Positions 1 to 64,000 of a DNA stretch of 64,000 nt are shown here, in pieces; positions within the stretch are counted from its first letter, which is position 1; each line of letters begins with the position of its first letter. The stretch is taken from positions 22,201 to 86,200 of the forward strand of contig MU603998.1 in the NCBI GenBank assembly GCA_025201845.1. The letters are read 5' to 3'. Source of the stretch: Martensiomyces pterosporus. Taxonomy: Eukaryota; Kickxellomycota; Kickxellomycetes; Kickxellales; Kickxellaceae. The position numbers were made by a program, and so were the translations under genes. The notes under the pieces are model-generated. The model did no database searches and was not told where the DNA came from. It saw only the letters and a program-made list of their open reading frames with translations.

Positions 1-1320
1 GGACGAGTTGAGTCGGTGTGCGCAAGCATCATCCTCTTCCTGGTGGGGTCCATCCTGTGCGCTGTCTCGCACTCCATGAATATGCTGATTGCCAGTCGCG
101 TAATACAGGGTGTTGGCGGCGGCGGCATCCAGAGTCTTTGTCTAGTTATCGTGGCCGACATAATGAGCGAGCGCGAGCGCGGCAAGTATTTTGGTCTATT
201 CTCAGCCACCTGGGGCATCGCATCAGCCATTGGGCCTCTGATCGGAGGTGCGATCGTTGAGCATGCTAGCTGGCGCATCGTCTTCTGGATCAATATCCCC
301 GTCTGCGTGATTGCCGTGGCCATTATCTACTTTACGATGAGGCTGCCAACCCCGCCGGGCACAGTTAAAGAGAAGCTCCAGAGGGTCGATTTCCTCGGCA
401 CCTTCTCATTCCTTGCAGGCATCATTCCTATCTTGCTGGCTCTCTCGTGGGGTGGCCAGGAGCACGCTTGGACGTCAGCTGTGGTGCTCACATGCTTGAC
501 TGCTGGCGGTGCTATTTTCCTTGTGTTTATTGCTGTTGAGTGGCTCTGGGCCAAAGAGCCTATTATCCCTGTTCGCCTGTTCGGAATCAGAAATCTGGCA
601 ATGTCGTCAATTGCATCCCTAATGATTGGCGGCATCACATACGGAATCCTGGTGTTTGTTCCGGTTTGGGAGATCGCAATCAAGCACGCATCCATCATCG
701 GCTCAGGCCTCCACCTGCTTCCCTTCCTCTTCGGCATCATCATCGCAGCCGCCATATCGGGCATTTACATGAACTGGCTGGGCCGCTATCGATTGGTGAT
801 ACGCGTGGGCTCCATCCTATCTGCAACCGGCACCTGCCTGATGCTACTGTACAAGCCGGGCTCGAGTCTGGGCCAGCGCATCGGCTTTTTGCTGATCGGC
901 GGGTTTGGTGCCGGCCTTGCACTGCAGTCACTTGTCATCGCTGCACAGGCCGCCGTGACAGGAAAGGACATGGCTGTTGTCTCGGCGTCCACCGCGTTCC
1001 TGCGCTCGTTTGGTGGGATGCTGTCATGCAGCATTAGCGCCTCGATTGCCAATGGCAACATGATGACCAGGATTAAGCACATCATCGTACAGTACCCGAC
1101 TTACATATTCACCTTGCTAGAATCCCTCCGCGACCAGTCGGCCATCTACTCGGATGACATCCCTAGCGACTTGCGGCTCTTGCTGGTCCACGCGTGGTCT
1201 GAGAGTTATCATGCTGCCTTCTACTCGCTCATCCCCTTTGCTGCCATCCTCGTCATCTCTTGCTGGGCTGTCAGGCACAAGGATCTCAATACCCAGAGGA
1301 AGAGAACCATCCGGCAATAG
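1..1320 (+). CDS. MFS multidrug exporter, DHA2 type, 5'-truncated by the window
   Basis: Drug:proton antiporter of the major facilitator superfamily, expected in the plasma or vacuolar membrane and exporting small toxic compounds. The reading frame is open from base 1 (G-R-V-E-S-V-C-A-S), which matches an internal stretch of the complete paralogue at 2210-4006, so about 160 N-terminal residues lie outside the window. The GTG at 16 is an internal Val codon, not a start. Visible family marks are the motif C region (GIASAIGPLIGG) followed by SWRIVFWINIPV, the usual DHA2 signature after helix 5, and many hydrophobic helices. The C-terminus NTQRKRTIRQ nearly matches the paralogue's NTQRKKTIRQ. It is tandem and co-directional with the next gene, so a recent duplication is likely. 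Substrate is unknown. Confidence 0.93.
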   Translation, partial: GRVESVCASIILFLVGSILCAVSHSMNMLIASRVIQGVGGGGIQSLCLVIVADIMSERERGKYFGLFSATWGIASAIGPLIGGAIVEHASWRIVFWINIPVCVIAVAIIYFTMRLPTPPGTVKEKLQRVDFLGTFSFLAGIIPILLALSWGGQEHAWTSAVVLTCLTAGGAIFLVFIAVEWLWAKEPIIPVRLFGIRNLAMSSIASLMIGGITYGILVFVPVWEIAIKHASIIGSGLHLLPFLFGIIIAAAISGIYMNWLGRYRLVIRVGSILSATGTCLMLLYKPGSSLGQRIGFLLIGGFGAGLALQSLVIAAQAAVTGKDMAVVSASTAFLRSFGGMLSCSISASIANGNMMTRIKHIIVQYPTYIFTLLESLRDQSAIYSDDIPSDLRLLLVHAWSESYHAAFYSLIPFAAILVISCWAVRHKDLNTQRKRTIRQ

Positions 1321-2209
1321 TGTGTGTTCTGGCCTTGTTTCAGCTGCTACCCATCTTCACTCTGCTACCGCCAGTTCCAGTGTTTGTCTCTTGTAAAAAA
1401 ATAGTCTGCATCACATGGCCTGCAGTATATTCGACAGGATGATCCGTCTCAAGTCTACAGGACAGATCCGAGTTGCTGTGTGAAAGCACTGCACACCTGG
1501 AGAATATGGTGGGAATGGGGTGGCTGAGGCATGTGCTGGGTGCATTTTTTGGCCCTGTGGTAGACAGCACGCCGCTTATTCTCTGGTGGTTTTGTTATGA
1601 CGTGTGAATGCAAGGCGCACTGGTGGCGTTGAGGCACTGGTGAGAAAACAATGAGCAGCACAAAAACAGCATGCAAGCAGCGACGTGCCTTGTGGCCTTT
1701 CCCATGAGCCATATCTCCTACTGTGCTAGTCCAGTACGGGCGGGATGTAGCGGCACGCGTGTGAAGCGTAAAGCAGCCCCCAACCCCAACGCCATAGCTT
1801 GAAATGCCTTCCCTGCCATCACAATCCGCCATTTTGCATTCGGTTTTGTTTACGCTATAGCGTCTGTGGCATCCCATTGTTCGAGTCGGACCCGACCACA
1901 GCAGCGAGTGCATGACTATCTGAGGGTTGGGATGGAAGACAGGCAGAGAGCTAGCCTGCACAATGGCACCCACCAACTCCCTCACTCCCTCCTCCTTTAT
2001 ATTGTCATGAAGTGCACCGCCCTCCCTCTACCAGTTTTAGCTAGGTCTTCTTATTCCATGCCAACAACTTTCTATCGTTATTTCTCCCCCTGAGACGCAG
2101 GTTTTATTCAAGCGTTGGTTGTTCAGCATCTCGTTCCTACATTTCGCTTACACTCTTTAACTATAGCTTAAAACGCCTCCAAACCTCGCGTACGCCCCTG
2201 TGCTCTCAA
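1321..2209. other. Intergenic region between the two MFS genes
   Basis: This 889-base stretch holds the 3' end of the first exporter gene and the promoter of the second. Open frames inside it (for example 1455-1985 on the minus strand) have no recognisable domain. A weak TATA-like TTTATATTG lies near 1992-2000, about 210 bases before the next ATG, and pyrimidine-rich DNA follows it. Confidence 0.5.
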
Positions 2210-4006
2210 ATGTCTGTCAACAAGAGCAAAGAGGCTGTAAATATCATGTCAGAGCCATCAGTTTTGGCATTGCCTGGAGACCCAGAAAAACAGGGCAGTT
2301 CAAACGACAGTAACCCTAGCATCCAAACCAAGAGAAGCGGGCTGGTGGCTGCTTCCGCCAAGCCCCTCGAAGAAGGCACCAGGAGCAATAACGGAAGCAG
2401 CAGCATACCAGCAGCCAACGAGGGCAAGGCAGAGTCGGTGACGAGCGACGCCGAGTCCGAGGACGTTGCCGCTATCACCATCACAAAGAAGCAGCTCTAC
2501 TATGCACTTGCAGGTCTCAATGCTGCCACGTTTATTTCTGCGCTGGATGCCACTATAATGACCACCATATACTCACAGGTAGCCAGTGAGTTCGACTCCC
2601 TGGGCCAGGCCATCTGGATTCTCAACGGCTACCTCCTACCAACGACTGCAACACAGGCGATTGCAGGCAGAATCAGCGATATCACTGGGAGGGTCGAAGC
2701 AGTGTGCGCGAGCATCATCCTCTTCCTTGTCGGGTCCATCCTGTGCGCTGTCTCGCACTCCATGAATATGCTGATTGCCAGCCGGGTCATCCAAGGAATA
2801 GGCGGTGGCGGTATCCAGAGTCTTTGCCTAATCATGGTGAGTGACATCATTAGCGAGCGTGACCGCGGCAAATACATTGGTCTGTTTGCTGCCACTTGGG
2901 GAATTGCCTCGGCAATCGGGCCCTTGATCGGCGGCGGCATTGTCGAGCATGCTAGCTGGCGCATCGTCTTCTGGATCAACATTCCTATTTGCGTGGCCAC
3001 ACTCGTGCTCATCTACTTCACCATAAAGCTGCCGACCCCGCCGGGCACGCTGAAGGAGAAGATCGAGAGGATCGATTTCCTGGGCACCTTTTCGTTCCTT
3101 GCTGGCATCATTCCAGTCCTCCTGGGTCTTTCGTGGGGTGGCCAGCAGTACGCCTGGACGTCCGCAGTGGTGCTTGCCTGCCTGATCGCAGGTGGTGTCA
3201 TCCTCCTCGCCTTCATTGCTGTTGAGTGGTTCTGGGCCAAGGAACCTATTATACCGGTGCGGCTGTATAGGATCAACAATGTCGTTACTGCATCCTTCGC
3301 AAGTATCATGCTTGGTGGTACGATGTATGGAGTCATGGTCATCGTCCCAATTTGGGAGATTGCTGTCAAGCACGCATCCATCATCGGCTCAGGTCTCCAC
3401 CTGCTCCCCTTTCTCTTCGGCATGGTAATCTCGGCTGTACTCGCAGGCATTTACTTGAACCGGGTGGGCCGCTATTTGGTGCTGGTGCGTGTCGGCTCTG
3501 TCCTGGTAGCAGTAGGCACATGCCTGATGCTCCTGTACAAGCCAAGCTCAAACATGGGCCAGCGTATTGGATTCCTGTTTATCAACGGATTTGGAGCCGG
3601 CCTCACGATGCAGGTTGTACTCATTGCTGCACAAGCTGCGGTGAAGGGAAAAGACATGGCTGTGGTCTCGGCGTCCGCAATCTTCCTGCGCACTCTTGGT
3701 GGAATGATAGCGTGCAGCATCGTCGCTTCGGTGGCGAATAGCCAGATGAGAACAAAGGCCAAGGAGCTCATCGCACAGTACCCGGCATATGCATCTGCCC
3801 TGCTCGACTCTCTCAAGGACCAGTCCGCTATTTACTCTGACAGGATCCCGGGCGACTTGCGGTCCAAGCTGGTTCAAGCATGGTCCGATAGCTACCATGT
3901 TGCCATCTACGCCCTCATCCCCTTTTCGGCCCTCTTCATCGTCCTGTGCTGGGCCATCAAACACAAGGAGCTCAACACCCAGAGAAAGAAGACAATCCGA
4001 CAGTAG
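2210..4006 (+). CDS. MFS multidrug exporter, DHA2 (14-helix) type
   Basis: Full-length 598-residue exporter. About 90 hydrophilic Ser/Lys/Glu-rich cytosolic residues precede the first helix (from about residue 95). Motif A is seen as GRISDITGRVEAV after helix 2, and motif C as GIASAIGPLIGGG followed by SWRIVFWINIPI, which together point to the 14-helix DHA2 group. The family couples proton influx to export of drugs or secondary metabolites. The ATG at 2210 is used because it is the first in the frame; a second Met at residue 13 is possible. The gene is a tandem paralogue of the truncated gene at 1-1320 and its stop faces a minus-strand PPR gene 157 bases away. Association with the P450 array that starts 4.3 kb downstream is inferred from position only. 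Confidence 0.95.
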   Translation: MSVNKSKEAVNIMSEPSVLALPGDPEKQGSSNDSNPSIQTKRSGLVAASAKPLEEGTRSNNGSSSIPAANEGKAESVTSDAESEDVAAITITKKQLYYALAGLNAATFISALDATIMTTIYSQVASEFDSLGQAIWILNGYLLPTTATQAIAGRISDITGRVEAVCASIILFLVGSILCAVSHSMNMLIASRVIQGIGGGGIQSLCLIMVSDIISERDRGKYIGLFAATWGIASAIGPLIGGGIVEHASWRIVFWINIPICVATLVLIYFTIKLPTPPGTLKEKIERIDFLGTFSFLAGIIPVLLGLSWGGQQYAWTSAVVLACLIAGGVILLAFIAVEWFWAKEPIIPVRLYRINNVVTASFASIMLGGTMYGVMVIVPIWEIAVKHASIIGSGLHLLPFLFGMVISAVLAGIYLNRVGRYLVLVRVGSVLVAVGTCLMLLYKPSSNMGQRIGFLFINGFGAGLTMQVVLIAAQAAVKGKDMAVVSASAIFLRTLGGMIACSIVASVANSQMRTKAKELIAQYPAYASALLDSLKDQSAIYSDRIPGDLRSKLVQAWSDSYHVAIYALIPFSALFIVLCWAIKHKELNTQRKKTIRQ

Positions 4007-4163
4007 TTTGCATCCTTTACGCATCTTTGATACTCCACCGTTTGCTGTCGCCAATTTCTCGATTTATTTCATGCAAAACGTGCACACTTGTTTGGCAGCC
4101 GCCAACGCACTAGTGTGCCAAGAACACATGTCTGTTTGCATGGGCTTTGCTTCTGAATGAGGA

Positions 4164-7100
4164 CTACTCGGCTGCTGGGGGCACCACCATGGTGAACTTG
4201 CGGCAGTACAGGACCAGCTTGGACGCCATAGCCTCCATCCCCTGTTCCCTGGCCGACTCGCTAAGAATCCCGTCTTTCTCAGCAGCCTGCCACACATCTC
4301 TGGCTTCATCGGGTCTGCCCAGCTGGCGCAGCGAAAGCACCACCCACCCAACCATTCTGCTGAACGGCACAATGCGGTGTGATTCCGCGTGTGCATGCTC
4401 TGTAGCCAGCTGATCGATCCGCCTGTTGAACTCCAGCATGGTGTCCCAGACCCTGATCACGTCGCTCCAGCGACCCTGCTTGCCGTTTGCGCGCATCATT
4501 ATGATAAACGTAGTTGCGTTTGGTGGCGGCGGACCAGCGCGAGGCACTGTGTGCTTTGATCCATGCAGCTTTGTCTCGCTGGGTGCTGCGGTAGGTCCAG
4601 CAAGCTTGGGCTTCTTGCCCCTGCTCTTCCTTTGCTGCTGCTGCTGCTGCTTCCACTCACCGGTGTACCCGCTGCTGTCATAGTCATTTTCTTCACCGTG
4701 CTTTCTCCTGGGGTCAAACAATGTCGGCGCTGCAGAAAACGCTGCTCGCGATGTCAACCAGTTGACCAATGCCCGTCTCAGCCTGCTCGACGACGTCCTG
4801 TCCTCCTCGGGCCTCATCAGCCAGCTGCCCAGCCTTGCATGCTCGTGCTCAAGAACTCTCAGATCCACAAACCTCCCCTTCTCCCTCTCAACGTCACGCG
4901 TGGCATCTCCGAACTTCTCGCAGACCCTGCGATTCGACGTGTGCACCATCGAGGCGAACATATTTCTCGCGACAGTGTCGTATGCAGGCTGGTCAGCAAT
5001 GCGCGCAAGGATGTAGTTGTAAGTCGTAGTGTTCAGCTCTACTCCGCATTCTACTTCGGCGTGGCGAACAATCGTCTGAGCCAGCTGCACATCTTCCGAC
5101 CGCATGCAGCAGCGCACCACCGCACTGACAGCTGGAAATGTAGGCAGGTGGCCATAGTCGAGCATATCCGTGTACGCACGCCGTGTTTTGAGCAGATCGT
5201 CCATCTTCGAGAAGCAGAATATGCGTGTCTGGTGGCTCACCACATCGGGGACCACACCCTTGGCGTCCATCTGCCGCCACTTGAGCTCCAGCTCGCTGGT
5301 GCTCTGCACGGCCGATGCATACAGAAGCATGGCATTGAAGGCACGGATCGAGGGGTAGTCGTCAACCAGCCGCTCGAGCTCCTGGTAGTGGCTCTTGGCA
5401 GCATCCAAATTGCCAGTCTTGACACTGTGGATCAGCATCGCTGTAGGCACTGCGGTGGGAGGCACGAACCGTGTGGTCATTATCTTTTCCGACAAACCCG
5501 CCGGTTTTTGCTCGCCAGCGCTGAGTGTATGGTATAGGAGCGAGACAAGCGTGTGTGGCGAGTTGATTTCGATGCTTGCTTCCTTGGCCGCTCTGACAAC
5601 CGCCTCTGCCTGCTTCAGGTTACCGTCGCGCAGCAAGCTTTGCACAACCGCGTTAAGCGCTTCTGGGAATGATTTCCGCACGCTGCCCATGGCCAAGCGT
5701 CCACACACGTCTACCTCGGCCACCACTTCCTTTTCGCTTCCGGAAGCCATCTTGTCCAGGCTGTCCTCAAACACCTTGCCCACTGCTGCAGAATCGCCCC
5801 GCAAAAGCCGCAGCAGCGGCCGGTCGGCGATGCTTGTCGGATCCAGTCCAGGCAGCCGTGCAGCCAGCGCATCAACCACTGCGCTTTCCTCCACGCGGCC
5901 GTCCTCCAGGCAGCGAATGATCAGCGCAATCTCAGTTGCCCACATCTTAGGGTTCTCCAGCGCCGCACATATCACTGGCGTAAACTCTCTTACCGATATC
6001 ACGCCGCCCTTCAGCACGCTCCGTCGAAACTTTGTCATCACCAGGTGTACTCTGTTCCTTCGCCGCTCCATGCTTGTGATTGACGCTGAAGTGGCAGATG
6101 TGAGCTGCAGGTTGCTCGACTGCATGTACTTGATGATCCTCAGTGCCTCACCCCACTGCCCGTTGTTGACCAGCTGGCTCACCAACGCCGCGTATGTATA
6201 CGAATCCGGCTTAGTTCCTGCTAGCTCCATGCGCTTGTACCAGTCCTTCCACGTCACCTGCTTGCCGCGCAGCAAACACGCATGCATCATGATATTGTAT
6301 GTCGCTTGGTCATAGGCTACCCCAGCGGTCCGCATGCGCGACAGCACCTGCTCGAGCAGCTCGTACCGGTAGCGTAGATCGACGGCGTGCATGTGCAGGA
6401 GCGAGTTCCACTCACGCGTCGACTTGCCATACCCGAGAGCCAGCAGCTGAGAGAGCTTCGCCCACGCCCGCTCAATGCCCTTGCATCGGGCCCAGGACAG
6501 CAGAATCTCACGTAGTGCAAACACTCGCGACGGAATGGCTTGGCCGTTGCATTTTCTGATGCTGTCCTCGTGCGAGAGCGGGAACCGGTCAAGTATCCTC
6601 TCTGCCTGTGCTGGCATATCTGCGCGGGCATAGGCAACAGACCAGGTCTCTACAAAATCCGCCTGGCGAGCGATCCAGTCTGATCCATGTGCCTCCTTGA
6701 TTTGGCTCACGCAGCCTTCAACCCTCTGCACGTCCCCAAACTTTGCAAACACGCGAAACAGCGACATGTAGACTTCGGCAGACACAGCGCCGCTGCGTGT
6801 CTTTTCCTCACTGACCAGCATTTCTGCCCGCTTGCACCACTCTGTGCGTGCCCCGACTCGCAGAATAGCCTTGAGAAACTGGTCCAGCTGCTCGCTGTTG
6901 ACCCGCCAGCCTGACGACTTTTTGATCTCGGCATACAGCGCCCACATGGCGTCGAGCTTCATCGGCGTGCGCCCATGCAGCAGGAACCGCCGCAGCTTAC
7001 GTTTCAGTCTGAATACTGCCCTTTCGATCTCCTCCTCTGAGTACGGGGCATTCTCCTTTTGCGCAATCAGTGGTGGCTCAGGCGACTCCAGCCCAAGATC

Positions 7101-7325
7101 GGCTATCTGCCGCGCACTCCGTGTCCGCTTAAACCCGCTGTTGTTATCTGTGGCTCCACTGTCCCTTGTGGTCGCTGCTGCTGTCGCTTTGCAGTGGCTG
7201 TGGCATTTCGCCGACGAATTCGCGTGCTTTCGTCGGAACTGGTCGCTCTTGACTACAGCCATGGCGCCCGCTGTTGTGTGTATTCGTCGGAGGGATGCAA
7301 CTCCCAATCGCGAAGCCGCGAGCAT
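4164..7325 (-). CDS. Pentatricopeptide-repeat (PPR) protein, probably mitochondrial
   Basis: 1053 residues. The N-terminus MLAASRLGVASLRRIHTTAG is Arg/Ser-rich and free of acidic residues, as expected of a mitochondrial presequence. The body carries degenerate 35-residue helical hairpins typical of PPR proteins, for example segments containing YNIMMHACLLRGK, TYAALVSQLVNNGQWGEAL and FNAMLLYASAVQS. PPR proteins bind organellar RNA and control its processing, stability or translation; the RNA target here is unknown. A CAG-type run near 4632-4651 encodes six or seven Gln ahead of a basic RKSRGKK stretch and lies between two groups of repeats. No intron is needed. The gene separates the MFS pair from the P450 array and is probably functionally unrelated to either. 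Confidence 0.85.
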   Translation of the reverse strand: MLAASRLGVASLRRIHTTAGAMAVVKSDQFRRKHANSSAKCHSHCKATAAATTRDSGATDNNSGFKRTRSARQIADLGLESPEPPLIAQKENAPYSEEEIERAVFRLKRKLRRFLLHGRTPMKLDAMWALYAEIKKSSGWRVNSEQLDQFLKAILRVGARTEWCKRAEMLVSEEKTRSGAVSAEVYMSLFRVFAKFGDVQRVEGCVSQIKEAHGSDWIARQADFVETWSVAYARADMPAQAERILDRFPLSHEDSIRKCNGQAIPSRVFALREILLSWARCKGIERAWAKLSQLLALGYGKSTREWNSLLHMHAVDLRYRYELLEQVLSRMRTAGVAYDQATYNIMMHACLLRGKQVTWKDWYKRMELAGTKPDSYTYAALVSQLVNNGQWGEALRIIKYMQSSNLQLTSATSASITSMERRRNRVHLVMTKFRRSVLKGGVISVREFTPVICAALENPKMWATEIALIIRCLEDGRVEESAVVDALAARLPGLDPTSIADRPLLRLLRGDSAAVGKVFEDSLDKMASGSEKEVVAEVDVCGRLAMGSVRKSFPEALNAVVQSLLRDGNLKQAEAVVRAAKEASIEINSPHTLVSLLYHTLSAGEQKPAGLSEKIMTTRFVPPTAVPTAMLIHSVKTGNLDAAKSHYQELERLVDDYPSIRAFNAMLLYASAVQSTSELELKWRQMDAKGVVPDVVSHQTRIFCFSKMDDLLKTRRAYTDMLDYGHLPTFPAVSAVVRCCMRSEDVQLAQTIVRHAEVECGVELNTTTYNYILARIADQPAYDTVARNMFASMVHTSNRRVCEKFGDATRDVEREKGRFVDLRVLEHEHARLGSWLMRPEEDRTSSSRLRRALVNWLTSRAAFSAAPTLFDPRRKHGEENDYDSSGYTGEWKQQQQQQRKSRGKKPKLAGPTAAPSETKLHGSKHTVPRAGPPPPNATTFIIMMRANGKQGRWSDVIRVWDTMLEFNRRIDQLATEHAHAESHRIVPFSRMVGWVVLSLRQLGRPDEARDVWQAAEKDGILSESAREQGMEAMASKLVLYCRKFTMVVPPAAE

Positions 7326-7619
7326 TCTGTGTGGTTCTACAGGTGAATTTATATCGCTCTCTAGGCCGGCCTCCCCTGCCAGGAAATAAGGGGACTCTTG
7401 GAATTGAGCAAGCAGATATTAACAGTGTTTAGATAGCTAGCAACAGCAAGGGCTGGGCTGGAGAGCAAGGCGGCTCCGTGTGCCTTTTGAGATAAACACA
7501 GCCCAGTGTGCGATATTTTCGCACAGCCAAGCTGCTCGAAGCGAGCGCACTATTTATCGCGCATAAACCCAGTGCTCCCGCTGATTCCAATTTCCCAAGC
7601 CGCTGGTCGATCACCCGAT

Positions 7620-7843
7620 GTGCGGATCAAATCTGCCAAGGCTCCACTGTGCAGCACCATGAAGGCGCGGGCCGATTTCCCGCGCTTTCGCGTGCTCGTG
7701 CGTCTACAGGGATGGACATGTACAACAGGTGGTGCGGATCAAATCTGCCAAGGCTCCACTGTGCAGCACCATGAAGGCGCGGGCCGATTTCCCGCGCTTT
7801 CGCGTGCTCGTGCGTCTACAGGGATGGACATGTACAACAGGTG
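7620..7843. repeat. Tandem direct duplication, 2 x 112 bp, with an internal hairpin
   Basis: The segment starting tgcggatcaaatctgccaag at 7621 recurs at 7733, and the match runs to the ends of both copies (periodicity exactly 112). Each copy contains a perfect inverted repeat, gcgcggg and cccgcgc, around a seven-base loop (7665-7671 with 7679-7685 in copy one). Flanking bases extend the stem by G-U and A-U pairs if transcribed as RNA. The unit length is not a multiple of three, so the repeat is unlikely to be coding. Confidence 0.9.
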
Positions 7844-8228
7844 TGTATTCCACGCTTGGTCCGGCGGAGGTGGAGGTCAGATGAGAGACAGGATTGCCAA
7901 TCCTTACAAGTAAGCAGAGAGCGGAGCGCATTGTCCGCCTTTTTCTGACGTGAGATTGACGCGGATCCAATGGAGGAAGAGCATACTGAGGCGGCTACAC
8001 GAAGGGACTTGGTCAAGGGGGATTAGAGCGCCATGACAAGGCAGTGCTTGCAAGCAGGCAAATCCAGGTAGAAAGCTAGCCAGCCGCAAGCACACTGGCA
8101 CATGAAAATGGAATTTTGATGCGCCTTGCGATGGACATGAGATGTGGCATGCGGTTCTGCTCCCTGGCCAGTTGCCGTTTTGGAGCAAAAAAGATGCGCT
8201 GCCAAGGGAGCTGTGTCGTCTGACGACA

Positions 8229-8235
8229 TATAAAG
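8229..8235 (+). promoter_or_regulatory. TATA box of P450 gene 1
   Basis: TATAAAG lies 110 bases before the proposed ATG at 8345. It supports starting translation at 8345 with a short leader. Confidence 0.55.
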
Positions 8236-8344
8236 CGTCTAGTGGGGAAAAACAGTGCCTGACACTGGCGCCTCCTTTCATCGCCTTACGTCTAATTTAC
8301 CGTCTATCTCCTTTTATTACACTGCCTATTTTGGAACCAGAGTC

Positions 8345-9925
8345 ATGGCGATACTCCAGCTGCTTTCTAGCGCTGCAAGCCCGGTGACCTCGTTGCTGGA
8401 CAAATATGGAATAACGCACCTCCAGATAGCTGTTGGTGTTGCCGTGCTGTATGTCGTGGGCATGGTCGTCTATGTCCTGTTTTTCTCGCCCCTCCGCAAT
8501 ATCCCAGGAAAGCTCATATCCAAGCTCACGCTGATGCCGTTGAGGGTCGAGTCCGTACTGGGCACTTTTGGCGACACGTGCGAGTCGGATTACTACAAGT
8601 ACGGCGATATCTACGTTGCTGGCCCAAGCATGGTGGTACTGAGCAACCCGGCCGACTGCAGGAAGATCCTGGGTTCGCACCAGTTCAAAAAGTCCGAGTT
8701 CTACCAAGCATTTGCACTCATCGACGACACCATATTCACCACGCAGTCGGCCGAGCTGACGCATCTGAGGAGGCGGCAGGTTGGGCCAGCATTTACACAC
8801 GGGTACTTGGCTGAAATGGAGTCGACCATCCTCGATTGTGGCATCGTCTCAGTCAAGAAGAAATGGGACAGCATCCTTGCGCAGAGCACGGACGGCAAGG
8901 CTACTGTCAACTATTCGCTGCACTTCTCGCTGACCACATTCGACGTCATCAGCGCACTGGGATACGGGCAAAAGTTCCATGCGCTGCGCGACAACGAGAC
9001 CCAGATCGTCAGGTGGGTCAACAACTACAACAAGCTGGCGATCTGCCATGTTGCCATCCCATTTGCCACATACTTCCCGGTGAATCTGATTACGCGCTCG
9101 CTGATCAAGAGCAGAAACGAGTTTGTTGACTTTGGCAATGCAGCGGCCGAACAGCGCAGGGAGATGCTGCGGTTTGGGAACACCGAGAAGCCCAGGGATA
9201 TTCTGCAAGCCCTGCTTGATGGCGAGGACCCCGAATCAAAGGCCAAGATGACACCGACGCAGGTCACTGCGGAGAACATTGGCTTTTTGATCGGAGGAAC
9301 CGACACCACGTCCCTAACAATGACATGGACGCTCCACTACCTCATGCTGTATCCCGATGTTTACAAGAAGGCCGTGGTCGAGGTGCGCAGCGCGTTTGCA
9401 CACGACCACCTGGTCACATTCGCCGAGGGACGCGTGCAGCTTCCGTACATCGAGGCATGCATCTACGAGTCGATGAGAATCCGCGCCGTGTCTGGCGTGT
9501 TCCTTCCCCGGATTGTGCCCAAGGGCGGAGCGACCTTCCAGGGACACTTCATCCCCGAGGGCACCGAGATTGGTGTCAATGTTGCTGGGCTGAACCACCA
9601 CCTCGGCACCTGGGACAGCCCGCAGAGATTCATGCCCGAGCGGTTCGTCAACAACGAGAGGGCCAAGCAGAATGTCATGACGTTCAGCACCGGCGTCAGA
9701 ATCTGCCCAGGACGCAATCTCGCCTGGGTTGAGATGATCACCATCATTGCCAATCTTCTGAAGGATTATGACTTTGAGCTGCCTGAGGACTCGCTCTTTG
9801 GCCCCGACAAGCTCGACTCCAATGGGAACCCCATCGTGATGCCGCGCACCCATACGCTCACCATAGGCCCCAAGTACCCCGAGCGCGACTGCAGGATTGT
9901 GGTGCGCAGAGCACCAGCGTACTGA
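8345..9925 (+). CDS. Cytochrome P450 monooxygenase, array member 1
   Basis: 526-residue microsomal P450. A hydrophobic N-terminal anchor (about residues 22-45, ending VYVLFFSPLRNIPG) is followed by the proline-containing hinge. The I-helix carries GGTDTTSLT, with the acid-alcohol pair used in oxygen activation. The K-helix ExxR is in YESMRIR, and the heme loop is FSTGVRICPGRNLAW with Cys454 as the thiolate ligand. All canonical catalytic features are intact. The open frame extends upstream to 8255, but the ATG at 8345 (MAILQLLS) gives an N-terminus like its neighbours and lies downstream of the TATA box. It is the first of five head-to-tail paralogues. Substrate is unknown; no CYP family is assigned. 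Confidence 0.93.
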   Translation: MAILQLLSSAASPVTSLLDKYGITHLQIAVGVAVLYVVGMVVYVLFFSPLRNIPGKLISKLTLMPLRVESVLGTFGDTCESDYYKYGDIYVAGPSMVVLSNPADCRKILGSHQFKKSEFYQAFALIDDTIFTTQSAELTHLRRRQVGPAFTHGYLAEMESTILDCGIVSVKKKWDSILAQSTDGKATVNYSLHFSLTTFDVISALGYGQKFHALRDNETQIVRWVNNYNKLAICHVAIPFATYFPVNLITRSLIKSRNEFVDFGNAAAEQRREMLRFGNTEKPRDILQALLDGEDPESKAKMTPTQVTAENIGFLIGGTDTTSLTMTWTLHYLMLYPDVYKKAVVEVRSAFAHDHLVTFAEGRVQLPYIEACIYESMRIRAVSGVFLPRIVPKGGATFQGHFIPEGTEIGVNVAGLNHHLGTWDSPQRFMPERFVNNERAKQNVMTFSTGVRICPGRNLAWVEMITIIANLLKDYDFELPEDSLFGPDKLDSNGNPIVMPRTHTLTIGPKYPERDCRIVVRRAPAY

Positions 9926-10337
9926 GCCGGAACCTTATCTCGCATGCCATCAACTGACACCTGTGATTTCCACATAATTGTAGTCTTTTTTGTCACAAAC
10001 CTCAGCGGATGAGTTGGTGAATCGCAGGGATCGTCGGTCTTGTTGAACTGCTGCTTACACATGTGTCCGGCCCATTCGCATGAAGCAGCACAGTTTGCGC
10101 CATGGAGGCAATCTGCATGCATGTTTCAACACACCAACCCCGCTAGCGGCCAGAATGGCACCACCCATGTTGAACATAGATTTCCGCTCGCTGCAGGCGA
10201 AGAGTTTCGGCCGGGCAGGTATTAAAGAAGACGAAGAGAGCCCTCATCATGTCATTGCTTCGCCTCGCCTCTCCTTCTCTGTTTCAGCCTCATACTTTGC
10301 TCCTGGGTATTTCTTTTTCTTTTTCTTGCTTTTGGCA
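9926..10337. other. Intergenic, P450 1 to P450 2
   Basis: 412 bases holding the terminator side of P450 1 and the promoter of P450 2. A TATA-like TATTAAAG lies at 10220-10227. The frame of P450 2 is open back to an ATG at 10080, which is upstream of that box and is not used here. Confidence 0.5.
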
Positions 10338-11888
10338 ATGCTCATCGACAAGCTATTGCAAATATACCAGTCCACGGGCTGGCACGTGCTGGGCACAGCC
10401 ATTGCTCTCTATGCCTCTGCCCGAATCGTGTATTCCCTGCTGTTTTCGCCTGTTCGACACATCCCCGGCCGCTTCATAACCAAGCTGTCGAGCGTATACT
10501 TCAAGTATGTGTCATTCACCGGGTACCTGGCCGACTCCTGCGAAGAGGATTACTACAAGTACGGAGACATCTACACGCTCGCACCAAACCTTGTCGTTCT
10601 GAGCGAGCCCTCCGACTGCAAGCGCGTGCTGAATACATACAGCTTTCCAAAGTCGGACCTGTATGATGCATTCCAGCTGCTGGACGAGACCATTTTTACG
10701 ACCAACTCGGCTGAAGTCAACCGCACGAGGCGCAAGCTGATTGGCCCTGCATTCACCCACGGCAACCTGGCTCAAATGGAGCCCACCATCTTAGACTGCG
10801 GCATCCTGTCCATCAAGAAGAAGTGGGACGAGGCAATCCAGTCCTCATCTACTGGCACGACGGCGACAATAGTGTATGAGCACCACTTCTTCCTCGCGTC
10901 TTTCGAGATCATCAGCACGCTGGCGTACGGCCAGCGGTCCTACGTTCTGGAAAAGGAAGAGACCGAGCTGCTGGGCTGGCACAAGGACTACACCAGACTG
11001 GGGATAGTCCAGGTGGCAGTCCCCTTTGTTTCGCTGTTCCCATTCAAGCGGCTCACCAAGAAGCTTTGGCAGAGCGTGCAGAACATTGCGGATTTTGGAG
11101 ATGCGGTTGCCGAAAAGCGCCGAAAGCTGCTTCAGTCCGGCCAGATCGAAAAGCCCAGCGACATCCTGCAGACGCTTATCGATGCCATGGACCCTGAGAC
11201 AAAGACAGGGCTCACTCCGTCCGAAGTGACTGCAGAGAATGTCGGTGTCTTGGTTGCAGGAACTGACACATCGGCTCTGACCATGGTGTGGACGCTGCAC
11301 TATCTCTTGCTGCACCCCGATGCTTACAAGCGAGTCGTGGACGAAATTAGAGGTGCATTCCCACGCGACCACCTGATCACGTACGCTGAAGGACGCGAGA
11401 AGCTGCCGTACTTGGAGGCGTGCATCTACGAGTCCCTGCGCATTCGAGGTGTCTCCGCGATTATGATGCCGCGGGTTGTGCCCAAGGGCGGAGCAACGTT
11501 CCAGGGCCATTTTCTTCCAGAGGGCACCCAAGTGGGAATCAGCATCGCAGGCCTTAACCACAACAAGGACATCTGGGACAACCCGCAGCGGTTCAACCCT
11601 GAGCGCTTTCTCAACAACGAGGCGGCCAAGCAGAACGTAATGACGTTCAGCGCTGGAGTCAGGGTGTGCCCTGGGCGCAACCTCGCGTGGGTTGAAATGA
11701 CTACTATCCTTGCAAACCTTCTCAAGGACTACAGCATTGCGCTCCCTGCAGATTCGCTGTTTGGTCCCAATACGCTTGATGCGCACGGGAACCCCATCGC
11801 CATGCCCCGGACCCACACACTCACTGTTGCGCCCAAGTACCCCGGACGCGACTGCAGGGTTCTTATATCAAAGGCACCAGCGTACTGA
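10338..11888 (+). CDS. Cytochrome P450 monooxygenase, array member 2
   Basis: 516 residues from the ATG at 10338 (MLIDKLLQIYQSTGWHVLG). The start is chosen because member 3 begins with the aligned MFITTLLQGYQLTHWHVLG and because a TATA-like box lies at 10220. It has an N-terminal membrane anchor, then SPVRHIPGRFITKLSS. The I-helix is AGTDTSALT (acid and Thr kept), ExxR lies in YESLRIR, and the heme loop is FSAGVRVCPGRNLAW with Cys444. It is closest to member 3 by eye. A complete, probably active class II P450 needing a reductase partner not present in the window. Confidence 0.92.
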   Translation: MLIDKLLQIYQSTGWHVLGTAIALYASARIVYSLLFSPVRHIPGRFITKLSSVYFKYVSFTGYLADSCEEDYYKYGDIYTLAPNLVVLSEPSDCKRVLNTYSFPKSDLYDAFQLLDETIFTTNSAEVNRTRRKLIGPAFTHGNLAQMEPTILDCGILSIKKKWDEAIQSSSTGTTATIVYEHHFFLASFEIISTLAYGQRSYVLEKEETELLGWHKDYTRLGIVQVAVPFVSLFPFKRLTKKLWQSVQNIADFGDAVAEKRRKLLQSGQIEKPSDILQTLIDAMDPETKTGLTPSEVTAENVGVLVAGTDTSALTMVWTLHYLLLHPDAYKRVVDEIRGAFPRDHLITYAEGREKLPYLEACIYESLRIRGVSAIMMPRVVPKGGATFQGHFLPEGTQVGISIAGLNHNKDIWDNPQRFNPERFLNNEAAKQNVMTFSAGVRVCPGRNLAWVEMTTILANLLKDYSIALPADSLFGPNTLDAHGNPIAMPRTHTLTVAPKYPGRDCRVLISKAPAY

Positions 11889-12321
11889 GCAGCTGGACAG
11901 GCCCACTCATTCATCCATGACACGCTAATAAATGGCCACTGCTTGCTGAAATACCCCCTCATGTCGCTGCAGGCAGCCAGCGCTTGAGCTGATCGCCATG
12001 TCTAGATAGCTTTTTGCTCGTGCGAGTTGCTGCCGCCCGTTTGTTGCATCAGGGAAAAGAGGGCGTGCGCCCCAGGCAGCAGCAGTGCATTTTGAGAGCA
12101 AGCGCATTCGCCCTTAATGGTCAGCGAGTATTGGCACTGCAGCACAAAGCCACACACAGCTGGCGCTATGCGTCCATTGCCCACGCTGTCCTGACTAGCA
12201 TGCTCGAGGCCAAGATGTATTTAATATCGCCAGCTTGAGGTCTAGTAGTTCTTCTGCCTCCGTCTTCCACCACTTTGGTTGCGCTCCTTAATTGTACTCG
12301 GCTATTGGCTTTTGTTTTGCA
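11889..12321. other. Intergenic, P450 2 to P450 3
   Basis: 433 bases with no credible gene. A TATTTAAT element at 12217-12224 lies about 100 bases before the ATG of P450 3 at 12322. The frame is open from a TTG at 12292, which is not a start codon. Confidence 0.5.
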
Positions 12322-13875
12322 ATGTTTATTACCACGTTGCTCCAGGGCTACCAGCTCACCCACTGGCATGTGCTGGGTGCCGTCGCCGCGCTCTACATTT
12401 CTGGTGCGGTGGTCTATGCGCTGCTGTTCTCGCCGCTTCGGGGCATCCCTGGTCGCTTCATTACCAAGCTTTCCAGTGCGTACTTTGGCTACGTCACTGT
12501 CACGGGGTGCCTGGCCGATGCCTGTGTCGACGACTACTACAAGTACGGCGACATTTACACGCTGACCCCCAGTCTTGTGGTCTTGAGCAACCCATCCGAC
12601 TGCAAGCGAGTCCTCAGCACCTACAGATACCCAAAGTCCGACAGGTATTTCGCCTTTGGCCCACTGGGCGATACAATCTTCTCCACCTCCTCTGCAGACG
12701 TCAACCGCCTGAGACGCAAAATGATCGGTCCTGCGTTCACCCATGGTAACCTGTCTCGGATGGAGGCTGTCATCTTGGAGTGCGGCGTCCTGTCCATCAA
12801 AAAGAAGTGGGACGAGGCAATCGAATCCGCAGCAGGACTAGGAAGTTCGGCGACGGTTGCATATGACCACCATCTATTCCTTGCGGGGTTTGAAATAATC
12901 AGCACCCTGGCGTTTGGCCAGCGGTCGCATGTCCTTGACAGGGAGGAGACCGAGCTGCTGCGCTGGCACAGGGACACATCCATGCTGTGCATGGTCCACT
13001 TTGGTTTGCCATTTGTCTCCATGGCGCCATTCAGATTTCTAACAAGGAAGCTTTGGCAGAGCCTGCACAGCATTGCGAGATTCAGCGATGCTGCCACAGA
13101 AAGACGCCGGGAGCTGCTGCGCACATGCCAGATTGAGAAGCCCAGCGATATCCTGCAAACCATGCTTGACGCCATTGACCCAGAGACCAAGGCAAGGCTG
13201 ACGAAGGCGGAGATAACAGCAGAGAACGTCCTCCTTCTGATGGCTGGCTCTGACACAACATCGCTGACTATGACATGGACCATGCACTATCTCATGCTGT
13301 ATCCGGATGTCTACAGGCGCGTTGTTGATGAGGTTAGAAGCGCCTTTCCACATGACCACTTGATCACGTACGCCGAGGGAAGGGCAAGGCTGCCGTATCT
13401 CGAGGCGTGCATCTACGAGTCCATGCGCATCCGCGGCGCCTCTTCTCTCTTCCTGCCACGCACAGTGCCAAAGGGCGGAGGGACATTCCAGGGCCATTTT
13501 ATCCCGGAGGGAGCTCAGGTTGGCGTCAGCATTGCAGGTCTTAACCACAACACAGATGTGTGGGACAACCCGAGGAGGTTCATTCCAGAGCGCTTCATCA
13601 GCGACGAGACGGCCAAGCAGAAAGTGATGACGTTTAGCTCTGGCGTCAGGGTATGCCCTGGACGCAACTTGGCGTGGATGGAGATGACGACCATTTTGGC
13701 CAACGTTTTGAAGGATTACGACCTTGAGCTGCCCGCGAACTCGGCGTTTGGCCCTGACAGGCTCGATGAGCATGGGAACCCCGTTCCCATCCCTGACTTC
13801 AACGCAATCACTGTTGGACCCAAATACCCCCATCGCGACTGCCGGCTTGTTATTACAAGGACACCTGTGTACTAG
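12322..13875 (+). CDS. Cytochrome P450 monooxygenase, array member 3
   Basis: 517 residues. The first real ATG in frame is at 12322; the ten codons before it begin at a TTG. Member 2 aligns from the first residue. After the membrane anchor comes SPLRGIPGRFITKLSS. The I-helix is AGSDTTSLT, the K-helix YESMRIR, and the heme loop FSSGVRVCPGRNLAW with Cys445. All catalytic signatures are intact. The conserved block DDYYKYGDIYTLTP is nearly the same as in member 2, so the two probably arose from a late duplication within the array. Confidence 0.92.
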   Translation: MFITTLLQGYQLTHWHVLGAVAALYISGAVVYALLFSPLRGIPGRFITKLSSAYFGYVTVTGCLADACVDDYYKYGDIYTLTPSLVVLSNPSDCKRVLSTYRYPKSDRYFAFGPLGDTIFSTSSADVNRLRRKMIGPAFTHGNLSRMEAVILECGVLSIKKKWDEAIESAAGLGSSATVAYDHHLFLAGFEIISTLAFGQRSHVLDREETELLRWHRDTSMLCMVHFGLPFVSMAPFRFLTRKLWQSLHSIARFSDAATERRRELLRTCQIEKPSDILQTMLDAIDPETKARLTKAEITAENVLLLMAGSDTTSLTMTWTMHYLMLYPDVYRRVVDEVRSAFPHDHLITYAEGRARLPYLEACIYESMRIRGASSLFLPRTVPKGGGTFQGHFIPEGAQVGVSIAGLNHNTDVWDNPRRFIPERFISDETAKQKVMTFSSGVRVCPGRNLAWMEMTTILANVLKDYDLELPANSAFGPDRLDEHGNPVPIPDFNAITVGPKYPHRDCRLVITRTPVY

Positions 13876-14160
13876 CGCGTTCATTTTTTTCTGCTGCTAG
13901 CTTTGACTGACACCGAGCCAAGTCGTGCTGTGTTGGCAAACACAATCGCTGTAACCCAGAGTGCACATAACTTGTTCACGCCATGTAAGGAGTTTGTGGC
14001 TTGCTGTGTGTGCTTTCCGGGCACATGGCCATTGTGCGAATTTTGGCTATCCAGCAAAGAGTGCTTGTCTTGCAGGGGATGCGCTCAAAAGCAGGCGTCA
14101 AGGGAGATAGCGGCGCTTCAACTCCACACCCATTCGTTTTGTTCGCCACTCTAAAGCACT

Positions 14161-15765
14161 ATGATTCCACTCCGCTCAGCCTTTGAGATATTGACTGCGA
14201 AGCTGAACACCGTGCAGCATGCTGTAGCCTGTGTGACGGACCGGTACTCGTACACAGCTATCGCGGTGGCTCTCGGCGCGACCTATCTCCTGGGAGCCGT
14301 GTCGTATGCCGTTTTCCTGTCGCCTCTACGCAACATACCCGGCAGCCTCATTCGTCGACTCACACTCCTGAAATACTATATGGATGTGGTGCGCGGCATT
14401 GAGGCAGAAAAGACCGAGAGCAACTATCGCAGATACGGCGACATCTACCTGCTGGGCCCCAACCACGTCGCCATCTGCAACCCAGCAGACTGCCGTCGCA
14501 TCCTCAACTCGCAGGACTTTAAGAAAACGTTCCACTACCAGGCGTTTGCAGTAGTGGGCGACAACATGATGACAATGGTCAGCAATGAGAGGAACAACGA
14601 GATACGCAAGCTGATAGCGCCGGCATTCTCAGCCACTGGCCTGTCGCGGATGGAGCCGGCTATATTGCAGGCCAGTATTTGTGAGATTAAGCGCAAGTGG
14701 GACCAGGTCATTGGCGACAGTCAGCAGCAAGGCAAGCCGGCGGTGGTTAACTACTACATGGATGTGACACTGGCAGCATTTGACGTGATTGCCAGGCTGT
14801 GTTTCGGCGAGCACTCGCACTACCTGAGGGACAGCGACTGGAGAGTTGTCAACTGGGTCGAGAACTTCAACATAATGGGGATGGCGCAGTATGTATTCAA
14901 ACCCATTAGGTGGTTCCCATTCAGGCTCCTCAACGGCAAGCTTGAGCGCAGCTTGGCTGATTTACTGGCGTTTGCAAATAGAGCCATCCAGAAGAGGACC
15001 GAGTATCTAAACGAGCATCCCGCTCAGTCGGACAGGCCGAGCGATATCCTGCAAGCGATGATGGGTGCCCTGGAGCCCGACGCCAAGATCAAGATGACCA
15101 AGTACCAGCTGCTTACGGAGACCATCGACATGCTCACGGGCGGCACAGCAACCATAGCGCAGACACTCACTTGGGCAATCCACTACCTCACACTATATCC
15201 CAGGGTGTACCAGAAGGCAGTTGCCGAGGTGCGCGGGCAGTTCGCAAGCGACCACCTTGTGACGTACAGGGATGGCCGCCAGCACCTGCCGTACCTAGAG
15301 GCAGTTCTGTACGAGGTGATGCGCATCCGCGGAGTCACCTCGCACTACGTCCCGCGCCTTGTGCCCGAGGGCGGGGCAACCTTTTGTGGCCACCACCTGC
15401 CTGGAGGCACCTTTGTCTACGTAAACATTGCAGCTGTCCACATCCATGCAGACATCTGGGAAGAGCCCGAGAAGTTCCTACCTGAGAGGTTTGTGGACAA
15501 TGAGGACAACAGGCGCAAAATTATGATATTTAACCCCGGCGTGAGGATTTGTCCAGGGCGCAACCTGGCGTGGCTGGAGATGATTACCACCCTGGGCAAT
15601 TTGCTGAAGGACTACGATATCAAGGTCACCGACGATTCGCTGTTTGGGCCCGACAATGTCGACTCGCAAGGAGTGCCTCTGGTGATGCCCAGGATACAAA
15701 TCCAGACCACGGGGCCGATGTTTCCTGAGCGCGACTGTCGCGTGGCCATCTCCAAGCACGTCTGA
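14161..15765 (+). CDS. Cytochrome P450, array member 4, I-helix acid replaced
   Basis: 534 residues with the ATG at 14161. Anchor and hinge read SYAVFLSPLRNIPG; ExxR is in YEVMRIR; the heme loop is FNPGVRICPGRNLAW with Cys464, so heme binding should be normal. The I-helix reads GGTATIAQT where active neighbours read GGTDTTSLT. Ala330 therefore replaces the acid that helps proton delivery, while the following Thr is kept. Members 1, 2 and 3 all keep Asp. The substitution may slow or change oxygen activation (established for acid mutants of model P450s), or suit a peroxide-type or isomerase chemistry (inference). It is the most divergent member over its N-terminal half. Confidence 0.92.
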   Translation: MIPLRSAFEILTAKLNTVQHAVACVTDRYSYTAIAVALGATYLLGAVSYAVFLSPLRNIPGSLIRRLTLLKYYMDVVRGIEAEKTESNYRRYGDIYLLGPNHVAICNPADCRRILNSQDFKKTFHYQAFAVVGDNMMTMVSNERNNEIRKLIAPAFSATGLSRMEPAILQASICEIKRKWDQVIGDSQQQGKPAVVNYYMDVTLAAFDVIARLCFGEHSHYLRDSDWRVVNWVENFNIMGMAQYVFKPIRWFPFRLLNGKLERSLADLLAFANRAIQKRTEYLNEHPAQSDRPSDILQAMMGALEPDAKIKMTKYQLLTETIDMLTGGTATIAQTLTWAIHYLTLYPRVYQKAVAEVRGQFASDHLVTYRDGRQHLPYLEAVLYEVMRIRGVTSHYVPRLVPEGGATFCGHHLPGGTFVYVNIAAVHIHADIWEEPEKFLPERFVDNEDNRRKIMIFNPGVRICPGRNLAWLEMITTLGNLLKDYDIKVTDDSLFGPDNVDSQGVPLVMPRIQIQTTGPMFPERDCRVAISKHV

Positions 15766-16021
15766 GTGTATGCGACAGTCCAGCGGTTTCTATTTTTTTT
15801 CTATACCTCTAGCAGCCGCGCATGGAGTTTTGAGCGTATATCCTATTCGGTGACCCATTCACATGCTGGCTACATTCACTCTGCAGCCACCCCACGTTAT
15901 CGCGCAGCCATCGCTGCTCTCCATGCATAATCTGCTATTCGAGCAAGCAAGTAGAGACGACTTGTTTGCCATACGCATCTATCCCTTCTTGCCTTGGCTC
16001 TATCCAACCAAACGCCCTCTC

Positions 16022-16028
16022 TATATAT
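16022..16028 (+). promoter_or_regulatory. TATA box of P450 gene 5
   Basis: TATATAT followed by a CT-rich tract, 34 bases before the ATG at 16062. This implies a very short 5' leader if it is used. Confidence 0.45.
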
Positions 16029-16061
16029 TTTCTCTCTCTCGCTATTAACTAAAACGCTTCT

Positions 16062-17618
16062 ATGGCTATTTACCAGTGCCTCACGTCCAGGGAGCTTCCC
16101 TACTGGCGGTTCACCGCCATCGCCTCTGTCACCTACGTGGCCTACCGCGTCATCTACACGTTTTTCTTCTCGCCGTTCCGCAAGATCCCCGGGCACCCGC
16201 TGGCGAAGCTGACCAGCCTGCACCTCAAGCTTGTTGCAGCGATGGGCCGCATCGCTGATGCTGTCGAGGAGGATTACTACGAGTTTGGCGACATCTATGA
16301 GATTGCGCCCGGCATGATTATCCTCAGCAACCCAGCAGAGTGCAAGCGCGTTCTGGGCACACACAATTTCAAAAAGTCGGATATCTACCAGGCGTTTGCT
16401 ATCGTCGGCGATTCCATATTTACCACACAGTCGGCGGATGTGAGCAGTGCGCGGAGAAGACTACTGGGGCCAGCATTCACGCACGGGTACTTGAGTAGGA
16501 TGGAGCCGACCATACTGGAGTGCGGCATTGTGTCGCTAAAGAGAAAGTGGGACAAGATGCTGAGCGAGCCAGGCGCTGACGGAAAGGTCGTGGTGGAGTA
16601 CTCGAGGCAGTTTTCGCTGGCTGCCTTCGATGTCATTAGCACGCTGATGTATGGCCAGAGATTCAACTCCCTTGGCGACTTCAAAATCAGCCATGTCAGG
16701 TGGATCGAGGCATTCACCACCCTGGGCCTGCTGAAATTCGCCATGCCGTTCGTCTCCAGATTCCCAGGCAGTCTCCTGGTGCAGGGACTCATCGGTCGAG
16801 TAAGGGATTTTACCAGGTTCACCGATGGTGCGACCGAAAGGCGCCGCAAGCTGCTGCACGAGATGAAGGAGGGCGAGGACAGACCAAATGACATTCTACA
16901 AGCTCTCATCGATGCCGAGGACCCCGAAACAGGCGCTAGACTGACTGCGACGGAAATGACCTCCGAGAGCACCCTGATGCTCATAGCTGGCACGCATACG
17001 ACGTCGCCCACCTTGGCGTGGACCCTGCACTACCTCCTCCTCTATCCAGAGGTGTACAGGAAGGCCGTGCAGGAGGTGAGAAGCACGTTCCTGCGCCACC
17101 ACCTGATCAGGTACACAGAGGGCCGCTCCAAGCTGCCGTACCTCGAGGCATGTCTCTATGAGTCCATGCGCATCCGCTCTATTGCCGGTCTGTTTATGCC
17201 CCGCGTAGTGCCCAAGGGCGGAGCCACGTTCCAGGGCCACTACTTGCCGGAGGGCACGCAGATCGGACTGAGCATTGCCGGGATGAACCACCACCTCGGC
17301 ACCTGGGAGAATCCGCAGACATTTAGGCCAGAGAGGTTTCTGGAGGACAGGACGGCCAAGCACAGGATGCTGTCGTTTAGCACAGGCGTGCGAATCTGCC
17401 CGAGCAGGAATCTGGCGTGGGTAGAGATGATACCGGTTCTGGCCAACTTGCTGAAGGACTACGATATGGAGCTGCCAGAGGACTCGCTGTTCAAGCCGAG
17501 TAGGCTGGATGGCAATGGAAACCCCGTGGTGATGCCGCGTTTGCAGACGCTCACTGTCGCGCCAAAGTGCCAGGAGAGAGACTGCCGAGTGGTCATATCG
17601 GCCGCTCCTGACTACTAG
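16062..17618 (+). CDS. Cytochrome P450-like, array member 5, altered I-helix and heme loop
   Basis: 518 residues with the ATG at 16062. The fold is complete: anchor ending FFFSPFRKIPG, ExxR in YESMRIR, and a heme-loop Cys446. Two usually conserved positions differ. The I-helix is AGTHTTSPT, so His312 stands where the neighbours have Asp. The heme loop is FSTGVRICPSRNLAW, so Ser448 replaces the Gly two residues after the Cys ligand in FxxGxRxCxG. The gene has no stop or frameshift and the rest of the sequence is well kept, so it is not an obvious pseudogene. Reduced or altered monooxygenase activity is possible. It is the last of the five tandem genes and converges on the site-2 protease gene 133 bases away. 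Confidence 0.91.
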   Translation: MAIYQCLTSRELPYWRFTAIASVTYVAYRVIYTFFFSPFRKIPGHPLAKLTSLHLKLVAAMGRIADAVEEDYYEFGDIYEIAPGMIILSNPAECKRVLGTHNFKKSDIYQAFAIVGDSIFTTQSADVSSARRRLLGPAFTHGYLSRMEPTILECGIVSLKRKWDKMLSEPGADGKVVVEYSRQFSLAAFDVISTLMYGQRFNSLGDFKISHVRWIEAFTTLGLLKFAMPFVSRFPGSLLVQGLIGRVRDFTRFTDGATERRRKLLHEMKEGEDRPNDILQALIDAEDPETGARLTATEMTSESTLMLIAGTHTTSPTLAWTLHYLLLYPEVYRKAVQEVRSTFLRHHLIRYTEGRSKLPYLEACLYESMRIRSIAGLFMPRVVPKGGATFQGHYLPEGTQIGLSIAGMNHHLGTWENPQTFRPERFLEDRTAKHRMLSFSTGVRICPSRNLAWVEMIPVLANLLKDYDMELPEDSLFKPSRLDGNGNPVVMPRLQTLTVAPKCQERDCRVVISAAPDY

Positions 17619-17751
17619 CCCAGCAGCTGTCACCGGGCGAGCGGCGTTGATGCCTCTTATTCTTTATCTTGGCTGTTTTGTGGTATTGAAATGAGCAATG
17701 CCCAATATGCTACTTTTGCTTGGTTTGTACATGTGGCCGCGGCGCCCCTGC

Positions 17752-20133
17752 TCAGACGACTAAGAGCACAATTGACCCAGCTATGCACCAGGCAAGCAGG
17801 GCAGTTGTCAGTGCCGTCGCTACCACATACACCTTTTGGTTGGCAGCACTGGGCTCCAGAATGGCCACAGAATTGCCGTCATCTTCGTGGCGGGCCGCAC
17901 TGGAGGTGGGCGGCTGCTGCTCCGAGGGCGATTCGGCAGGAGAAGGGAGTGTTGGTTTATGCAGAGATGCAGCTTGTGATGTTGCTAGATTACAGGTCTC
18001 ATCCTCCTCCTGGCTACCACCGCCTGGTCTGGTGCCATTCGCCGTTGGTTCTCGACTGCTCCTCTGGTCTGGACTCTGCTGTTGATGGCTAATTGCCATA
18101 AGCAGCAGCCTCACAGCATGGTCGCCATCCAAGTACCATGCAGGTATTGCGTTGAGCAAGCACAGGGCCAGCGAGAACGACAGAATATACTGCAACAGCG
18201 ACTCGACCCACGACGGCAGCTGGTAGGGCAGCCACTGCCACCTGGGCATCAGCGAACTCACATGCACATCGAGCCACAAGGCCGCCAATGATCCTGCATA
18301 TATTGTCATCTCGCCCTGCTGCTCGGCATCATGGGCTGAGTGGGGTGGAGGGCGGTAGTATATGCGAACAACGCGGCTGCTGGGATACGGAGAACTTGGA
18401 ATCACGCACACGTTGTCGCCTCCACGCACACCAAAGGCCATTCCACTGCCTCGAGACTCGCGCGCCTGGCAGTCGTGGTCAGATTGACAGCGCAGCGGCC
18501 CAGCTCGCTCCAGCACCGACCGCAGATCAAAGCACATAGGGGCAGGAGATGAAGGCGGCAAGGGACGCACGCGCATAATCGTCACCGGTCGCTGTCTCTG
18601 CTTGCTACGCAAGATGATGTCTGCGCTCGCGGTTGTTGTGTTCCCAGCAGAATGCTGGCGGTGGTATTTCTCAAAGCAGAATATGCTGTCGTCGGGGCTC
18701 TCTCCAAGCGGATACCGGGGCGACATCTCACAGCACAGGCCGTCGTCTGCGTCCTCGCTCAGCGAGGCGCAAAACCCAGCTTTCGACGTGTCGTGGTTAG
18801 ACTCTGTAGCCGTCAGCACGCGGGTCCATCGCGCAATTGGCGAGGCACCAAACCGGTCGCCCTCTCTGCCTGTGCCTGCAGCAGCGCTGCTGCTGGCATT
18901 GGAAGCGGACAGGGCGACATCATCAACCCTGTATATGGTGCTCAACAGCGGAATGCGTCCATAGAACGGCGACGACTTTGCAATATCAACGACTACCACG
19001 CCGTCGTTTGCCTTGGCCCACCCCGAGCACTCAAACACCCGTGTCAGACCACCCGAATACACCAGCAGCCAGGCAACGAGAGCAGTCAGGGCGTTGTGCC
19101 AGACGCCTGCGCAGACGACCTGCAGCTGGTGCCTGACAGGCGCAGCGTCCAGCTTGTCTTTGGGCAAGTCGACGAATGCGCCAGGGTAGATGCCCATGAA
19201 AAAGACGCCGAACCTGCGCATGCGGATACCAGCCCTTGCTGCTGCGATGGCGTGGCCCAATTCGTGGGCAACCGCACAGATGGCCAGCGATATGATGTAG
19301 TACCAGATGTGGGCAATAGGCAGTGTGATTCCCGGAATGATTGGGCGAAGCAGCTGCTGCCCGTGGTCCTGGTGGTGCTCGGCAGCGTCGATAAATCGCT
19401 TACCAAAGCGGCTCTGCTGCTGCTGATGCGCGGTGTCATGTGGCAGCGCCTGGAGATACGTGGAGTTATTCTGGGCATCTGACGTGGCTGCATCCGAAGC
19501 GCTGAACACTGCCGTAAGCCAGCCCAGGACTGGCGCAAGCACTCCTCCACCCTGCACACCAGCGTTGGCTGGGGACACATTGCACCCGAGCCTCTGTGCA
19601 ATGCCCGCCGAGATCTGCACTCCGGCGGCTGCCAAGAACACCAAGCACAGCACCATGCTGGCGATCGCCACATACACGCCCAGCGTGTAGAACCAGTCGC
19701 CCAGGGCACTGCGCGCCAGTGCGCAGTTCGCCCACCGCACCACCACGTCGTTGAGTGCCTGTGTTGTGAACCGCAGGTGCAAGGGCGAGGCCAGCTCAAT
19801 CGTGTGCTTGGGCTCAAGCGGATCGGCCTGCTCCACATGCTGCGTTTCGGCTCTGCGTGATGGCGAATCTGTTGGGGCAGCTGAGGCGCTGGGCGAACGG
19901 CGATCAATCTCGATTGCGCGCGATACATCGCCGTCGCTGTCCCTGGCTTCCTGGCTCCTCTCCCGCCTTAGCGCGCCCCAAGAAAGCGCCAGCCTGGGAT
20001 GCCCGCTGCAGCCAGTGTTTGTTTCAGCGGGTCGCTTCCAGACGCGGACGAGGAGACGGAAGCATATGTTGACTGTGGCCCACGCGCCGATAAACCCGAG
20101 GGCGAGGGCGAACGGCGAATGCGCGCCCTCCAT
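17752..20133 (-). CDS. Site-2 protease family intramembrane metallopeptidase (M50)
   Basis: 793 residues from the ATG at 20133 (MEGAHSPFALALGF). The open frame extends to 20331, but the extra 66 residues are low-complexity. The zinc-binding motif is HELGH at residues 290-294 within a hydrophobic segment, and the third ligand lies in NAIPAWYLDGD (Asp669). Several other membrane segments flank them. S2P enzymes cut transmembrane segments of transcription factors in the ER/Golgi, classically SREBP after a first luminal cut. At 793 residues it is much longer than animal S2P (about 520); the extra length is hydrophilic Ser/Gln-rich sequence in the N-terminal loop, between the two catalytic motifs, and before the last helix. 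No partner (SREBP, SCAP) is visible in the window. Confidence 0.88.
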   Translation of the reverse strand: MEGAHSPFALALGFIGAWATVNICFRLLVRVWKRPAETNTGCSGHPRLALSWGALRRERSQEARDSDGDVSRAIEIDRRSPSASAAPTDSPSRRAETQHVEQADPLEPKHTIELASPLHLRFTTQALNDVVVRWANCALARSALGDWFYTLGVYVAIASMVLCLVFLAAAGVQISAGIAQRLGCNVSPANAGVQGGGVLAPVLGWLTAVFSASDAATSDAQNNSTYLQALPHDTAHQQQQSRFGKRFIDAAEHHQDHGQQLLRPIIPGITLPIAHIWYYIISLAICAVAHELGHAIAAARAGIRMRRFGVFFMGIYPGAFVDLPKDKLDAAPVRHQLQVVCAGVWHNALTALVAWLLVYSGGLTRVFECSGWAKANDGVVVVDIAKSSPFYGRIPLLSTIYRVDDVALSASNASSSAAAGTGREGDRFGASPIARWTRVLTATESNHDTSKAGFCASLSEDADDGLCCEMSPRYPLGESPDDSIFCFEKYHRQHSAGNTTTASADIILRSKQRQRPVTIMRVRPLPPSSPAPMCFDLRSVLERAGPLRCQSDHDCQARESRGSGMAFGVRGGDNVCVIPSSPYPSSRVVRIYYRPPPHSAHDAEQQGEMTIYAGSLAALWLDVHVSSLMPRWQWLPYQLPSWVESLLQYILSFSLALCLLNAIPAWYLDGDHAVRLLLMAISHQQQSPDQRSSREPTANGTRPGGGSQEEDETCNLATSQAASLHKPTLPSPAESPSEQQPPTSSAARHEDDGNSVAILEPSAANQKVYVVATALTTALLAWCIAGSIVLLVV

Positions 20134-20584
20134 TCGACAAAGCAAATACAAAGAAGAAAGGCGGGGTGAGCGGTTGCTTGGAAGATGCGCAGAGGGAATT
20201 CGGGGCTCAATTTTGGAAAGCGGCAAGAGGCGTAAGGGGGGAGGGAATGAGGTGGAGTGGAGTGGAGTGGAGAAGAGAGGGAGGCGCAAAATGGACGGGC
20301 ATGGAAGGATACTCCACCCAATGGCGCCCAATCACCAGGGAGAGAGCCAGTATCCACGCACTGGAGGCGGAAATCAATGGAGGGCAGCGATGTATGCTTC
20401 CCGATACTGCGTTTCTTCGCCACCAGGCCAAGGCGTGAAACAGAAAGGCGCTGTGCATCTTCGATTGAGGGGTGCATGCATTTGCCAGCAGCCGCAATCA
20501 TGTGCCAATGGCGGTGTGTGGTGGTTTGTTTAGGGCCGATTCAAGACGATCTCTCAACAAAAAGAAAAGCGACTAGTAAATGCC
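20134..20584. other. Intergenic, upstream of S2P
   Basis: 451 bases. The plus strand carries a purine-rich tract with about four GTGGA units at 20251-20272, in what would be the S2P promoter or leader. No gene seen. Confidence 0.5.
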
Positions 20585-21865
20585 TCAGCTCAATGGCGCC
20601 GTTTTCTGTGCGTCCTTGGGCGGGTTGATGCTATCTAATACAGGTGCCGCATGCGTGTTGGCGGCAATCAGCACTTCGGTGAACTTGACCAGCCTCTCCT
20701 GCTCCTCCACGCTCAGGGCATCCGGATGCATCACGGCCTCCTGCTCGCGCGCGTAGTATCCACCCGTCTTGCCCTGCACGTCGGCGCCCAGGGCCAAGTA
20801 GACCGACGTCACAGAGCCCTTTACCTGGTCGTGCCACAGCCAGTTTCTGAAGTCGTGGATCCCAGGCAGCGTGGAGAACGCCACGTACCTGTAGATGCCC
20901 GTGGCCACGAGTCCGGGGTGAAACGCGTTCACGGTTACCTGCGTGCCCTCCAGACGCCTGGCCAGGGCGTTGGAGTAGACTAGCAGCGCCAGCTTGCTGG
21001 TGGAGTAGTTGATGAAGCGGTTGAATCTCCACACATGCGTCACCCGCGTATAGTCAAGGCAGCGCACCATGCAGGCTGCAATCGACGACGCAATGGTGAT
21101 TCTTGCGCTCCCGGACTGCTTCATCACATCCAGAAGCTGGCTGATCAGCTTGTAGTGCCCGACAAAGTTGGTCCCAAACTGGGACTCCAGGCCGTCGTAC
21201 GTGGTGTCGTAGTGGTTGAACGCCACGCCGGCATTGCAGACGAGGAGATGCAGCCTGTCGTGGTCCCTCTTGAACTCGTCGACGAACCGATCGATCGACT
21301 GGAACGAAGCCAGGTCGAGCTCCATCATGCTGAACGAGTCAAAGAGACCCGTTGCCATCTGCAGCTGCTTGAGTGCCTGCTGCCCGCGCTTCAGGTTGCG
21401 GCATGCCAGGATGGTCGTGTACCCTGCCCTGGCGACTGCCTTTGCCGTCTCGAACCCGATGCCACCGTTGGCTCCAGTCACTATTGCAACTCTGCGCCTT
21501 GGAGGCGCCTTTGCGTCAGGCCGAGTCGAGTGGGCTCCTGCGTCGTGCATGGCGCGGTGCTCCCGGATGTACTGGTTGATTTTCTCCTCGGAGTTGGTCT
21601 GGCTGTGGAACACGCGGTGGACAACGCAGTAGGCGCCCTCCCAGTACGATAGCATGGCCACTATGGCAATGCCTGGGAGCCACAGGCGGTGGTACATCCA
21701 CAGCGTCTGCGTCTCAAGCATATTGACAATATTGCACAGCCACATCTCGTCTGAATTTGAAGCGGGATTGAGTTGGGTGTATTTGTGAGAGTACGGTAGT
21801 TGGGCGAGAGCAGAACAAGAAGCTCTTGCTGCCTCGGACATCTGGCAGAGCAGGTTGGCAGGCAT
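20585..21865 (-). CDS. Short-chain dehydrogenase/reductase, retinol-dehydrogenase-like, membrane-anchored
   Basis: Up to 426 residues. The Rossmann motif TGANGGIGFETAKA lies near residue 130, the NAG motif is in LLVCNAGVAF, the catalytic Ser in TIASSIAA, and the active-site Tyr and Lys in YSTSKLALL. These are the marks of a classical NAD(P)-dependent SDR similar to the retinol dehydrogenase/WWOX-like group. About 125 residues precede the domain and include a hydrophobic segment (LPGIAIVAMLSYW), suggesting an N-terminal anchor in the ER or lipid droplet. The start is uncertain: Met1 at 21865, Met at 21745 (MWLCNIVNM) and later Mets all keep the anchor. Substrate is not predictable. Confidence 0.85.
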   Translation of the reverse strand: MPANLLCQMSEAARASCSALAQLPYSHKYTQLNPASNSDEMWLCNIVNMLETQTLWMYHRLWLPGIAIVAMLSYWEGAYCVVHRVFHSQTNSEEKINQYIREHRAMHDAGAHSTRPDAKAPPRRRVAIVTGANGGIGFETAKAVARAGYTTILACRNLKRGQQALKQLQMATGLFDSFSMMELDLASFQSIDRFVDEFKRDHDRLHLLVCNAGVAFNHYDTTYDGLESQFGTNFVGHYKLISQLLDVMKQSGSARITIASSIAACMVRCLDYTRVTHVWRFNRFINYSTSKLALLVYSNALARRLEGTQVTVNAFHPGLVATGIYRYVAFSTLPGIHDFRNWLWHDQVKGSVTSVYLALGADVQGKTGGYYAREQEAVMHPDALSVEEQERLVKFTEVLIAANTHAAPVLDSINPPKDAQKTAPLS

Positions 21866-22074
21866 AGCTGGCAGGGATTGAAGCCAGGCGCTTCAATATT
21901 GCTGCGCAGTAAATTGGCATTCGCTGTTGCTGCCCACACATGTCTCCAAATTCAGGCAGCACAGCGTAAAAGCAGTAGCGCCTCAATATTCCGAGTAGTT
22001 AATTCACGAACCCAGACAAAAACGGACAAGCATGCCGTAGCAGCTGCACAGGATAGCAGAATAGACAGTGCCAG

Positions 22075-23775
22075 TTAGTCCCAGTACTTGATGGTGCCAT
22101 CCCACGAGCACGTCGCCACCTTGGACGTCTCCCTTGGGTGCCATGCCGACCCAATGGCGACCTTGTCGTGCGCCTTCCACTTTCCAAGCACCCTTGCGCT
22201 CTGCCAGTCCCAGCACCACACCTGGCCCTCTGCATCCCCCGAGGTCAGGATCTTTCCATCCGGCGAAAACGACGGCTGGCACGCATATCCAGCCGTCAGG
22301 TGGCCTGAAAACTCCTTCCTCCGGTGCGGCTTGATCCTCTCGCCAGCGCTGTACACAACAATCCGGTTGTCCATGCTCTGTCCCGCAAACCACTTTTCGT
22401 TGGGATGCAGAGCCACCGCAGGCACCGAGTGCATCGAAGGGTCAGCCACCAGCTTGATCACCACCGGAATGCCAAACTCCCACACCCTCATGGTCTTGTC
22501 GTCGCTGGTGGAGATGAACCGGCGGTTGGAGTCGAAGAACGTCAGCGAGTTGATGGCGCCCAGATGCTGGTCGTACTCTTGCACCACTTCGTTCGAGCGG
22601 ATGTCCCACTGCACGATCTTCTTGTCGCCCTGCCCGACAAGGAAGATGTTCGGGTCCTCGGGGTAGAAGCGGGCGACGTAGGGGATCTTGCCGCCAGCAG
22701 AGAACCGCTGCCGGCACTTGCCGGTCTCCGTATCCCACAGTTTGGTGTACTTATCGTACGAGGACGACAAGAACGACTGGCCATCGGGCGCAAAGCTAAT
22801 GTCGCGCACAGCCTTGCTGTGCCCTATGTACGTTCGCAGGTGGGTTAGCGACGAATGTGTGTCGTAGATCTTGACCAGCCCGTCCATGCCGCTCGACAGG
22901 AGCAAGTGTCCCGAGTCGGGGATGAACCGGATGGCGCTTACGCCACCCGTGTGTGCCTTCCACTCCTTGACCATCCGCTTCGGCACAAAGCAGTGCTGGT
23001 CGCCCACCTCGCCCTGCCTCAGCTCCATCGGCACGTGCATGTACGTCCGCCCCTGGTAGTCGCACTCAGCCTTGCCGTGGAATATCGTGCGCTCGTCCTG
23101 CCCCTCCACGTAGGCATGCTTCGTGCTCTTTCTGGCAGGACCCGTGGGCTGTGCGCCCTGTGAGGGCGGCTGGTCGCCTGTGTACTCCGCCATGCGCTTT
23201 TCGTACTCCGCCAGCTGCTCCGCCGACGGCCCCGCGACTTGGCCCTTCGTTTCACCCTCGTATCCGGCCCATGGTCCCAGATACGCGTTCTCCCCGTCGA
23301 GCACCGAGGCGTCGCCCCTCTTCCTGCGCCTCAGCCCGCAATTATTCCTGCGCCTGGCATCGCCACCTTCCTGCGTGCTCACAGTGCGGTTTTCGGCGCC
23401 AATACTCGGATCATATGCCACGCCGCTTTGCCGGAAGGACCGCTCCTGCTGCCGGAACATCGTTTCGTCGACTGCCTGCGCCTCTGCTCGGCCACTCGCC
23501 AGAGACCGGCTCTTACTTGAGATCGACCCTTCGGTGTCCAAGGGGCCCACAAGGGGCTGGGAGAGGACCGCGTACGGGATGTTGTATGTGATTTCCTTTT
23601 GATCTGGGTGCACGTACCCTGCCAGCTCGTTGGAGGAGGGCAGGCGTCCGCCCACATCGGGTGCTGTGTCTACGACGTACTTGCGCACCACCGGCTGGGC
23701 GTGGATCGGGGATGAGCGCTCATCGCCGCTCCCGTTGTCGGACGAGTCTGACCCGTATGCATTAATGGAGTCCAT
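22075..23775 (-). CDS. PRP17: Pre-mRNA-processing factor 17 (Prp17/Cdc40), WD40 protein
   Basis: 566 residues from the ATG at 23775 (MDSINAYGSDSSDNGSGDE). The open frame runs 69 codons further upstream but that part is not conserved in character. The N-terminal half is polar with a region around GPWAGYEGETKGQ that resembles the conserved Prp17 segment. The C-terminal half has seven WD40 repeats, starting with WKAHTGGVSAIRFIPDSGHLLLSSGMDG and ending SWDGTIKYWD. Prp17 acts in the spliceosome at the second catalytic step and in cell-cycle progression. It shares a 329-base divergent promoter with the FKBP gene. A working splicing machinery fits the introns seen in three genes of this window. Confidence 0.93.
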   Translation of the reverse strand: MDSINAYGSDSSDNGSGDERSSPIHAQPVVRKYVVDTAPDVGGRLPSSNELAGYVHPDQKEITYNIPYAVLSQPLVGPLDTEGSISSKSRSLASGRAEAQAVDETMFRQQERSFRQSGVAYDPSIGAENRTVSTQEGGDARRRNNCGLRRRKRGDASVLDGENAYLGPWAGYEGETKGQVAGPSAEQLAEYEKRMAEYTGDQPPSQGAQPTGPARKSTKHAYVEGQDERTIFHGKAECDYQGRTYMHVPMELRQGEVGDQHCFVPKRMVKEWKAHTGGVSAIRFIPDSGHLLLSSGMDGLVKIYDTHSSLTHLRTYIGHSKAVRDISFAPDGQSFLSSSYDKYTKLWDTETGKCRQRFSAGGKIPYVARFYPEDPNIFLVGQGDKKIVQWDIRSNEVVQEYDQHLGAINSLTFFDSNRRFISTSDDKTMRVWEFGIPVVIKLVADPSMHSVPAVALHPNEKWFAGQSMDNRIVVYSAGERIKPHRRKEFSGHLTAGYACQPSFSPDGKILTSGDAEGQVWCWDWQSARVLGKWKAHDKVAIGSAWHPRETSKVATCSWDGTIKYWD

Positions 23776-24104
23776 TCCAAAGTAGAGGCATGAAAATGAG
23801 GGAAGGGGCGTGTAAACAAGCCGTCGCCTGCCCGCCGTTTGGGAAAATGCCTCGCTTTGAAAATATCGAGGCTGGACAGATACGGCTACACACTTATGGA
23901 GCAGGCACTTCTGTGGACGAACCGACTCGTTTGCGAACCACAACAGCTCAAATCGAACCGGCTTGCTAGAGCGACGTGTCAAGAGGCAAGTGGCAAGAGA
24001 AGCGGGCAGCAGCGATCACAGACTAGCTCACAGACAGCCCGTGTCCTGTCTTGCCTTCCTTGTTTCCACTCTCAACATCTATGCTGTATGTCTCTGTACC
24101 AATA
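23776..24104. other. Divergent promoter region, PRP17/FKBP
   Basis: 329 bases between the two start codons. I see no TATA box. The PRP17 reading frame stays open through much of it. Confidence 0.45.
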
Positions 24105-24566
24105 ATGAAGCTCCTCGCTCTCTCAACCCTCGTCCTTTTGTGCGCCGCCGGAGCCACCGCCGCTGGCGAAGCAAAGAAGCGCGCTCCGCCCACAAAGCTG
24201 CAAATCGGCGTCAAGTACCGTCCCGACAACTGCCCAATCAAGGCCACGGTGGGCGACAAGGTGGCTGTGCACTACGAGGGCACGCTGTTTGAGGACGGCA
24301 AGAAGTTTGATTCCAGCTACGACCGCAAGGAGCCCATCGAGTTTGTCCTGGGCCAAGGGCACGTCATCAAGGGCTGGGACCAGGGCATCCTTGGAATGTG
24401 CATTGGAGAGAAGAGGATTTTGAAGATTCCGGCTGACCTGGCGTATGGAGAGAGGGGCTCCCCGCCAGTTATCCCACCCAGCTCGGCACTGGTGTTTAGA
24501 ACGGAGCTGGTGGCGATTAATGGAAAGAAGGCGGAAGATGATGACGCTGTGCGCGATGAGCTTTGA
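24105..24566 (+). CDS. FKBP-type peptidyl-prolyl isomerase of the ER lumen (FKBP2-like), RDEL-terminated
   Basis: 153 residues from the ATG at 24105. A signal peptide ([19 protein letters not shown]) is followed by a single FKBP domain of about 105 residues with the usual [27 protein letters not shown] and [12 protein letters not shown] blocks, which line the proline and FK506 pocket. The protein ends in RDEL, an ER-retrieval signal recognised by the KDEL receptor. It should catalyse cis-trans proline isomerisation during folding of secretory proteins, which suits the many secreted products encoded nearby. An earlier ATG at 24051 would add 18 residues before the signal peptide and is less likely. 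Confidence 0.95.
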
Positions 24567-24805
24567 TTGTTAGTAGATGAGATATACCAGGGAGCTCTGC
24601 GAGACCCCGGCCATTTTACTCGAATATAACTAGCGGTTTACTATTGTGACACTGCAATTCATGGGATTCCGGCAGCGGCAAGGCTGGTTTGGGCATGAGG
24701 CATGCTGGCACTACTGTGTGGAAATTGACTGCACTAAATACTGAAGGGTCTATTGATCTAGCCTCTCTGGTGCTGTGCTCAACAGGCGAAAGCGATAGAG
24801 ACTAC

Positions 24806-25456
24806 TCAGTACCAGTGTGCCTGAATGGGGGCTGCAACAGGTTCAGCAACAAGGTGCTCAGCCAGAGCAGGGCGGTACTCGGGAATGTAGAGAGCATACA
24901 CTGGGTGAATGAACTGGTGAACAGGCTCAGCAAAGCGAGGAGCTTGCAGCGCATACCCGGCAGCAGGGACAACGAATGGGCGGGCTGGCAATGCAGCACC
25001 GATGAATCCAATGGCAGCCACATCAGCCTGGTGGTGGTTGTCTGCAAAGACGACGTCGCCACCACGCTTGAAGAAAGGGACTCTTCCATGGCCGTCAAAG
25101 TTGTTCTGGACTGGACCCAGGTGGTTGCCATCACCGTTGGCAGTCCACCCGTCGTTGCCAGAGACGGATATCTCCGAAGGGTTGATGACGATGTTGTCCT
25201 TGTTGGCGCTGTTGGAGTTGACTGTGGAGAACGAGGACCCAATGACGTTGTTGAACGTGTTTCCGCCAGCACCGGTGGCACCGCTGCCGCTGCCAGCAAA
25301 GAGAGACGAGTCAGACTGCCATCCGTTGTTGACGTTAAGGTTCGAGATGGCACTAGGTCCACCCGAAACACTGTCACCTCCGGTGAAACCGACTTCCTGG
25401 GCAAGGACAGCAGAGGCAATGAAGAGAAGAGTGGCGGCGGTGGTGGCTGCGTACAT
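24806..25456 (-). CDS. Orphan secreted protein, Gly/Asn-rich then Ala/Pro/His-rich
   Basis: 216 residues from the ATG at 25456. A signal peptide (MYAATTAATLLFIASAVLA) precedes a Gly/Ser/Asn-rich part (residues about 20-125) with blocks such as NTFNNVIGSSFSTVNSNS. A KR dibasic site (PFFKRGG) could be cut by a Kex2-type protease. The C-terminal half is rich in Ala, Pro, His and aromatic residues (FVVPAAGYALQAPRFAEPV, HQFIHPVYALYIPEYRP) and ends in HWY. There are no Cys residues. I do not recognise a family. The composition suggests a structural cell-wall or extracellular protein. A TATA box upstream suggests strong or regulated expression. Confidence 0.7.
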   Translation of the reverse strand: MYAATTAATLLFIASAVLAQEVGFTGGDSVSGGPSAISNLNVNNGWQSDSSLFAGSGSGATGAGGNTFNNVIGSSFSTVNSNSANKDNIVINPSEISVSGNDGWTANGDGNHLGPVQNNFDGHGRVPFFKRGGDVVFADNHHQADVAAIGFIGAALPARPFVVPAAGYALQAPRFAEPVHQFIHPVYALYIPEYRPALAEHLVAEPVAAPIQAHWY

Positions 25457-26432
25457 GGCTGCTAGAACTGACAAGTGCAGGAGGTTTGGTTGGTGCTGGG
25501 AAGGGGATGTGTTGATCGAGACGAGAAAAGGCTGCTGTAGGTGAGCTTGCTGATGATCCTCCTGGCAGTACAGCATAGAGCAGCTAGCTTTTATATGATC
25601 AGAGGCATGCTGAGGATGCCAGCACTGCTCAGATGCTACACTTGCATCTTCTTGCACTGCAACATCCAACAGTAGCGCCTGTCCACTGAGTGCGGTTTGA
25701 GGAATGGCCCGATCCGTGCACAGCCGCGATCCATCTATTTACGCTTCGGGAGAGAATGGAAAGCTTATAGTCGCTGTATGCTACAATCATCAATTGATAG
25801 CCCACTATTTTTCCAAGAGCTACACACTGCCCCACATTCGGTTTTCGATCGCCACCACTGCATCCTTGTGGCCTTTATCGCTATTATATAGACTTGCGAG
25901 CCACATTGGCGCTAGCACAAATATCACCCGGGCTGAACCACGGGGCCCACTGCGGCGCAGCTTGCCAGATATAAGCCCGAGCTGGCAAGGCGCCGATGTC
26001 CTGCATGGTATTGGATTCGGCACACAATGGACGGTGGCGTCGAATGCTGACAATGGAACCTGGAATGCCAAAACGGAAATGAGGACAGACCAAGAATGTG
26101 GTGTTTGCAAACGCCATCTCGTTTCCACAGAATCTGCTCGTCCACCGCCTTAACCGCTGTATACCACGCACTTTAGCGACTATGAGTGGCAATATCGTCC
26201 ATCATGTGTTCACCAGCGCAGACCAAAGCCTGCGCTTCGTGCATGTTTCGCACAACTTATCTTGGAGCTTGCTTCATGGCAACTTTGATTAAATGACGGC
26301 GAAATCAAGCAGCACCAGCAGCTGCTCCGAAGCAGCAGGAGGGCAAGGTGACACAGGCACTCCACAGCTTCTAGCATTATACTCTGAATACTTCCTTTCA
26401 TTGGTGTAAGCAAAAGGTGAAGGTGCACCAGT
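25457..26432. other. Intergenic region, orphan secreted gene to pseudo-trypsin 1
   Basis: 976 bases. It holds the promoter of the orphan gene at its left side and the 3' flank of pseudo-trypsin 1 at its right. Open frames such as 25704-26153 (plus) have no recognisable domain. Confidence 0.5.
25588..25597 (-). promoter_or_regulatory. TATA box of the orphan secreted protein gene
   Basis: On the minus strand this reads CATATAAAAG, about 130 bases upstream of the ATG at 25456. It lies downstream of the longer open frame's first Met (25669), which supports the shorter start. Confidence 0.55.
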
Positions 26433-27815
26433 CTAGATGTGGGCCTTGTCTGGCAGTGAGACTGGAGCGTCTTCAAAGTGGAGATCCTCATACGCGGGGA
26501 GCGGGGGCATCGATGGGACGTGCCGTGGGTTCTGAGCGAGCGGCTGCGTGTCAAGTATAGGGAATTCAGACCGCGCATCCCACCCTGCCACCAGCTGCTT
26601 GCGATGCTTGCGCCACCGGTAAACGACAAAGAACGCAACGATGACTATAATCGAGGCGATAGGCACAACGGTGGCTATAATGATAACTTGTGAGCGCGAT
26701 AGTTTGCTGGTCTCGACTGGGACTGCAGGGACTGCGACAACACTTGCGGTAGGGGATGATGGGGAGGGCGTGTACATAACAGAAGCTGAACTGTCTATCG
26801 GCGTGGTTGTGGAGACCGGGCCACTAATCAGCGTGGTATTGAAGTTCAGCGGTGTCTGAATGACGCCCTCTCGAGGGTATATGTCGCCTGAAAAGACAGT
26901 TACGTTGGCGATAGTTGTTGATGAAGGCGATGTCGAGTTCATCTTGTACGCAGCATCGGTGTTTGCGACAAATGCCGGATCCTTGATAAATGTCGCCAAT
27001 GTGCGGTTGAGAACACTGTTGGCAAACATGACGTAGCTTGAGAAGAGCGTAAAGTAGCTCGCCTGGTGGCTCGCGGTGCAGATGTCGCTGCCGTAAACAG
27101 CAGAGTGGCTGAATACACCGGCAAGGACAATGTCATTGCCAACGTTGGCGTAGACTGAGCCATATGGTACAGTGCACGACTTGTTGTATGCCTGGCCAGT
27201 CAGGACATTCCCACAGACAAAGTCCTTGGTGTTGGCGCTGTAGATGGCCGACGAGTTGCTGCAGTCGCTGGCTGTTGGGTCTGGTGTCATCACGACCGGG
27301 TTGTTCCACCATGGCTGGTTATTTGGGTTCATTTTCGGGCGCACCGATCTCCGCACAAACGTGACGCTGTCCCAGGACTGGCTGTCCATCGCAATTTGCA
27401 TTGTCCAGCTCTTGCTGGCATTGGTGTTGAACTCTATCACGGCGATGTTGTTTGCGAATGTTTTGGTGTCGTACGACGGATGTATGTGTATCTTCTCTAC
27501 AGGATGCTGCGTGTATGCAGCTAGCACATTGTTGTCAAAGAGGAGCTGGTAGTCGGTGCTGCTGGTTTCGACCTTGCCATTCGAGTCGTAGTTGAGGCAG
27601 CTGGCGGCTATGAACGCAGCACGGTTGTCAAACGGCAGGAACTCGCAGCTGGTTTGCAGTCCGTTCTTGTACAGGACTCCACCAACGGCCTTTTTGATGA
27701 TGTCCGAGGATGTAGGGGGCGCCCGTTTTGTGATTCCAGCCAACCGACTGCCGTGGGTAGTGTGGAGTAGACATGACGTCAAGGTTATGGCGGAGGCAGT
27801 GCGTAGTAGCTTCAT
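26433..27815 (-). CDS. Pseudo-trypsin membrane protein 1 (type I, inactive S1-fold ectodomain)
   Basis: 460 residues from the ATG at 27815. Order: signal peptide (1-22), KR site at 30-31, trypsin-like domain (about 45-270), Ser/Thr/Pro stalk (about 295-372), one membrane helix (about 376-399), basic stop-transfer RWRKHRK, and a 55-residue cytoplasmic tail. The S1 fold is recognised by AASC at 71-73 for the TAAHC position, NNIAVIEF at 122 for NDIAL, and CTVPYGSV at 214 for CxGDSGGP. The catalytic His, Asp and Ser positions are Ser72, Asn123 and Tyr218, so hydrolysis is not expected. It may bind ligands or peptides at the cell surface; function is unknown. The tail has PAYEDLHFEDA, with a possible YxxL sorting motif. 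It is the first of three tandem paralogues. Confidence 0.85.
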   Translation of the reverse strand: MKLLRTASAITLTSCLLHTTHGSRLAGITKRAPPTSSDIIKKAVGGVLYKNGLQTSCEFLPFDNRAAFIAASCLNYDSNGKVETSSTDYQLLFDNNVLAAYTQHPVEKIHIHPSYDTKTFANNIAVIEFNTNASKSWTMQIAMDSQSWDSVTFVRRSVRPKMNPNNQPWWNNPVVMTPDPTASDCSNSSAIYSANTKDFVCGNVLTGQAYNKSCTVPYGSVYANVGNDIVLAGVFSHSAVYGSDICTASHQASYFTLFSSYVMFANSVLNRTLATFIKDPAFVANTDAAYKMNSTSPSSTTIANVTVFSGDIYPREGVIQTPLNFNTTLISGPVSTTTPIDSSASVMYTPSPSSPTASVVAVPAVPVETSKLSRSQVIIIATVVPIASIIVIVAFFVVYRWRKHRKQLVAGWDARSEFPILDTQPLAQNPRHVPSMPPLPAYEDLHFEDAPVSLPDKAHI

Positions 27816-28168
27816 CGTTATTAATGTACAGAAATCAGAGAAAGGGTATCGGAGAGAGCGTATTAGAGGAGACGAGGTGTAGGAGCAGCGAAACGGATGC
27901 AAACGCACGGTTAGACAAGGAGACGCAGGATATATACCGTCTACGCCTATCCGTGGGCTTCTCGGCTTTCTTATCCTGCCGCTCATCCTGTCTATTTTGC
28001 ATTCATTTCGACCGATTGTAGATTGGCAGTCGCATGAAACCTGTATCTGCTATTTTGGGCATGCTAGGATTGGCTTCGCTTGGCGCAAGTCCCATGCACC
28101 GATGCATCGACTGCATTCTGCGATACACCGATTCGCACACAGATACAAATGGATATCTACAGCTCGAC

Positions 28169-28633
28169 CACCAATCGCCGCAGCCGCCTGCCATCGCGTC
28201 TACCGTTTTGCCACTCGGATGATGGAGCGGTGGCTGAATGGCGTAAACATGTGCAGGATGCCGGAGGCAAGAGAGGAGACAGCTGGAAGTGGCAGGAAAG
28301 GCTAACCGGCTTATCTATTTTTCCTTAGNNNNNNNNNNNNNNNNNNNNNNNNNNNNNNNNNNNNNNNNNNNNNNNNNNNNNNNNNNNNNNNNNNNNNNNN
28401 NNNNNNNNNNNNNNNNNNNNNNNNNNNNNNNNNNNNNNNNNNNNNNNNNNNNNNNNNNNNNNNNNNNNNNNNNCACCAATCGCCGCAGCCGCCTGCCATC
28501 GCGTCTACCGCTTTGCCACTCGGATGATGCAGCGGTGGCTGAATGGCGTAAACATGTGCAGGATGCCGGAGGCAAGAGAGGAGACAGCTGGAAGTGGCAG
28601 GAAAGGCTAACCGGCTTATCTATTTTTCCTTAG
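28169..28633. repeat. 160-bp direct repeat on both sides of an N gap
   Basis: 28169-28328 and 28474-28633 match over 160 bases with two differences (T/C and G/C). They abut the two ends of the 145-base N run exactly. The likeliest reading is that two contig ends overlap and were scaffolded without being merged, or that two alleles were placed side by side. A true tandem repeat is the alternative. Confidence 0.9.
28329..28473. other. Assembly gap (145 N)
   Basis: Unresolved bases in the region upstream of pseudo-trypsin 1. The real gap size may be zero or negative given the flanking direct repeat. Confidence 0.99.
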
Positions 28634-28873
28634 CTCCCAACATGGGCATCCCATGACGGAAATCGCCTAACAGCCTTTCTTTGCACCCCATGTCTTTTGC
28701 ATCTGGCCTTGCTGTGGTTGGTTGCGCACAGGTCGGGCCCTTCACGCGCTTGTCGCGGCAATATGCAGCCAGCCTGTAATATGTAAGTCTAATTATATAA
28801 CAGCGAGCAGGCGAAAAATGAACAGGAAACTTGGACAAGCTATTCCACGGAAACAAACACACAAGCACGCTTA

Positions 28874-30265
28874 TTAAGGCTGGTGCTCAGGCAAGGGCTG
28901 CTTGGGCACGTTGCCTGCAAGTGCATCGATGAACTCGATGTCCGCATAGTTTGGCGGCACAGTCTGCCTCACAGAGGCACCGCCCAATTCCCTGGCGAGA
29001 GTCTGGGCGCTGATGTTGCTTCTCTCTCCAAGCGGGTCCCAGCTGGCAGCATTTCGGCGCTTCTTGAGCACCCTGTACGAGAAGAATAGCGCGACGATAA
29101 TTGCAATGGACAAGATTGGGACAACGGTGGCAACTGCAATGGTTTCTCCCCTCGATAGCCCATTGCTGCTTGAGCCTGCTGTAGCAGGATTTACAGAGAG
29201 GGTTGGCATCGCGGGCGAACTGCTTTGCCGTGCGGCAGAACTGTTTACCCCTGTTGAGGTGGGCGTTGCAGATCCGGTGCTCAACGAAGGGGCTGCTGAT
29301 ACGCCTGGGCTCATCAGCTGCTGCAGTACTCCTACGCGTGGAAAAAGGTCGCCGCTCATGGTGGTTGTTCCCTTGATGTTTGTCGCCGTGCCCGTATTCA
29401 TCTTGTAGCTGGCGCTTGCGTTTGTCTTGTATGCCAAGTTGCTAGTGTATGTGTTGACTGTGTGTCCACGCAGGACGCTGTTGGCAAATGCGGTGTAGTT
29501 TGAGAGCAGTGTGTAGTAGCTCAGCTGGTGCCTGTATGCGCAGATGTTGTCTCCGTAGATCACAGTGTGGCTGTAGAGCCCTGCCACCGCCAAGCGCTTG
29601 CCAGAAACGCTGTACAGGCTGCCGAATGGAATCGAACATGCGTTGCTGTTTGGTATTCCTTGCACCGTCCAGTTTCCACAAAGGAAATCGCCCTGGTTGG
29701 CAGCAAACAAGCCCGACGATGCCCTGCAGTCGTCGTCTGTTTCAGTGTGCTCGGCCACCTGCGGGTTGTTCCACACAGATGCGGTTATGTCTCTAAGCGA
29801 CCGCCGCACGTAAATGACGTCAGCCCACGAATTCCTGTCTACTGCAATTTGGTTTGTCCAGTTCACAGTTCCATGCGTGTTAAACTCCACCACGGCAATG
29901 TTGTTGGCAATTGTGTTTGGGTCATAGGCCGGGTGAATGTGTATCTTTTCGATGGGGAGCTGTGCGCGCGTTGTAATTTTGTTGTTGTCAATAGAGACCT
30001 CGTACTTTGTTGTCTCGTTCAGCTGGCCGCTGCTGTAGTCGAAGCAGCTGGCTGCGACAAACGCAGCCATACTGTCGATGGGGATGCACTCGCAGGATGT
30101 CGCCAAGGAGTTTTTAATCAGAAGTGCGCCAACAAAGTTGCCTGTAATGTCTGCATATGAGAACAACTGCTGCGCCTGCTCGTCTGGCTGGTATTTGCCA
30201 TGAACCGATGGGATCACGGCAAGTGCAGAGCATGCCACAGTCAAAAGTGCAGAGATGGGCTTCAT
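28874..30265 (-). CDS. Pseudo-trypsin membrane protein 2 (type I, inactive S1-fold ectodomain)
   Basis: 463 residues with the ATG at 30265. Signal peptide (MKPISALLTVACSALAVIPS), trypsin-like domain from about residue 45, Ser/Thr-rich stalk, membrane helix (about 374-396), basic YRVLKKRR, and a cytoplasmic tail of about 60 residues. Catalytic positions are Ser73 (His site, in AASC), Asn122 (Asp site, in NNIAVVEF) and Phe214 (Ser site, in CSIPFGSL). It shares YVRRS, NTHGTVNW-like and SGDLFPRVGVLQ blocks with its neighbours. The tail motif PPNYADIEFIDA aligns with PAYEDLHFEDA of member 1 and keeps a YxxI signal. It needs no introns. Role unknown; surface receptor, adhesin or protease-inhibitor decoy are possible. 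Confidence 0.85.
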   Translation of the reverse strand: MKPISALLTVACSALAVIPSVHGKYQPDEQAQQLFSYADITGNFVGALLIKNSLATSCECIPIDSMAAFVAASCFDYSSGQLNETTKYEVSIDNNKITTRAQLPIEKIHIHPAYDPNTIANNIAVVEFNTHGTVNWTNQIAVDRNSWADVIYVRRSLRDITASVWNNPQVAEHTETDDDCRASSGLFAANQGDFLCGNWTVQGIPNSNACSIPFGSLYSVSGKRLAVAGLYSHTVIYGDNICAYRHQLSYYTLLSNYTAFANSVLRGHTVNTYTSNLAYKTNASASYKMNTGTATNIKGTTTMSGDLFPRVGVLQQLMSPGVSAAPSLSTGSATPTSTGVNSSAARQSSSPAMPTLSVNPATAGSSSNGLSRGETIAVATVVPILSIAIIVALFFSYRVLKKRRNAASWDPLGERSNISAQTLARELGGASVRQTVPPNYADIEFIDALAGNVPKQPLPEHQP

Positions 30266-30724
30266 TTCCTATGCGGGCGTGGCGGCATTAACCACGGAGT
30301 ACAACTACAAGTGCTGCTAACTATGTGTGTGGAGGCAAAGCATGTGGTAGAAATGAGAAGGCAATGGATGCACAGATCCGACTGCAGCTGCATTTGTATC
30401 TTCATCTCCACTGCCTACTCTGTCTATTCCCAGATGTGTAGCCAGATCGCGCCAGAGGCAAGATGGAGGCATGCATATGTACTATTATTATCATGCCATC
30501 GCTCTTTTCCCCCGAAACAGCAGATCTGCATGTGTATTTACGTTCAGGCAATCTCGGCCATTGATGCCAAGACCAGACAGCGCGTCATTTTAAAAATGAA
30601 CTCTGATCAACAAGCTAATGCTTGGCTTTCCAGTATCAGCCGCATATGGACTCATATCTTTATTACAAATGGCCGGGATAACACGTCATAAGAGCAAAGG
30701 AAGCGAGCTCGCACCCATGGTACA
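30266..30724. other. Intergenic, pseudo-trypsin 2 to 3
   Basis: 459 bases with no gene seen; it carries the promoter of pseudo-trypsin 2 and the 3' end of member 3. Confidence 0.5.
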
Positions 30725-32086
30725 CTACACTTCAGGCGTTTTACCGCTGAGGATGCTTGACTTTGATCCAAAGTCAACGTTGATCTTGAGCTTGGATCTG
30801 GCAAAGCCCTTGAGTGTAGCTAAGGATCCACTGAAATCGTTAGAGTCGTTAAGGTTGTCGTGGCTTTCACGGTCTTCATGGTCTCCATGGTCTTCATGGT
30901 TTTCATGGCCGTCGGGCCCCTCCTCTTTTCGTAGCCACCTGCAGCACAGAATGATGGCCAGCGGTGTAAGAGCAAGAACGACAATTACGCCCGCCATTAC
31001 AGATACGTCCTGTCTGTGCATCGCCTCAGTTGCCACGCGAGTCCTGCTGTAATGCTCAAACAGCGGCGTGATTGTGGCAGTTGGCAGTGTTGCCGAAGAC
31101 GTGGTGATAGCAGAGAGGGTGCTCAGCTGAGTGGCCAGAGCTGCCGAGTTGGTGTTGACCTTTGGCTGTTTCAAGCCCAAATGAGGATACGCATCGCCGC
31201 CATATATGGTAATCTCTGGAGCAGTGGGTGCAGGAGATGCGGGCCGCATCATGTAGTCGGCATCAGTGTTGGGCCTGTAGCTGGGGCTCCTCGTGTACAC
31301 ATCCATGGATCGTCTAAGTACTTTGCAGGCAAACATGACGTAGTCCGTGAGCAAGGTGTAGTAGTGGAGCTGGCTCTTGTCCGCACAGATGGACTTGCCC
31401 GAAGTTGCCGAGTGGCTGTAGATTGCAGCGACTGCCATGTCGTCTCCAGTAAACGCAATGACCGAGCCAAAGGGCATGCTGCACGCAGCATTTAGCACTG
31501 GCTGTGCGCTCCAGTTTCCACACAGGAAATCGGAGGTGTTGGGGGCATAGACTGGAGACGCGCTTTTGCATCCCCTGGCTGACTGCTGGGGCCGCGTGTC
31601 GAGGTAGTGCGGCGCCCAAAACATGGCACTGGCGTCAACCATCGTTCTGCGCACGTATGTCAGGTTGGTCCACGAGTTTCTGTCCAGAGCAATGTAGTTG
31701 TTCCACAGCTTCTGTGCCTGTGTGTTGAACTCTACGATGGCGATGTTGTTGGCAAACGTGCTGGCGTCGTACATTGGATGGACGTGGATGGCTTCGATGG
31801 TGTGCTGCGCGCTGACTGTCTTCAGACTGTTGTCCAGGTAGATCTGGTACACCGTGTCGTTGGCTAGCTGGCTGCCCTGAAAGTCCAGGCAGCTGGCCGC
31901 AATGAAGCCGGCGCGGTTGTCGATGGGGACAATCTCGCAGCTTGTTTGGTAGCCGTTTTTGACCAGCACAGCACCCACCACGCTGCCAATGGTGGCTGAT
32001 GTGACCTCGCGCCGGCGCAGGTCACCTTGGCTGATGCCGAAAACCGACAGTGCAAAGAATGCAAATATGAAAATGCAGTTCACCAT
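30725..32086 (-). CDS. Pseudo-trypsin membrane protein 3 (type I, His/Asp-rich tail)
   Basis: 453 residues from the ATG at 32086 (MVNCIFIFAFFALSVFG signal peptide). The frame is open to 32233, but those 49 residues would place a second hydrophobic stretch ahead of the signal. The ectodomain has the same replaced triad: Ser65 in AASC, Asn114 in NNIAIVEF, Phe206 in CSMPFGSV. YVRRT and GGDAYPHLGLKQ blocks are shared with the paralogues. A membrane helix (VMAGVIVVLALTPLAIILCC) is followed by a tail unlike the other two: about 25 residues alternating His with Asp/Glu (GHENHEDHGDHEDRESHD), encoded by imperfect 9-bp repeats near 30860-30911, and no Tyr motif. The tail could bind metal ions (inference). 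Confidence 0.84.
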   Translation of the reverse strand: MVNCIFIFAFFALSVFGISQGDLRRREVTSATIGSVVGAVLVKNGYQTSCEIVPIDNRAGFIAASCLDFQGSQLANDTVYQIYLDNSLKTVSAQHTIEAIHVHPMYDASTFANNIAIVEFNTQAQKLWNNYIALDRNSWTNLTYVRRTMVDASAMFWAPHYLDTRPQQSARGCKSASPVYAPNTSDFLCGNWSAQPVLNAACSMPFGSVIAFTGDDMAVAAIYSHSATSGKSICADKSQLHYYTLLTDYVMFACKVLRRSMDVYTRSPSYRPNTDADYMMRPASPAPTAPEITIYGGDAYPHLGLKQPKVNTNSAALATQLSTLSAITTSSATLPTATITPLFEHYSRTRVATEAMHRQDVSVMAGVIVVLALTPLAIILCCRWLRKEEGPDGHENHEDHGDHEDRESHDNLNDSNDFSGSLATLKGFARSKLKINVDFGSKSSILSGKTPEV

Positions 32087-33237
32087 TTTGCCCTGCAAAG
32101 GTGATATGCGATATGTGATACTGACGGATGCAAACAAAATGCAATGAAATGATAATAGAGTGAATAATGAGTGATGAGCGAATACATGAAAGACGAAAAG
32201 GCGAGAAATGAGACCGTGCAAGCCGCACCACAAAAAGTCTTGGGACCGCTTGCGACCGTTTTGTTGACATCATCTGGCTGCCGCCGTTTGGGATTTCTAC
32301 GCCCGCAATTTGCCAGCCGAAAATCGAACAGAAAAAGAAACCCCCGCAAAGGGCAGCCGTGTTCTGTTTGGCTGCCTGATATTCCATGCAACGCCATGCA
32401 GGCTAAATATATCCCGTAAAGGACGAGGATACGCTCTTTGCAATCACGGGGTGCTGATGGCTGTGATATCCTTGAGCAGCGCTTTTAAGCTTCCGACTAG
32501 TAGGTGTGTGCACAGGGGTCTCCAGCGATGCGTGAACGTTTAGGGATGGGCCAGGGCGACAGCCCCCATGCAGGAGAGGCGCCTTAGTAGCACGGTGCAG
32601 TGTGCTGAAAGAAACCACACCTCGCCAGCCCCATGCTGCTGCTGTTGCCTCGTAGAGCGGCCGAGACCCACGCCTAGCCACGCTGCTCCCAAAGGCAATT
32701 GCGAAGGCTCTCGCTCCTTTGCCGCACGGAGCCCTAAGTGCTGAAACCCCAAGTCCTAAAGCGAACCGAACACCATGGAAGGCGATGGCGTCAGCCACAC
32801 TGAGCGCCAGACCCTTTGATAGCCGCCGAGCCTCTGATATAGGCGACAGCCCCGGCACGGATATGCAGGCGAGCGGGTTTAAAAGGGCGCCTCGCAAGCA
32901 CTCTTTCTCTCTTCTCTTCTTTGCTCTTCAAGCGTTTACTCTTACTACGTTTATTGCCTTTGCTCCTGAACCTTGCAAAACTCCGCCTTCCTTCTCTAGC
33001 CTAGTGGCGTGGGGCTGTTTATCCATTTCAAGCGGAGATTGGCGCACCCATTTTCCTCACTTTTTACTGCTCGCTGTGTTGGCGTTGTTTTACTCCAAGC
33101 ACACCAGCACGCTCTGTCTGTTTCCGCTCTTTTCTCTTCGCCTGTCTTCTAATTGCAATAATTCTGAAAAACCGTCTACTATTTCTCGCCTTTTTTCTAC
33201 CTACCAAACACACAGCAGGGCATTTTTCCTATAAATA
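32087..33237. other. Divergent intergenic region, pseudo-trypsin 3/Argonaute
   Basis: 1151 bases. On the Argonaute side a TATA-like TTTAAAAG lies at 32878-32885, followed by about 350 pyrimidine-rich bases before the ATG at 33238, which implies a long leader or a leader intron. On the other side ATATATTTA (minus strand) lies near 32404-32414. No gene seen. Confidence 0.5.
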
Positions 33238-36060
33238 ATGGCTGGTGTCCAGGGCGGCTTTCAACCTGCACCCAGCGCGGCTGCTTTCCCAAGGCCAAGC
33301 GGGTATGGCACTCTGGGCAGGCGCCAGCGCGTGGTTGCAAACTTTGTCGAGCTGCAGAGGCTCCCACAGGGCCAGATCTACCAGTACGACGTCGACATTG
33401 TGCCAAAAAGCGGGCCGTTCAAAAAGCTGCCGCCGTCTGCCTTCATGCGTAGCGTCTTTGACGATGCGATGCGCCGCCATCGCACCACTAAGCTTAACGG
33501 CATCCCCGTCGTCTACGACACCCGCAAGATTGCCTACGCGCCCAATCAGATCTGCAGGAATGGAGAGGTTCTTCTGTTGGAGGTAAGCCACCAAGCACAG
33601 CAGCGATTGTCACATCGTGCAGTCCTTATAACACAGCACTGTGTGCTTCTCAACAAATACATGACTAGAGCAGAGCATGCTGTGTTTGTGCCATTTATCG
33701 GTCAAGTGATTAACGCGTCATAAACACTTTTGCATCCCCCCTTGCGTTCTCCATACCGTACAACCTGCTTACAGGCAGCACACACGGGCGACGGCCGTGC
33801 AGAGGAGTTCACAGTCAAGATCCAGGAGACTGCGGTAATCGACATGAGCATTCTGTCCGAGTTTGTCAAGGGCAGCGGCATCGTTGACATCGCCTCCATC
33901 CAGCCCGCGCTCACGGCGCTCGATCTGGCGATCGGCTCGGTCGCCAGCTCCGAGATGGTTGGGTTTGGCCGCTCGTTCTTTACGCGTGCCCAGTCGATGC
34001 CCATCTCAGGTGGCCTCGAGCTCTGGCGCGGGTTCTCCCTCAGCGTTCGCCCTGGCGAAGGCAAGATGTACTTGAACGCCAACACTGCTGTCACCAGCAT
34101 GTACGCCTCTGGTCCCCTGCTTGACGGCCTGATGAACGTCCTGAATCTCCGCGACCCTAGCCAGCTCAAGGACGCAATCAGCCAGCACACCATGAGGGAC
34201 CTCAGGCCATACCTGAACGGGCTGGGCGTTGTTGTCAGACACCGCAGCATGCGTGGCCAGCAAAAGTTTTCCGTCAAGGGACTGACCACCAAGCCGCTGG
34301 ACAAGGAGACCTTCGCGTGGGAGGACCCCAGCAAGCCCGGGAGCGAGGAGGTCATCAGTGTTGCGGCGTACTACAAGCGCCGCTACAACATTGCGCTTCG
34401 CTACCCGTTCCTCCCGGGCGTCGTCGGCAAGAAGGGCTCGGCGTTCCCCATCGAGCTGTGCGAGGTTGTCGAGAACCAGCGCTACAAGGGCAAGCTTGAC
34501 GAGAGGCAGACAGCCGATATGGTCAAGTTTGCGTGCCAGCGCCCCAGCGAGAACCAGAACCGCATCATTGACGTCTTGAGGCAGCTGAACCTGGGCCAGG
34601 CACCTGTGATCAAGGCATTTGGCCTGGCGCTACCCAGCAGCCTCACCGAGGTCGAATCGCGTGTGCTGCCGGCGCCTACCATCAACTACGGCAGACAGTC
34701 GCGCGAGGCATCGCTGACTCCCTCTGGCGGCGCTTGGAATATGCGCGACAAGTGCGTGCTGACCTCGGGCATGCCTCTCAAGTACTGGGCCGTTCTCGTG
34801 CTCGCCAACAAGAGGTTTGTCCCGGAGAGCAGCATGCAGCACTTTGTGACCAGCCTTGTCAGGATGTGCAACCAGACCGGGTACAGAATCGAGCAGCCCC
34901 ATCCGCCCATTGCGTATGGCAACCCGAACGCGGACATTTCCCGCGAGATGAGGAAGGCGTGCGACATGATCAGGCTGCCCCCTGGAACCGCCCCGCAGCT
35001 GCTCCTGGTTGTGCTGCCGTCGACCAACACGGTCATGTACCAGACGGTGAAGAACTGCGCCTACACCACGCTGGGCATCCAAACCCAGTGCATGCAGTCG
35101 AAGCACGTGCAGAAGGCAAGCCCGCAGTACTGCGCCAACCTGTGCCTGAAGATCAACGCCAAGCTGGGCGGCACCAACCAGGGCCTGGTGCCCCAGAACC
35201 TGCAGAAAATGGTGCGCATGAAGCCCACGCTGTTCCTTGGATGCGACGTCACGCACCCCGCGCCCGGAGAAGGCGACAGGCCGTCGATTGCGTCGGTGGT
35301 TGGGTCGACTGACCTGATGGGGCTGCGCTATACCGCGACGCTGATCCAGCTGCCATCAAGGCAGGAGCTCGTCAGCAAGCTGCAGGAAGCAATTGTCCGC
35401 CACCTCAAGCTCTTCTTCAAGGGAACCAGGACCAAGCCGCAGCGCATCGTCTTTTATCGCGACGGTGTGAGCGAGACGCAGTTTGCGCAGGTCAGGGACC
35501 GCGAGATCATCGAGATTCAGCGTGCGTGTGCCAGCCTGGAGAAGGGATACAGCCCCGATATAACCTTTTTGGCTGTTCTTAAGCGCCACAACACTCGCTT
35601 CTTCCCTGTCGGACGCGAGGGCGACCGCACTGGCAACTGCGTCCCGGGAACCGTGGTCGACCGTGGCGTGACCCTGCCTGGGATGTTTGATTTTTACCTG
35701 TTTGCGCATGGCGCGATCCAAGGCACGTCCCGCCCCACGCACTACTACGTGCTGCATGACGATGCCAAGTTTACGTCGGATGAGATCCAGCAGCTCACGT
35801 ACCACCTGTGCTACACCTATGCGATCTGCACCCGCTCGGTGTCCCTGGTCCCTCCCGTGTACTACGCCCATCGTGTGGCCGACAGGGCGCGCTGCCACCT
35901 GGTCGACATGGGTGTTGAGTTCGAGGATGCAAGCTCGTTGTCCAGCGGATACTACGGCGGCGTTGGCACCAGGCCTACCAGGACCGAGGAGGAGGCCCGC
36001 AGTATGACCAAGATCATCAGGACCCACGACCGCCTGGACGAGACCATGTACTTCATGTGA
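33238..36060 (+). CDS. Argonaute, slicer-type, one intron
   Basis: Spliced gene: exon 1 33238-33582, intron 33583-33774 (192 nt, donor GTAAGC, acceptor TTACAG), exon 2 33775-36060; phase 0, 876 residues. The junction reads VLLLE|AAHTGDGRAEEF, restoring a normal Argonaute N domain. It has N (from about 20), PAZ (about 300-420), MID and PIWI (from about 570) domains. The RNase H-like tetrad is complete: Asp606 in GCDVTHP, Glu646 in RQEL, Asp678 in YRDGVSE and His814 in YYAHRVADRAR, with spacing 40/32/136 close to human AGO2. It ends TMYFM, near the TMYFA-type end of eukaryotic AGOs. It should bind small RNA and cut targets. Dicer and RdRP are not in this window. Confidence 0.95.
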
Positions 36061-37433
36061 CCGACATGGTGTTTCTTTTGTTTTTTCCTGCTGACAGCCG
36101 CAGTGTACTGGAAGAAGCAGGCACCGAGACCGAGGGGCGTGGGCACCAGCCCTTGTGTTTTGCTTTTCTTGTCTATTTATTTACCTTCTTCATATTCTCC
36201 ATGGCCATTTACCGGCCAGTGAACACACCTTCGCCGTGTTGTTCTTACCGACGATCGAGCTGATGCATTTCCAATAAATTCAACATACCTGCTGAGTGGC
36301 AGATGCTCCAGATTGTTGTGTGCAACATGCGTGGCGACTCATTGAAGCGTAACCAGAGCACATTGGGCAAGCGGCGGCTTCCTGGCTCTAGCTCATTCGG
36401 CTGATCTGCATTCTTGGAAGCTCCTCTTCCTCTTCCACATGGGCGCAGCGCGGGTCTGCGTGTAATTTTGCTATATATGCTTATCTCTTTCAGGCAGCGA
36501 TATGCCCCAGCTGCAGGATACCTGCAGGTGCCGGGCTCAAGGTTGTCAAGGCAGTGCGAAGCGGCCCTGGCAGCCAGCTCTCAAGGCAGTGGAGAATGAG
36601 CGGGACACGCACAGAACAGCGTCTGGTTCAGCTGTCCGTGCTGTTGCCTGACTCAGCAGCCCCTAATAAACACTGAAAGAGGCGCGATGGCCCAAAGGAT
36701 CCCCCCACCCCGAATTGTGCCCTGGTCTGGCGGCTACTTCATGACATATCGGGCGCTTCTGGCGGGACTGAGTGGAAGGCACACATGCTCTGCTGCTGGC
36801 AGAAACCAGCTGCATGCCAGTTTGCAAAGCATAGAAGCACAGTGGTGCCATAGAGCAGCAAGCCGGTGCAGGCTTTATTTAAAGCAAACACCGGCTGCAT
36901 GCAGGATTCAGGCATTTACATCCTCCCTACCTGCACCCTCCTGCCCTAGGCTCGCTGAATGGGGGCACTGCAAACCAACCAACCTGTTTTTATTTAGCTT
37001 TTTATGTGTGCGCTTGCTCCCAGCCCGCATAGATATTCGCGTCCTGCCTACGCAAGCTATAATTGCCACACAGCAGGCTTGGTCTGTAAGTCATGCTGGC
37101 GCTGAATTCCGTCCCCTGCTGCGACTAGCGACAGTGGCGGCCCGATGTCTCTTTGCAGGGGATTTCTTTGCAGTTTATTTTTAACCCTTCCTCCTGACGC
37201 TCAGCCTCTCAAATCAGACCGCTCATGGCGATCTCCAGCTGCCAAGCAAGTATAGAGCGCTTCTCAGCGACTGCATAGCATTCTTGCTCCAGGCTCGCAG
37301 CCCCTACAGCTCGTAGCAAAATAAATAAATAAATAGGATAGCGATCCCAGACTCGTTCATTAGAACGCTGCCTCCGATACACTCTGATTGCTGGATATTT
37401 TTCTGCCTCGCTCATTCACAGCTGCCACCCACC
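36061..37433. other. Intergenic, Argonaute to the receptor gene
   Basis: 1373 bases. The first part is the 3' flank of Argonaute with an AATAAA-like signal near 36273-36278. The rest carries only short open frames (36687-37184 is the longest on the plus strand) without domain features. A TAAA microsatellite (about four units, AAATAAATAAATAAAT) lies near 37319-37335. Confidence 0.5.
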
Positions 37434-38585
37434 ATGTCACATTCAGATATTGTTTCCCAGGCCTCTGAGCTAGCTCGACTTGGGGCCAGAGCGCTACGCG
37501 ACTCGCCCACTAAACGCCCCAATCAGGATGCCGCCAACTACGTAAGCAGCATGCAAGGAATATTGCACAGGTGGGACGTCGTTGGATACGGCTTCTGCAT
37601 TTGCTCGATAGTCTGTTGCGCAATCGTCATTGTCACCAGCCTTGCCCTCGTGCTTAGAAAGCGCAGCCTCCTCTTGCGGCCGTCGTTCCGCCTCTCCGCA
37701 TCGATCGCCGTCTGCGACTTGATATACTGCATATGCCAGCTGCTTGTCTACAACAACAAGTACATGTCATCGCTGCCCGAGCTCCAGCTGCGTGCCATCA
37801 TGTGGATGATGAGCGCCTCCAACTTGACATTTGCCCTCTTGTCAACGTGCATCGGCATCCAGCTCCTGCTGACCATCCTGTTGAACAAGGCACATGTGGC
37901 TGAGAAGCTCCAGCGGTGGTACGAGGTGGCGAGCTTTGCATTTGGATTCATTGTTACCCACCCCAACATGTATTTGTACAAGAAGGTCCGGTGGATCAAG
38001 CAGATCCAAATGTTCAGCGTGGCCTGGAACGCCAGGGACTACTACATCGCTCTCTGGCTGACGGAGTACCTGTGGACATTCGCCTGCATCATTTTCCTCT
38101 TCTTCATTGTCCTCCTCACTTACCTCAAGCTGGCAAACGTGTGGGTTGTTTCGGACAGGGGGTACAATGCGCCTGAGAAGCTCGACCTGCTCGAGTCCAG
38201 CCCGAATCTATCGAGGAACCATATGGTAGAGGAGCATAAGAAGTACGTCCGCTCGGTCACCTTGCGCATGGCGTGCTATCCGATTATCCCCGTGGTGACG
38301 ATGATTTGGCTGGTTATCGCCAACATGAACTTGCAGCCGCCGATTTGGCTCGCTGTCATGGGCAACATCGTGCCGCCCATCCAGGGCACGCTCAACTTCA
38401 TCGTGTATATCATGAATCCGGCATTCGACATGTACAGACGGAAGCTGTTTGGGTTCAGAAAGGGGTCTTCGAGGGGTCGGCCGCATGGCTACCTGCAGAT
38501 GAACGATACAGACACCATGTCACGCTCTGAGGCAACTTTGGTAAATGGCTATCGGGCCAATCTTGGAGACTCAAGATACGCGTAG
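37434..38585 (+). CDS. Seven-transmembrane G-protein-coupled-receptor-like protein
   Basis: 383 residues with the ATG at 37434. A polar N-terminal part of about 48 residues precedes hydrophobic helices at roughly 52-76, 84-106, 118-145, 160-182, 202-232, 268-295 and 300-325. The third cytoplasmic loop is charged and long (KLANVWVVSDRGYNAPEK to EEHKKYVRSVTLRM), and the C-terminal tail is basic then Ser/Thr-rich (RRKLFGFRKGSSRGR). This layout matches the glucose/cAMP-receptor-like GPCRs of fungi and slime moulds (Git3/cAR-like), where the third loop contacts the G protein. The ligand is unknown. There is no signal peptide, as expected for this group. Confidence 0.75.
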   Translation: MSHSDIVSQASELARLGARALRDSPTKRPNQDAANYVSSMQGILHRWDVVGYGFCICSIVCCAIVIVTSLALVLRKRSLLLRPSFRLSASIAVCDLIYCICQLLVYNNKYMSSLPELQLRAIMWMMSASNLTFALLSTCIGIQLLLTILLNKAHVAEKLQRWYEVASFAFGFIVTHPNMYLYKKVRWIKQIQMFSVAWNARDYYIALWLTEYLWTFACIIFLFFIVLLTYLKLANVWVVSDRGYNAPEKLDLLESSPNLSRNHMVEEHKKYVRSVTLRMACYPIIPVVTMIWLVIANMNLQPPIWLAVMGNIVPPIQGTLNFIVYIMNPAFDMYRRKLFGFRKGSSRGRPHGYLQMNDTDTMSRSEATLVNGYRANLGDSRYA

Positions 38586-38948
38586 GCTGGCTGCTGCGTT
38601 TTTTTTTGCATTTCACAGTATATATCTTCAAGCTTCTATTCCCGCGTTCAGTAATTACATCACTATCTAATTTTCTCAAGGACTTGCAATCGGCAATATT
38701 CCCTATACTAGGAATCCATGGGTGTGCGGGGTTTGCCTCAGTAATTCATGGCAAACGCGCGCAGGTGCCTGCTTCTGCTACTAAAATGGGCCCACATGGC
38801 CGCAGTGTGAGCAACGCCTATGTATGCAGCCACGCTAGCGTCTTGGCTTGATTCAGCGAGCCAGTCGCAATGTCTATTGGTAGTAGCATCTATACTTCGT
38901 AACCAAAAAGGGAGGGAGAATGGCCGGGGAGCGAGGGGATGTCTGCGC
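38586..38948. other. Convergent intergenic region, receptor/trypsin
   Basis: 363 bases between two facing stop codons. No gene seen. Confidence 0.5.
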
Positions 38949-39806
38949 TTAAGTGGCGTAGGTTCTGGCCAAGTACACCTGAGTCAAGCCAGTTGACTGC
39001 ACGATAAAGTCCAGGTGGGCATTGACATGGGTGAACAGCGTGTAGCCATCTGATGTTCCGCAAGTGGCATCCTGGAAGCGCCCTCCCTGGCTATCAAGAC
39101 CAGCAAGATAGTACCCGTTCTGCGCCTGGATAACCACTCCCGTCCCCGAGTCGCCCTTACAAGTGCTGTTTCCAGGACTGTACTTGTTCAGAGTGCAGAT
39201 CTTGGGGCCGTCCGACGACTGATAGTTGCTGTCAAACAGCATGCACCCCTCCTTGTCGCCCACTTGCAGCACAGCGCCCTTCAGCTCAGAGGGCATGGAA
39301 TTCGGGTCGTTGTTGGAGACAGTGGCGCCCCAGCCCAAGGCAACGACTTTGTAGCCAGCAGTGATCTGTCCGTTGTAAATGGAGATTGCCTGGGTGTTCT
39401 TGTCCATCTTCATGTCGGGGACGACAATGATGGCAATGTCGTTCTCGTTGACGTTGTTGGCCGTTTTGGTGTTGTACTGGGGGTGCACAACAATGTTCGA
39501 GGCATTGGTTTGCGTCTGCAGCTTGATGTTGTCGCTGCCGTAGCCCAGAGTTACCTGTGAGGCGGCGTAGGGCTTGTCGTTGTCGTCAGTCATGCAGTGT
39601 GCAGCCGTGACAATGTGGTTTTTCGACAGGATGCTGCCGCCGCAACTAAACGTGACGTCGCCGACGCTGATGGCGATTTTGACGGCAAAGGGCGCGCCGT
39701 TGTCGGGCATGTCAAAGCCGCCGACAATGCGCTTGCCGAGGTCCGCGGGGATGGTCAGCGCGCTGATGGTTGTGGCGGCCGAGATGCAGAATGCAAGGAA
39801 CTTCAT
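38949..39806 (-). CDS. Secreted trypsin-like serine protease (S1), catalytically intact
   Basis: 285 residues. A signal peptide (1-17) and a short propeptide end in GKR26, followed by the mature N-terminus IVGG, the classical activation site. The triad is intact: His70 in VTAAHC, Asp123 in ENDIAII, Ser220 in CKGDSGTG. The third Gly of GDSGG is Thr. The mature domain is about 259 residues, a normal S1 length. The product should be an extracellular endoprotease, possibly self- or Kex2-activated. Local sequence around the triad resembles the three pseudo-trypsins (for example NTKTANNVNENDIA against DTKTFANNIA), which suggests common ancestry inside this lineage. Confidence 0.95.
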   Translation of the reverse strand: MKFLAFCISAATTISALTIPADLGKRIVGGFDMPDNGAPFAVKIAISVGDVTFSCGGSILSKNHIVTAAHCMTDDNDKPYAASQVTLGYGSDNIKLQTQTNASNIVVHPQYNTKTANNVNENDIAIIVVPDMKMDKNTQAISIYNGQITAGYKVVALGWGATVSNNDPNSMPSELKGAVLQVGDKEGCMLFDSNYQSSDGPKICTLNKYSPGNSTCKGDSGTGVVIQAQNGYYLAGLDSQGGRFQDATCGTSDGYTLFTHVNAHLDFIVQSTGLTQVYLARTYAT

Positions 39807-40419
39807 GGCAGGAAGTGGAGGTGTGAGCAGTGGTCGTTATGTGTATATGCAAAACAAAACAAAAAAAAAGAAAGGCGGGGGTGAGGAGACGGGATAGAGG
39901 CGGAGGAGAAGAGAGAAGGAGTGTAGGTTCGTGTGCTGGGTGGGCTCCTGCTCGTGCCACCCCGGCGAAAGTCGATCAAGCTCTTATAAACAACGCAAGT
40001 ATCCTGCAGCCTTCTCGCAGACCACCTGGGCCGGCTGGCTTGCCATCCGTTCTCACTTGGTGGAAATCTGCATGCCTTTAAATTTAGAAGCCGCTGCAAA
40101 AAAAGTAGAGCGGGCGTCCAAAGGGCCGATCTTTCTAAGAATAGGGACGCGCATGCTGTCCGCCATCCACATGTGTGCTCCTGATCCGCACCAGCAGCCG
40201 CCAATTACGCCAGGATCAACGTGGCGACATATCCACAATGCCCCTCCAAAAAAAGTCTAATGCAGCCAGTCCTGTACGACAGGTGTTTTGGCTTTTCACG
40301 CCGCGCTCCAGCATCCTTTGGCGTCTGATACAGGGTTGGGCTGACAGCATTGTTAAGCAACTGAAAGAAAAGGAATGGAGATCTGGTAGTAGCACCCTGT
40401 TCATTAGCGAAGCGTGGAT
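39807..40419. other. Intergenic, trypsin promoter region
   Basis: 613 bases. An A-rich tract lies at 39850-39872 in the trypsin leader, and a TATA element at 39983-39991. The remainder is the 3' flank of the chitinase gene. No gene seen. Confidence 0.5.
39983..39991 (-). promoter_or_regulatory. TATA box of the trypsin gene
   Basis: Reads GTTTATAAG on the minus strand, about 180 bases upstream of the ATG at 39806. Confidence 0.45.
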
Positions 40420-41769
40420 TTAGCTTGAGGGCCAGCCGCAAGAAACCGACGTTCCAGATTGGTAGCAAGCAGTTCCAGAGCCGCAGGCCTCCGCGATCCA
40501 CTTGCCGTAGAGGCAGAGGAAGTAGTTGGCGTTCTTGCCAGTCGTGTCGGCGCACTGGTACGTGCCCTCGCCCGAGCAGGGACCGCCGGCAACGGGGCCA
40601 CTGCCGCCAGAGGTAGTCGAGGTAGTGGTGACGGCCGAGGTAGTGCTGGTAGCGGTGGTTGTAGAAGTAGTCGAGGTGGTGACAGGAGACGAGGTGGTCG
40701 TGGTGCTGGTGGTCGTGCTAGTCGTGGTCGATGTGTTGGGGGCAGACGATGTAGCAGTAGTTGTCGTAGTGCTGACAGGAGAAGTACCGCACTTCATGTT
40801 GCTCTTCAGCCAGCTCGACAGGCTCTGGACGTAGGCCTGGTTGTTGGAGTACCACGAGGCATCCCACAGCATGATGCCGCCGAAGGTCGATGGGTAGCTG
40901 GTGTACAGCTGGGTGAGATCGGCCTGGAGAGTCGCCAAGTCAAGGTAGCCGTTGCCAGCAGCGCCCGAGCCAGCAGGCACGCCAACGTAGAGCTTGGAGT
41001 TGGGGTTGGGGTTGCCCTTGGTGAGCGTGTCCCAGCTGGTGTAGTCAAAGTTCCACTGGTTGTTGATGTTGGCCAGGTTGCACGGGTTGTTATAGAACTG
41101 CACGTAGTCATTGTCGATCCAGGAGCCCGACAGAGTCGATCCGAGGTTGCCATCAGGGTAGACGCACTGGGGAGCAGCAGAGATGATGTACTGCTTCGAG
41201 GCACCCTGGAAGTAGGAGCGCAGCTGCGAGATGAATGCAGGGTATCCGGTGTGGTCGCCGCCCTCAATGTCGAGGTCAACGCCGTCCAAGACAGCGTCGC
41301 CGTAGGGGCGGTACTGGTGAGTGCCTCCGAGGAACATGTTCCAGACGGTGTTGGCAAATGCCTGTCCGTCGGAGCTGCTGCTCAGGCCGTATGAGCCTGC
41401 TGCGCCACCGAGGGAGATGACGATCTTCTTGCCTGCGGCCTGGCAGGTCTTGATGTCAGTGCCGATATCGGGGCAGGTGAGTGTGTTGGTGCCGTTGAAA
41501 TTGGTCTCGCAGTGGAATGCGTGGTTCAGAACAGGCAGGCCAGTGAGGTTGAAGTTGATCACGAAGGAGAGGTTGATGATGTCGAAGGTGCTGTCCTGGC
41601 AGTACGCAGCGAGGTTCTTCTCCCAGTTGGCGGGATCGTCAAGATGAGCGCCGCCCCAGGAGTTCTGTCCCCAGTAGGTGACGACGTTGTTGGCGCACGT
41701 CGAGCTGTAGGACGCCATGGCTGTGGCTGCCAGCCCAGTGGCGGCAAGAATGGTGGCGGCTTTGATCAT
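40420..41769 (-). CDS. Secreted GH18 chitinase (class III type) with a C-terminal CBM19
   Basis: 449 residues with the ATG at 41769. Signal peptide (1-19); GH18 barrel (about 25-320) with the SLGG strand and the catalytic DGVDLDIE motif at 162-169, Glu169 being the proton donor. A Ser/Thr-only linker (about 330-390), probably O-glycosylated, leads to a six-Cys domain (CSGEGTYQCADTT, LCLYGKWIAEACG, CYQSG) that matches the CBM19 chitin-binding layout of yeast-type chitinases. The enzyme should hydrolyse chitin in the cell wall during septation or growth, or in prey and substrates. A TATA box lies at 41963-41972. Confidence 0.95.
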   Translation of the reverse strand: MIKAATILAATGLAATAMASYSSTCANNVVTYWGQNSWGGAHLDDPANWEKNLAAYCQDSTFDIINLSFVINFNLTGLPVLNHAFHCETNFNGTNTLTCPDIGTDIKTCQAAGKKIVISLGGAAGSYGLSSSSDGQAFANTVWNMFLGGTHQYRPYGDAVLDGVDLDIEGGDHTGYPAFISQLRSYFQGASKQYIISAAPQCVYPDGNLGSTLSGSWIDNDYVQFYNNPCNLANINNQWNFDYTSWDTLTKGNPNPNSKLYVGVPAGSGAAGNGYLDLATLQADLTQLYTSYPSTFGGIMLWDASWYSNNQAYVQSLSSWLKSNMKCGTSPVSTTTTTATSSAPNTSTTTSTTTSTTTTSSPVTTSTTSTTTATSTTSAVTTTSTTSGGSGPVAGGPCSGEGTYQCADTTGKNANYFLCLYGKWIAEACGSGTACYQSGTSVSCGWPSS

Positions 41770-43129
41770 TTCTAGCGGGATTAGAGATTAGTTCGTAGTA
41801 TCTTGACGAAGAGGGAGGTGTGGGCCGTTCGAGGATAGGCTGGCTTTCCTGAAGGGGGTTCGTGAATAGCGGGCTCAAAGTACAGGGTCGGGGAGGGAGG
41901 GCAGGAGGAGTGTTTGCTAGAGAGTGCTTGCGGATGGATCGCACTCCTTGCGTCGAGTCGCTGCTTATATACAAAAGCCCTTGCTTGGCTCTCAGCGTGG
42001 AACGGAGCCACTCGCCCATTTGAACGGCAATACGAGTGCAACTGCGTGGGGGCGAAGGAGCATGCCTCGGGTCATGCAGCTGCTGCAAACCACATATTAA
42101 TGAAGTCAGCTGCTGGCGGTAAACAGCAGGCTTTTGGCAAGGGCGTCGGTGCTTTCTTCTGCTTTCCAGAACGGCCAGCCTCCCTCCCTTGTGTTTCTTG
42201 CCTGCTAATGCATTCCTACATGCACAGTGTCATGGCTAATACTTTTGAATTGGCCGAATTCATGCGTGTGGATAGCTCCGCAATAGCGCTTGTTCGAATA
42301 AGGAAACAGGACCTGGTCAACATGTAGACTTGGCTGAAATGTGGTTCAGGTGGTTGATGTGGAAGCTTATTCAGCATGTGACCCCTGTCTCCGTCTTTTT
42401 GGGAGCCACCTCGAGGAAGAATGTATATGCATTGCGGACCACTGCCTGGCTTAATTGCTGCATCTGCTCTAGCTTGATATGCAGACCGCTCCGATGATGC
42501 ATGCGGCGGTTTGGAGAGAAGCAGATATCAAGGGTTTGCTATTGCAATGGGTGTGGCCAACCTTGCATCTGCATTCTTCCCTCTGCGGCCAAATGCCAGT
42601 ATCAGATGCCAATGCTCGGAACAAGACAGATGGCGATAATGCCCGGCATAATCCACCACCTAGGTTCCGCCCGCTTATTGCAAGAAACCTGGACAAGCTT
42701 CTCTGCCACCTACCACATGATGCTGCCAATCCATAGCAGGTTTGAATGCCTCAGACGCAAAGAAAGAACCAAGCGCACTGCCCGCATGGCGAGTCCATAC
42801 GCCAAAGGCGATTCCAAAGTACACGGGTACTTGCCTTGCCGGAAACACATACATATGGCAGGGTTCCTTGCATACGAAACCTCCGCAGCAGGCATCGATT
42901 CTGCCTCCTTTTCGTTGAGCGGCAAGGCAATAAGCAAAACTCCACTCGGATGTGGGGCATGTCGCCCAAAATCAAGACTGCCATCACGATTAGCAAGACT
43001 ATCGATAAAGGGCACATGTGGCAATACAGCGAATACGCAATCATGTAATTGAATCCCATGCACATTGCTGGGGCTGGATTTATTCGTTGGTCATCAAAAT
43101 CGTTAAGGGCAAGCTGTTTGAGCATAAAA
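41770..43129. other. Intergenic, chitinase 1 promoter to lipase 3' end
   Basis: 1360 bases. The left part carries the chitinase promoter with a TATA box. Open frames 42501-43052 (plus) and overlapping minus-strand frames have no domain and irregular composition. I see no RNA gene. Confidence 0.5.
41963..41972 (-). promoter_or_regulatory. TATA box of chitinase 1
   Basis: Reads TTGTATATAAG on the minus strand, about 195 bases before the ATG at 41769. Confidence 0.5.
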
Positions 43130-44134
43130 TCAGACGTGCTGCACAATCTCAAGGCCGGGGTACTCGCTGTGGTCCTTGAAGCTAGTGCCAGCGACCGAAT
43201 TAATGCAGTCTGGGTCCTCACCATTGCTGGTGCTGCATAACTTGATCTCGTCGTCGTGGTTGTAGTAGATCTCCCGCGTGTGGTGCGTGTAGTCTCCACC
43301 AAACGGGAGATGAGTAATGAGGTCGTTTCCATAGGTAACACGGTACTTCGGGAAGGCCTGGGCATTCATCCACGTAGCAAAGGCAGAGTTTCCAGTGCGT
43401 GGCTGGCCATACGTGTACAGCGACACCTTGTTCTTATGGGCATTGTTCCCGGCAACGAATTTGGCGGCAGCAAGAGAAGCCTGGGCACCACCCAGCGAGT
43501 GGCCAACAAACACGATACTGTGGTCGGTGTGCTGTGTCAGAAGGGTAAGGATCAAACCCTCAATAGGGCGGGCAACAGAAAGAACTGCCGTCTTGAAGCC
43601 CAAATGAACCTTTGCGCCAGAGCCAGCCCCCTGCCAGTCAGTCAGGCTGAGCTTCAAATCGGTGACCATATCGGCCAGCGTTGTAGTTCCACGGAACGCG
43701 ACGATGATCTCTTTGTTGGCCACATTGTGAGCCACGTATCCAAAGCTGGGGCCACTCTTCTCGTCGAAGTGGTATTCAACTACAGATCCCGTCATTCTCT
43801 GATCCGTGGTGCACCTGGGGCAGTTCCATTCCTTGCTGTTGATTTGGTAGGCAGCGCGAGCATACAGGGCGTACTTTTCAATGTTAGTCTCGATCGCGCT
43901 GTCGTCGCGCTTTCCCTTGGACAGCGTGCTTGGCTTGGGCGGCGTGTTTGGCTTGGGGGTAACTGGATTGGCGGCAGCGGACTGCTGCTTGAAAAGCTGG
44001 ATGAGCTGCTCTTGGACCTTGGCGGCGTTGGGGGAGCTGTAGTTGGGGAACGAGTCAAATGCGGGAGCAGGGGCTGCGGACACAGCGACCAGGGCGGTGG
44101 CGGCGAAGAAAAGGACGGTGGTCTTGAACAGCAT
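43130..44134 (-). CDS. Secreted lipase, class 3 (fungal lipase-like)
   Basis: 334 residues with the ATG at 44134. Signal peptide (1-20), a Pro/Gln-rich propeptide to about 76 with a KR at 75-76, then an alpha/beta-hydrolase domain. The nucleophile Ser213 lies in VGHSLGGAQ, the acid is Asp271 in GNDLITHLP, and the base His322 in DHSEYPG. The oxyanion region is FRGTTTLADMVTD. The layout with a removable propeptide resembles Rhizomucor/Rhizopus-type triacylglycerol lipases. It should act outside the cell on lipids. A TATA element lies at 44283-44290, about 150 bases upstream. Confidence 0.93.
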   Translation of the reverse strand: MLFKTTVLFFAATALVAVSAAPAPAFDSFPNYSSPNAAKVQEQLIQLFKQQSAAANPVTPKPNTPPKPSTLSKGKRDDSAIETNIEKYALYARAAYQINSKEWNCPRCTTDQRMTGSVVEYHFDEKSGPSFGYVAHNVANKEIIVAFRGTTTLADMVTDLKLSLTDWQGAGSGAKVHLGFKTAVLSVARPIEGLILTLLTQHTDHSIVFVGHSLGGAQASLAAAKFVAGNNAHKNKVSLYTYGQPRTGNSAFATWMNAQAFPKYRVTYGNDLITHLPFGGDYTHHTREIYYNHDDEIKLCSTSNGEDPDCINSVAGTSFKDHSEYPGLEIVQHV

Positions 44135-44282
44135 GATTTCGAAGGGGTTGTTGCTTAAGCTTGAGTGCGGGGAGTCGGGGTTGTGTGTAATGCGGGTGGG
44201 GGTATGCGGCGAATGCGGATGATTGGTATGCAGAAGAATGCGTGTGGATCTGATGGTTGGTGATGGTGCGAACTCGATTCAA

Positions 44283-44290
44283 TTTATACC
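44283..44290 (-). promoter_or_regulatory. TATA box of the lipase gene
   Basis: Reads GGTATAAA on the minus strand, about 150 bases upstream of the ATG at 44134. Confidence 0.5.
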
Positions 44291-44387
44291 ATGTCGGCGA
44301 GAGAGCATGCTGTGCACGTATGCTGGTATTGCTGCTTACACACTGGCACTCTCATGTGTGTGTTAATGATAAACACACTTATTATGC

Positions 44388-44749
44388 TGCCTCTATTTGT
44401 GTGTCAATTATCCGTTGGCAGAATCTTGGCAAGAGTTTCATGGAAAGCGCTTGCAGCTCTGCATGTTTCTTTCTGGCACAAAGAAATCTATAATTACATG
44501 TGGCAACCAAGGCCATCTGGATTCTCCAGATTCTCAGATCTCCATCTGTTGCAAAGCACACAGNNNNNNNNNNTGCCTCTATTTGTGTGTCAATTATCCG
44601 TTGGCAGAATCTTGGCAAGAGTTTCATGGAAAGCGCTTGCAGCTCTGCATGTTTCTTTCTGGCACAAAGAAATCTATAATTACATGTGGCAACCAAGGCC
44701 ATCTGGATTCTCCAGATTCTCAGATCTCCATCTGTTGCAAAGCACACAG
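44388..44749. repeat. 176-bp direct repeat on both sides of a 10-N gap
   Basis: 44388-44563 recurs at 44574-44749 without a visible difference, and each copy ends exactly at the N run. This is the pattern of two contigs whose ends overlap but were joined with a nominal gap. Confidence 0.92.
44564..44573. other. Assembly gap (10 N)
   Basis: Nominal-size gap. The perfect flanking repeat suggests that no sequence is missing here. Confidence 0.99.
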
Positions 44750-45687
44750 ATTTCTTTGTGAGTTTTGGCGCTGCATGGAATTCGTCCTCCACACCTGTTT
44801 TCTTTTCTCCATTGAAAAAGTACGGATCTGTGATTGCCAAAATATTCATAGGAAAGTATAAATAGTCTCAGATTTCAGATTTGTGAGGTCGATCAGCCAA
44901 AGTGCGGAGCTTGGCTGCAGATGCTTTGCGTAGATCGAGAGTGCACATCTTATTTTGGGCATGGAGAACGCATGCCGGACCTTCAGGCATTTAAGCGGCG
45001 CATCCTCACACAGCTTTCCTAGTCTCGCGCCGCTTCCGTGCTAGTTCCAGCTGCAGCTACCTTTGCTGCATGCATGCCATGCTGCACGTCGCCACAAGCA
45101 GTGCACATCAGAAGTTGTGAGTGCATCTGTTGATATGGAACCTGAATGCGCATTCGTCCATGTTCAACATGTTTTTTCAGGCCAATGTTGTTGGATCAGC
45201 AGAAAACTGGGCAACAACGGCAGCACCAGTGCGAAACAGATTCCTCTGTGTGGGCATGTGCACTTGCTGTGGGTAGACACCACAGCAAGTGGCCCTTCGC
45301 TGAGGCTGTATGCTCATCCGAAAAACCTGGGGTGATCCGGATGCGAACGAGACAATAGGACCGTGGCGAAAAGAACTGGCGGCCCAGAGCCAAGCGCACC
45401 CAACTGAGAGTGCTGCACAGCTCGCAGCACCAATAACAGCGCATTTCTCCTTTGGATCCAGACCACCAATTCACACAACTTCACGAAAGCCCTGTGTCTC
45501 GGCTACCAGATGGCAAAGACAACACGAGCGCTCGACACTCGCTGCAAGACATGCTGCTGCAAAAACACCTTGAAAAGCCACGCCTTTCCCACGTACAGCA
45601 GGTAGAGCTCTGAAGCGTCATATAAATTTGAAAGAAAAGATCAGGACAAAGTAGATACATACAGGGAGCAACATCGAATCTATAACT

Positions 45688-47820
45688 TTAGAGCAGGCAC
45701 AGGTCGTTGCTGCAGTACCTCTCCGCCTCCGGTTCCTTCTGGTCCCCATCCTCGACCAAATGCAGCGACACATTCGACTTGATCCCCTTGACCATCTCCC
45801 TGTACCTCTTTTCGTCAATGGCCTCGTAGGGCATCTGGGGGAACGCGCCGTAGTCCATGCGCGGCAGAAAGCTAATGCCCTTCAGCTGGTACTGGTAGTA
45901 GTCCAGTGCGTGGCTCAGCTGCGGGCCCTCTGTCTGGGGATCAAACGTGATGGTGCTCGATACCTGGTTGTCCGACCAATGCTTCTGCAGCAGCGCAGCC
46001 AACGCCAGCTGCTCCCACATCGACACATCTTTGAGGCCGCGGACGCCCTCGCCGTGGTCAATGGGAATCTCAACAACCACCGACGACTTGTCAACGACGT
46101 CGTCCTCTATGTAGTACCCGGCAGAGCGGAGTGCAGGCAGCAAGTCGGAGAGCTTGGAGACCCGGACACGACGGATGCAGAACCGCGATTCGGGGTAGTG
46201 CATGCCGGGAGTGGCGCCAGCGAGAAGCGACACGGTGCCTGAGGGCTTGACGCTGGTGGTCTTCACCGACCGAGGCACGCAAAAGCGCTCCGAGACCCGC
46301 GAATCGATCTCCTGGACCCGGGCATAAGCGGCGTCGAGCCAGGTGCGCAGCTCGTGGACTCCGCGGGCAGTGATGAACTGGGCGACACCCGAGATACTGG
46401 TGCCAATGCGCCGGTTGCGGAGCATGACGCGGTTGGTCTCGGGCCAGTGTGTGGGCATCAGTGTGACGGTCTTTGCATAGAGGAATGCGCTCTCCAGTGT
46501 CTCCAGGTAGTCCTCCAGCGAGTGGTGGTTGCTGGGGAACGTCTCAACGAGGCAGCAGAGCTCGTAGCTCTCAAGACACTGCTCGTTACACGGGTTTGCG
46601 CCCTCGATCCGCCAGTCCTTGTCCGTAGCAGGGTCCGCCATTCTCGCGTACTCCCTGGCATTCTGCATCCACTGGAACCCCGGCTCGCCGTTCATCTGCA
46701 CCCTGCGACAGATCTCCTTGTAGTCCATGCCGACGGTGGCGAACACGGAGTTGTTGCTGGTCCACCCGAATGCAGCTCTGTGGGGGTTGGCTTGGTAGTT
46801 CTTCAGGTCCACATACTCGTCATCGTGGGGGTCGCCGAAGGCTATCTCGGCTGTGCGGCGGACGTTGCCCGAGACAACGCACTTGCCGATGAGGTTCATC
46901 AGGTCCACTATGGAGGTGACAGACAGCGGCTTGCTGATGTTGCGTGCAAGGGTGGAGCGGATCTGGTCGTGGAGTTCGCGCAGCGGGTCGGGGCCGCTGG
47001 TTATGCCCCCGAACCCCTTGATTGGGAGACCGGCGGGACGGATCTGCGAGTAGTCGAAGGAGTAGCTGCAGCGGGACGCAGGGGTGGTGTGGGCAACGTC
47101 CAGATAGGAGTCGATGAGGAGACCGAGAGATTGGACCCAGCCTTCGCGCGAATCCGGGATAACGAAGGCAGTGGGCGTGTTGCTGCTGGGGTCCTGCACG
47201 CAGATTCCGCGTTCCTTGGCAGCTGCACTGCCCTTGGTGTCAAACCCAACGCCAACCCCAAGCATCGCCGCGTCCATGAGGAATGTGAATGGCCGCGAGG
47301 GGGCCTCGTCCCGGTCCCACATCCTGCCAGTGCTGACAAAGGCGCAGTTGTTGAGAGCAGCGAACAGGCGGCGCTCCTCAGTAAGCGGACTGCCCATGGC
47401 CCAAAGGCCGCGGCCCGGAGGGAGGAACTTCATGTGGAAGATCTTGTCGTACATCACCTGGGCCTTCTTCTGAGCCTCGCTTGGATCCCAGCGGAGGCGG
47501 TTCTGGAGCAGCCACTCTTGCTGCAGGCGGAAGGTGCCGTTGACCACGCGGGCAATGGTCTCGAACCACTTTTCGCGCTTGCCATCGGGCTTCAAGCGCG
47601 AATAGGTGCGTCGGTAGACGATCTCCCCCAGGCCATTGAACCCGAACGGAGGCAGCTTCTTCTCATACGCCGAAACAAACGAGGGATCCAGCGAGAACCT
47701 GTCCGAATCGGAGGAGGGGGTTGCGAGATGGGCCACCTGCTGTTTCTTGAGCGCCGCGTGGCTCTCAGAGGGGGAGAGGGTGGCTGCAGACGAGGGCGAG
47801 GTAAGACCCGGTGGACTCAT
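45688..47820 (-). CDS. Class II ribonucleoside-triphosphate reductase, adenosylcobalamin-dependent
   Basis: 710 residues from the ATG at 47820 (MSPPGLTSPSSAATL). It reduces ribonucleotides to deoxyribonucleotides using a thiyl radical made from adenosylcobalamin. Features follow the monomeric Lactobacillus-type enzyme (about 740 residues): redox Cys159 in NNCAFVS, radical Cys411 and Glu413 in NPCNEQ, partner Cys422 eleven residues on, PSGTVSLLAG in the barrel, and a C-terminal shuttle pair Cys703 and Cys708 in RYCSNDLCLL. There is no class I ATP cone. Most fungi use class I iron enzymes, so this gene implies access to vitamin B12. The frame is open to 48078 with a presequence-like extension, but a TATA box at 48036 lies inside that stretch. 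Confidence 0.9.
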   Translation of the reverse strand: MSPPGLTSPSSAATLSPSESHAALKKQQVAHLATPSSDSDRFSLDPSFVSAYEKKLPPFGFNGLGEIVYRRTYSRLKPDGKREKWFETIARVVNGTFRLQQEWLLQNRLRWDPSEAQKKAQVMYDKIFHMKFLPPGRGLWAMGSPLTEERRLFAALNNCAFVSTGRMWDRDEAPSRPFTFLMDAAMLGVGVGFDTKGSAAAKERGICVQDPSSNTPTAFVIPDSREGWVQSLGLLIDSYLDVAHTTPASRCSYSFDYSQIRPAGLPIKGFGGITSGPDPLRELHDQIRSTLARNISKPLSVTSIVDLMNLIGKCVVSGNVRRTAEIAFGDPHDDEYVDLKNYQANPHRAAFGWTSNNSVFATVGMDYKEICRRVQMNGEPGFQWMQNAREYARMADPATDKDWRIEGANPCNEQCLESYELCCLVETFPSNHHSLEDYLETLESAFLYAKTVTLMPTHWPETNRVMLRNRRIGTSISGVAQFITARGVHELRTWLDAAYARVQEIDSRVSERFCVPRSVKTTSVKPSGTVSLLAGATPGMHYPESRFCIRRVRVSKLSDLLPALRSAGYYIEDDVVDKSSVVVEIPIDHGEGVRGLKDVSMWEQLALAALLQKHWSDNQVSSTITFDPQTEGPQLSHALDYYQYQLKGISFLPRMDYGAFPQMPYEAIDEKRYREMVKGIKSNVSLHLVEDGDQKEPEAERYCSNDLCLL

Positions 47821-48742
47821 TGCTGTCAGGCTGGCTGTGCTATGCAGGGATCGGCTGGGGACCGAAAATAGAGTTGGGGAATCGACGGGGCGTGCGCGTC
47901 TGAATAATAGCGGGGCTGGGTGCGTGTGTGTGTGCAAGCAATGGCTGCTGATGGAGCAGGTCGGTGTGGCTGAGTAGAGCAAGAGAGGGTGGCTGGCAGT
48001 GTATCGAGAATAATGGAAGGAGGATGATGGCCCTGCTTTTATACCCGTCGAGAAGAGGGCTCGCCCGCACGTTGGCATGGCCTGGAAGCCCTCTTTGCTG
48101 CTTACACAAGCGATTAGTAATGCAGCAGGGTGCGAAAAATGCGCGTGCTAGCAACAGGTGAGGAGAAGAAACGCGCGCGTATGTATGCAGTGGTGGTTTC
48201 GCGCTGCAGGAGCGAGAGTGGGAATGGCAAGTGTATTAGGGCTCACGAATGCAAGCGGAATAGTGTGTGGAAAAAGAGGAAAGCGCGCACTGCGCACAGA
48301 GCTAAAGGAGGCAAGAGAGTGATTGCGGCAATGCAGCCGCTCCTGCCAAAATTTTTGTCCGCCCAACAGAGGCAGTGGAAGGCGAATAGGAAGCAAGGAG
48401 CCACGAACACGTTCCACTGGTCAGCTGAGGGCGGCACGCACTCTCGCGTGTATATCGTGGAATCTGGCATACAGGCGGGGCTACGATGCACTAGAAGAAC
48501 ACGAAACGCACACGCACATGTGCACAGTGCAGCTGCCAAGACGTGCAACGCCTGCACATCTAGCGCATCACGCCACATCTGCCACAGCGCACACCGAACC
48601 CGCACTGTCCGAAGCCTAAACCCAGCCGGGCACCCAACGGACTAACCGAGCAAGCATGCATGTATGTACTAGATGTGAAATGTATATTTGAAACAGAAAA
48701 TGGCGAGTCTATATAGAAATGAAGAAGGGTGAGGTTGTATGT
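47821..48742. other. Intergenic, RNR promoter to Sng1-like 3' end
   Basis: 922 bases. The first 260 carry the RNR leader and TATA box. Open frames further right (48130-48645 plus) have no domain and I treat them as non-coding. Confidence 0.5.
48036..48043 (-). promoter_or_regulatory. TATA box of the class II RNR gene
   Basis: A strong TATAAAAG on the minus strand, about 215 bases before the ATG at 47820. If used, transcription starts near 48005 and translation cannot begin at 48078. Confidence 0.6.
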
Positions 48743-50251
48743 TCACATATCCTCGATCTCAATGTCCGAGGTCTCGTCCTTTGGCTTCCTCCGCTGCTCC
48801 ACAGTGCCATCCGTCAACGACTGATGGGACACCAATCTCGACTGAGATGACGACAGCGCAGACGACGACACAGACGACGCGTATCCCTCCTCTGGCTCCC
48901 CTGGTGCTTTCTCCTTCTCCCCAGCCGCAGCCTGGGGAGCCTGAGCAGGGGCGGGCTGTGGCGGCGGCGGGATGTTAGCCATCAGCAGCTTGCCAGCCCT
49001 CACCAGCCTCGCCTTCCTTGCAATCAAAAAGGTCGACAGAACCCACCAGAACACGCTCCACAGGACATTGATCGTCACGGAGAACTTGATCTTGTCGTAG
49101 CTGCCCCTCGTCAGCAGAGTCCTGAGGGTGAACCCGGAGTTGAGGAACGGCGTCGCATACAGGATGCGGAAGAAGTGGTTGTTGAGCTCTGTGCCGAATA
49201 TGGCTGCCGAGATATTAACAAAGAGCGTCGTGAAGTACGCCGCGAGGAGGAACCGCGGGTGAATCCAGTTCTGCAGGCAGTCGATGTAGAACGTAAACGC
49301 AAAGGTATTCAGAAGCAGAATGCCAAAGATCCCAAAGAAGTCACCAACAGTGGGCGACCACGACGGACCGCGGAAGGCAAACACGATGCCAGTCTCCTGC
49401 AGACAGATGATGAAGGCCCACGCGACGTTGATGAACAAGCGGAGGCCAATCACCTGGACAACCTTGACTTGCTTGTAGAACGGCTCCTCAATTGTCTTCC
49501 ACATGTTCGACGGGATGAAGGAGCCAATCACCATGCCCAGGGAGAGCGTGACTGAGAGAATGTACATGGACATGTCAAAGTGGTACGGCGCAATGTTGTC
49601 TGTTGTGAAGCTGAACGGCAGCACCAGAGCCAGGGGGTTGGCACGGTCGATCACCTGAGTGACGTTGGCGCCGTCTGCCGATGCCACCGTCTTAAACACC
49701 GCCTGCGCGAAGGGACCCTGCAGGGCAGCCAGCACTCCCTCTGCAGTCTTCGAGACAGCCTGCACCTTAAAGTAGTGGCGCGACTCCTCGGTCACCAGCG
49801 TCACTGCTTTGCTTGGCTCGTATGCAGCACCCTTTGTCAGAGCGTTGGTGAGGTTGGCGCCGAATCCCTTGTTGATCACAATAGCAGCCCAGGCGTCGCC
49901 GTCCCACACCGCCTGGTGCACCGAGTCAAAGTCCCCATATTTGGTGCTGTTCGTCTCGTCTACCAGGTTGAACATGGCGGGCTGTGTGTCGACAGTGTGA
50001 GTGACCATTGTGGAAAGGAGGGTGGACGCCTTGGACTGGTCAAAGTCGCGCAGAATCACCTTGGCGTCCTTCATGTGCCGCGTGGTGTCGTAGCCGGCGC
50101 CGAAGAGGAAGCTGATCGAGATCCAGAAGACGACTGTGAAGATTATGAACATTTGCCAGAGACCCTTGGCGAACGCCATGCGCATCGCCCGGAGCTCGGG
50201 GGAGAAGAGGGGCAGGAGCTTCTTCTGCCGCTCTCTGTGTTGTGCCAGCAT
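48743..50251 (-). CDS. Sng1/DUF3533-family membrane protein
   Basis: 502 residues from the ATG at 50251 (MLAQHRERQKKLLPLFSPE). The frame is open to 50323, but that codon is TTG. A cytosolic N-terminus leads to helix 1 (QMFIIFTVVFWISISFLFG), a large extracytosolic domain of about 180 residues, then five or more helices in the second half (for example YILSVTLSLGMVIGSF and FGIFGILLLNTFAFTFY). The tail is Pro/Ala-rich then Ser-rich and acidic. This architecture matches fungal Sng1 (nitrosoguanidine resistance) proteins, which resemble ABC-2-type permeases without an ATPase and act at the plasma membrane. The exact activity is unclear. A TATA box lies at 50384-50393. Confidence 0.8.
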   Translation of the reverse strand: MLAQHRERQKKLLPLFSPELRAMRMAFAKGLWQMFIIFTVVFWISISFLFGAGYDTTRHMKDAKVILRDFDQSKASTLLSTMVTHTVDTQPAMFNLVDETNSTKYGDFDSVHQAVWDGDAWAAIVINKGFGANLTNALTKGAAYEPSKAVTLVTEESRHYFKVQAVSKTAEGVLAALQGPFAQAVFKTVASADGANVTQVIDRANPLALVLPFSFTTDNIAPYHFDMSMYILSVTLSLGMVIGSFIPSNMWKTIEEPFYKQVKVVQVIGLRLFINVAWAFIICLQETGIVFAFRGPSWSPTVGDFFGIFGILLLNTFAFTFYIDCLQNWIHPRFLLAAYFTTLFVNISAAIFGTELNNHFFRILYATPFLNSGFTLRTLLTRGSYDKIKFSVTINVLWSVFWWVLSTFLIARKARLVRAGKLLMANIPPPPQPAPAQAPQAAAGEKEKAPGEPEEGYASSVSSSALSSSQSRLVSHQSLTDGTVEQRRKPKDETSDIEIEDM

Positions 50252-50383
50252 GTCTGGAGAAGCGTAGCGCAAAGGCTGTAGAGTATAAAAAGCGAAAGTA
50301 AAGAAGAAAAGGGCGGTATGCAAGCAATAATGGAGAGGTGGAGGCGAAAGGCGCTCCTCGGTGTTCCGGTCTGGATTCGGCCC

Positions 50384-50393
50384 TTTTTATAAG
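50384..50393 (-). promoter_or_regulatory. TATA box of the Sng1-like gene
   Basis: Reads TTATAAAAAG on the minus strand, about 135 bases upstream of the ATG at 50251. Confidence 0.5.
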
Positions 50394-51446
50394 GCAGGGT
50401 GAAAAGCTATCGCTGGGAAGCGGTGTGGGGCAAGGAGCTTGTTTCTATTTGCTGATGCGGCGGGGGTCGACAGTTGGCTGCTGCTGCTCCCCAATTAAGG
50501 CGCCTACCTAGAAAGCGAGTAGCACAAAGTGAAAATAAAAGTGTCGGGCGAGTGGGTGGCAAGACTACGAGGGCAGAGGGGTGCTGCGAGAGCTCGGCCT
50601 GGTATTTAAGGACACGGGCGAGCAGCAGCTTCTGCGTAAGTTCCCCATGCCAGCTATTGCTATTACAAATGCGGGTGCCATCTCCGACACGCGGATAATG
50701 GAGCCCAGAGGTGCAGAAAAAAAGCACTCGGAGCAAGCTCGCCTTGATGCCCGTGTATGCTTTGGGGGCGAATGCCGTGAGCCCCGACTCCCGCGCCAGT
50801 GCGTCCGGATGCCCTCTGCCCCAGGCTGCACCGGGCGACGATCGCCGCACTTTTCCCTCTTCACGCGAGAAACAGGGCCCTTTTGATTTATCTTCTTGGC
50901 GGCTTCTCCTCGGGCCCCGAGCCCGTCTGGTGCATCCTGCTACCTCGTTCACGTGGAGTCCACAGCGCCGTTGGCACTGAGCGCGAAGGGCGTATATAAA
51001 CAACAAGCGCTTCCAGCCCAGCAAAGCACCCCACGCGCAGCGCCTTTTGATAGAATATTGGGGGCTCTGCTGCTGTCTTTCCGAAAAGGCACGCCTTTCA
51101 TGCGCGGCACGCAGCACCCGCAAGCAGCACGAGTCTCCAGTTTGTTTGTGGATTAGCCTCGCAGAAAACCCAGAAAAATACACGCCTAGCAGCCCCGTAG
51201 ATAGCGCGGGCTCATGCCATATTCTGGGCAGCTCCTTGCATATTTCTTTCCAGATCCTGCATCGCGGAGAGCAAACACGCGAGGCTAAACAAACACAGAT
51301 CCGCACTTGCAGTTCTGTGGGTGTTTATGCGTGTGCAGGTCTGTTTGCCTCTGTCCGCACAAGCAAACAGCTCCCGCAGGATGCGTTTGCAGGAAGAGTT
51401 GCGGGGCCCTTGCCACAGCAGTGCACAGGAGATGAGCTCGCGCACG

Positions 51447-51453
51447 TATAAAA
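51447..51453 (+). promoter_or_regulatory. TATA box of chitinase 2
   Basis: TATAAAA, 95 bases before the ATG at 51548. Confidence 0.6.
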
Positions 51454-51547
51454 CGCGGCACTCGGACAGCTGCTCCATATCCATTTGTGGATATATCCTG
51501 CCGGCCATCAAACACCACCCACACCGCCTAATTTATTGACACTAGAG

Positions 51548-52804
51548 ATGGCACTCCGTACCCGCGCCCTGTGCACGCTCCTTCTCTTCCTTGCCAGCCA
51601 CCTCCTCGCCCGCGCATTCGACATCAAGTCCAGCAAAGGCGGGCTGGCTGTCTACTGGGGCCAAAACTCGCTCTCGCTCCAGGCGGGCGAAGACGAAATG
51701 GACCTAGGCCAGTACTGCACAGCCGACAATCCCCCCGACATCATCCTTGTGAGCTTCCACCACGTGTTCACGCAGTCGCCCCAAATCAACCTGTCCAAGC
51801 ACTGCGGGAAGTACATGAAGAGCTCAGTGATGCTCAACTGCACCTTCATGGAGCCCCAGATCAAAGCGTGCCAGGACAAGGGCATCAAGGTCATTTTATC
51901 CATGGGTGGCGCCGCTGGCGCATACTCCTTCGCAAGCAACTCTGACGGGGCCCAGTACGCACAGGTTGTCTACGATACCTTCCTGGGCGGCAAAGGCAAC
52001 CAGCGGCCGTTTGGCCAAGCCGTGCTTGATGGCGTTGACCTGGACATCGAGGGCGGCGGCCCCACTGGGTACGCTGACTTCACCAGCAAGCTCCATGAGA
52101 TCTCTCCCGGGTCGCTGATAACAGGCGCCCCGCAGTGTCCTTATCCCGACCACATGCTTGACGACGCCCTGCAGAAGGGCTGGTTCGACGCCATCTTTGT
52201 GCAGTTCTACAACAACTACTGCAACGCGGGCACCTCCGCATTCAACTTTGATACGTGGGCGGACTGGGCCCGGAAGACGTCGAAGAACAAGGGCGTCAAG
52301 GTCTACATCGGCTCGCCCGCCTGCGAGAAATGTGCTTCGACCGGGTACATTGGCGCCGATAAGCTGACAGAGGTGTACAAGAGCACGCTGAGCAAGCACG
52401 CGGATGTTTTGGGCGGCATTATGCTCTGGGACGCCGGAGCTGCGTACTATAAGGAGTCGGGCGGAACACCAATTGCAGTGCAGCTCAAGAAGAACGCGCT
52501 TGGTTCGTCGGGTTCAGTGCCGTCGTCGCAGGTTGCATCGTCCTCGGCACAGGCTGCATTGTCTTCGGCACAGGCTGCATTGTCTTCGGCACAGGCTACA
52601 TCACCTTCGGCGCCCGCACAGGAGGCATCTGGTTCGTCAGCTGCATCTGCAACTGCTGTTTCCACATCGCCTGCTGCCTCGCCTGCTGCCTCGCTGTCGA
52701 ATGTCGCTAAGGGCGCTAAAATACAAACCATTGCTGGGCTGCCGATTCCCGAGAGACACCCAAGGGAAGCCCGCCGCTACAAGTACCCAACCAGCCACGC
52801 CTGA
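51548..52804 (+). CDS. Secreted GH18 chitinase (class III type), no binding module
   Basis: 418 residues from the ATG at 51548. Signal peptide (1-23), GH18 barrel (about 28-315) beginning LAVYWGQNS, with SMGG and the catalytic DGVDLDIE motif (Glu168). The C-terminal 90 residues are an Ala/Ser/Gln-rich stalk containing three to four 7-residue units (ALSSAQA, 21-bp DNA repeats near 52550-52600) and end with PTSHA. There is no CBM19, unlike the chitinase at 40420-41769. The stalk may hold the enzyme in the wall. The stop codon lies inside a 58-bp tandem duplication. Confidence 0.93.
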   Translation: MALRTRALCTLLLFLASHLLARAFDIKSSKGGLAVYWGQNSLSLQAGEDEMDLGQYCTADNPPDIILVSFHHVFTQSPQINLSKHCGKYMKSSVMLNCTFMEPQIKACQDKGIKVILSMGGAAGAYSFASNSDGAQYAQVVYDTFLGGKGNQRPFGQAVLDGVDLDIEGGGPTGYADFTSKLHEISPGSLITGAPQCPYPDHMLDDALQKGWFDAIFVQFYNNYCNAGTSAFNFDTWADWARKTSKNKGVKVYIGSPACEKCASTGYIGADKLTEVYKSTLSKHADVLGGIMLWDAGAAYYKESGGTPIAVQLKKNALGSSGSVPSSQVASSSAQAALSSAQAALSSAQATSPSAPAQEASGSSAASATAVSTSPAASPAASLSNVAKGAKIQTIAGLPIPERHPREARRYKYPTSHA

Positions 52805-52900
52805 CCCACACGCTGGGACCTTGGCTCTCTTTCATCCACTAGACCCAACCAGCCACGCCTGACCCACACGCTGGGACCTTGGCTCTCTTTCATCCACTAG
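52785..52900. repeat. Tandem duplication, 2 x 58 bp, across the chitinase stop codon
   Basis: The unit starting acccaaccagccacgcctga at 52785 is repeated at 52843 without a visible difference. Copy one supplies the last codons and the stop (52802-52804). Copy two lies in the 3' flank and carries the same codons and stop out of use. Confidence 0.93.
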
Positions 52901-52931
52901 TCAACCAAATATATTTCTTCGCCTTGCTGCT

Positions 52932-54389
52932 TTAGTCAGAGTCATAGTCTAGCTGCGGCTCCCGAACCATCTTTGAGTACATAGTCTTGTTGGCCATTTC
53001 GAGCATGGCAACCGCATCTGGATTAGTATCCAGCGCCGACATCTTCGGTCCCCCCACATCCCCATCGTCCCTTACCGACGGCCTCACCAGCCACGCCTCC
53101 ACTGCCTCAATACTAAACTCCCTGCCATGCGAAAGTTGCTCGGAATCGAAAGTGGCTGTGGAGCTGGAGTGCCCGCAGGTAAATGCGCTATCGATCCACA
53201 GCCCAAAGTGCTCCAGCTGTCCGCCCACTCCGAGCCCGTTTGGCAGGGTCTTTGTTGCGTAGTTGAAGTACTGGTAGTGGCTGTTGAATCCAGTCGCTCT
53301 GTACACATGCATCCCACCCGACCGGTTGGTGAAGAGGAGATTCAGGGAGGAACCATACCACGACGGCCGGCGCTCTAGGTCGCTATCCATGTATGCGCCA
53401 AACAAGCGTGTCCCTTGACCCGCCGAGCTGTTTGTTTTCTTCTCCTTGACGAGCAGGAGAATCGACCCACGTCTTTCAACTGCGCCCTGGAATGAGCTCC
53501 AGCTGTTGCCGTCGTGCTTGCTCGAGTACACGCGCTCCCACTGCTTTCTCGACTCCCGGGGCAGCTCTCTGCTCAGCGCCCAAGCAGCACACGGCAGCAA
53601 GAGCGGCTCGCCTTGTCCATCGCTGCCGTGGGTCCACGTATCGTGCAGGGAATCTGGGATCTGCGGTGCTGCCAGGTTCTCGTCTCTCACGCCGTAAACA
53701 ACGTTGCTTCTGGATGGCCTGCTGGCGCTTGAGGGGAACAGGGTGCCTGCAAGTGCCAGGTCGACGAGTTCCCGGAATGCGCTGCTGCCTTGCCACCATA
53801 TGCGCCAGGCCCTGCGATCCACCTTTCCAGCGGTGCTCGACTCTGCCACCCACCTCTCAGAGCTACTCCCAGCTGCGTTTGTCGCGGTATTATCAAGCAT
53901 ACTGAAATCAAGGGCTCCGATGTTGCCGCCGTCGTTGTATATCTGGCCAAGCGTATTTGCTGAAGCACTGTCTGACTGCACTAAAAGCCAGCTGGCTAGC
54001 CACTCGTAGTCCAGCTCATCTTTCTTGGTTGGGTGTAGGTGCCAGAACTGCGCAATCCCTCGCTTGCACACGCTCTGCACAAAGTCGGCGAGTGTCTGCT
54101 GGCTAGGCGGCTCCAAATCAGCCAGCTCGTACACTGCGTCTGACTGCACGCGCTGGTCGCTAGAAAGAAGCAGCCGTGATAGCCGGTCAAGCTGTGTGGA
54201 TGTCGATGGCGGTTTCTCCTTCTCTCCTTCACCATGCCTGCAACCGAGCAAGTAGCTTCTAAGGTATGTGTCGAAGCTATCCTTGGTGCTGCAGCTTAGG
54301 AATGCGTCCAAAGCTCGCTGCTGCTCCTCCTTTGAGACCGCCCCAGATGCACCATCCCCATCCACTGGTTTTGCCGACGTGTTTCCCAT
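52932..54389 (-). CDS. TLDc-domain protein, N-myristoylated (Rtc5/MEAK7-like)
   Basis: 485 residues from the first ATG in frame, at 54389. The extended frame to 54566 starts at a TTG. The N-terminus MGNTSAKP is a good N-myristoylation site, as in Rtc5 and MEAK7. A helical region (about 20-200) precedes a TLDc domain (about 280-440) with RRGSILLLVKEKK, FGAYMDSD, LFTNRSG, YFNYATKTLPNGLGVGGQ and FGLWIDSAFTCG blocks. Proteins of this family sit on vacuole or lysosome membranes and interact with the V-ATPase or TOR signalling; TLDc domains are linked to oxidative-stress resistance. The role here is inferred from family only. Confidence 0.87.
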   Translation of the reverse strand: MGNTSAKPVDGDGASGAVSKEEQQRALDAFLSCSTKDSFDTYLRSYLLGCRHGEGEKEKPPSTSTQLDRLSRLLLSSDQRVQSDAVYELADLEPPSQQTLADFVQSVCKRGIAQFWHLHPTKKDELDYEWLASWLLVQSDSASANTLGQIYNDGGNIGALDFSMLDNTATNAAGSSSERWVAESSTAGKVDRRAWRIWWQGSSAFRELVDLALAGTLFPSSASRPSRSNVVYGVRDENLAAPQIPDSLHDTWTHGSDGQGEPLLLPCAAWALSRELPRESRKQWERVYSSKHDGNSWSSFQGAVERRGSILLLVKEKKTNSSAGQGTRLFGAYMDSDLERRPSWYGSSLNLLFTNRSGGMHVYRATGFNSHYQYFNYATKTLPNGLGVGGQLEHFGLWIDSAFTCGHSSSTATFDSEQLSHGREFSIEAVEAWLVRPSVRDDGDVGGPKMSALDTNPDAVAMLEMANKTMYSKMVREPQLDYDSD

Positions 54390-54555
54390 TTTGCCAACAG
54401 TCAATGCGTGGTTGGCAACAAGCGAAGCAGGAGGTAGAGTAATGCTGTCGAAACCCAAGTGAAAAGCAAAGCAAAGCAAAAAAAAAAAAGATAATTGAAA
54501 AGCTATCAGTCGCCTTGTCTGCGCATCGCGGAAATATACAGGGTTGTGGGGGAGG

Positions 54556-55464
54556 TCAAATGACAAGCGTGTCCACCAGCCGCTGCTGGTTTACCCAAGC
54601 CAGCAGAGCCAGCACAAGTGCCAAGACCACAAAGGCATGCGAGCGGTACTTTGCGCAATACGCAGCCAAGCCAATCTGGGCATGCAGGATCTGGTATCCC
54701 AGCCACAGCCGGCCATAGTCGTACCTCCCGATCTGGAAATACGTCTTCCCTCCGGACCCCCTGTCCATGATGCACCTCACAGTGCCCTCCACCAGTTGGT
54801 CGAGCGTAAGAACATACCCCTCGTTGACCCACTGGCTGCCCATCACCTTCTTATTCTCGCGCACCATCGGTGTGTCGCCAAAGTACGCGGCCATGCAGGA
54901 AACGCGAATCTGAGGGGCCAGTGGTCTTTGGCACTCGGTAAAGTGGATGAGCCCCGCTTTGGCTGCCCCGTAGACGTCAAAGAAGCTGGTTCGGGCAATG
55001 CCCGACATTGACCCCTGGTGCACCACGACGCCCTCGCGGCCGTTGGCCTTCAGGTACTTGACGAAGATGCGGGTCGCTTCGATGGGCGCGCGGAGGTCGA
55101 CGTCCAGCTGCTCGGTGACGCCTTCGGGGGTCTCGTCCTCGTAGAACTTGTGGAATGTGCCGACAACCGCGCAGGTGACGAGAATGTCGAGGCGGCCAAA
55201 CTCCTTGAGAGTGGTGGCGAACATGGATTGGATGTCGGACATCTGGGACATGTCGCTTTGGATGAAAGCCGCTGACTTTGTGTGGGTGCGCTGGTTGATT
55301 GAGTCACAGAGCCTTTGGCCGCTGCCGTCGGAGATGATGTCCTGGATGGCCACTTTTGCCCCCATGTCGATGAGACGCACGGCCACTCCTTTGCCGATGG
55401 CTCCGAGCCCACCAGTTATCAGAGCGACCTTGTCTTTGACCGAGTATTCGTTTGAACGAAGCAT
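54556..55464 (-). CDS. Membrane-anchored short-chain dehydrogenase/reductase A
   Basis: 302 residues from the ATG at 55464 (MLRSNEYSVKDKVALITGG). The cofactor motif is TGGLGAIG, the catalytic Ser is in HQGSMSG, and Tyr/Lys are in YGAAKAG, so a classical SDR. The NAG motif is replaced by TCAVVG. A C-terminal hydrophobic segment (AFVVLALVLALLAWV) probably anchors it in a membrane. It is a tandem paralogue of the next gene. The frame continues upstream to 55722, but a TATATATA element at 55573-55582 supports the shorter start. Substrate unknown. Confidence 0.88.
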   Translation of the reverse strand: MLRSNEYSVKDKVALITGGLGAIGKGVAVRLIDMGAKVAIQDIISDGSGQRLCDSINQRTHTKSAAFIQSDMSQMSDIQSMFATTLKEFGRLDILVTCAVVGTFHKFYEDETPEGVTEQLDVDLRAPIEATRIFVKYLKANGREGVVVHQGSMSGIARTSFFDVYGAAKAGLIHFTECQRPLAPQIRVSCMAAYFGDTPMVRENKKVMGSQWVNEGYVLTLDQLVEGTVRCIMDRGSGGKTYFQIGRYDYGRLWLGYQILHAQIGLAAYCAKYRSHAFVVLALVLALLAWVNQQRLVDTLVI

Positions 55465-56019
55465 TATAACCTGAAATGAATAGCTGGCTGCTGCTGGAGT
55501 TGGGGGTGTGGGCAAGCGCTTGCAAGTGAGTATGCCGGAGAAGAGGTCTGAATGGCAGTTCCTGTGGGATGTGTATATATACGTGCCGATGACACTGCCA
55601 CACCCCTCGCCCAACACCCCCACGCTCGCGCACCTGGCACAAGCGATGAGATGACTTGTGTGAGCGTTTTTTATATAGCCCTGAAACAAGACAGCAAGGA
55701 CGACGCCCACTAAGGTCAACAAGAATTACGAGGTGGCTGAGCGGCATGCATAAAAGCAGGCGATATATTGTGCTGAACGCAAAGAGAAAACGCGTGTCTA
55801 TATATGTAAGGTGCTGCTTTTGTGCCACCCACACTCCATCAGAGCATAGGAGCAGGAATAGCAATGTCACACTGCCCAAGCAGCATTGCAACAATGGCAG
55901 CATGGGTTACAGCGCATGGCTGGCGTCTGGTGGCCACCACGGCACAACCCGTGTTCCTCTCCCGCGCGATGAAAGTGGTAACGCTGTGTGTACGGAACGA
56001 AAAGCGAAATCTGCAGCTA
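55465..56019. other. Intergenic, SDR A promoter
   Basis: 555 bases with a TATATATAC element at 55573-55582 and a second AT-rich TTTTTATATAG near 55668-55678. No gene seen. Confidence 0.5.
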
Positions 56020-56949
56020 CTAGTCGTCCTTGTTAGTCAATGTCGTGGATCCGGCAGACGAAGCGGCAGTGGGATGAGAGGCAGAGTTGCCACTGAAGCC
56101 AAAGAGGCCCTTGACATACCCGACAAACATGTACCAGAGGACGAATAGCCCCGTAGACACATACGCCAGCCTGAATATCCACACCGACGACGGCCCCGAG
56201 CTGCCCACAAGCGTGGTGCATTTGCCGCCAGAATTCAGATTCTCAATCCTCTCGACAACGGCATCAACTACCTGGTCCACCCTGAGCAGCACAGACGGGT
56301 TGACAAACGACGTCTCCATCAGCTCCTTGCTATTCCTCACCATCGGGCTGTCAACAAAGTACGGTGCCACAGCAGTAACCCTGACCTGGGGTGCCAGGGA
56401 CCGGTTCGCCTCAGTGAAATAAATCAGTGCAGCCTTCGTGGTCCCGTACAGCTCGAATCTACGGACTGGTAGAAGGCCCGAAATGGAGGCCATATTGACG
56501 ATGACGCCGCCTTGGATGTTTTCCCGCTGGAGGTACTTGACAAACAGCCTGGTGGACTCCATGGGTGCGCGCAGGTTGATGTCCAGCAAAGCAGAAATCC
56601 CCTCGCCGTCCTCGTCCACGTAGTACTCCTTGTAGGTGCTCAGGCCGGCGTTGTTGACAAGAATATCCAGCTGGCCGAATGCTGAGATGCCCTGGTCGAG
56701 CATTCTGCGGACATCGGAGAGGCTGCGCATGTCGGCCTGGATGTACACGGAGGCGTCGCGCTGCGAGCTCTCGTTTATGCTCCTGCTGAGTGTCTCGCCT
56801 GCGCCATCGGACACTATGTCCACGAGGACCACGCGCGCACCCAGCTCGACCAGACGCAGCGATATCTGCTGCCCAATGGCGCCTAGTGCACCCGTGACCA
56901 GTGCAACCTTGCCGCCGACAGAGTACTTGTTGGAGCTGAAGAGGACCAT
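56020..56949 (-). CDS. Membrane-anchored short-chain dehydrogenase/reductase B
   Basis: 309 residues from the ATG at 56949 (MVLFSSNKYSVGGKVALVTG). The cofactor motif is TGALGAIG, then NNAG in ILVNNAGLS, Ser in NMASISG, and Tyr/Lys in YGTTKAA: a complete classical SDR. A C-terminal segment (LAYVSTGLFVLWYMFVGYV) probably spans the membrane. It is paralogous to SDR A (shared TxxFTExxRSLAPQVRV-like block) and keeps the NAG motif that A lacks. The extended frame to 57105 begins upstream of a TTTAAATA element at 57067-57074, so the shorter start is preferred. Confidence 0.9.
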   Translation of the reverse strand: MVLFSSNKYSVGGKVALVTGALGAIGQQISLRLVELGARVVLVDIVSDGAGETLSRSINESSQRDASVYIQADMRSLSDVRRMLDQGISAFGQLDILVNNAGLSTYKEYYVDEDGEGISALLDINLRAPMESTRLFVKYLQRENIQGGVIVNMASISGLLPVRRFELYGTTKAALIYFTEANRSLAPQVRVTAVAPYFVDSPMVRNSKELMETSFVNPSVLLRVDQVVDAVVERIENLNSGGKCTTLVGSSGPSSVWIFRLAYVSTGLFVLWYMFVGYVKGLFGFSGNSASHPTAASSAGSTTLTNKDD

Positions 56950-57531
56950 TTCTAGATAGTGCGAGTTGTAGGCAGAAGAGGACTGAGGAGTGGAGGGGAG
57001 AAAGGAAGAGAGGGCGGCTTTGCGTGCAGGGGAGGAAAAGCCTGGATGCAACCTGGACGTAGATCCTTTAAATAGTGCACTTTTCCATGTCCTTTGCAGG
57101 CTCATTTCCGAAAGGAAGGCAGCCTGCAGCGATTTTATTGCAGGTGAAACAAGGAAACAGCGTCAGCTAGAGACAGCTAATGCAGGTAGGGATATCCAAG
57201 GAGTACGGGGAAGAAGGCGTGGTGGCACATGGCGGTCCGGCTCAGGCTGGCTGCAACAGCCCAGTCTTTTTGTGGATCTGGAGGGATAAGCCAGGCCGGC
57301 AGAAAGCAGCACATTGGCACTGCGGGCTTGCATACAGGCAAGCTGCCAATCCAGAACCCAGGCTTTCTTTGTTGACGAGTAAGTGGCCCACCTCACTCTC
57401 ACTCTCGCGCTCCCCTGCTTCTGCTCTTCCTTCCAGCGCTGTGTGCTGATTTGATGCCAACTTTGTACTCCATGTATCGAGCTCGTCACCAATGGGGGAT
57501 TGCAAGGAGCACTACTACTCAAGGTGAGTGT
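56950..57531. other. Intergenic, SDR B promoter
   Basis: 582 bases. TTTAAATA at 57067-57074 is the likely TATA element of SDR B. No gene seen. Confidence 0.5.
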
Positions 57532-58107
57532 CTAGCAGGTGGTTTCAGCACCAAACATGCCGCCTGCTGCCATTCTGTCGCCATTCCTCCGCCCAGCCTC
57601 CTTCTCCTCCATGATGACTCTCTCCAGCCTAGACGTTAGTAGGATGAGCACCAGTACCTCCTCATCCACCGCCTTGTGCAGCGTCAAGTACCCATCCAAC
57701 GTACTAATGACACAATTGGCCTCGTAGGTAGCAATTTTGTCTCCATTGGAGTTCTTTAGCGTGATGGCGTTGCTGAAAAACGCGTGCTTCCAACAGTACT
57801 TTTTGCCAAGCGAGCTCTCAAATGCCCAGCCGCGGCCACGGCCCTTGTACTCCGCCACCCCTGTGTCGTCGCTTGGCAGGGTAAGGTAGGCGTGTCTCCT
57901 TCGAGTGCTATCGAGTTGGCCGGTTAGAATGGGTGTCTTTGCTAGCCCGGCCAATACGGCAATGTCGCAGTCATTGACGACTGTGGAGTAGCTTAGTGGC
58001 GTTTTGGCGATGTCCACAGCTCGGGTGTGTCGGCCACCGTAAACCTGCGTTTCAATGTCGCCATTGGAGTCTGCCAAGTTCCTGATAAGCGTAAATGTCG
58101 CAGCCAT
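57532..58107 (-). CDS. Uncharacterised intracellular protein, possibly tubby/LURP-like fold
   Basis: 191 residues from the ATG at 58107 (MAATFTLIRNLADSNGD). There is no signal peptide and no membrane helix. Alternating short hydrophobic strands (THAYL-like, AITLKNSNGDKIATYEANC, DGYLTLHKAVDEEVLVLILLTSRLERV) end in a helix, a pattern seen in the small tubby C-terminal/LURP-one or scramblase-like folds of fungal proteins with G-K-x-Y cores (here GRGRGWAFESSLGKKYCWKH). This is a weak structural guess; I do not recognise the family. A TATA element lies at 58211-58219, so a start at 58194 is also conceivable. Confidence 0.65.
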   Translation of the reverse strand: MAATFTLIRNLADSNGDIETQVYGGRHTRAVDIAKTPLSYSTVVNDCDIAVLAGLAKTPILTGQLDSTRRRHAYLTLPSDDTGVAEYKGRGRGWAFESSLGKKYCWKHAFFSNAITLKNSNGDKIATYEANCVISTLDGYLTLHKAVDEEVLVLILLTSRLERVIMEEKEAGRRNGDRMAAGGMFGAETTC

Positions 58108-58590
58108 TGCGCGCTTTTCGTATTGCTGTGGTACGAGTAAACCAGAGTGATGTGTATGCCTGTGTGCGAAGGAGCGTGTAGATGCATGGAGCAAGAGGCA
58201 TCTACCGACCCTTTATACCCACCTTTTCTTGCTGGCACACCAAAGGCGCTAGTTGGCACCCGTCCTGGCTGGACTGGCTGAAGACGCTTCAGCATATCGG
58301 CGCATTATTCTGTGCCGTCTTGCCGGCCGATCCCTGCACAGCAATATGCTACTACAGCCCATTTCATGTTACATACCGTGATTGCAATCAGCGAATCGCA
58401 TTTCCTGTGTGATCCGGATCAAGCCTTCGCCTGAAGCTGATTCAGAAAGAAATAATTTTTTCCTCTAGCTCCAGCAAGCTGCTCTCCGCGGCACAAGAAG
58501 CAGAAGGCAAATTGGTCTGTCCAGTCCTCGGTCTTGCCCCTCTTATTCCCCTTGAAGCACACTAACAGGCCCCCTTTTATCTTTGAAACG
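58108..58590. other. Divergent promoter region, orphan/PUF6
   Basis: 483 bases. TATAAAG (minus strand) at 58211-58219 serves the left gene. No TATA is seen for PUF6. The PUF6 frame is open from a TTG at 58534 but the first ATG is at 58591. Confidence 0.5.
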
Positions 58591-60444
58591 ATGGCGCGCA
58601 TGGATAGCACGGCCAACGGCTCTCGCAGCAAGGCCAAGAGCAAGGGCCCTGACGGCAAGCCCGGCAAATTCGGCAACAAGCAGACGCCCAGCAAGGGCAA
58701 GCACAGCAAAGAGAGCCACCAAGCAGCCAAACAAGAGAAGGCCGAAGGGCAGGGCAGCAAGCGCAAGGCCTTCGAGCAGCCAGCCATTGGATCAACTCCA
58801 CAGGAGTCGCGCCAGCTGCAAAAGAAGCAGCGCCTGGAGCGGCAAATGGCACAGCCCGATGGCGGGCTCAAGGTGGCTGCGCGCAAGCTGTGGGAGCAGC
58901 TGCGTCGCCGCGACCTGGACGAGAAGGTGCGCAAGGAGAAGATGAAGGAGATGATGGCGTTGATTAGGGGCAAGATCAAGGACGTTACGTTCAAGCACGA
59001 TATGAGCAGAGTCATACAGACCTGCATCAAGTACGGCAGCGACGAGCAGCGCGCAGAGATCGCAGAGGAGCTGATGGGCGGGTACTTGGAGCTGTCGAGG
59101 AGTCTCTATGGCAGATACATCTTGATGCGCATGCTGAAGCACTGCCCGAAGTACCGCGGGGAGATCATCAAGGCGTTCTATGGAAATGTGAGGAAGCTGG
59201 TCAGGCACAAGGAGGCGTCGGTGGTTATTGAGGAGTGCTACGCGGTGTATGCGAATGCCGGGCAGAGGTGGAATCTTGTGGCGGAGTTCTATGGCAACGA
59301 GTTTGCCATCTTCAAGGATCAGCCCGCAGCGGGCGATAGCCCAAAGTCGCTGGAGGCCGTGCTGGAGAAGGCGCCGCAGAAGAAGGAAACCATCTTGAAT
59401 ACCCTCAAGACCACCCTGACCCCGCTGCTGGAGAAGGGAACAATCCAGCACTCGATCGTACACAGGGCGCTGCTGGACTACATCAAGCATGCTGAGCCCA
59501 AGGAGAGGCTGGAGATTGTCGAGACGATGCGCGAGCTCGTCGTGGAGATCTTGCACACTCGCGACGGTGCGCAGGCCGGCATGCTCTGCTTGCTGTATGG
59601 AACGCCAAAGGACAGAAAGGCCATTGTCAAGTCGTTCAAGCCCTTCTTGCAGCGCATCTGCTGCGAGGAGTATGGATACGCAGTGCTCATTCAGGCACTG
59701 GATTGCATGGACGATACCGTGTTTATGAACAAGACTATCGTGCAGGACCTTTGCGCAATCGCCAACGAGCTCATTGAGGACAGGTTTGGTCGCCGTGTCC
59801 TGCTTTATATCCTCGCTGGACGCAACCCGCAGTACGTGGGCATTGATGCGCTCAAGGTCCTGAATGAGGGCGACCCCGTTAGGGAGGAGACCAGTAAGAA
59901 GGACCCGACCACCAGACACAGCGAGCTGGCGGCGCATATCTCGGAGAAGATGATCAAGTGGGTGGCCGGGCACCTGCAAGAGGCGATCTTTGACCCGCTC
60001 CCGAGCCAGGCTGTCTCGGAGACCCTTCTGCGTGCCCAGGGCGACAAGTCGGAGGCGTGGGCGGCGGTGCTGGAGCTTGTGAAGGCGGATATCGAGGAGA
60101 GCGGCGAGTCGCATGTCCTGGTCAACCCCATCTCGAACCGCGTCATCACCAACTGCATCATTGCGGAGTATGCGCAGCCGAAGACATCGGACAAGACGCT
60201 GCCGGAGGTCCCCAAGGAGAACCCAAAGTTTGGATCGGATATCCTGGATGCCCTTGTGGAGGCCAAGCAGCTTAAGAGCGCAGCCGTTGCTGGCGCCTTC
60301 CCGGTCCGAGCCCTCCTTGATTCGCCCGTCACTAGCAAGAAGGCAAAGAAGCTCGTCAAGCCATTCAGGGACGACATTAAGAAGGCCATGAAGGGTGCGG
60401 AGAAGAAGCGGGTGTTTGAAGCCATGCTCAGCCACCTCGAGTAA
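58591..60444 (+). CDS. PUF6: Pumilio-family RNA-binding protein Puf6/PUM3
   Basis: 617 residues from the ATG at 58591 (MARMDSTANGSRSKAKSK). A Lys/Ser-rich nuclear-localising tail (1-70) is followed by Puf-type helical repeats (about 110-470), for example MSRVIQTCIKYGSDEQRAEIAEEL and SLYGRYILMRMLKHCPKYRGEIIKAF, then the CPL region. The C-terminus is basic (KKAKKLVKPFRDDIKKAMK). Puf6/PUM3 binds RNA with little sequence specificity and works in large ribosomal subunit assembly in the nucleolus; in yeast it also represses ASH1 mRNA. It is intronless and divergent from the orphan gene. Confidence 0.93.
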   Translation: MARMDSTANGSRSKAKSKGPDGKPGKFGNKQTPSKGKHSKESHQAAKQEKAEGQGSKRKAFEQPAIGSTPQESRQLQKKQRLERQMAQPDGGLKVAARKLWEQLRRRDLDEKVRKEKMKEMMALIRGKIKDVTFKHDMSRVIQTCIKYGSDEQRAEIAEELMGGYLELSRSLYGRYILMRMLKHCPKYRGEIIKAFYGNVRKLVRHKEASVVIEECYAVYANAGQRWNLVAEFYGNEFAIFKDQPAAGDSPKSLEAVLEKAPQKKETILNTLKTTLTPLLEKGTIQHSIVHRALLDYIKHAEPKERLEIVETMRELVVEILHTRDGAQAGMLCLLYGTPKDRKAIVKSFKPFLQRICCEEYGYAVLIQALDCMDDTVFMNKTIVQDLCAIANELIEDRFGRRVLLYILAGRNPQYVGIDALKVLNEGDPVREETSKKDPTTRHSELAAHISEKMIKWVAGHLQEAIFDPLPSQAVSETLLRAQGDKSEAWAAVLELVKADIEESGESHVLVNPISNRVITNCIIAEYAQPKTSDKTLPEVPKENPKFGSDILDALVEAKQLKSAAVAGAFPVRALLDSPVTSKKAKKLVKPFRDDIKKAMKGAEKKRVFEAMLSHLE

Positions 60445-60522
60445 AATAAAAAAGCTTGCTTCACACACTGGGATTTCTACGTTCGATCTCTCTTTTTCTT
60501 TCTATTAGTAACTATTGAATCC

Positions 60523-60551
60523 TACAAGATGCACAAGATGCACAAGATGCT
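60523..60551. repeat. Short tandem repeat, about three 9-bp units
   Basis: acaagatgc-type units are repeated three times in the 172-base convergent interval between PUF6 and GID2. No function is evident. Confidence 0.6.
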
Positions 60552-60616
60552 GCTGGTACTGCTGTCAAGATATGCAGAAGAGAAAAACAGGCAAATCGAG
60601 CACACAAGACAGGGCG

Positions 60617-62085
60617 TCAGAAGTACACGCGCTTGGCATCCGACAGTGTGGACATTCCAGGGCAGTATGGGCACTTGAATCTGCCCGACGCCACAGCTCC
60701 GGGCCGAATCCCCCTGGCCAGCTTCTCCAGCGACGCCTTGCACACAACATGTCCACACGGCATCATCATGGGTGGATTCCCCACAGTCGCCTGCTCCTTC
60801 GATACTGGGCACGCAAAAATCGAGTGGAACCGCATGTCGTCTGGCAGCGGCACCTCTACCGCCAGCTCGTTCTGCTGCGACCACTCCACTTTCTTCTCGC
60901 GCAGGATATTCGACACCTTGCATACAACGGGCAGTGCTCTGGCGCCAGCACCTATGGTGACGCTGAGCGGCGAGACCGAGGAGAGCCCAAGAAGCGTGCA
61001 AAAGGCGCTGGCGAATGCGTGTGCGCCGTCCTCCCACCGCTGGTCCGTAAACAGCGCTGCATAGGGCGAGGTCGCGAGCCGGCGGGCGTAGATGAAGATG
61101 CCCATCAGGTGCTGGATCTCGTCCAGCTGCGACGCCAGCATCGTCACTGCGCCTCGCCTGTCAGCACCGGGCGCTGCTGCCGCCATGCCGCCTTCTCCAT
61201 CGCTGCTGCCTTCGTCATCCGAGTCGACGGCCATATCGCCCTGCTCGGAAGCTGTGATGCCATTGTGCACGTGGCTCGCATTGCTGCTTTGATTACTGCC
61301 ACTAGCGGGCTCTGCAGTTTGCGCGTTGGCGAATCTGGGGAACCATTCTCTGGCATAGAAGAGGGCCTCTGACGTCCGCCCCTCCTCCACCAACTGTAGG
61401 AACCTCAGCCGATGTAGCGCAAACTCCAGCTGAATGCCCAGCGACTCCAGCTTCTGCCTGTTTCCGACTGCCCAGTCAATGGCTGATGCGAGGTTGTGCT
61501 GGGGCGAGCGGATCTCGGCCACCGTGCGGTACATGTCCTCGAACTGCACCCTCGTTTCCTGCGGCAGGTCCAGCTGTGCCTCTTGCGCGAAACTGCTCGC
61601 CATGTCAAAGTCACCCTCGCGCAGAAAGTGCAGGAGGATGGAGTGTGCCAGGACGTCGCGCTTGTCCTCGAATGCCTTGGACTCGCCGACGACGCTGAGG
61701 TCCAGCTTAAACACCTACGGAAAACAGAAAGGCGCAGGCTTCAGTGTGGTAGTACAGGGAGCATGCAGCGGCTGGTCGCTGCAGCCTGAGAGCTGCTCTT
61801 TTTCATTCTTTTTCACTCTTTTTTCCTTTTTACCTTGTCCACATGCTTGCCGTACTTGGACACATTCGTGTACAGGTCCTTGAGCTGGTCCGACACATAC
61901 GTGTGCGCCTTATCCACCTGGCTCTTAAACGCCACCAGGTCAGCGCCCAGCTGTGCCTGGGCTGCCCGCTTGCGCCTGAGCTCCTCGAGGGCTTTGAGCA
62001 TCCCGTCGACGGAATTTATCGCCTTTTGCGTAGACGCCGCTTGGTGCTTTGACAGTTTGTCGCAGTCGCGTATTAGCGAGTCCAT
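60617..62085 (-). CDS. RMD5: GID/CTLH complex RING-type E3 subunit Gid2/Rmd5, one intron
   Basis: Spliced minus-strand gene: exon 1 62085-61834, intron 61833-61715 (119 nt, GTAAAA to GTAG), exon 2 61714-60617; phase 0, 449 residues. Exon 2 begins with GTG (Val), so it has no start of its own. Exon 1 (MDSLIRDCDKLS) supplies the helical N-terminus. Then come a LisH-like segment (VLAHSILLHFL), CTLH and CRA regions, and the Gid-type RING near the end: CPVSKEQ, MPCGHVVCK, FKCPYC. With Gid9 it forms the E3 core that ubiquitinates gluconeogenic enzymes in yeast. The UBE2C-like E2 nearby is cell-cycle related and is not its known partner. Confidence 0.92.
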
Positions 62086-63183
62086 AGTCTCTTGTGCAGG
62101 TATCAAAGGCAAGGCTGGCTGGTAAATTGGGTGCGAATTCAATAAGGCTAAGGGGGGTGAGTGAAGAAGAAAGAGAGGTGTGTGTGACTGAGGTCACGCG
62201 TGTGCTGTGGGGGCCTGTCTTTGATGACGTGCGACCACAGCCACGGCAGCAGCAGCACAAGAGCGGGCGGGTCTCTCTCCTTCTGGGGATGGCGTCATTC
62301 TCCAGGAGGCAAGAAAAAGCCGTAGCAGCAGCAGCAGGACAGCGTGTGCACACGAGAGCCACCAGCAGGCTAGGCGCCTGGGTCACTTAGGCTGTTTTCC
62401 AGCTGCAGTTGGCTCTGCTCCCACAATATCCGCTGATCCCAGCAGAGGGCGACAACTCGCGCTCCAATGGCGGCCAGAGCGTCGCTGGAAACATTGTCAA
62501 TCAAAGCCTTGGCCAGGGGACCCATGCTTCGCGGCGTGGGCTTCCTGGCCAAGCAGGTGCAGGCATCTGGCTTTTCTACCAACTCTGTGGCAGCATAAAG
62601 TCCTTAGTCGTGCATAGACTGAACAAAAACCGGTGTTTGAGAACCTGTTGTTGACTAAAACACATGGGACGGCGGGGGTTAAACTACCGGACACCTGCTT
62701 TGCTATGAACTTGAATGCGCGTTTTTTTATTGCTGAGACCCAGGGGTGTGCTGGTGTGCTGGGCTGAGCGATGGCGACGAGGGCGACATGGGCGCTCCTG
62801 GTCTTCCTGCTGTGCCGGCGCTGCTTGCGAGCGAGGAGACGCCTGAGAGCGCACGAAATACCCGCGTTCTTGTTTGCACCAGGGTCTCGCCACTTGATAG
62901 ACTGCGTAGGAGAAGGGCTGACTGGTCGTTGAGGACATCGCACAGCGCTGCCTGCCGTGCTCTGATGTGGTAGTTGCCTCGCGGTGGCTGCGCCATGGCT
63001 AGATCGAGAATAAGGTGAACGGAGACGTGCAAGAGGCGATGCCTGCCATCTGGCGCGCTGCACGAACCCAGAGATCGCCCGGGACTCTACACGCCAGCAT
63101 CGACAGTTATGCCCAGCTTCACCTGACTCCCGCGGAAATGAAAGAATGATGTAATGTGGATAACTAAAAAATGTGGATTGGTT
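62086..63183. other. Interval between GID2 and the E2 gene, possible small spliced gene
   Basis: 1098 bases. The minus strand holds two open segments that look coding: 62996 downward, starting MAQPPRGNYHIRARQAALCD and rich in helix-forming residues, and about 62603-62370 ending in SLSDPGA and a stop. A branch-like ACTAAG and CACAG acceptor precede the second one (about 62605-62583). I could not fix a donor, so no CDS is called. Confidence 0.35.
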
Positions 63184-63870
63184 CTAGTGCGCGTGCTCCT
63201 TGTAGTGCTTCAGCAGCACCCGCTTGTACTCCTCCTGGTTCTCCCACAGCTGCGCCGCCTGTCCATTCAGCGGGCTGGCTGGGTTCGGATCGCCCAGCAG
63301 CGTCTGCAGCGACAGCAGAATCGTCTGGACGTTGTACACGGCCGACCACTTGTCTTTGAGAATATCCAGGCAGATGTTTCCGCGGTCGTCGACGTTCGGG
63401 TGCCAGCAGGGGGTGTCGAATGTGATCGTGGGTGCTGTGAACGGGTAGTCGGCGGGGAACTTGAGGCTCAGCTTGTACTTCAATCCTTCGTACGGTGTCC
63501 CCGGAGCACCTTCGAGCGTGCCGACCCAGTTGAGCATGTTGTCGGATTGGGGGAATGCCGAGATGCCCTGGAGGTTGGCCATCTACACAGAGATACAAAA
63601 GGCTTGGAAGGAGGGGGGCGAGTTAGGGCCGTCAGTTGAAGCGGGCTTCGTTGGTTTGGCGCATGCGCGTGCTGCCGTTGCTGACTTACCATGAGAGACA
63701 TCAACTCGCTGTTCAGCCTACATTTGTAAAAGGAAAGCCAACAGGCGAAATTAGACAGAATGCTGCTGCTGGGCAGAGCAGGGAGCCGGGTGCTTCTGCT
63801 ATTGGGTTTGTGCTTACCGCTTGGCGACAGCAGCATCGAGAGGGGCGTTGTTGGCGGCCTGCGAGCTCAT
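63184..63870 (-). CDS. Ubiquitin-conjugating enzyme E2 C (UBE2C/Ubc11-like), two introns
   Basis: Three exons on the minus strand: 63870-63818 ([17 protein letters not shown] + CG), 63717-63690 (28 nt, completing Arg, LNSELMSLM), 63582-63184. Introns are 63817-63718 (100 nt, GTAAGC to TAG) and 63689-63583 (107 nt, GTAAGT to TAG). The product is 159 residues with the order [26 protein letters not shown], matching the KRL-EL-MTLMM-GISAFPESDN pattern of UBE2C. HPN, then the catalytic Cys in NICLDIL, and [15 protein letters not shown] are intact. UBE2C feeds the anaphase-promoting complex to destroy cyclins and securin. Starting at the exon 3 ATG would lose helix 1. Confidence 0.94.
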
Positions 63871-64000
63871 TTTCACGGTGAATTAGCGCTGGTGCTGTTT
63901 ATTTGTGCAGTCAAAATGAAGAACAGAGAGTGAGAAGGGAGAAAAATAGGCGAGGAGTGCGGCCGCTTGTGTTTTGCTTTGAGGCTCGCTTGTTTACTGT

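What the first reader, a model, noticed from the sequence alone, without database searches (positions are those of the whole stretch)
26433..32086. Tandem family of three membrane-anchored pseudo-trypsins with every catalytic residue replaced
Three adjacent minus-strand genes share signal peptide, trypsin-like ectodomain, Ser/Thr stalk, single membrane helix and cytoplasmic tail. All three have AASC where active trypsins have AAHC, NNIA where they have NDIA, and C-x-x-P-[YF]-G-S where they have C-x-G-D-S-G-G. The same substitutions in all three, with the disulphide and strand framework kept, argue for selection for a non-catalytic role rather than decay. A receptor-like inactive protease with a tail is not a fungal family I know. 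Family recognition rests on motif alignment by eye.
Basis: partly seen in the sequence, partly recalled or inferred. Interest (0 to 1): 0.87.

Follow-up and report, generated by a model that had tools for sequence, protein, structure and literature searches.

The report
Inactive trypsin-like fungal surface receptors
A group of fungi carries a large family of cell-surface proteins built on the fold of the digestive enzyme trypsin with the cutting machinery replaced, and most end inside the cell in a short tag that probably recruits the cell's protein-recycling machinery, so they look like receptors made from a dead enzyme.

Summary
Window 26433-32086 (-) carries three intact single-exon genes for predicted type I membrane proteins: signal peptide, trypsin-like ectodomain, Ser/Thr-rich stalk, one membrane helix, cytoplasmic tail. 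AlphaFold models of two (P0002, and P0003, which Pfam misses) match S1A proteases in all 50 PDB rows listed for each. His57, Asp102 and Ser195 are all replaced, as are Asp194 and the zymogen N-terminus.

It is a family: 17 loci plus a pseudogene remnant in this genome (Martensiomyces pterosporus, inferred), and relatives in Dipsacomyces, Kickxella and Coemansia; no other genus among the hits of three searches. In 45 aligned rows position 102 is Asn in 45, 194 Pro in 42, 195 Tyr/Phe in 42; none shows a catalytic residue where aligned. Three of these replacements rank among the best conserved columns: constraint, not decay.

New here: tails carry a PY motif ([L/P]PxY, a ligand of Rsp5/NEDD4 WW domains) in 28 of 39 (shuffled means sum to 1.3), replicated in rows fetched later; three WW domains and a HECT domain lie side by side in the genome. 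Best reading: inactive-protease binding heads coupled to ubiquitin-dependent internalisation. Ligand unknown, nothing tested at the bench, and P0003 lacks the motif.

The parts
26433..27815 (-). Gene 1 (P0001, 460 aa): signal peptide, inactive trypsin-like ectodomain, Ser/Thr stalk, TM helix, tail with LPAY
   Evidence: sister P0014 in Dipsacomyces at 100/98
28874..30265 (-). Gene 2 (P0002, 463 aa): same architecture; tail with PPNY
   Evidence: sister P0016 in Dipsacomyces at 100/99
30725..32086 (-). Gene 3 (P0003, 453 aa): same architecture; tail acidic, His-rich, no PY motif
27600..27602 (-). P0001 Ser72 at position 57 (His in active trypsins)
27447..27449 (-). P0001 Asn123 at position 102 (Asp in active trypsins)
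27162..27167 (-). P0001 Pro217-Tyr218 at positions 194-195 (Asp-Ser in active trypsins)
30047..30049 (-). P0002 Ser73 at position 57
29900..29902 (-). P0002 Asn122 at position 102
29624..29629 (-). P0002 Pro213-Phe214 at positions 194-195
29567..29569 (-). P0002 His233 at position 215 (family-specific His, 22 of 23 rows)
31892..31894 (-). P0003 Ser65 at position 57
31745..31747 (-). P0003 Asn114 at position 102
31469..31474 (-). P0003 Pro205-Phe206 at positions 194-195
26631..26687 (-). P0001 core of membrane helix (residues 377-395)
   Evidence: hydropathy
29084..29140 (-). P0002 core of membrane helix (residues 376-394); helix 372-407 in the model
30944..31000 (-). P0003 core of membrane helix (residues 363-381); helix 360-387 in the model
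26490..26501 (-). P0001 PY motif LPAY (residues 439-442)
28946..28957 (-). P0002 PY motif PPNY (residues 437-440)

Best explanation
These are members of a Kickxellales family of type I membrane pseudo-trypsins that work as binding receptors. Shown by sequence and prediction: chymotrypsin fold, loss of the catalytic triad and of the zymogen-activation residues, a changed and constrained cleft (Asn102, Pro194, Tyr/Phe195, His215; Ser or Asn at 57), Ser/Thr stalk, one membrane helix, basic juxtamembrane stretch, and a tail whose best conserved features include an [L/P]PxY motif 33-75 (23 of 28 cases: 38-46) residues inside the membrane. Inferred: the changed cleft or nearby surface binds a protein or peptide ligand without cutting it; the PY motif binds the WW domains of the fungus's Rsp5/NEDD4-type ligase; ubiquitination then drives internalisation or turnover of the receptor with its ligand or of a membrane partner, as yeast membrane-borne Rsp5 adaptors do. 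Tandem duplication and divergence give a panel of different heads on a similar tail.
For: Fold. Triad loss. Constraint at replaced positions: ranks 14 (Asn102), 9 (Pro194), 25 (Tyr/Phe195), 6 (His215) of 262 columns. Zymogen motif [RK][IV]xGG in 0 of 23 family rows against 12 of 13 active ones. PY motif in 16 of 22 tails (shuffled mean 0.78, max 6 in 20000 rounds) and in 12 of 17 tails of rows fetched afterwards (mean 0.53, max 5); reversed motif 0 of 17 and 0 of 22, same motif in residues 31-300 of the second set 0 of 17. In 35 less redundant tails its Pro and Tyr are the 1st and 3rd best conserved columns, and the residue before is Leu in 17, Pro in 14, the degeneracy that Rsp5 WW domains accept (PMC2810449 and PMC1557994, passages read). 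Three WW domains and a HECT domain lie side by side on one strand of C46.
Against: No binding, expression or localisation data. Eleven of 39 tails lack the motif, P0003 among them; one member (C114, L065) ends at its hydrophobic segment like a GPI-anchored protein and has no tail. Position 57 is only the 89th best conserved column. Related tails are not independent, so the shuffles overstate significance. WW domains occur elsewhere in the genome too (11 matches in all, 3 of them at C46). That the C46 WW and HECT frames form one gene, and the type I topology, are inferred.
Confidence: 0.55

Rival explanations
1. Cell-wall or surface sensor: the pseudo-trypsin head on its Ser/Thr stalk binds wall or matrix and senses stress in the manner of Wsc/Mid2 sensors, and the PY motif serves only to turn the sensor over.
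For: Same layout of head, Ser/Thr stalk, single helix and tail (layout of Wsc/Mid2 recalled); weak Pfam matches to SKG6 (3 of 29 members, E<=0.01, best 2.2e-4) and Mid2 (1 of 15, E 0.019).
Against: The calls do not show where those matches lie; I take them to be the membrane region (inference). A protein-binding cleft is the usual working part of this fold, and 17 loci at 29-45% identity to the window's genes is more than I would expect of a wall-sensor set.
Confidence: 0.2
2. Decoys: the inactive heads occupy, at the cell surface, protease inhibitors or substrates that would otherwise affect the fungus's own secreted trypsins, and internalise them.
For: The same genome has at least 14 trypsins with a complete triad (13, one more, L015, read), one of them in this window at 38949-39806. 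Decoy use is a general theme for inactive proteases (recalled).
Against: Pro at 194 and a bulky 195 alter the loop that canonical inhibitors contact, so standard inhibitors may not fit (inference). No inhibitor search was made.
Confidence: 0.15
3. Repurposed enzyme: a new active site formed by family-specific residues (His215, Asn102, Ser/Asn57, Tyr195) performs other chemistry.
For: Three of these four positions are among the 25 most conserved of 262 columns.
Against: No recognisable catalytic constellation; position 57 wavers between Ser and Asn, and His215 is replaced in 4 of 45 rows. Coordinates of the models were not available to me for measuring distances.
Confidence: 0.05
4. Relaxed gene family: catalytic loss followed by drift, with copies kept by chance.
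For: A tail-only remnant with in-frame stops in the C115 array shows that copies do die; position 57 varies.
Against: All 17 loci are open to a stop after a tail or anchor, 15 of them complete and 2 cut by a contig end; dN/dS is about 0.26-0.31 in the ectodomain of the three window genes; Asn102 is invariant and Pro194 and Tyr/Phe195 nearly so across four genera.
Confidence: 0.05

Closest known systems
Animal serine protease homologues (SPHs), e.g. honey bee cSPH50 and SPH54 with a transmembrane region
   Same: S1A homology with catalytic residues replaced, including the same kinds of change (TTANC and NIAM listed for cSPH50); some membrane-associated (PMC1761132, abstract and passages read)
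   Different: Multidomain animal proteins with the SPH domain last in the architectures I saw; here the head is N-terminal on a predicted type I anchor and the tail bears a PY motif
Yeast membrane adaptors of Rsp5 (Bsd2, Tre1/2, Ear1, Ssh4, possibly Rcr1/2)
   Same: Membrane proteins that act with Rsp5, whose WW domains recognise PPXY or LPXY (PMC2810449, abstract and passages read)
   Different: None has a trypsin-fold ectodomain as far as I recall; membership rests on experiments not done here
Commissureless and PRRG4
   Same: Comm is a single-pass protein with L/PPxY motifs; Comm and PRRG4 PY motifs bind Nedd4; Comm lowers Robo at the surface (PMC5578492, passages read)
   Different: Unrelated ectodomains (recalled); animal proteins; [quoted passage not shown]
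Wsc/Mid2 cell-wall stress sensors
   Same: Head, Ser/Thr stalk, one helix and tail (recalled); weak Pfam match of one member to Mid2
   Different: Different head; PY-bearing tail here
Fungal pseudopeptidase Ecm14
   Same: A conserved fungal secreted protein of a peptidase family without detectable activity (PMC7706225, outline and abstract read)
   Different: M14 carboxypeptidase family; secreted and processed; one gene in S. cerevisiae

Membership tests
Peptidase family S1A (trypsin/chymotrypsin), by fold | Two-barrel chymotrypsin fold | tested here: met
   AlphaFold models of P0002 and P0003; 508 and 750 PDB chains at E<=0.001, the 50 listed rows S1A in each; P0001 not modelled
Peptidase family S1A, by fold | Cysteines of disulphides 42-58, 168-182, 191-220 (pairing assumed from trypsin) | tested here: met
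   Six cysteine columns shared with the 13 active rows, filled in 22 or 23 of 23 family rows
Active S1A protease | Catalytic His57, Asp102, Ser195 | tested here: not met
   0 of 45 rows show His57, 0 of 45 Asp102, 0 of 45 Ser195 (gaps in 1, 0, 2 rows)
Active S1A protease | Zymogen activation: [RK][IV]xGG N-terminus and Asp194 | tested here: not met
   motif in 0 of 23 rows (12 of 13 active ones); 194 is Pro in 42, Ser in 1, gap in 2 of 45
Serine protease homologue (pseudo-S1A) | S1A homology without one or more catalytic residues | tested here: met
Membrane-borne Rsp5/NEDD4 adaptor or substrate | PPxY or LPxY in a cytoplasmic segment | tested here: met
   28 of 39 tails; P0001 and P0002 yes, P0003 no
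Membrane-borne Rsp5/NEDD4 adaptor or substrate | A WW-HECT ligase in the same organism | tested here: met
   three WW and a HECT domain on one strand at C46:57679-59749; one gene inferred
Membrane-borne Rsp5/NEDD4 adaptor or substrate | Physical WW binding and ligase-dependent sorting | not testable with these tools
   needs experiment
Wsc/Mid2 wall sensor | WSC or Mid2 domain | tested here: not met
   no WSC model among the 8 families listed for 29 members at E<=0.01; one weak Mid2 match, E 0.019, among 15 members

The most novel reading that the evidence does not exclude
A receptor class of Kickxellales: a diversifying, tandemly arrayed repertoire of dead-trypsin heads that recognise different peptide or protein ligands (prey, partner, mate or self) and are wired by a common PY tail to Rsp5, that is, an enzyme fold turned into a multigene recognition system in an early-diverging fungus.
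Probability: 0.25. Interest if true: 0.82.

Novelty: new variant of a known kind. Interest (0 to 1): 0.63.

Why it matters
Inactive trypsins are known in animals as components of signalling and defence. Here an early-diverging fungal order has made its own large set, anchored in the membrane and with a tail that predicts a definite partner. In this genome trypsin-fold genes without a complete triad (at least 27: 17 of this family, 4 of the T group, 6 GPI-like) outnumber those with one (at least 14). The PY motif turns 'hypothetical protein' into a testable question: which ligands, and does Rsp5 sort them.

Tried and rejected
Decay was considered and rejected. A common origin of the tails of this family and of a second membrane-anchored inactive group (T: L012, L014, L016, L019) was tested by profile comparison, with 22 and 3 rows, and not supported (hhalign probability 4.8%, P 0.008), although both hold a LAxELGG-like stretch. 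Tails were searched for in the rest of the genome: the P0002 tail matches family members and the remnant down to E 0.003, then two doubtful places (E 0.16 and 0.72); the L012 tail matches L012, L014, L016 and a frame at C204:8434-8901 down to E 5e-7, then two doubtful places (E 0.04 and 0.07). A bacterial promoter scan and a tRNA scan gave nothing of use. VIA-align was not available. P0031, which I first took for a further gene, overlaps the cut locus L067 in 81 identical residues and is its other half. Literature: searches on Kickxellomycotina and trypsin, pseudoprotease with fungal and trypsin-like (23), Martensiomyces and genome (27), inactive chymotrypsin-like transmembrane fungi (28), Kickxellales protease transmembrane (57), serine protease homolog and pseudoprotease (100), Coemansia and trypsin (101) showed no paper that, by title or start of abstract, describes this family; only openly licensed PubMed Central papers are held, one search listed 20 of 345 and one search listed 25 of 15,176. 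Of PMC8778642 and PMC5954228 I read passages only.
Full report
What is there. Three genes with uninterrupted frames lie head to tail on the minus strand at 26433-27815, 28874-30265 and 30725-32086. Each encodes about 460 residues with an N-terminal hydrophobic signal, an ectodomain of about 270 residues, a stalk that is 29-33% Ser/Thr (residues 306-368), one strong hydrophobic helix and 65-72 residues after it. The proteins are 35-44% identical to one another. The longest ATG frame of the first gene starts at 27986, but the Met at 27815 opens what looks like a signal peptide, so I use that.

Fold. Pfam Trypsin scores under its cut-off for the first two and is not listed for the third; 13 of 29 family members match it at E<=0.01, and the seven other models listed match one to three members each. 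AlphaFold models of P0002 (15 aligned sequences) and P0003 (29 sequences) have mostly confident ectodomains (ten-residue means 72-98, one block of 59 in P0002) and low-confidence stalks. Foldseek against the PDB returns 508 and 750 chains at E<=0.001; the 50 rows listed for each are S1A proteases as I read their titles, best E 1.2e-8 and 1.7e-9. TM-scores by target length run from 0.39 to 0.67, so the fold is plain though diverged. P0001 was not modelled.

Catalytic residues. In an alignment of 46 S1 rows from this genome and relatives, the 13 active rows keep His57, Asp102 and Ser195, while 23 family rows have Ser (12), Asn (10) or Ala (1) at 57, Asn at 102 (23), Pro at 194 (23), Tyr (16) or Phe (7) at 195, and His at 215 (22; Tyr in 1). 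Extended to 45 rows: 57 Ser 29, Asn 14, Ala 1, gap 1; 102 Asn 45; 194 Pro 42, Ser 1, gap 2; 195 Tyr 31, Phe 11, Leu 1, gap 2; 215 His 41, Tyr 3, Asn 1. P0020, identical to the C37 query, was left out beforehand; two of the 45, P0028 and P0042, are gene models of loci already counted, so 43 genes stand behind the rows. The zymogen N-terminus is also gone: motif in 0 of 23 against 12 of 13. Asn102, Pro194, His215 and Tyr/Phe195 rank 14th, 9th, 6th and 25th of 262 columns by conservation, position 57 only 89th. A drifting former active site should not hold some of the best conserved columns.

Family and history. The assembly is Martensiomyces pterosporus, inferred because contigs C109, C115 and C37 have the lengths of the contigs that carry named M. 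pterosporus proteins. P0001 and P0002 as queries find 17 loci on C70 (3, this window), C115 (5, one cut by the contig end), C30 (3), C37 (2), C114 (2, one cut), C109 and C40, plus a tail-only remnant with stops in the C115 array. One further M. pterosporus protein (P0012) lies on a contig that the genome search did not return; P0031 is the other half of the cut C114 locus. The three protein searches (the first two scored only the 8000 candidates that shared most words) returned 9, 10 and 27 rows, all from Martensiomyces, Dipsacomyces, Kickxella and Coemansia or the window itself (place in Kickxellales looked up for Martensiomyces, recalled for the rest); members absent from the candidates would be missed. 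Dipsacomyces GGI12_004499 and GGI12_004498, neighbours by tag and contig length, pair with P0001 and P0002 at 100/98 and 100/99 support, so this tandem pair probably predates the split of the genera; four more Dipsacomyces members have consecutive tags 001836-001839. In the wider tree (43 rows: 38 family, 5 active; eight duplicates, near-duplicates or fragments dropped) the family is separated from active trypsins at 100/100.

Other inactive groups. Catalysis was lost elsewhere in the same genome. Four proteins (L012, L014, L016, L019) keep Asp102, the zymogen motif and Asp or Glu at 194 but lose His57 and Ser195, and have a membrane helix and another tail; they form one clade (100/98) that lies among active trypsins (88/87). 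Three GPI-like ones (L018, L020, L021) group with active L004, L009, L010 at 99/99.

Tail. The tail begins with a basic stretch and usually a Trp box (30 of 39) and holds [L/P]PxY in 16 of the 22 tails first examined (shuffled mean 0.78, maximum 6 in 20,000 rounds). Rows fetched later gave 12 of 17 (mean 0.53, maximum 5); the reversed motif occurs in 0 of 17 and 0 of 22, and the same motif in 0 of 17 ectodomains of that second set. One first-set member, L064, has LPNY outside its tail. Eleven tails lack it: L036 (P0003), L039, L060, L061, L064, P0010 and five Coemansia rows (P0026, P0027, P0029, P0034, P0036), four of them close copies. L065 has no tail and L068 is a fragment; both were left out. 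After dropping four near-duplicates, 27 of 35 have it, and its Pro (0.94) and Tyr (0.80) are the first and third best conserved columns; the residue before is Leu in 17 and Pro in 14. Rsp5 WW domains recognise PPXY or LPXY (PMC2810449); in yeast about 4% of proteins have PPxY and 7% LPxY anywhere (PMC1557994). The genome holds three WW domains (C46:59210-59749) next to a HECT domain (57679-58581) on the same strand, and their frames show typical WW sequences: an Rsp5/NEDD4-type ligase, if the two frames are exons of one gene.

Mechanism. Shown: fold, loss of catalysis and activation residues, constraint, membrane layout by prediction, PY motif, presence of the ligase domains. Inferred: that the head binds rather than cuts, that the motif binds the ligase, and that binding leads to internalisation of receptor and cargo. 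I put 0.95 on an inactive protease fold kept by selection, and 0.55 on the whole picture. P0003, whose tail is acidic and His-rich without PY, must be sorted or signal in another way, or be a partner of the others.

Novelty. Inactive trypsins are a known kind (animal SPHs, some with a membrane region; PMC1761132). A fungal multigene type I membrane set with WW-ligand tails is a new variant. Database entries call these hypothetical proteins, two of them 'Peptidase S1 domain-containing' in UniRef (P0032, P0041); the literature searches named under Tried and rejected listed no description.

Noticed in passing
window 45688-48078 (-): Frame matching the alpha, insertion and barrel domains of B12-dependent (class II) ribonucleotide reductase, unexpected to me in a fungus; the five papers listed by one literature search (5 of 34) do not concern fungi by title.
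   Followed up: partly
window 28169-28328 and 28474-28633: A 160-nt stretch repeated at 99% identity on either side of a run of N; possibly an assembly duplication at the gap.
   Followed up: partly
L012, L014, L016, L019 (C204, C184, C18) and C204:8434-8901: A second membrane-anchored trypsin-fold group with His57 and Ser195 lost, Asp102 and zymogen motif kept (four loci), and a tail of its own shared by three of them and the C204:8434 frame.
   Followed up: partly
L018, L020, L021 (C45, C104): GPI-like trypsin homologues with Asp, Glu or Lys at position 57, Asn at 102 and Ala or Gly at 195, next to active trypsins on the tree.
   Followed up: partly
window 38949-39806 (-): Trypsin with complete triad, 7 kb from the array.
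   Followed up: partly
window 40420-41769 (-): Secreted protein with a GH18-like DGVDLDIEGG stretch (by eye), Thr-rich linker and Cys-containing C-terminus; no Pfam match at E<=0.001.
   Followed up: no
window 33844-36060 (+) and 37434-38585 (+): Argonaute (PAZ, Mid, Piwi) and a multi-pass membrane protein, receptor-like by eye.
   Followed up: no
window 24081-24566 (+): FKBP isomerase with signal peptide and C-terminal RDEL, an ER-type form.
   Followed up: no
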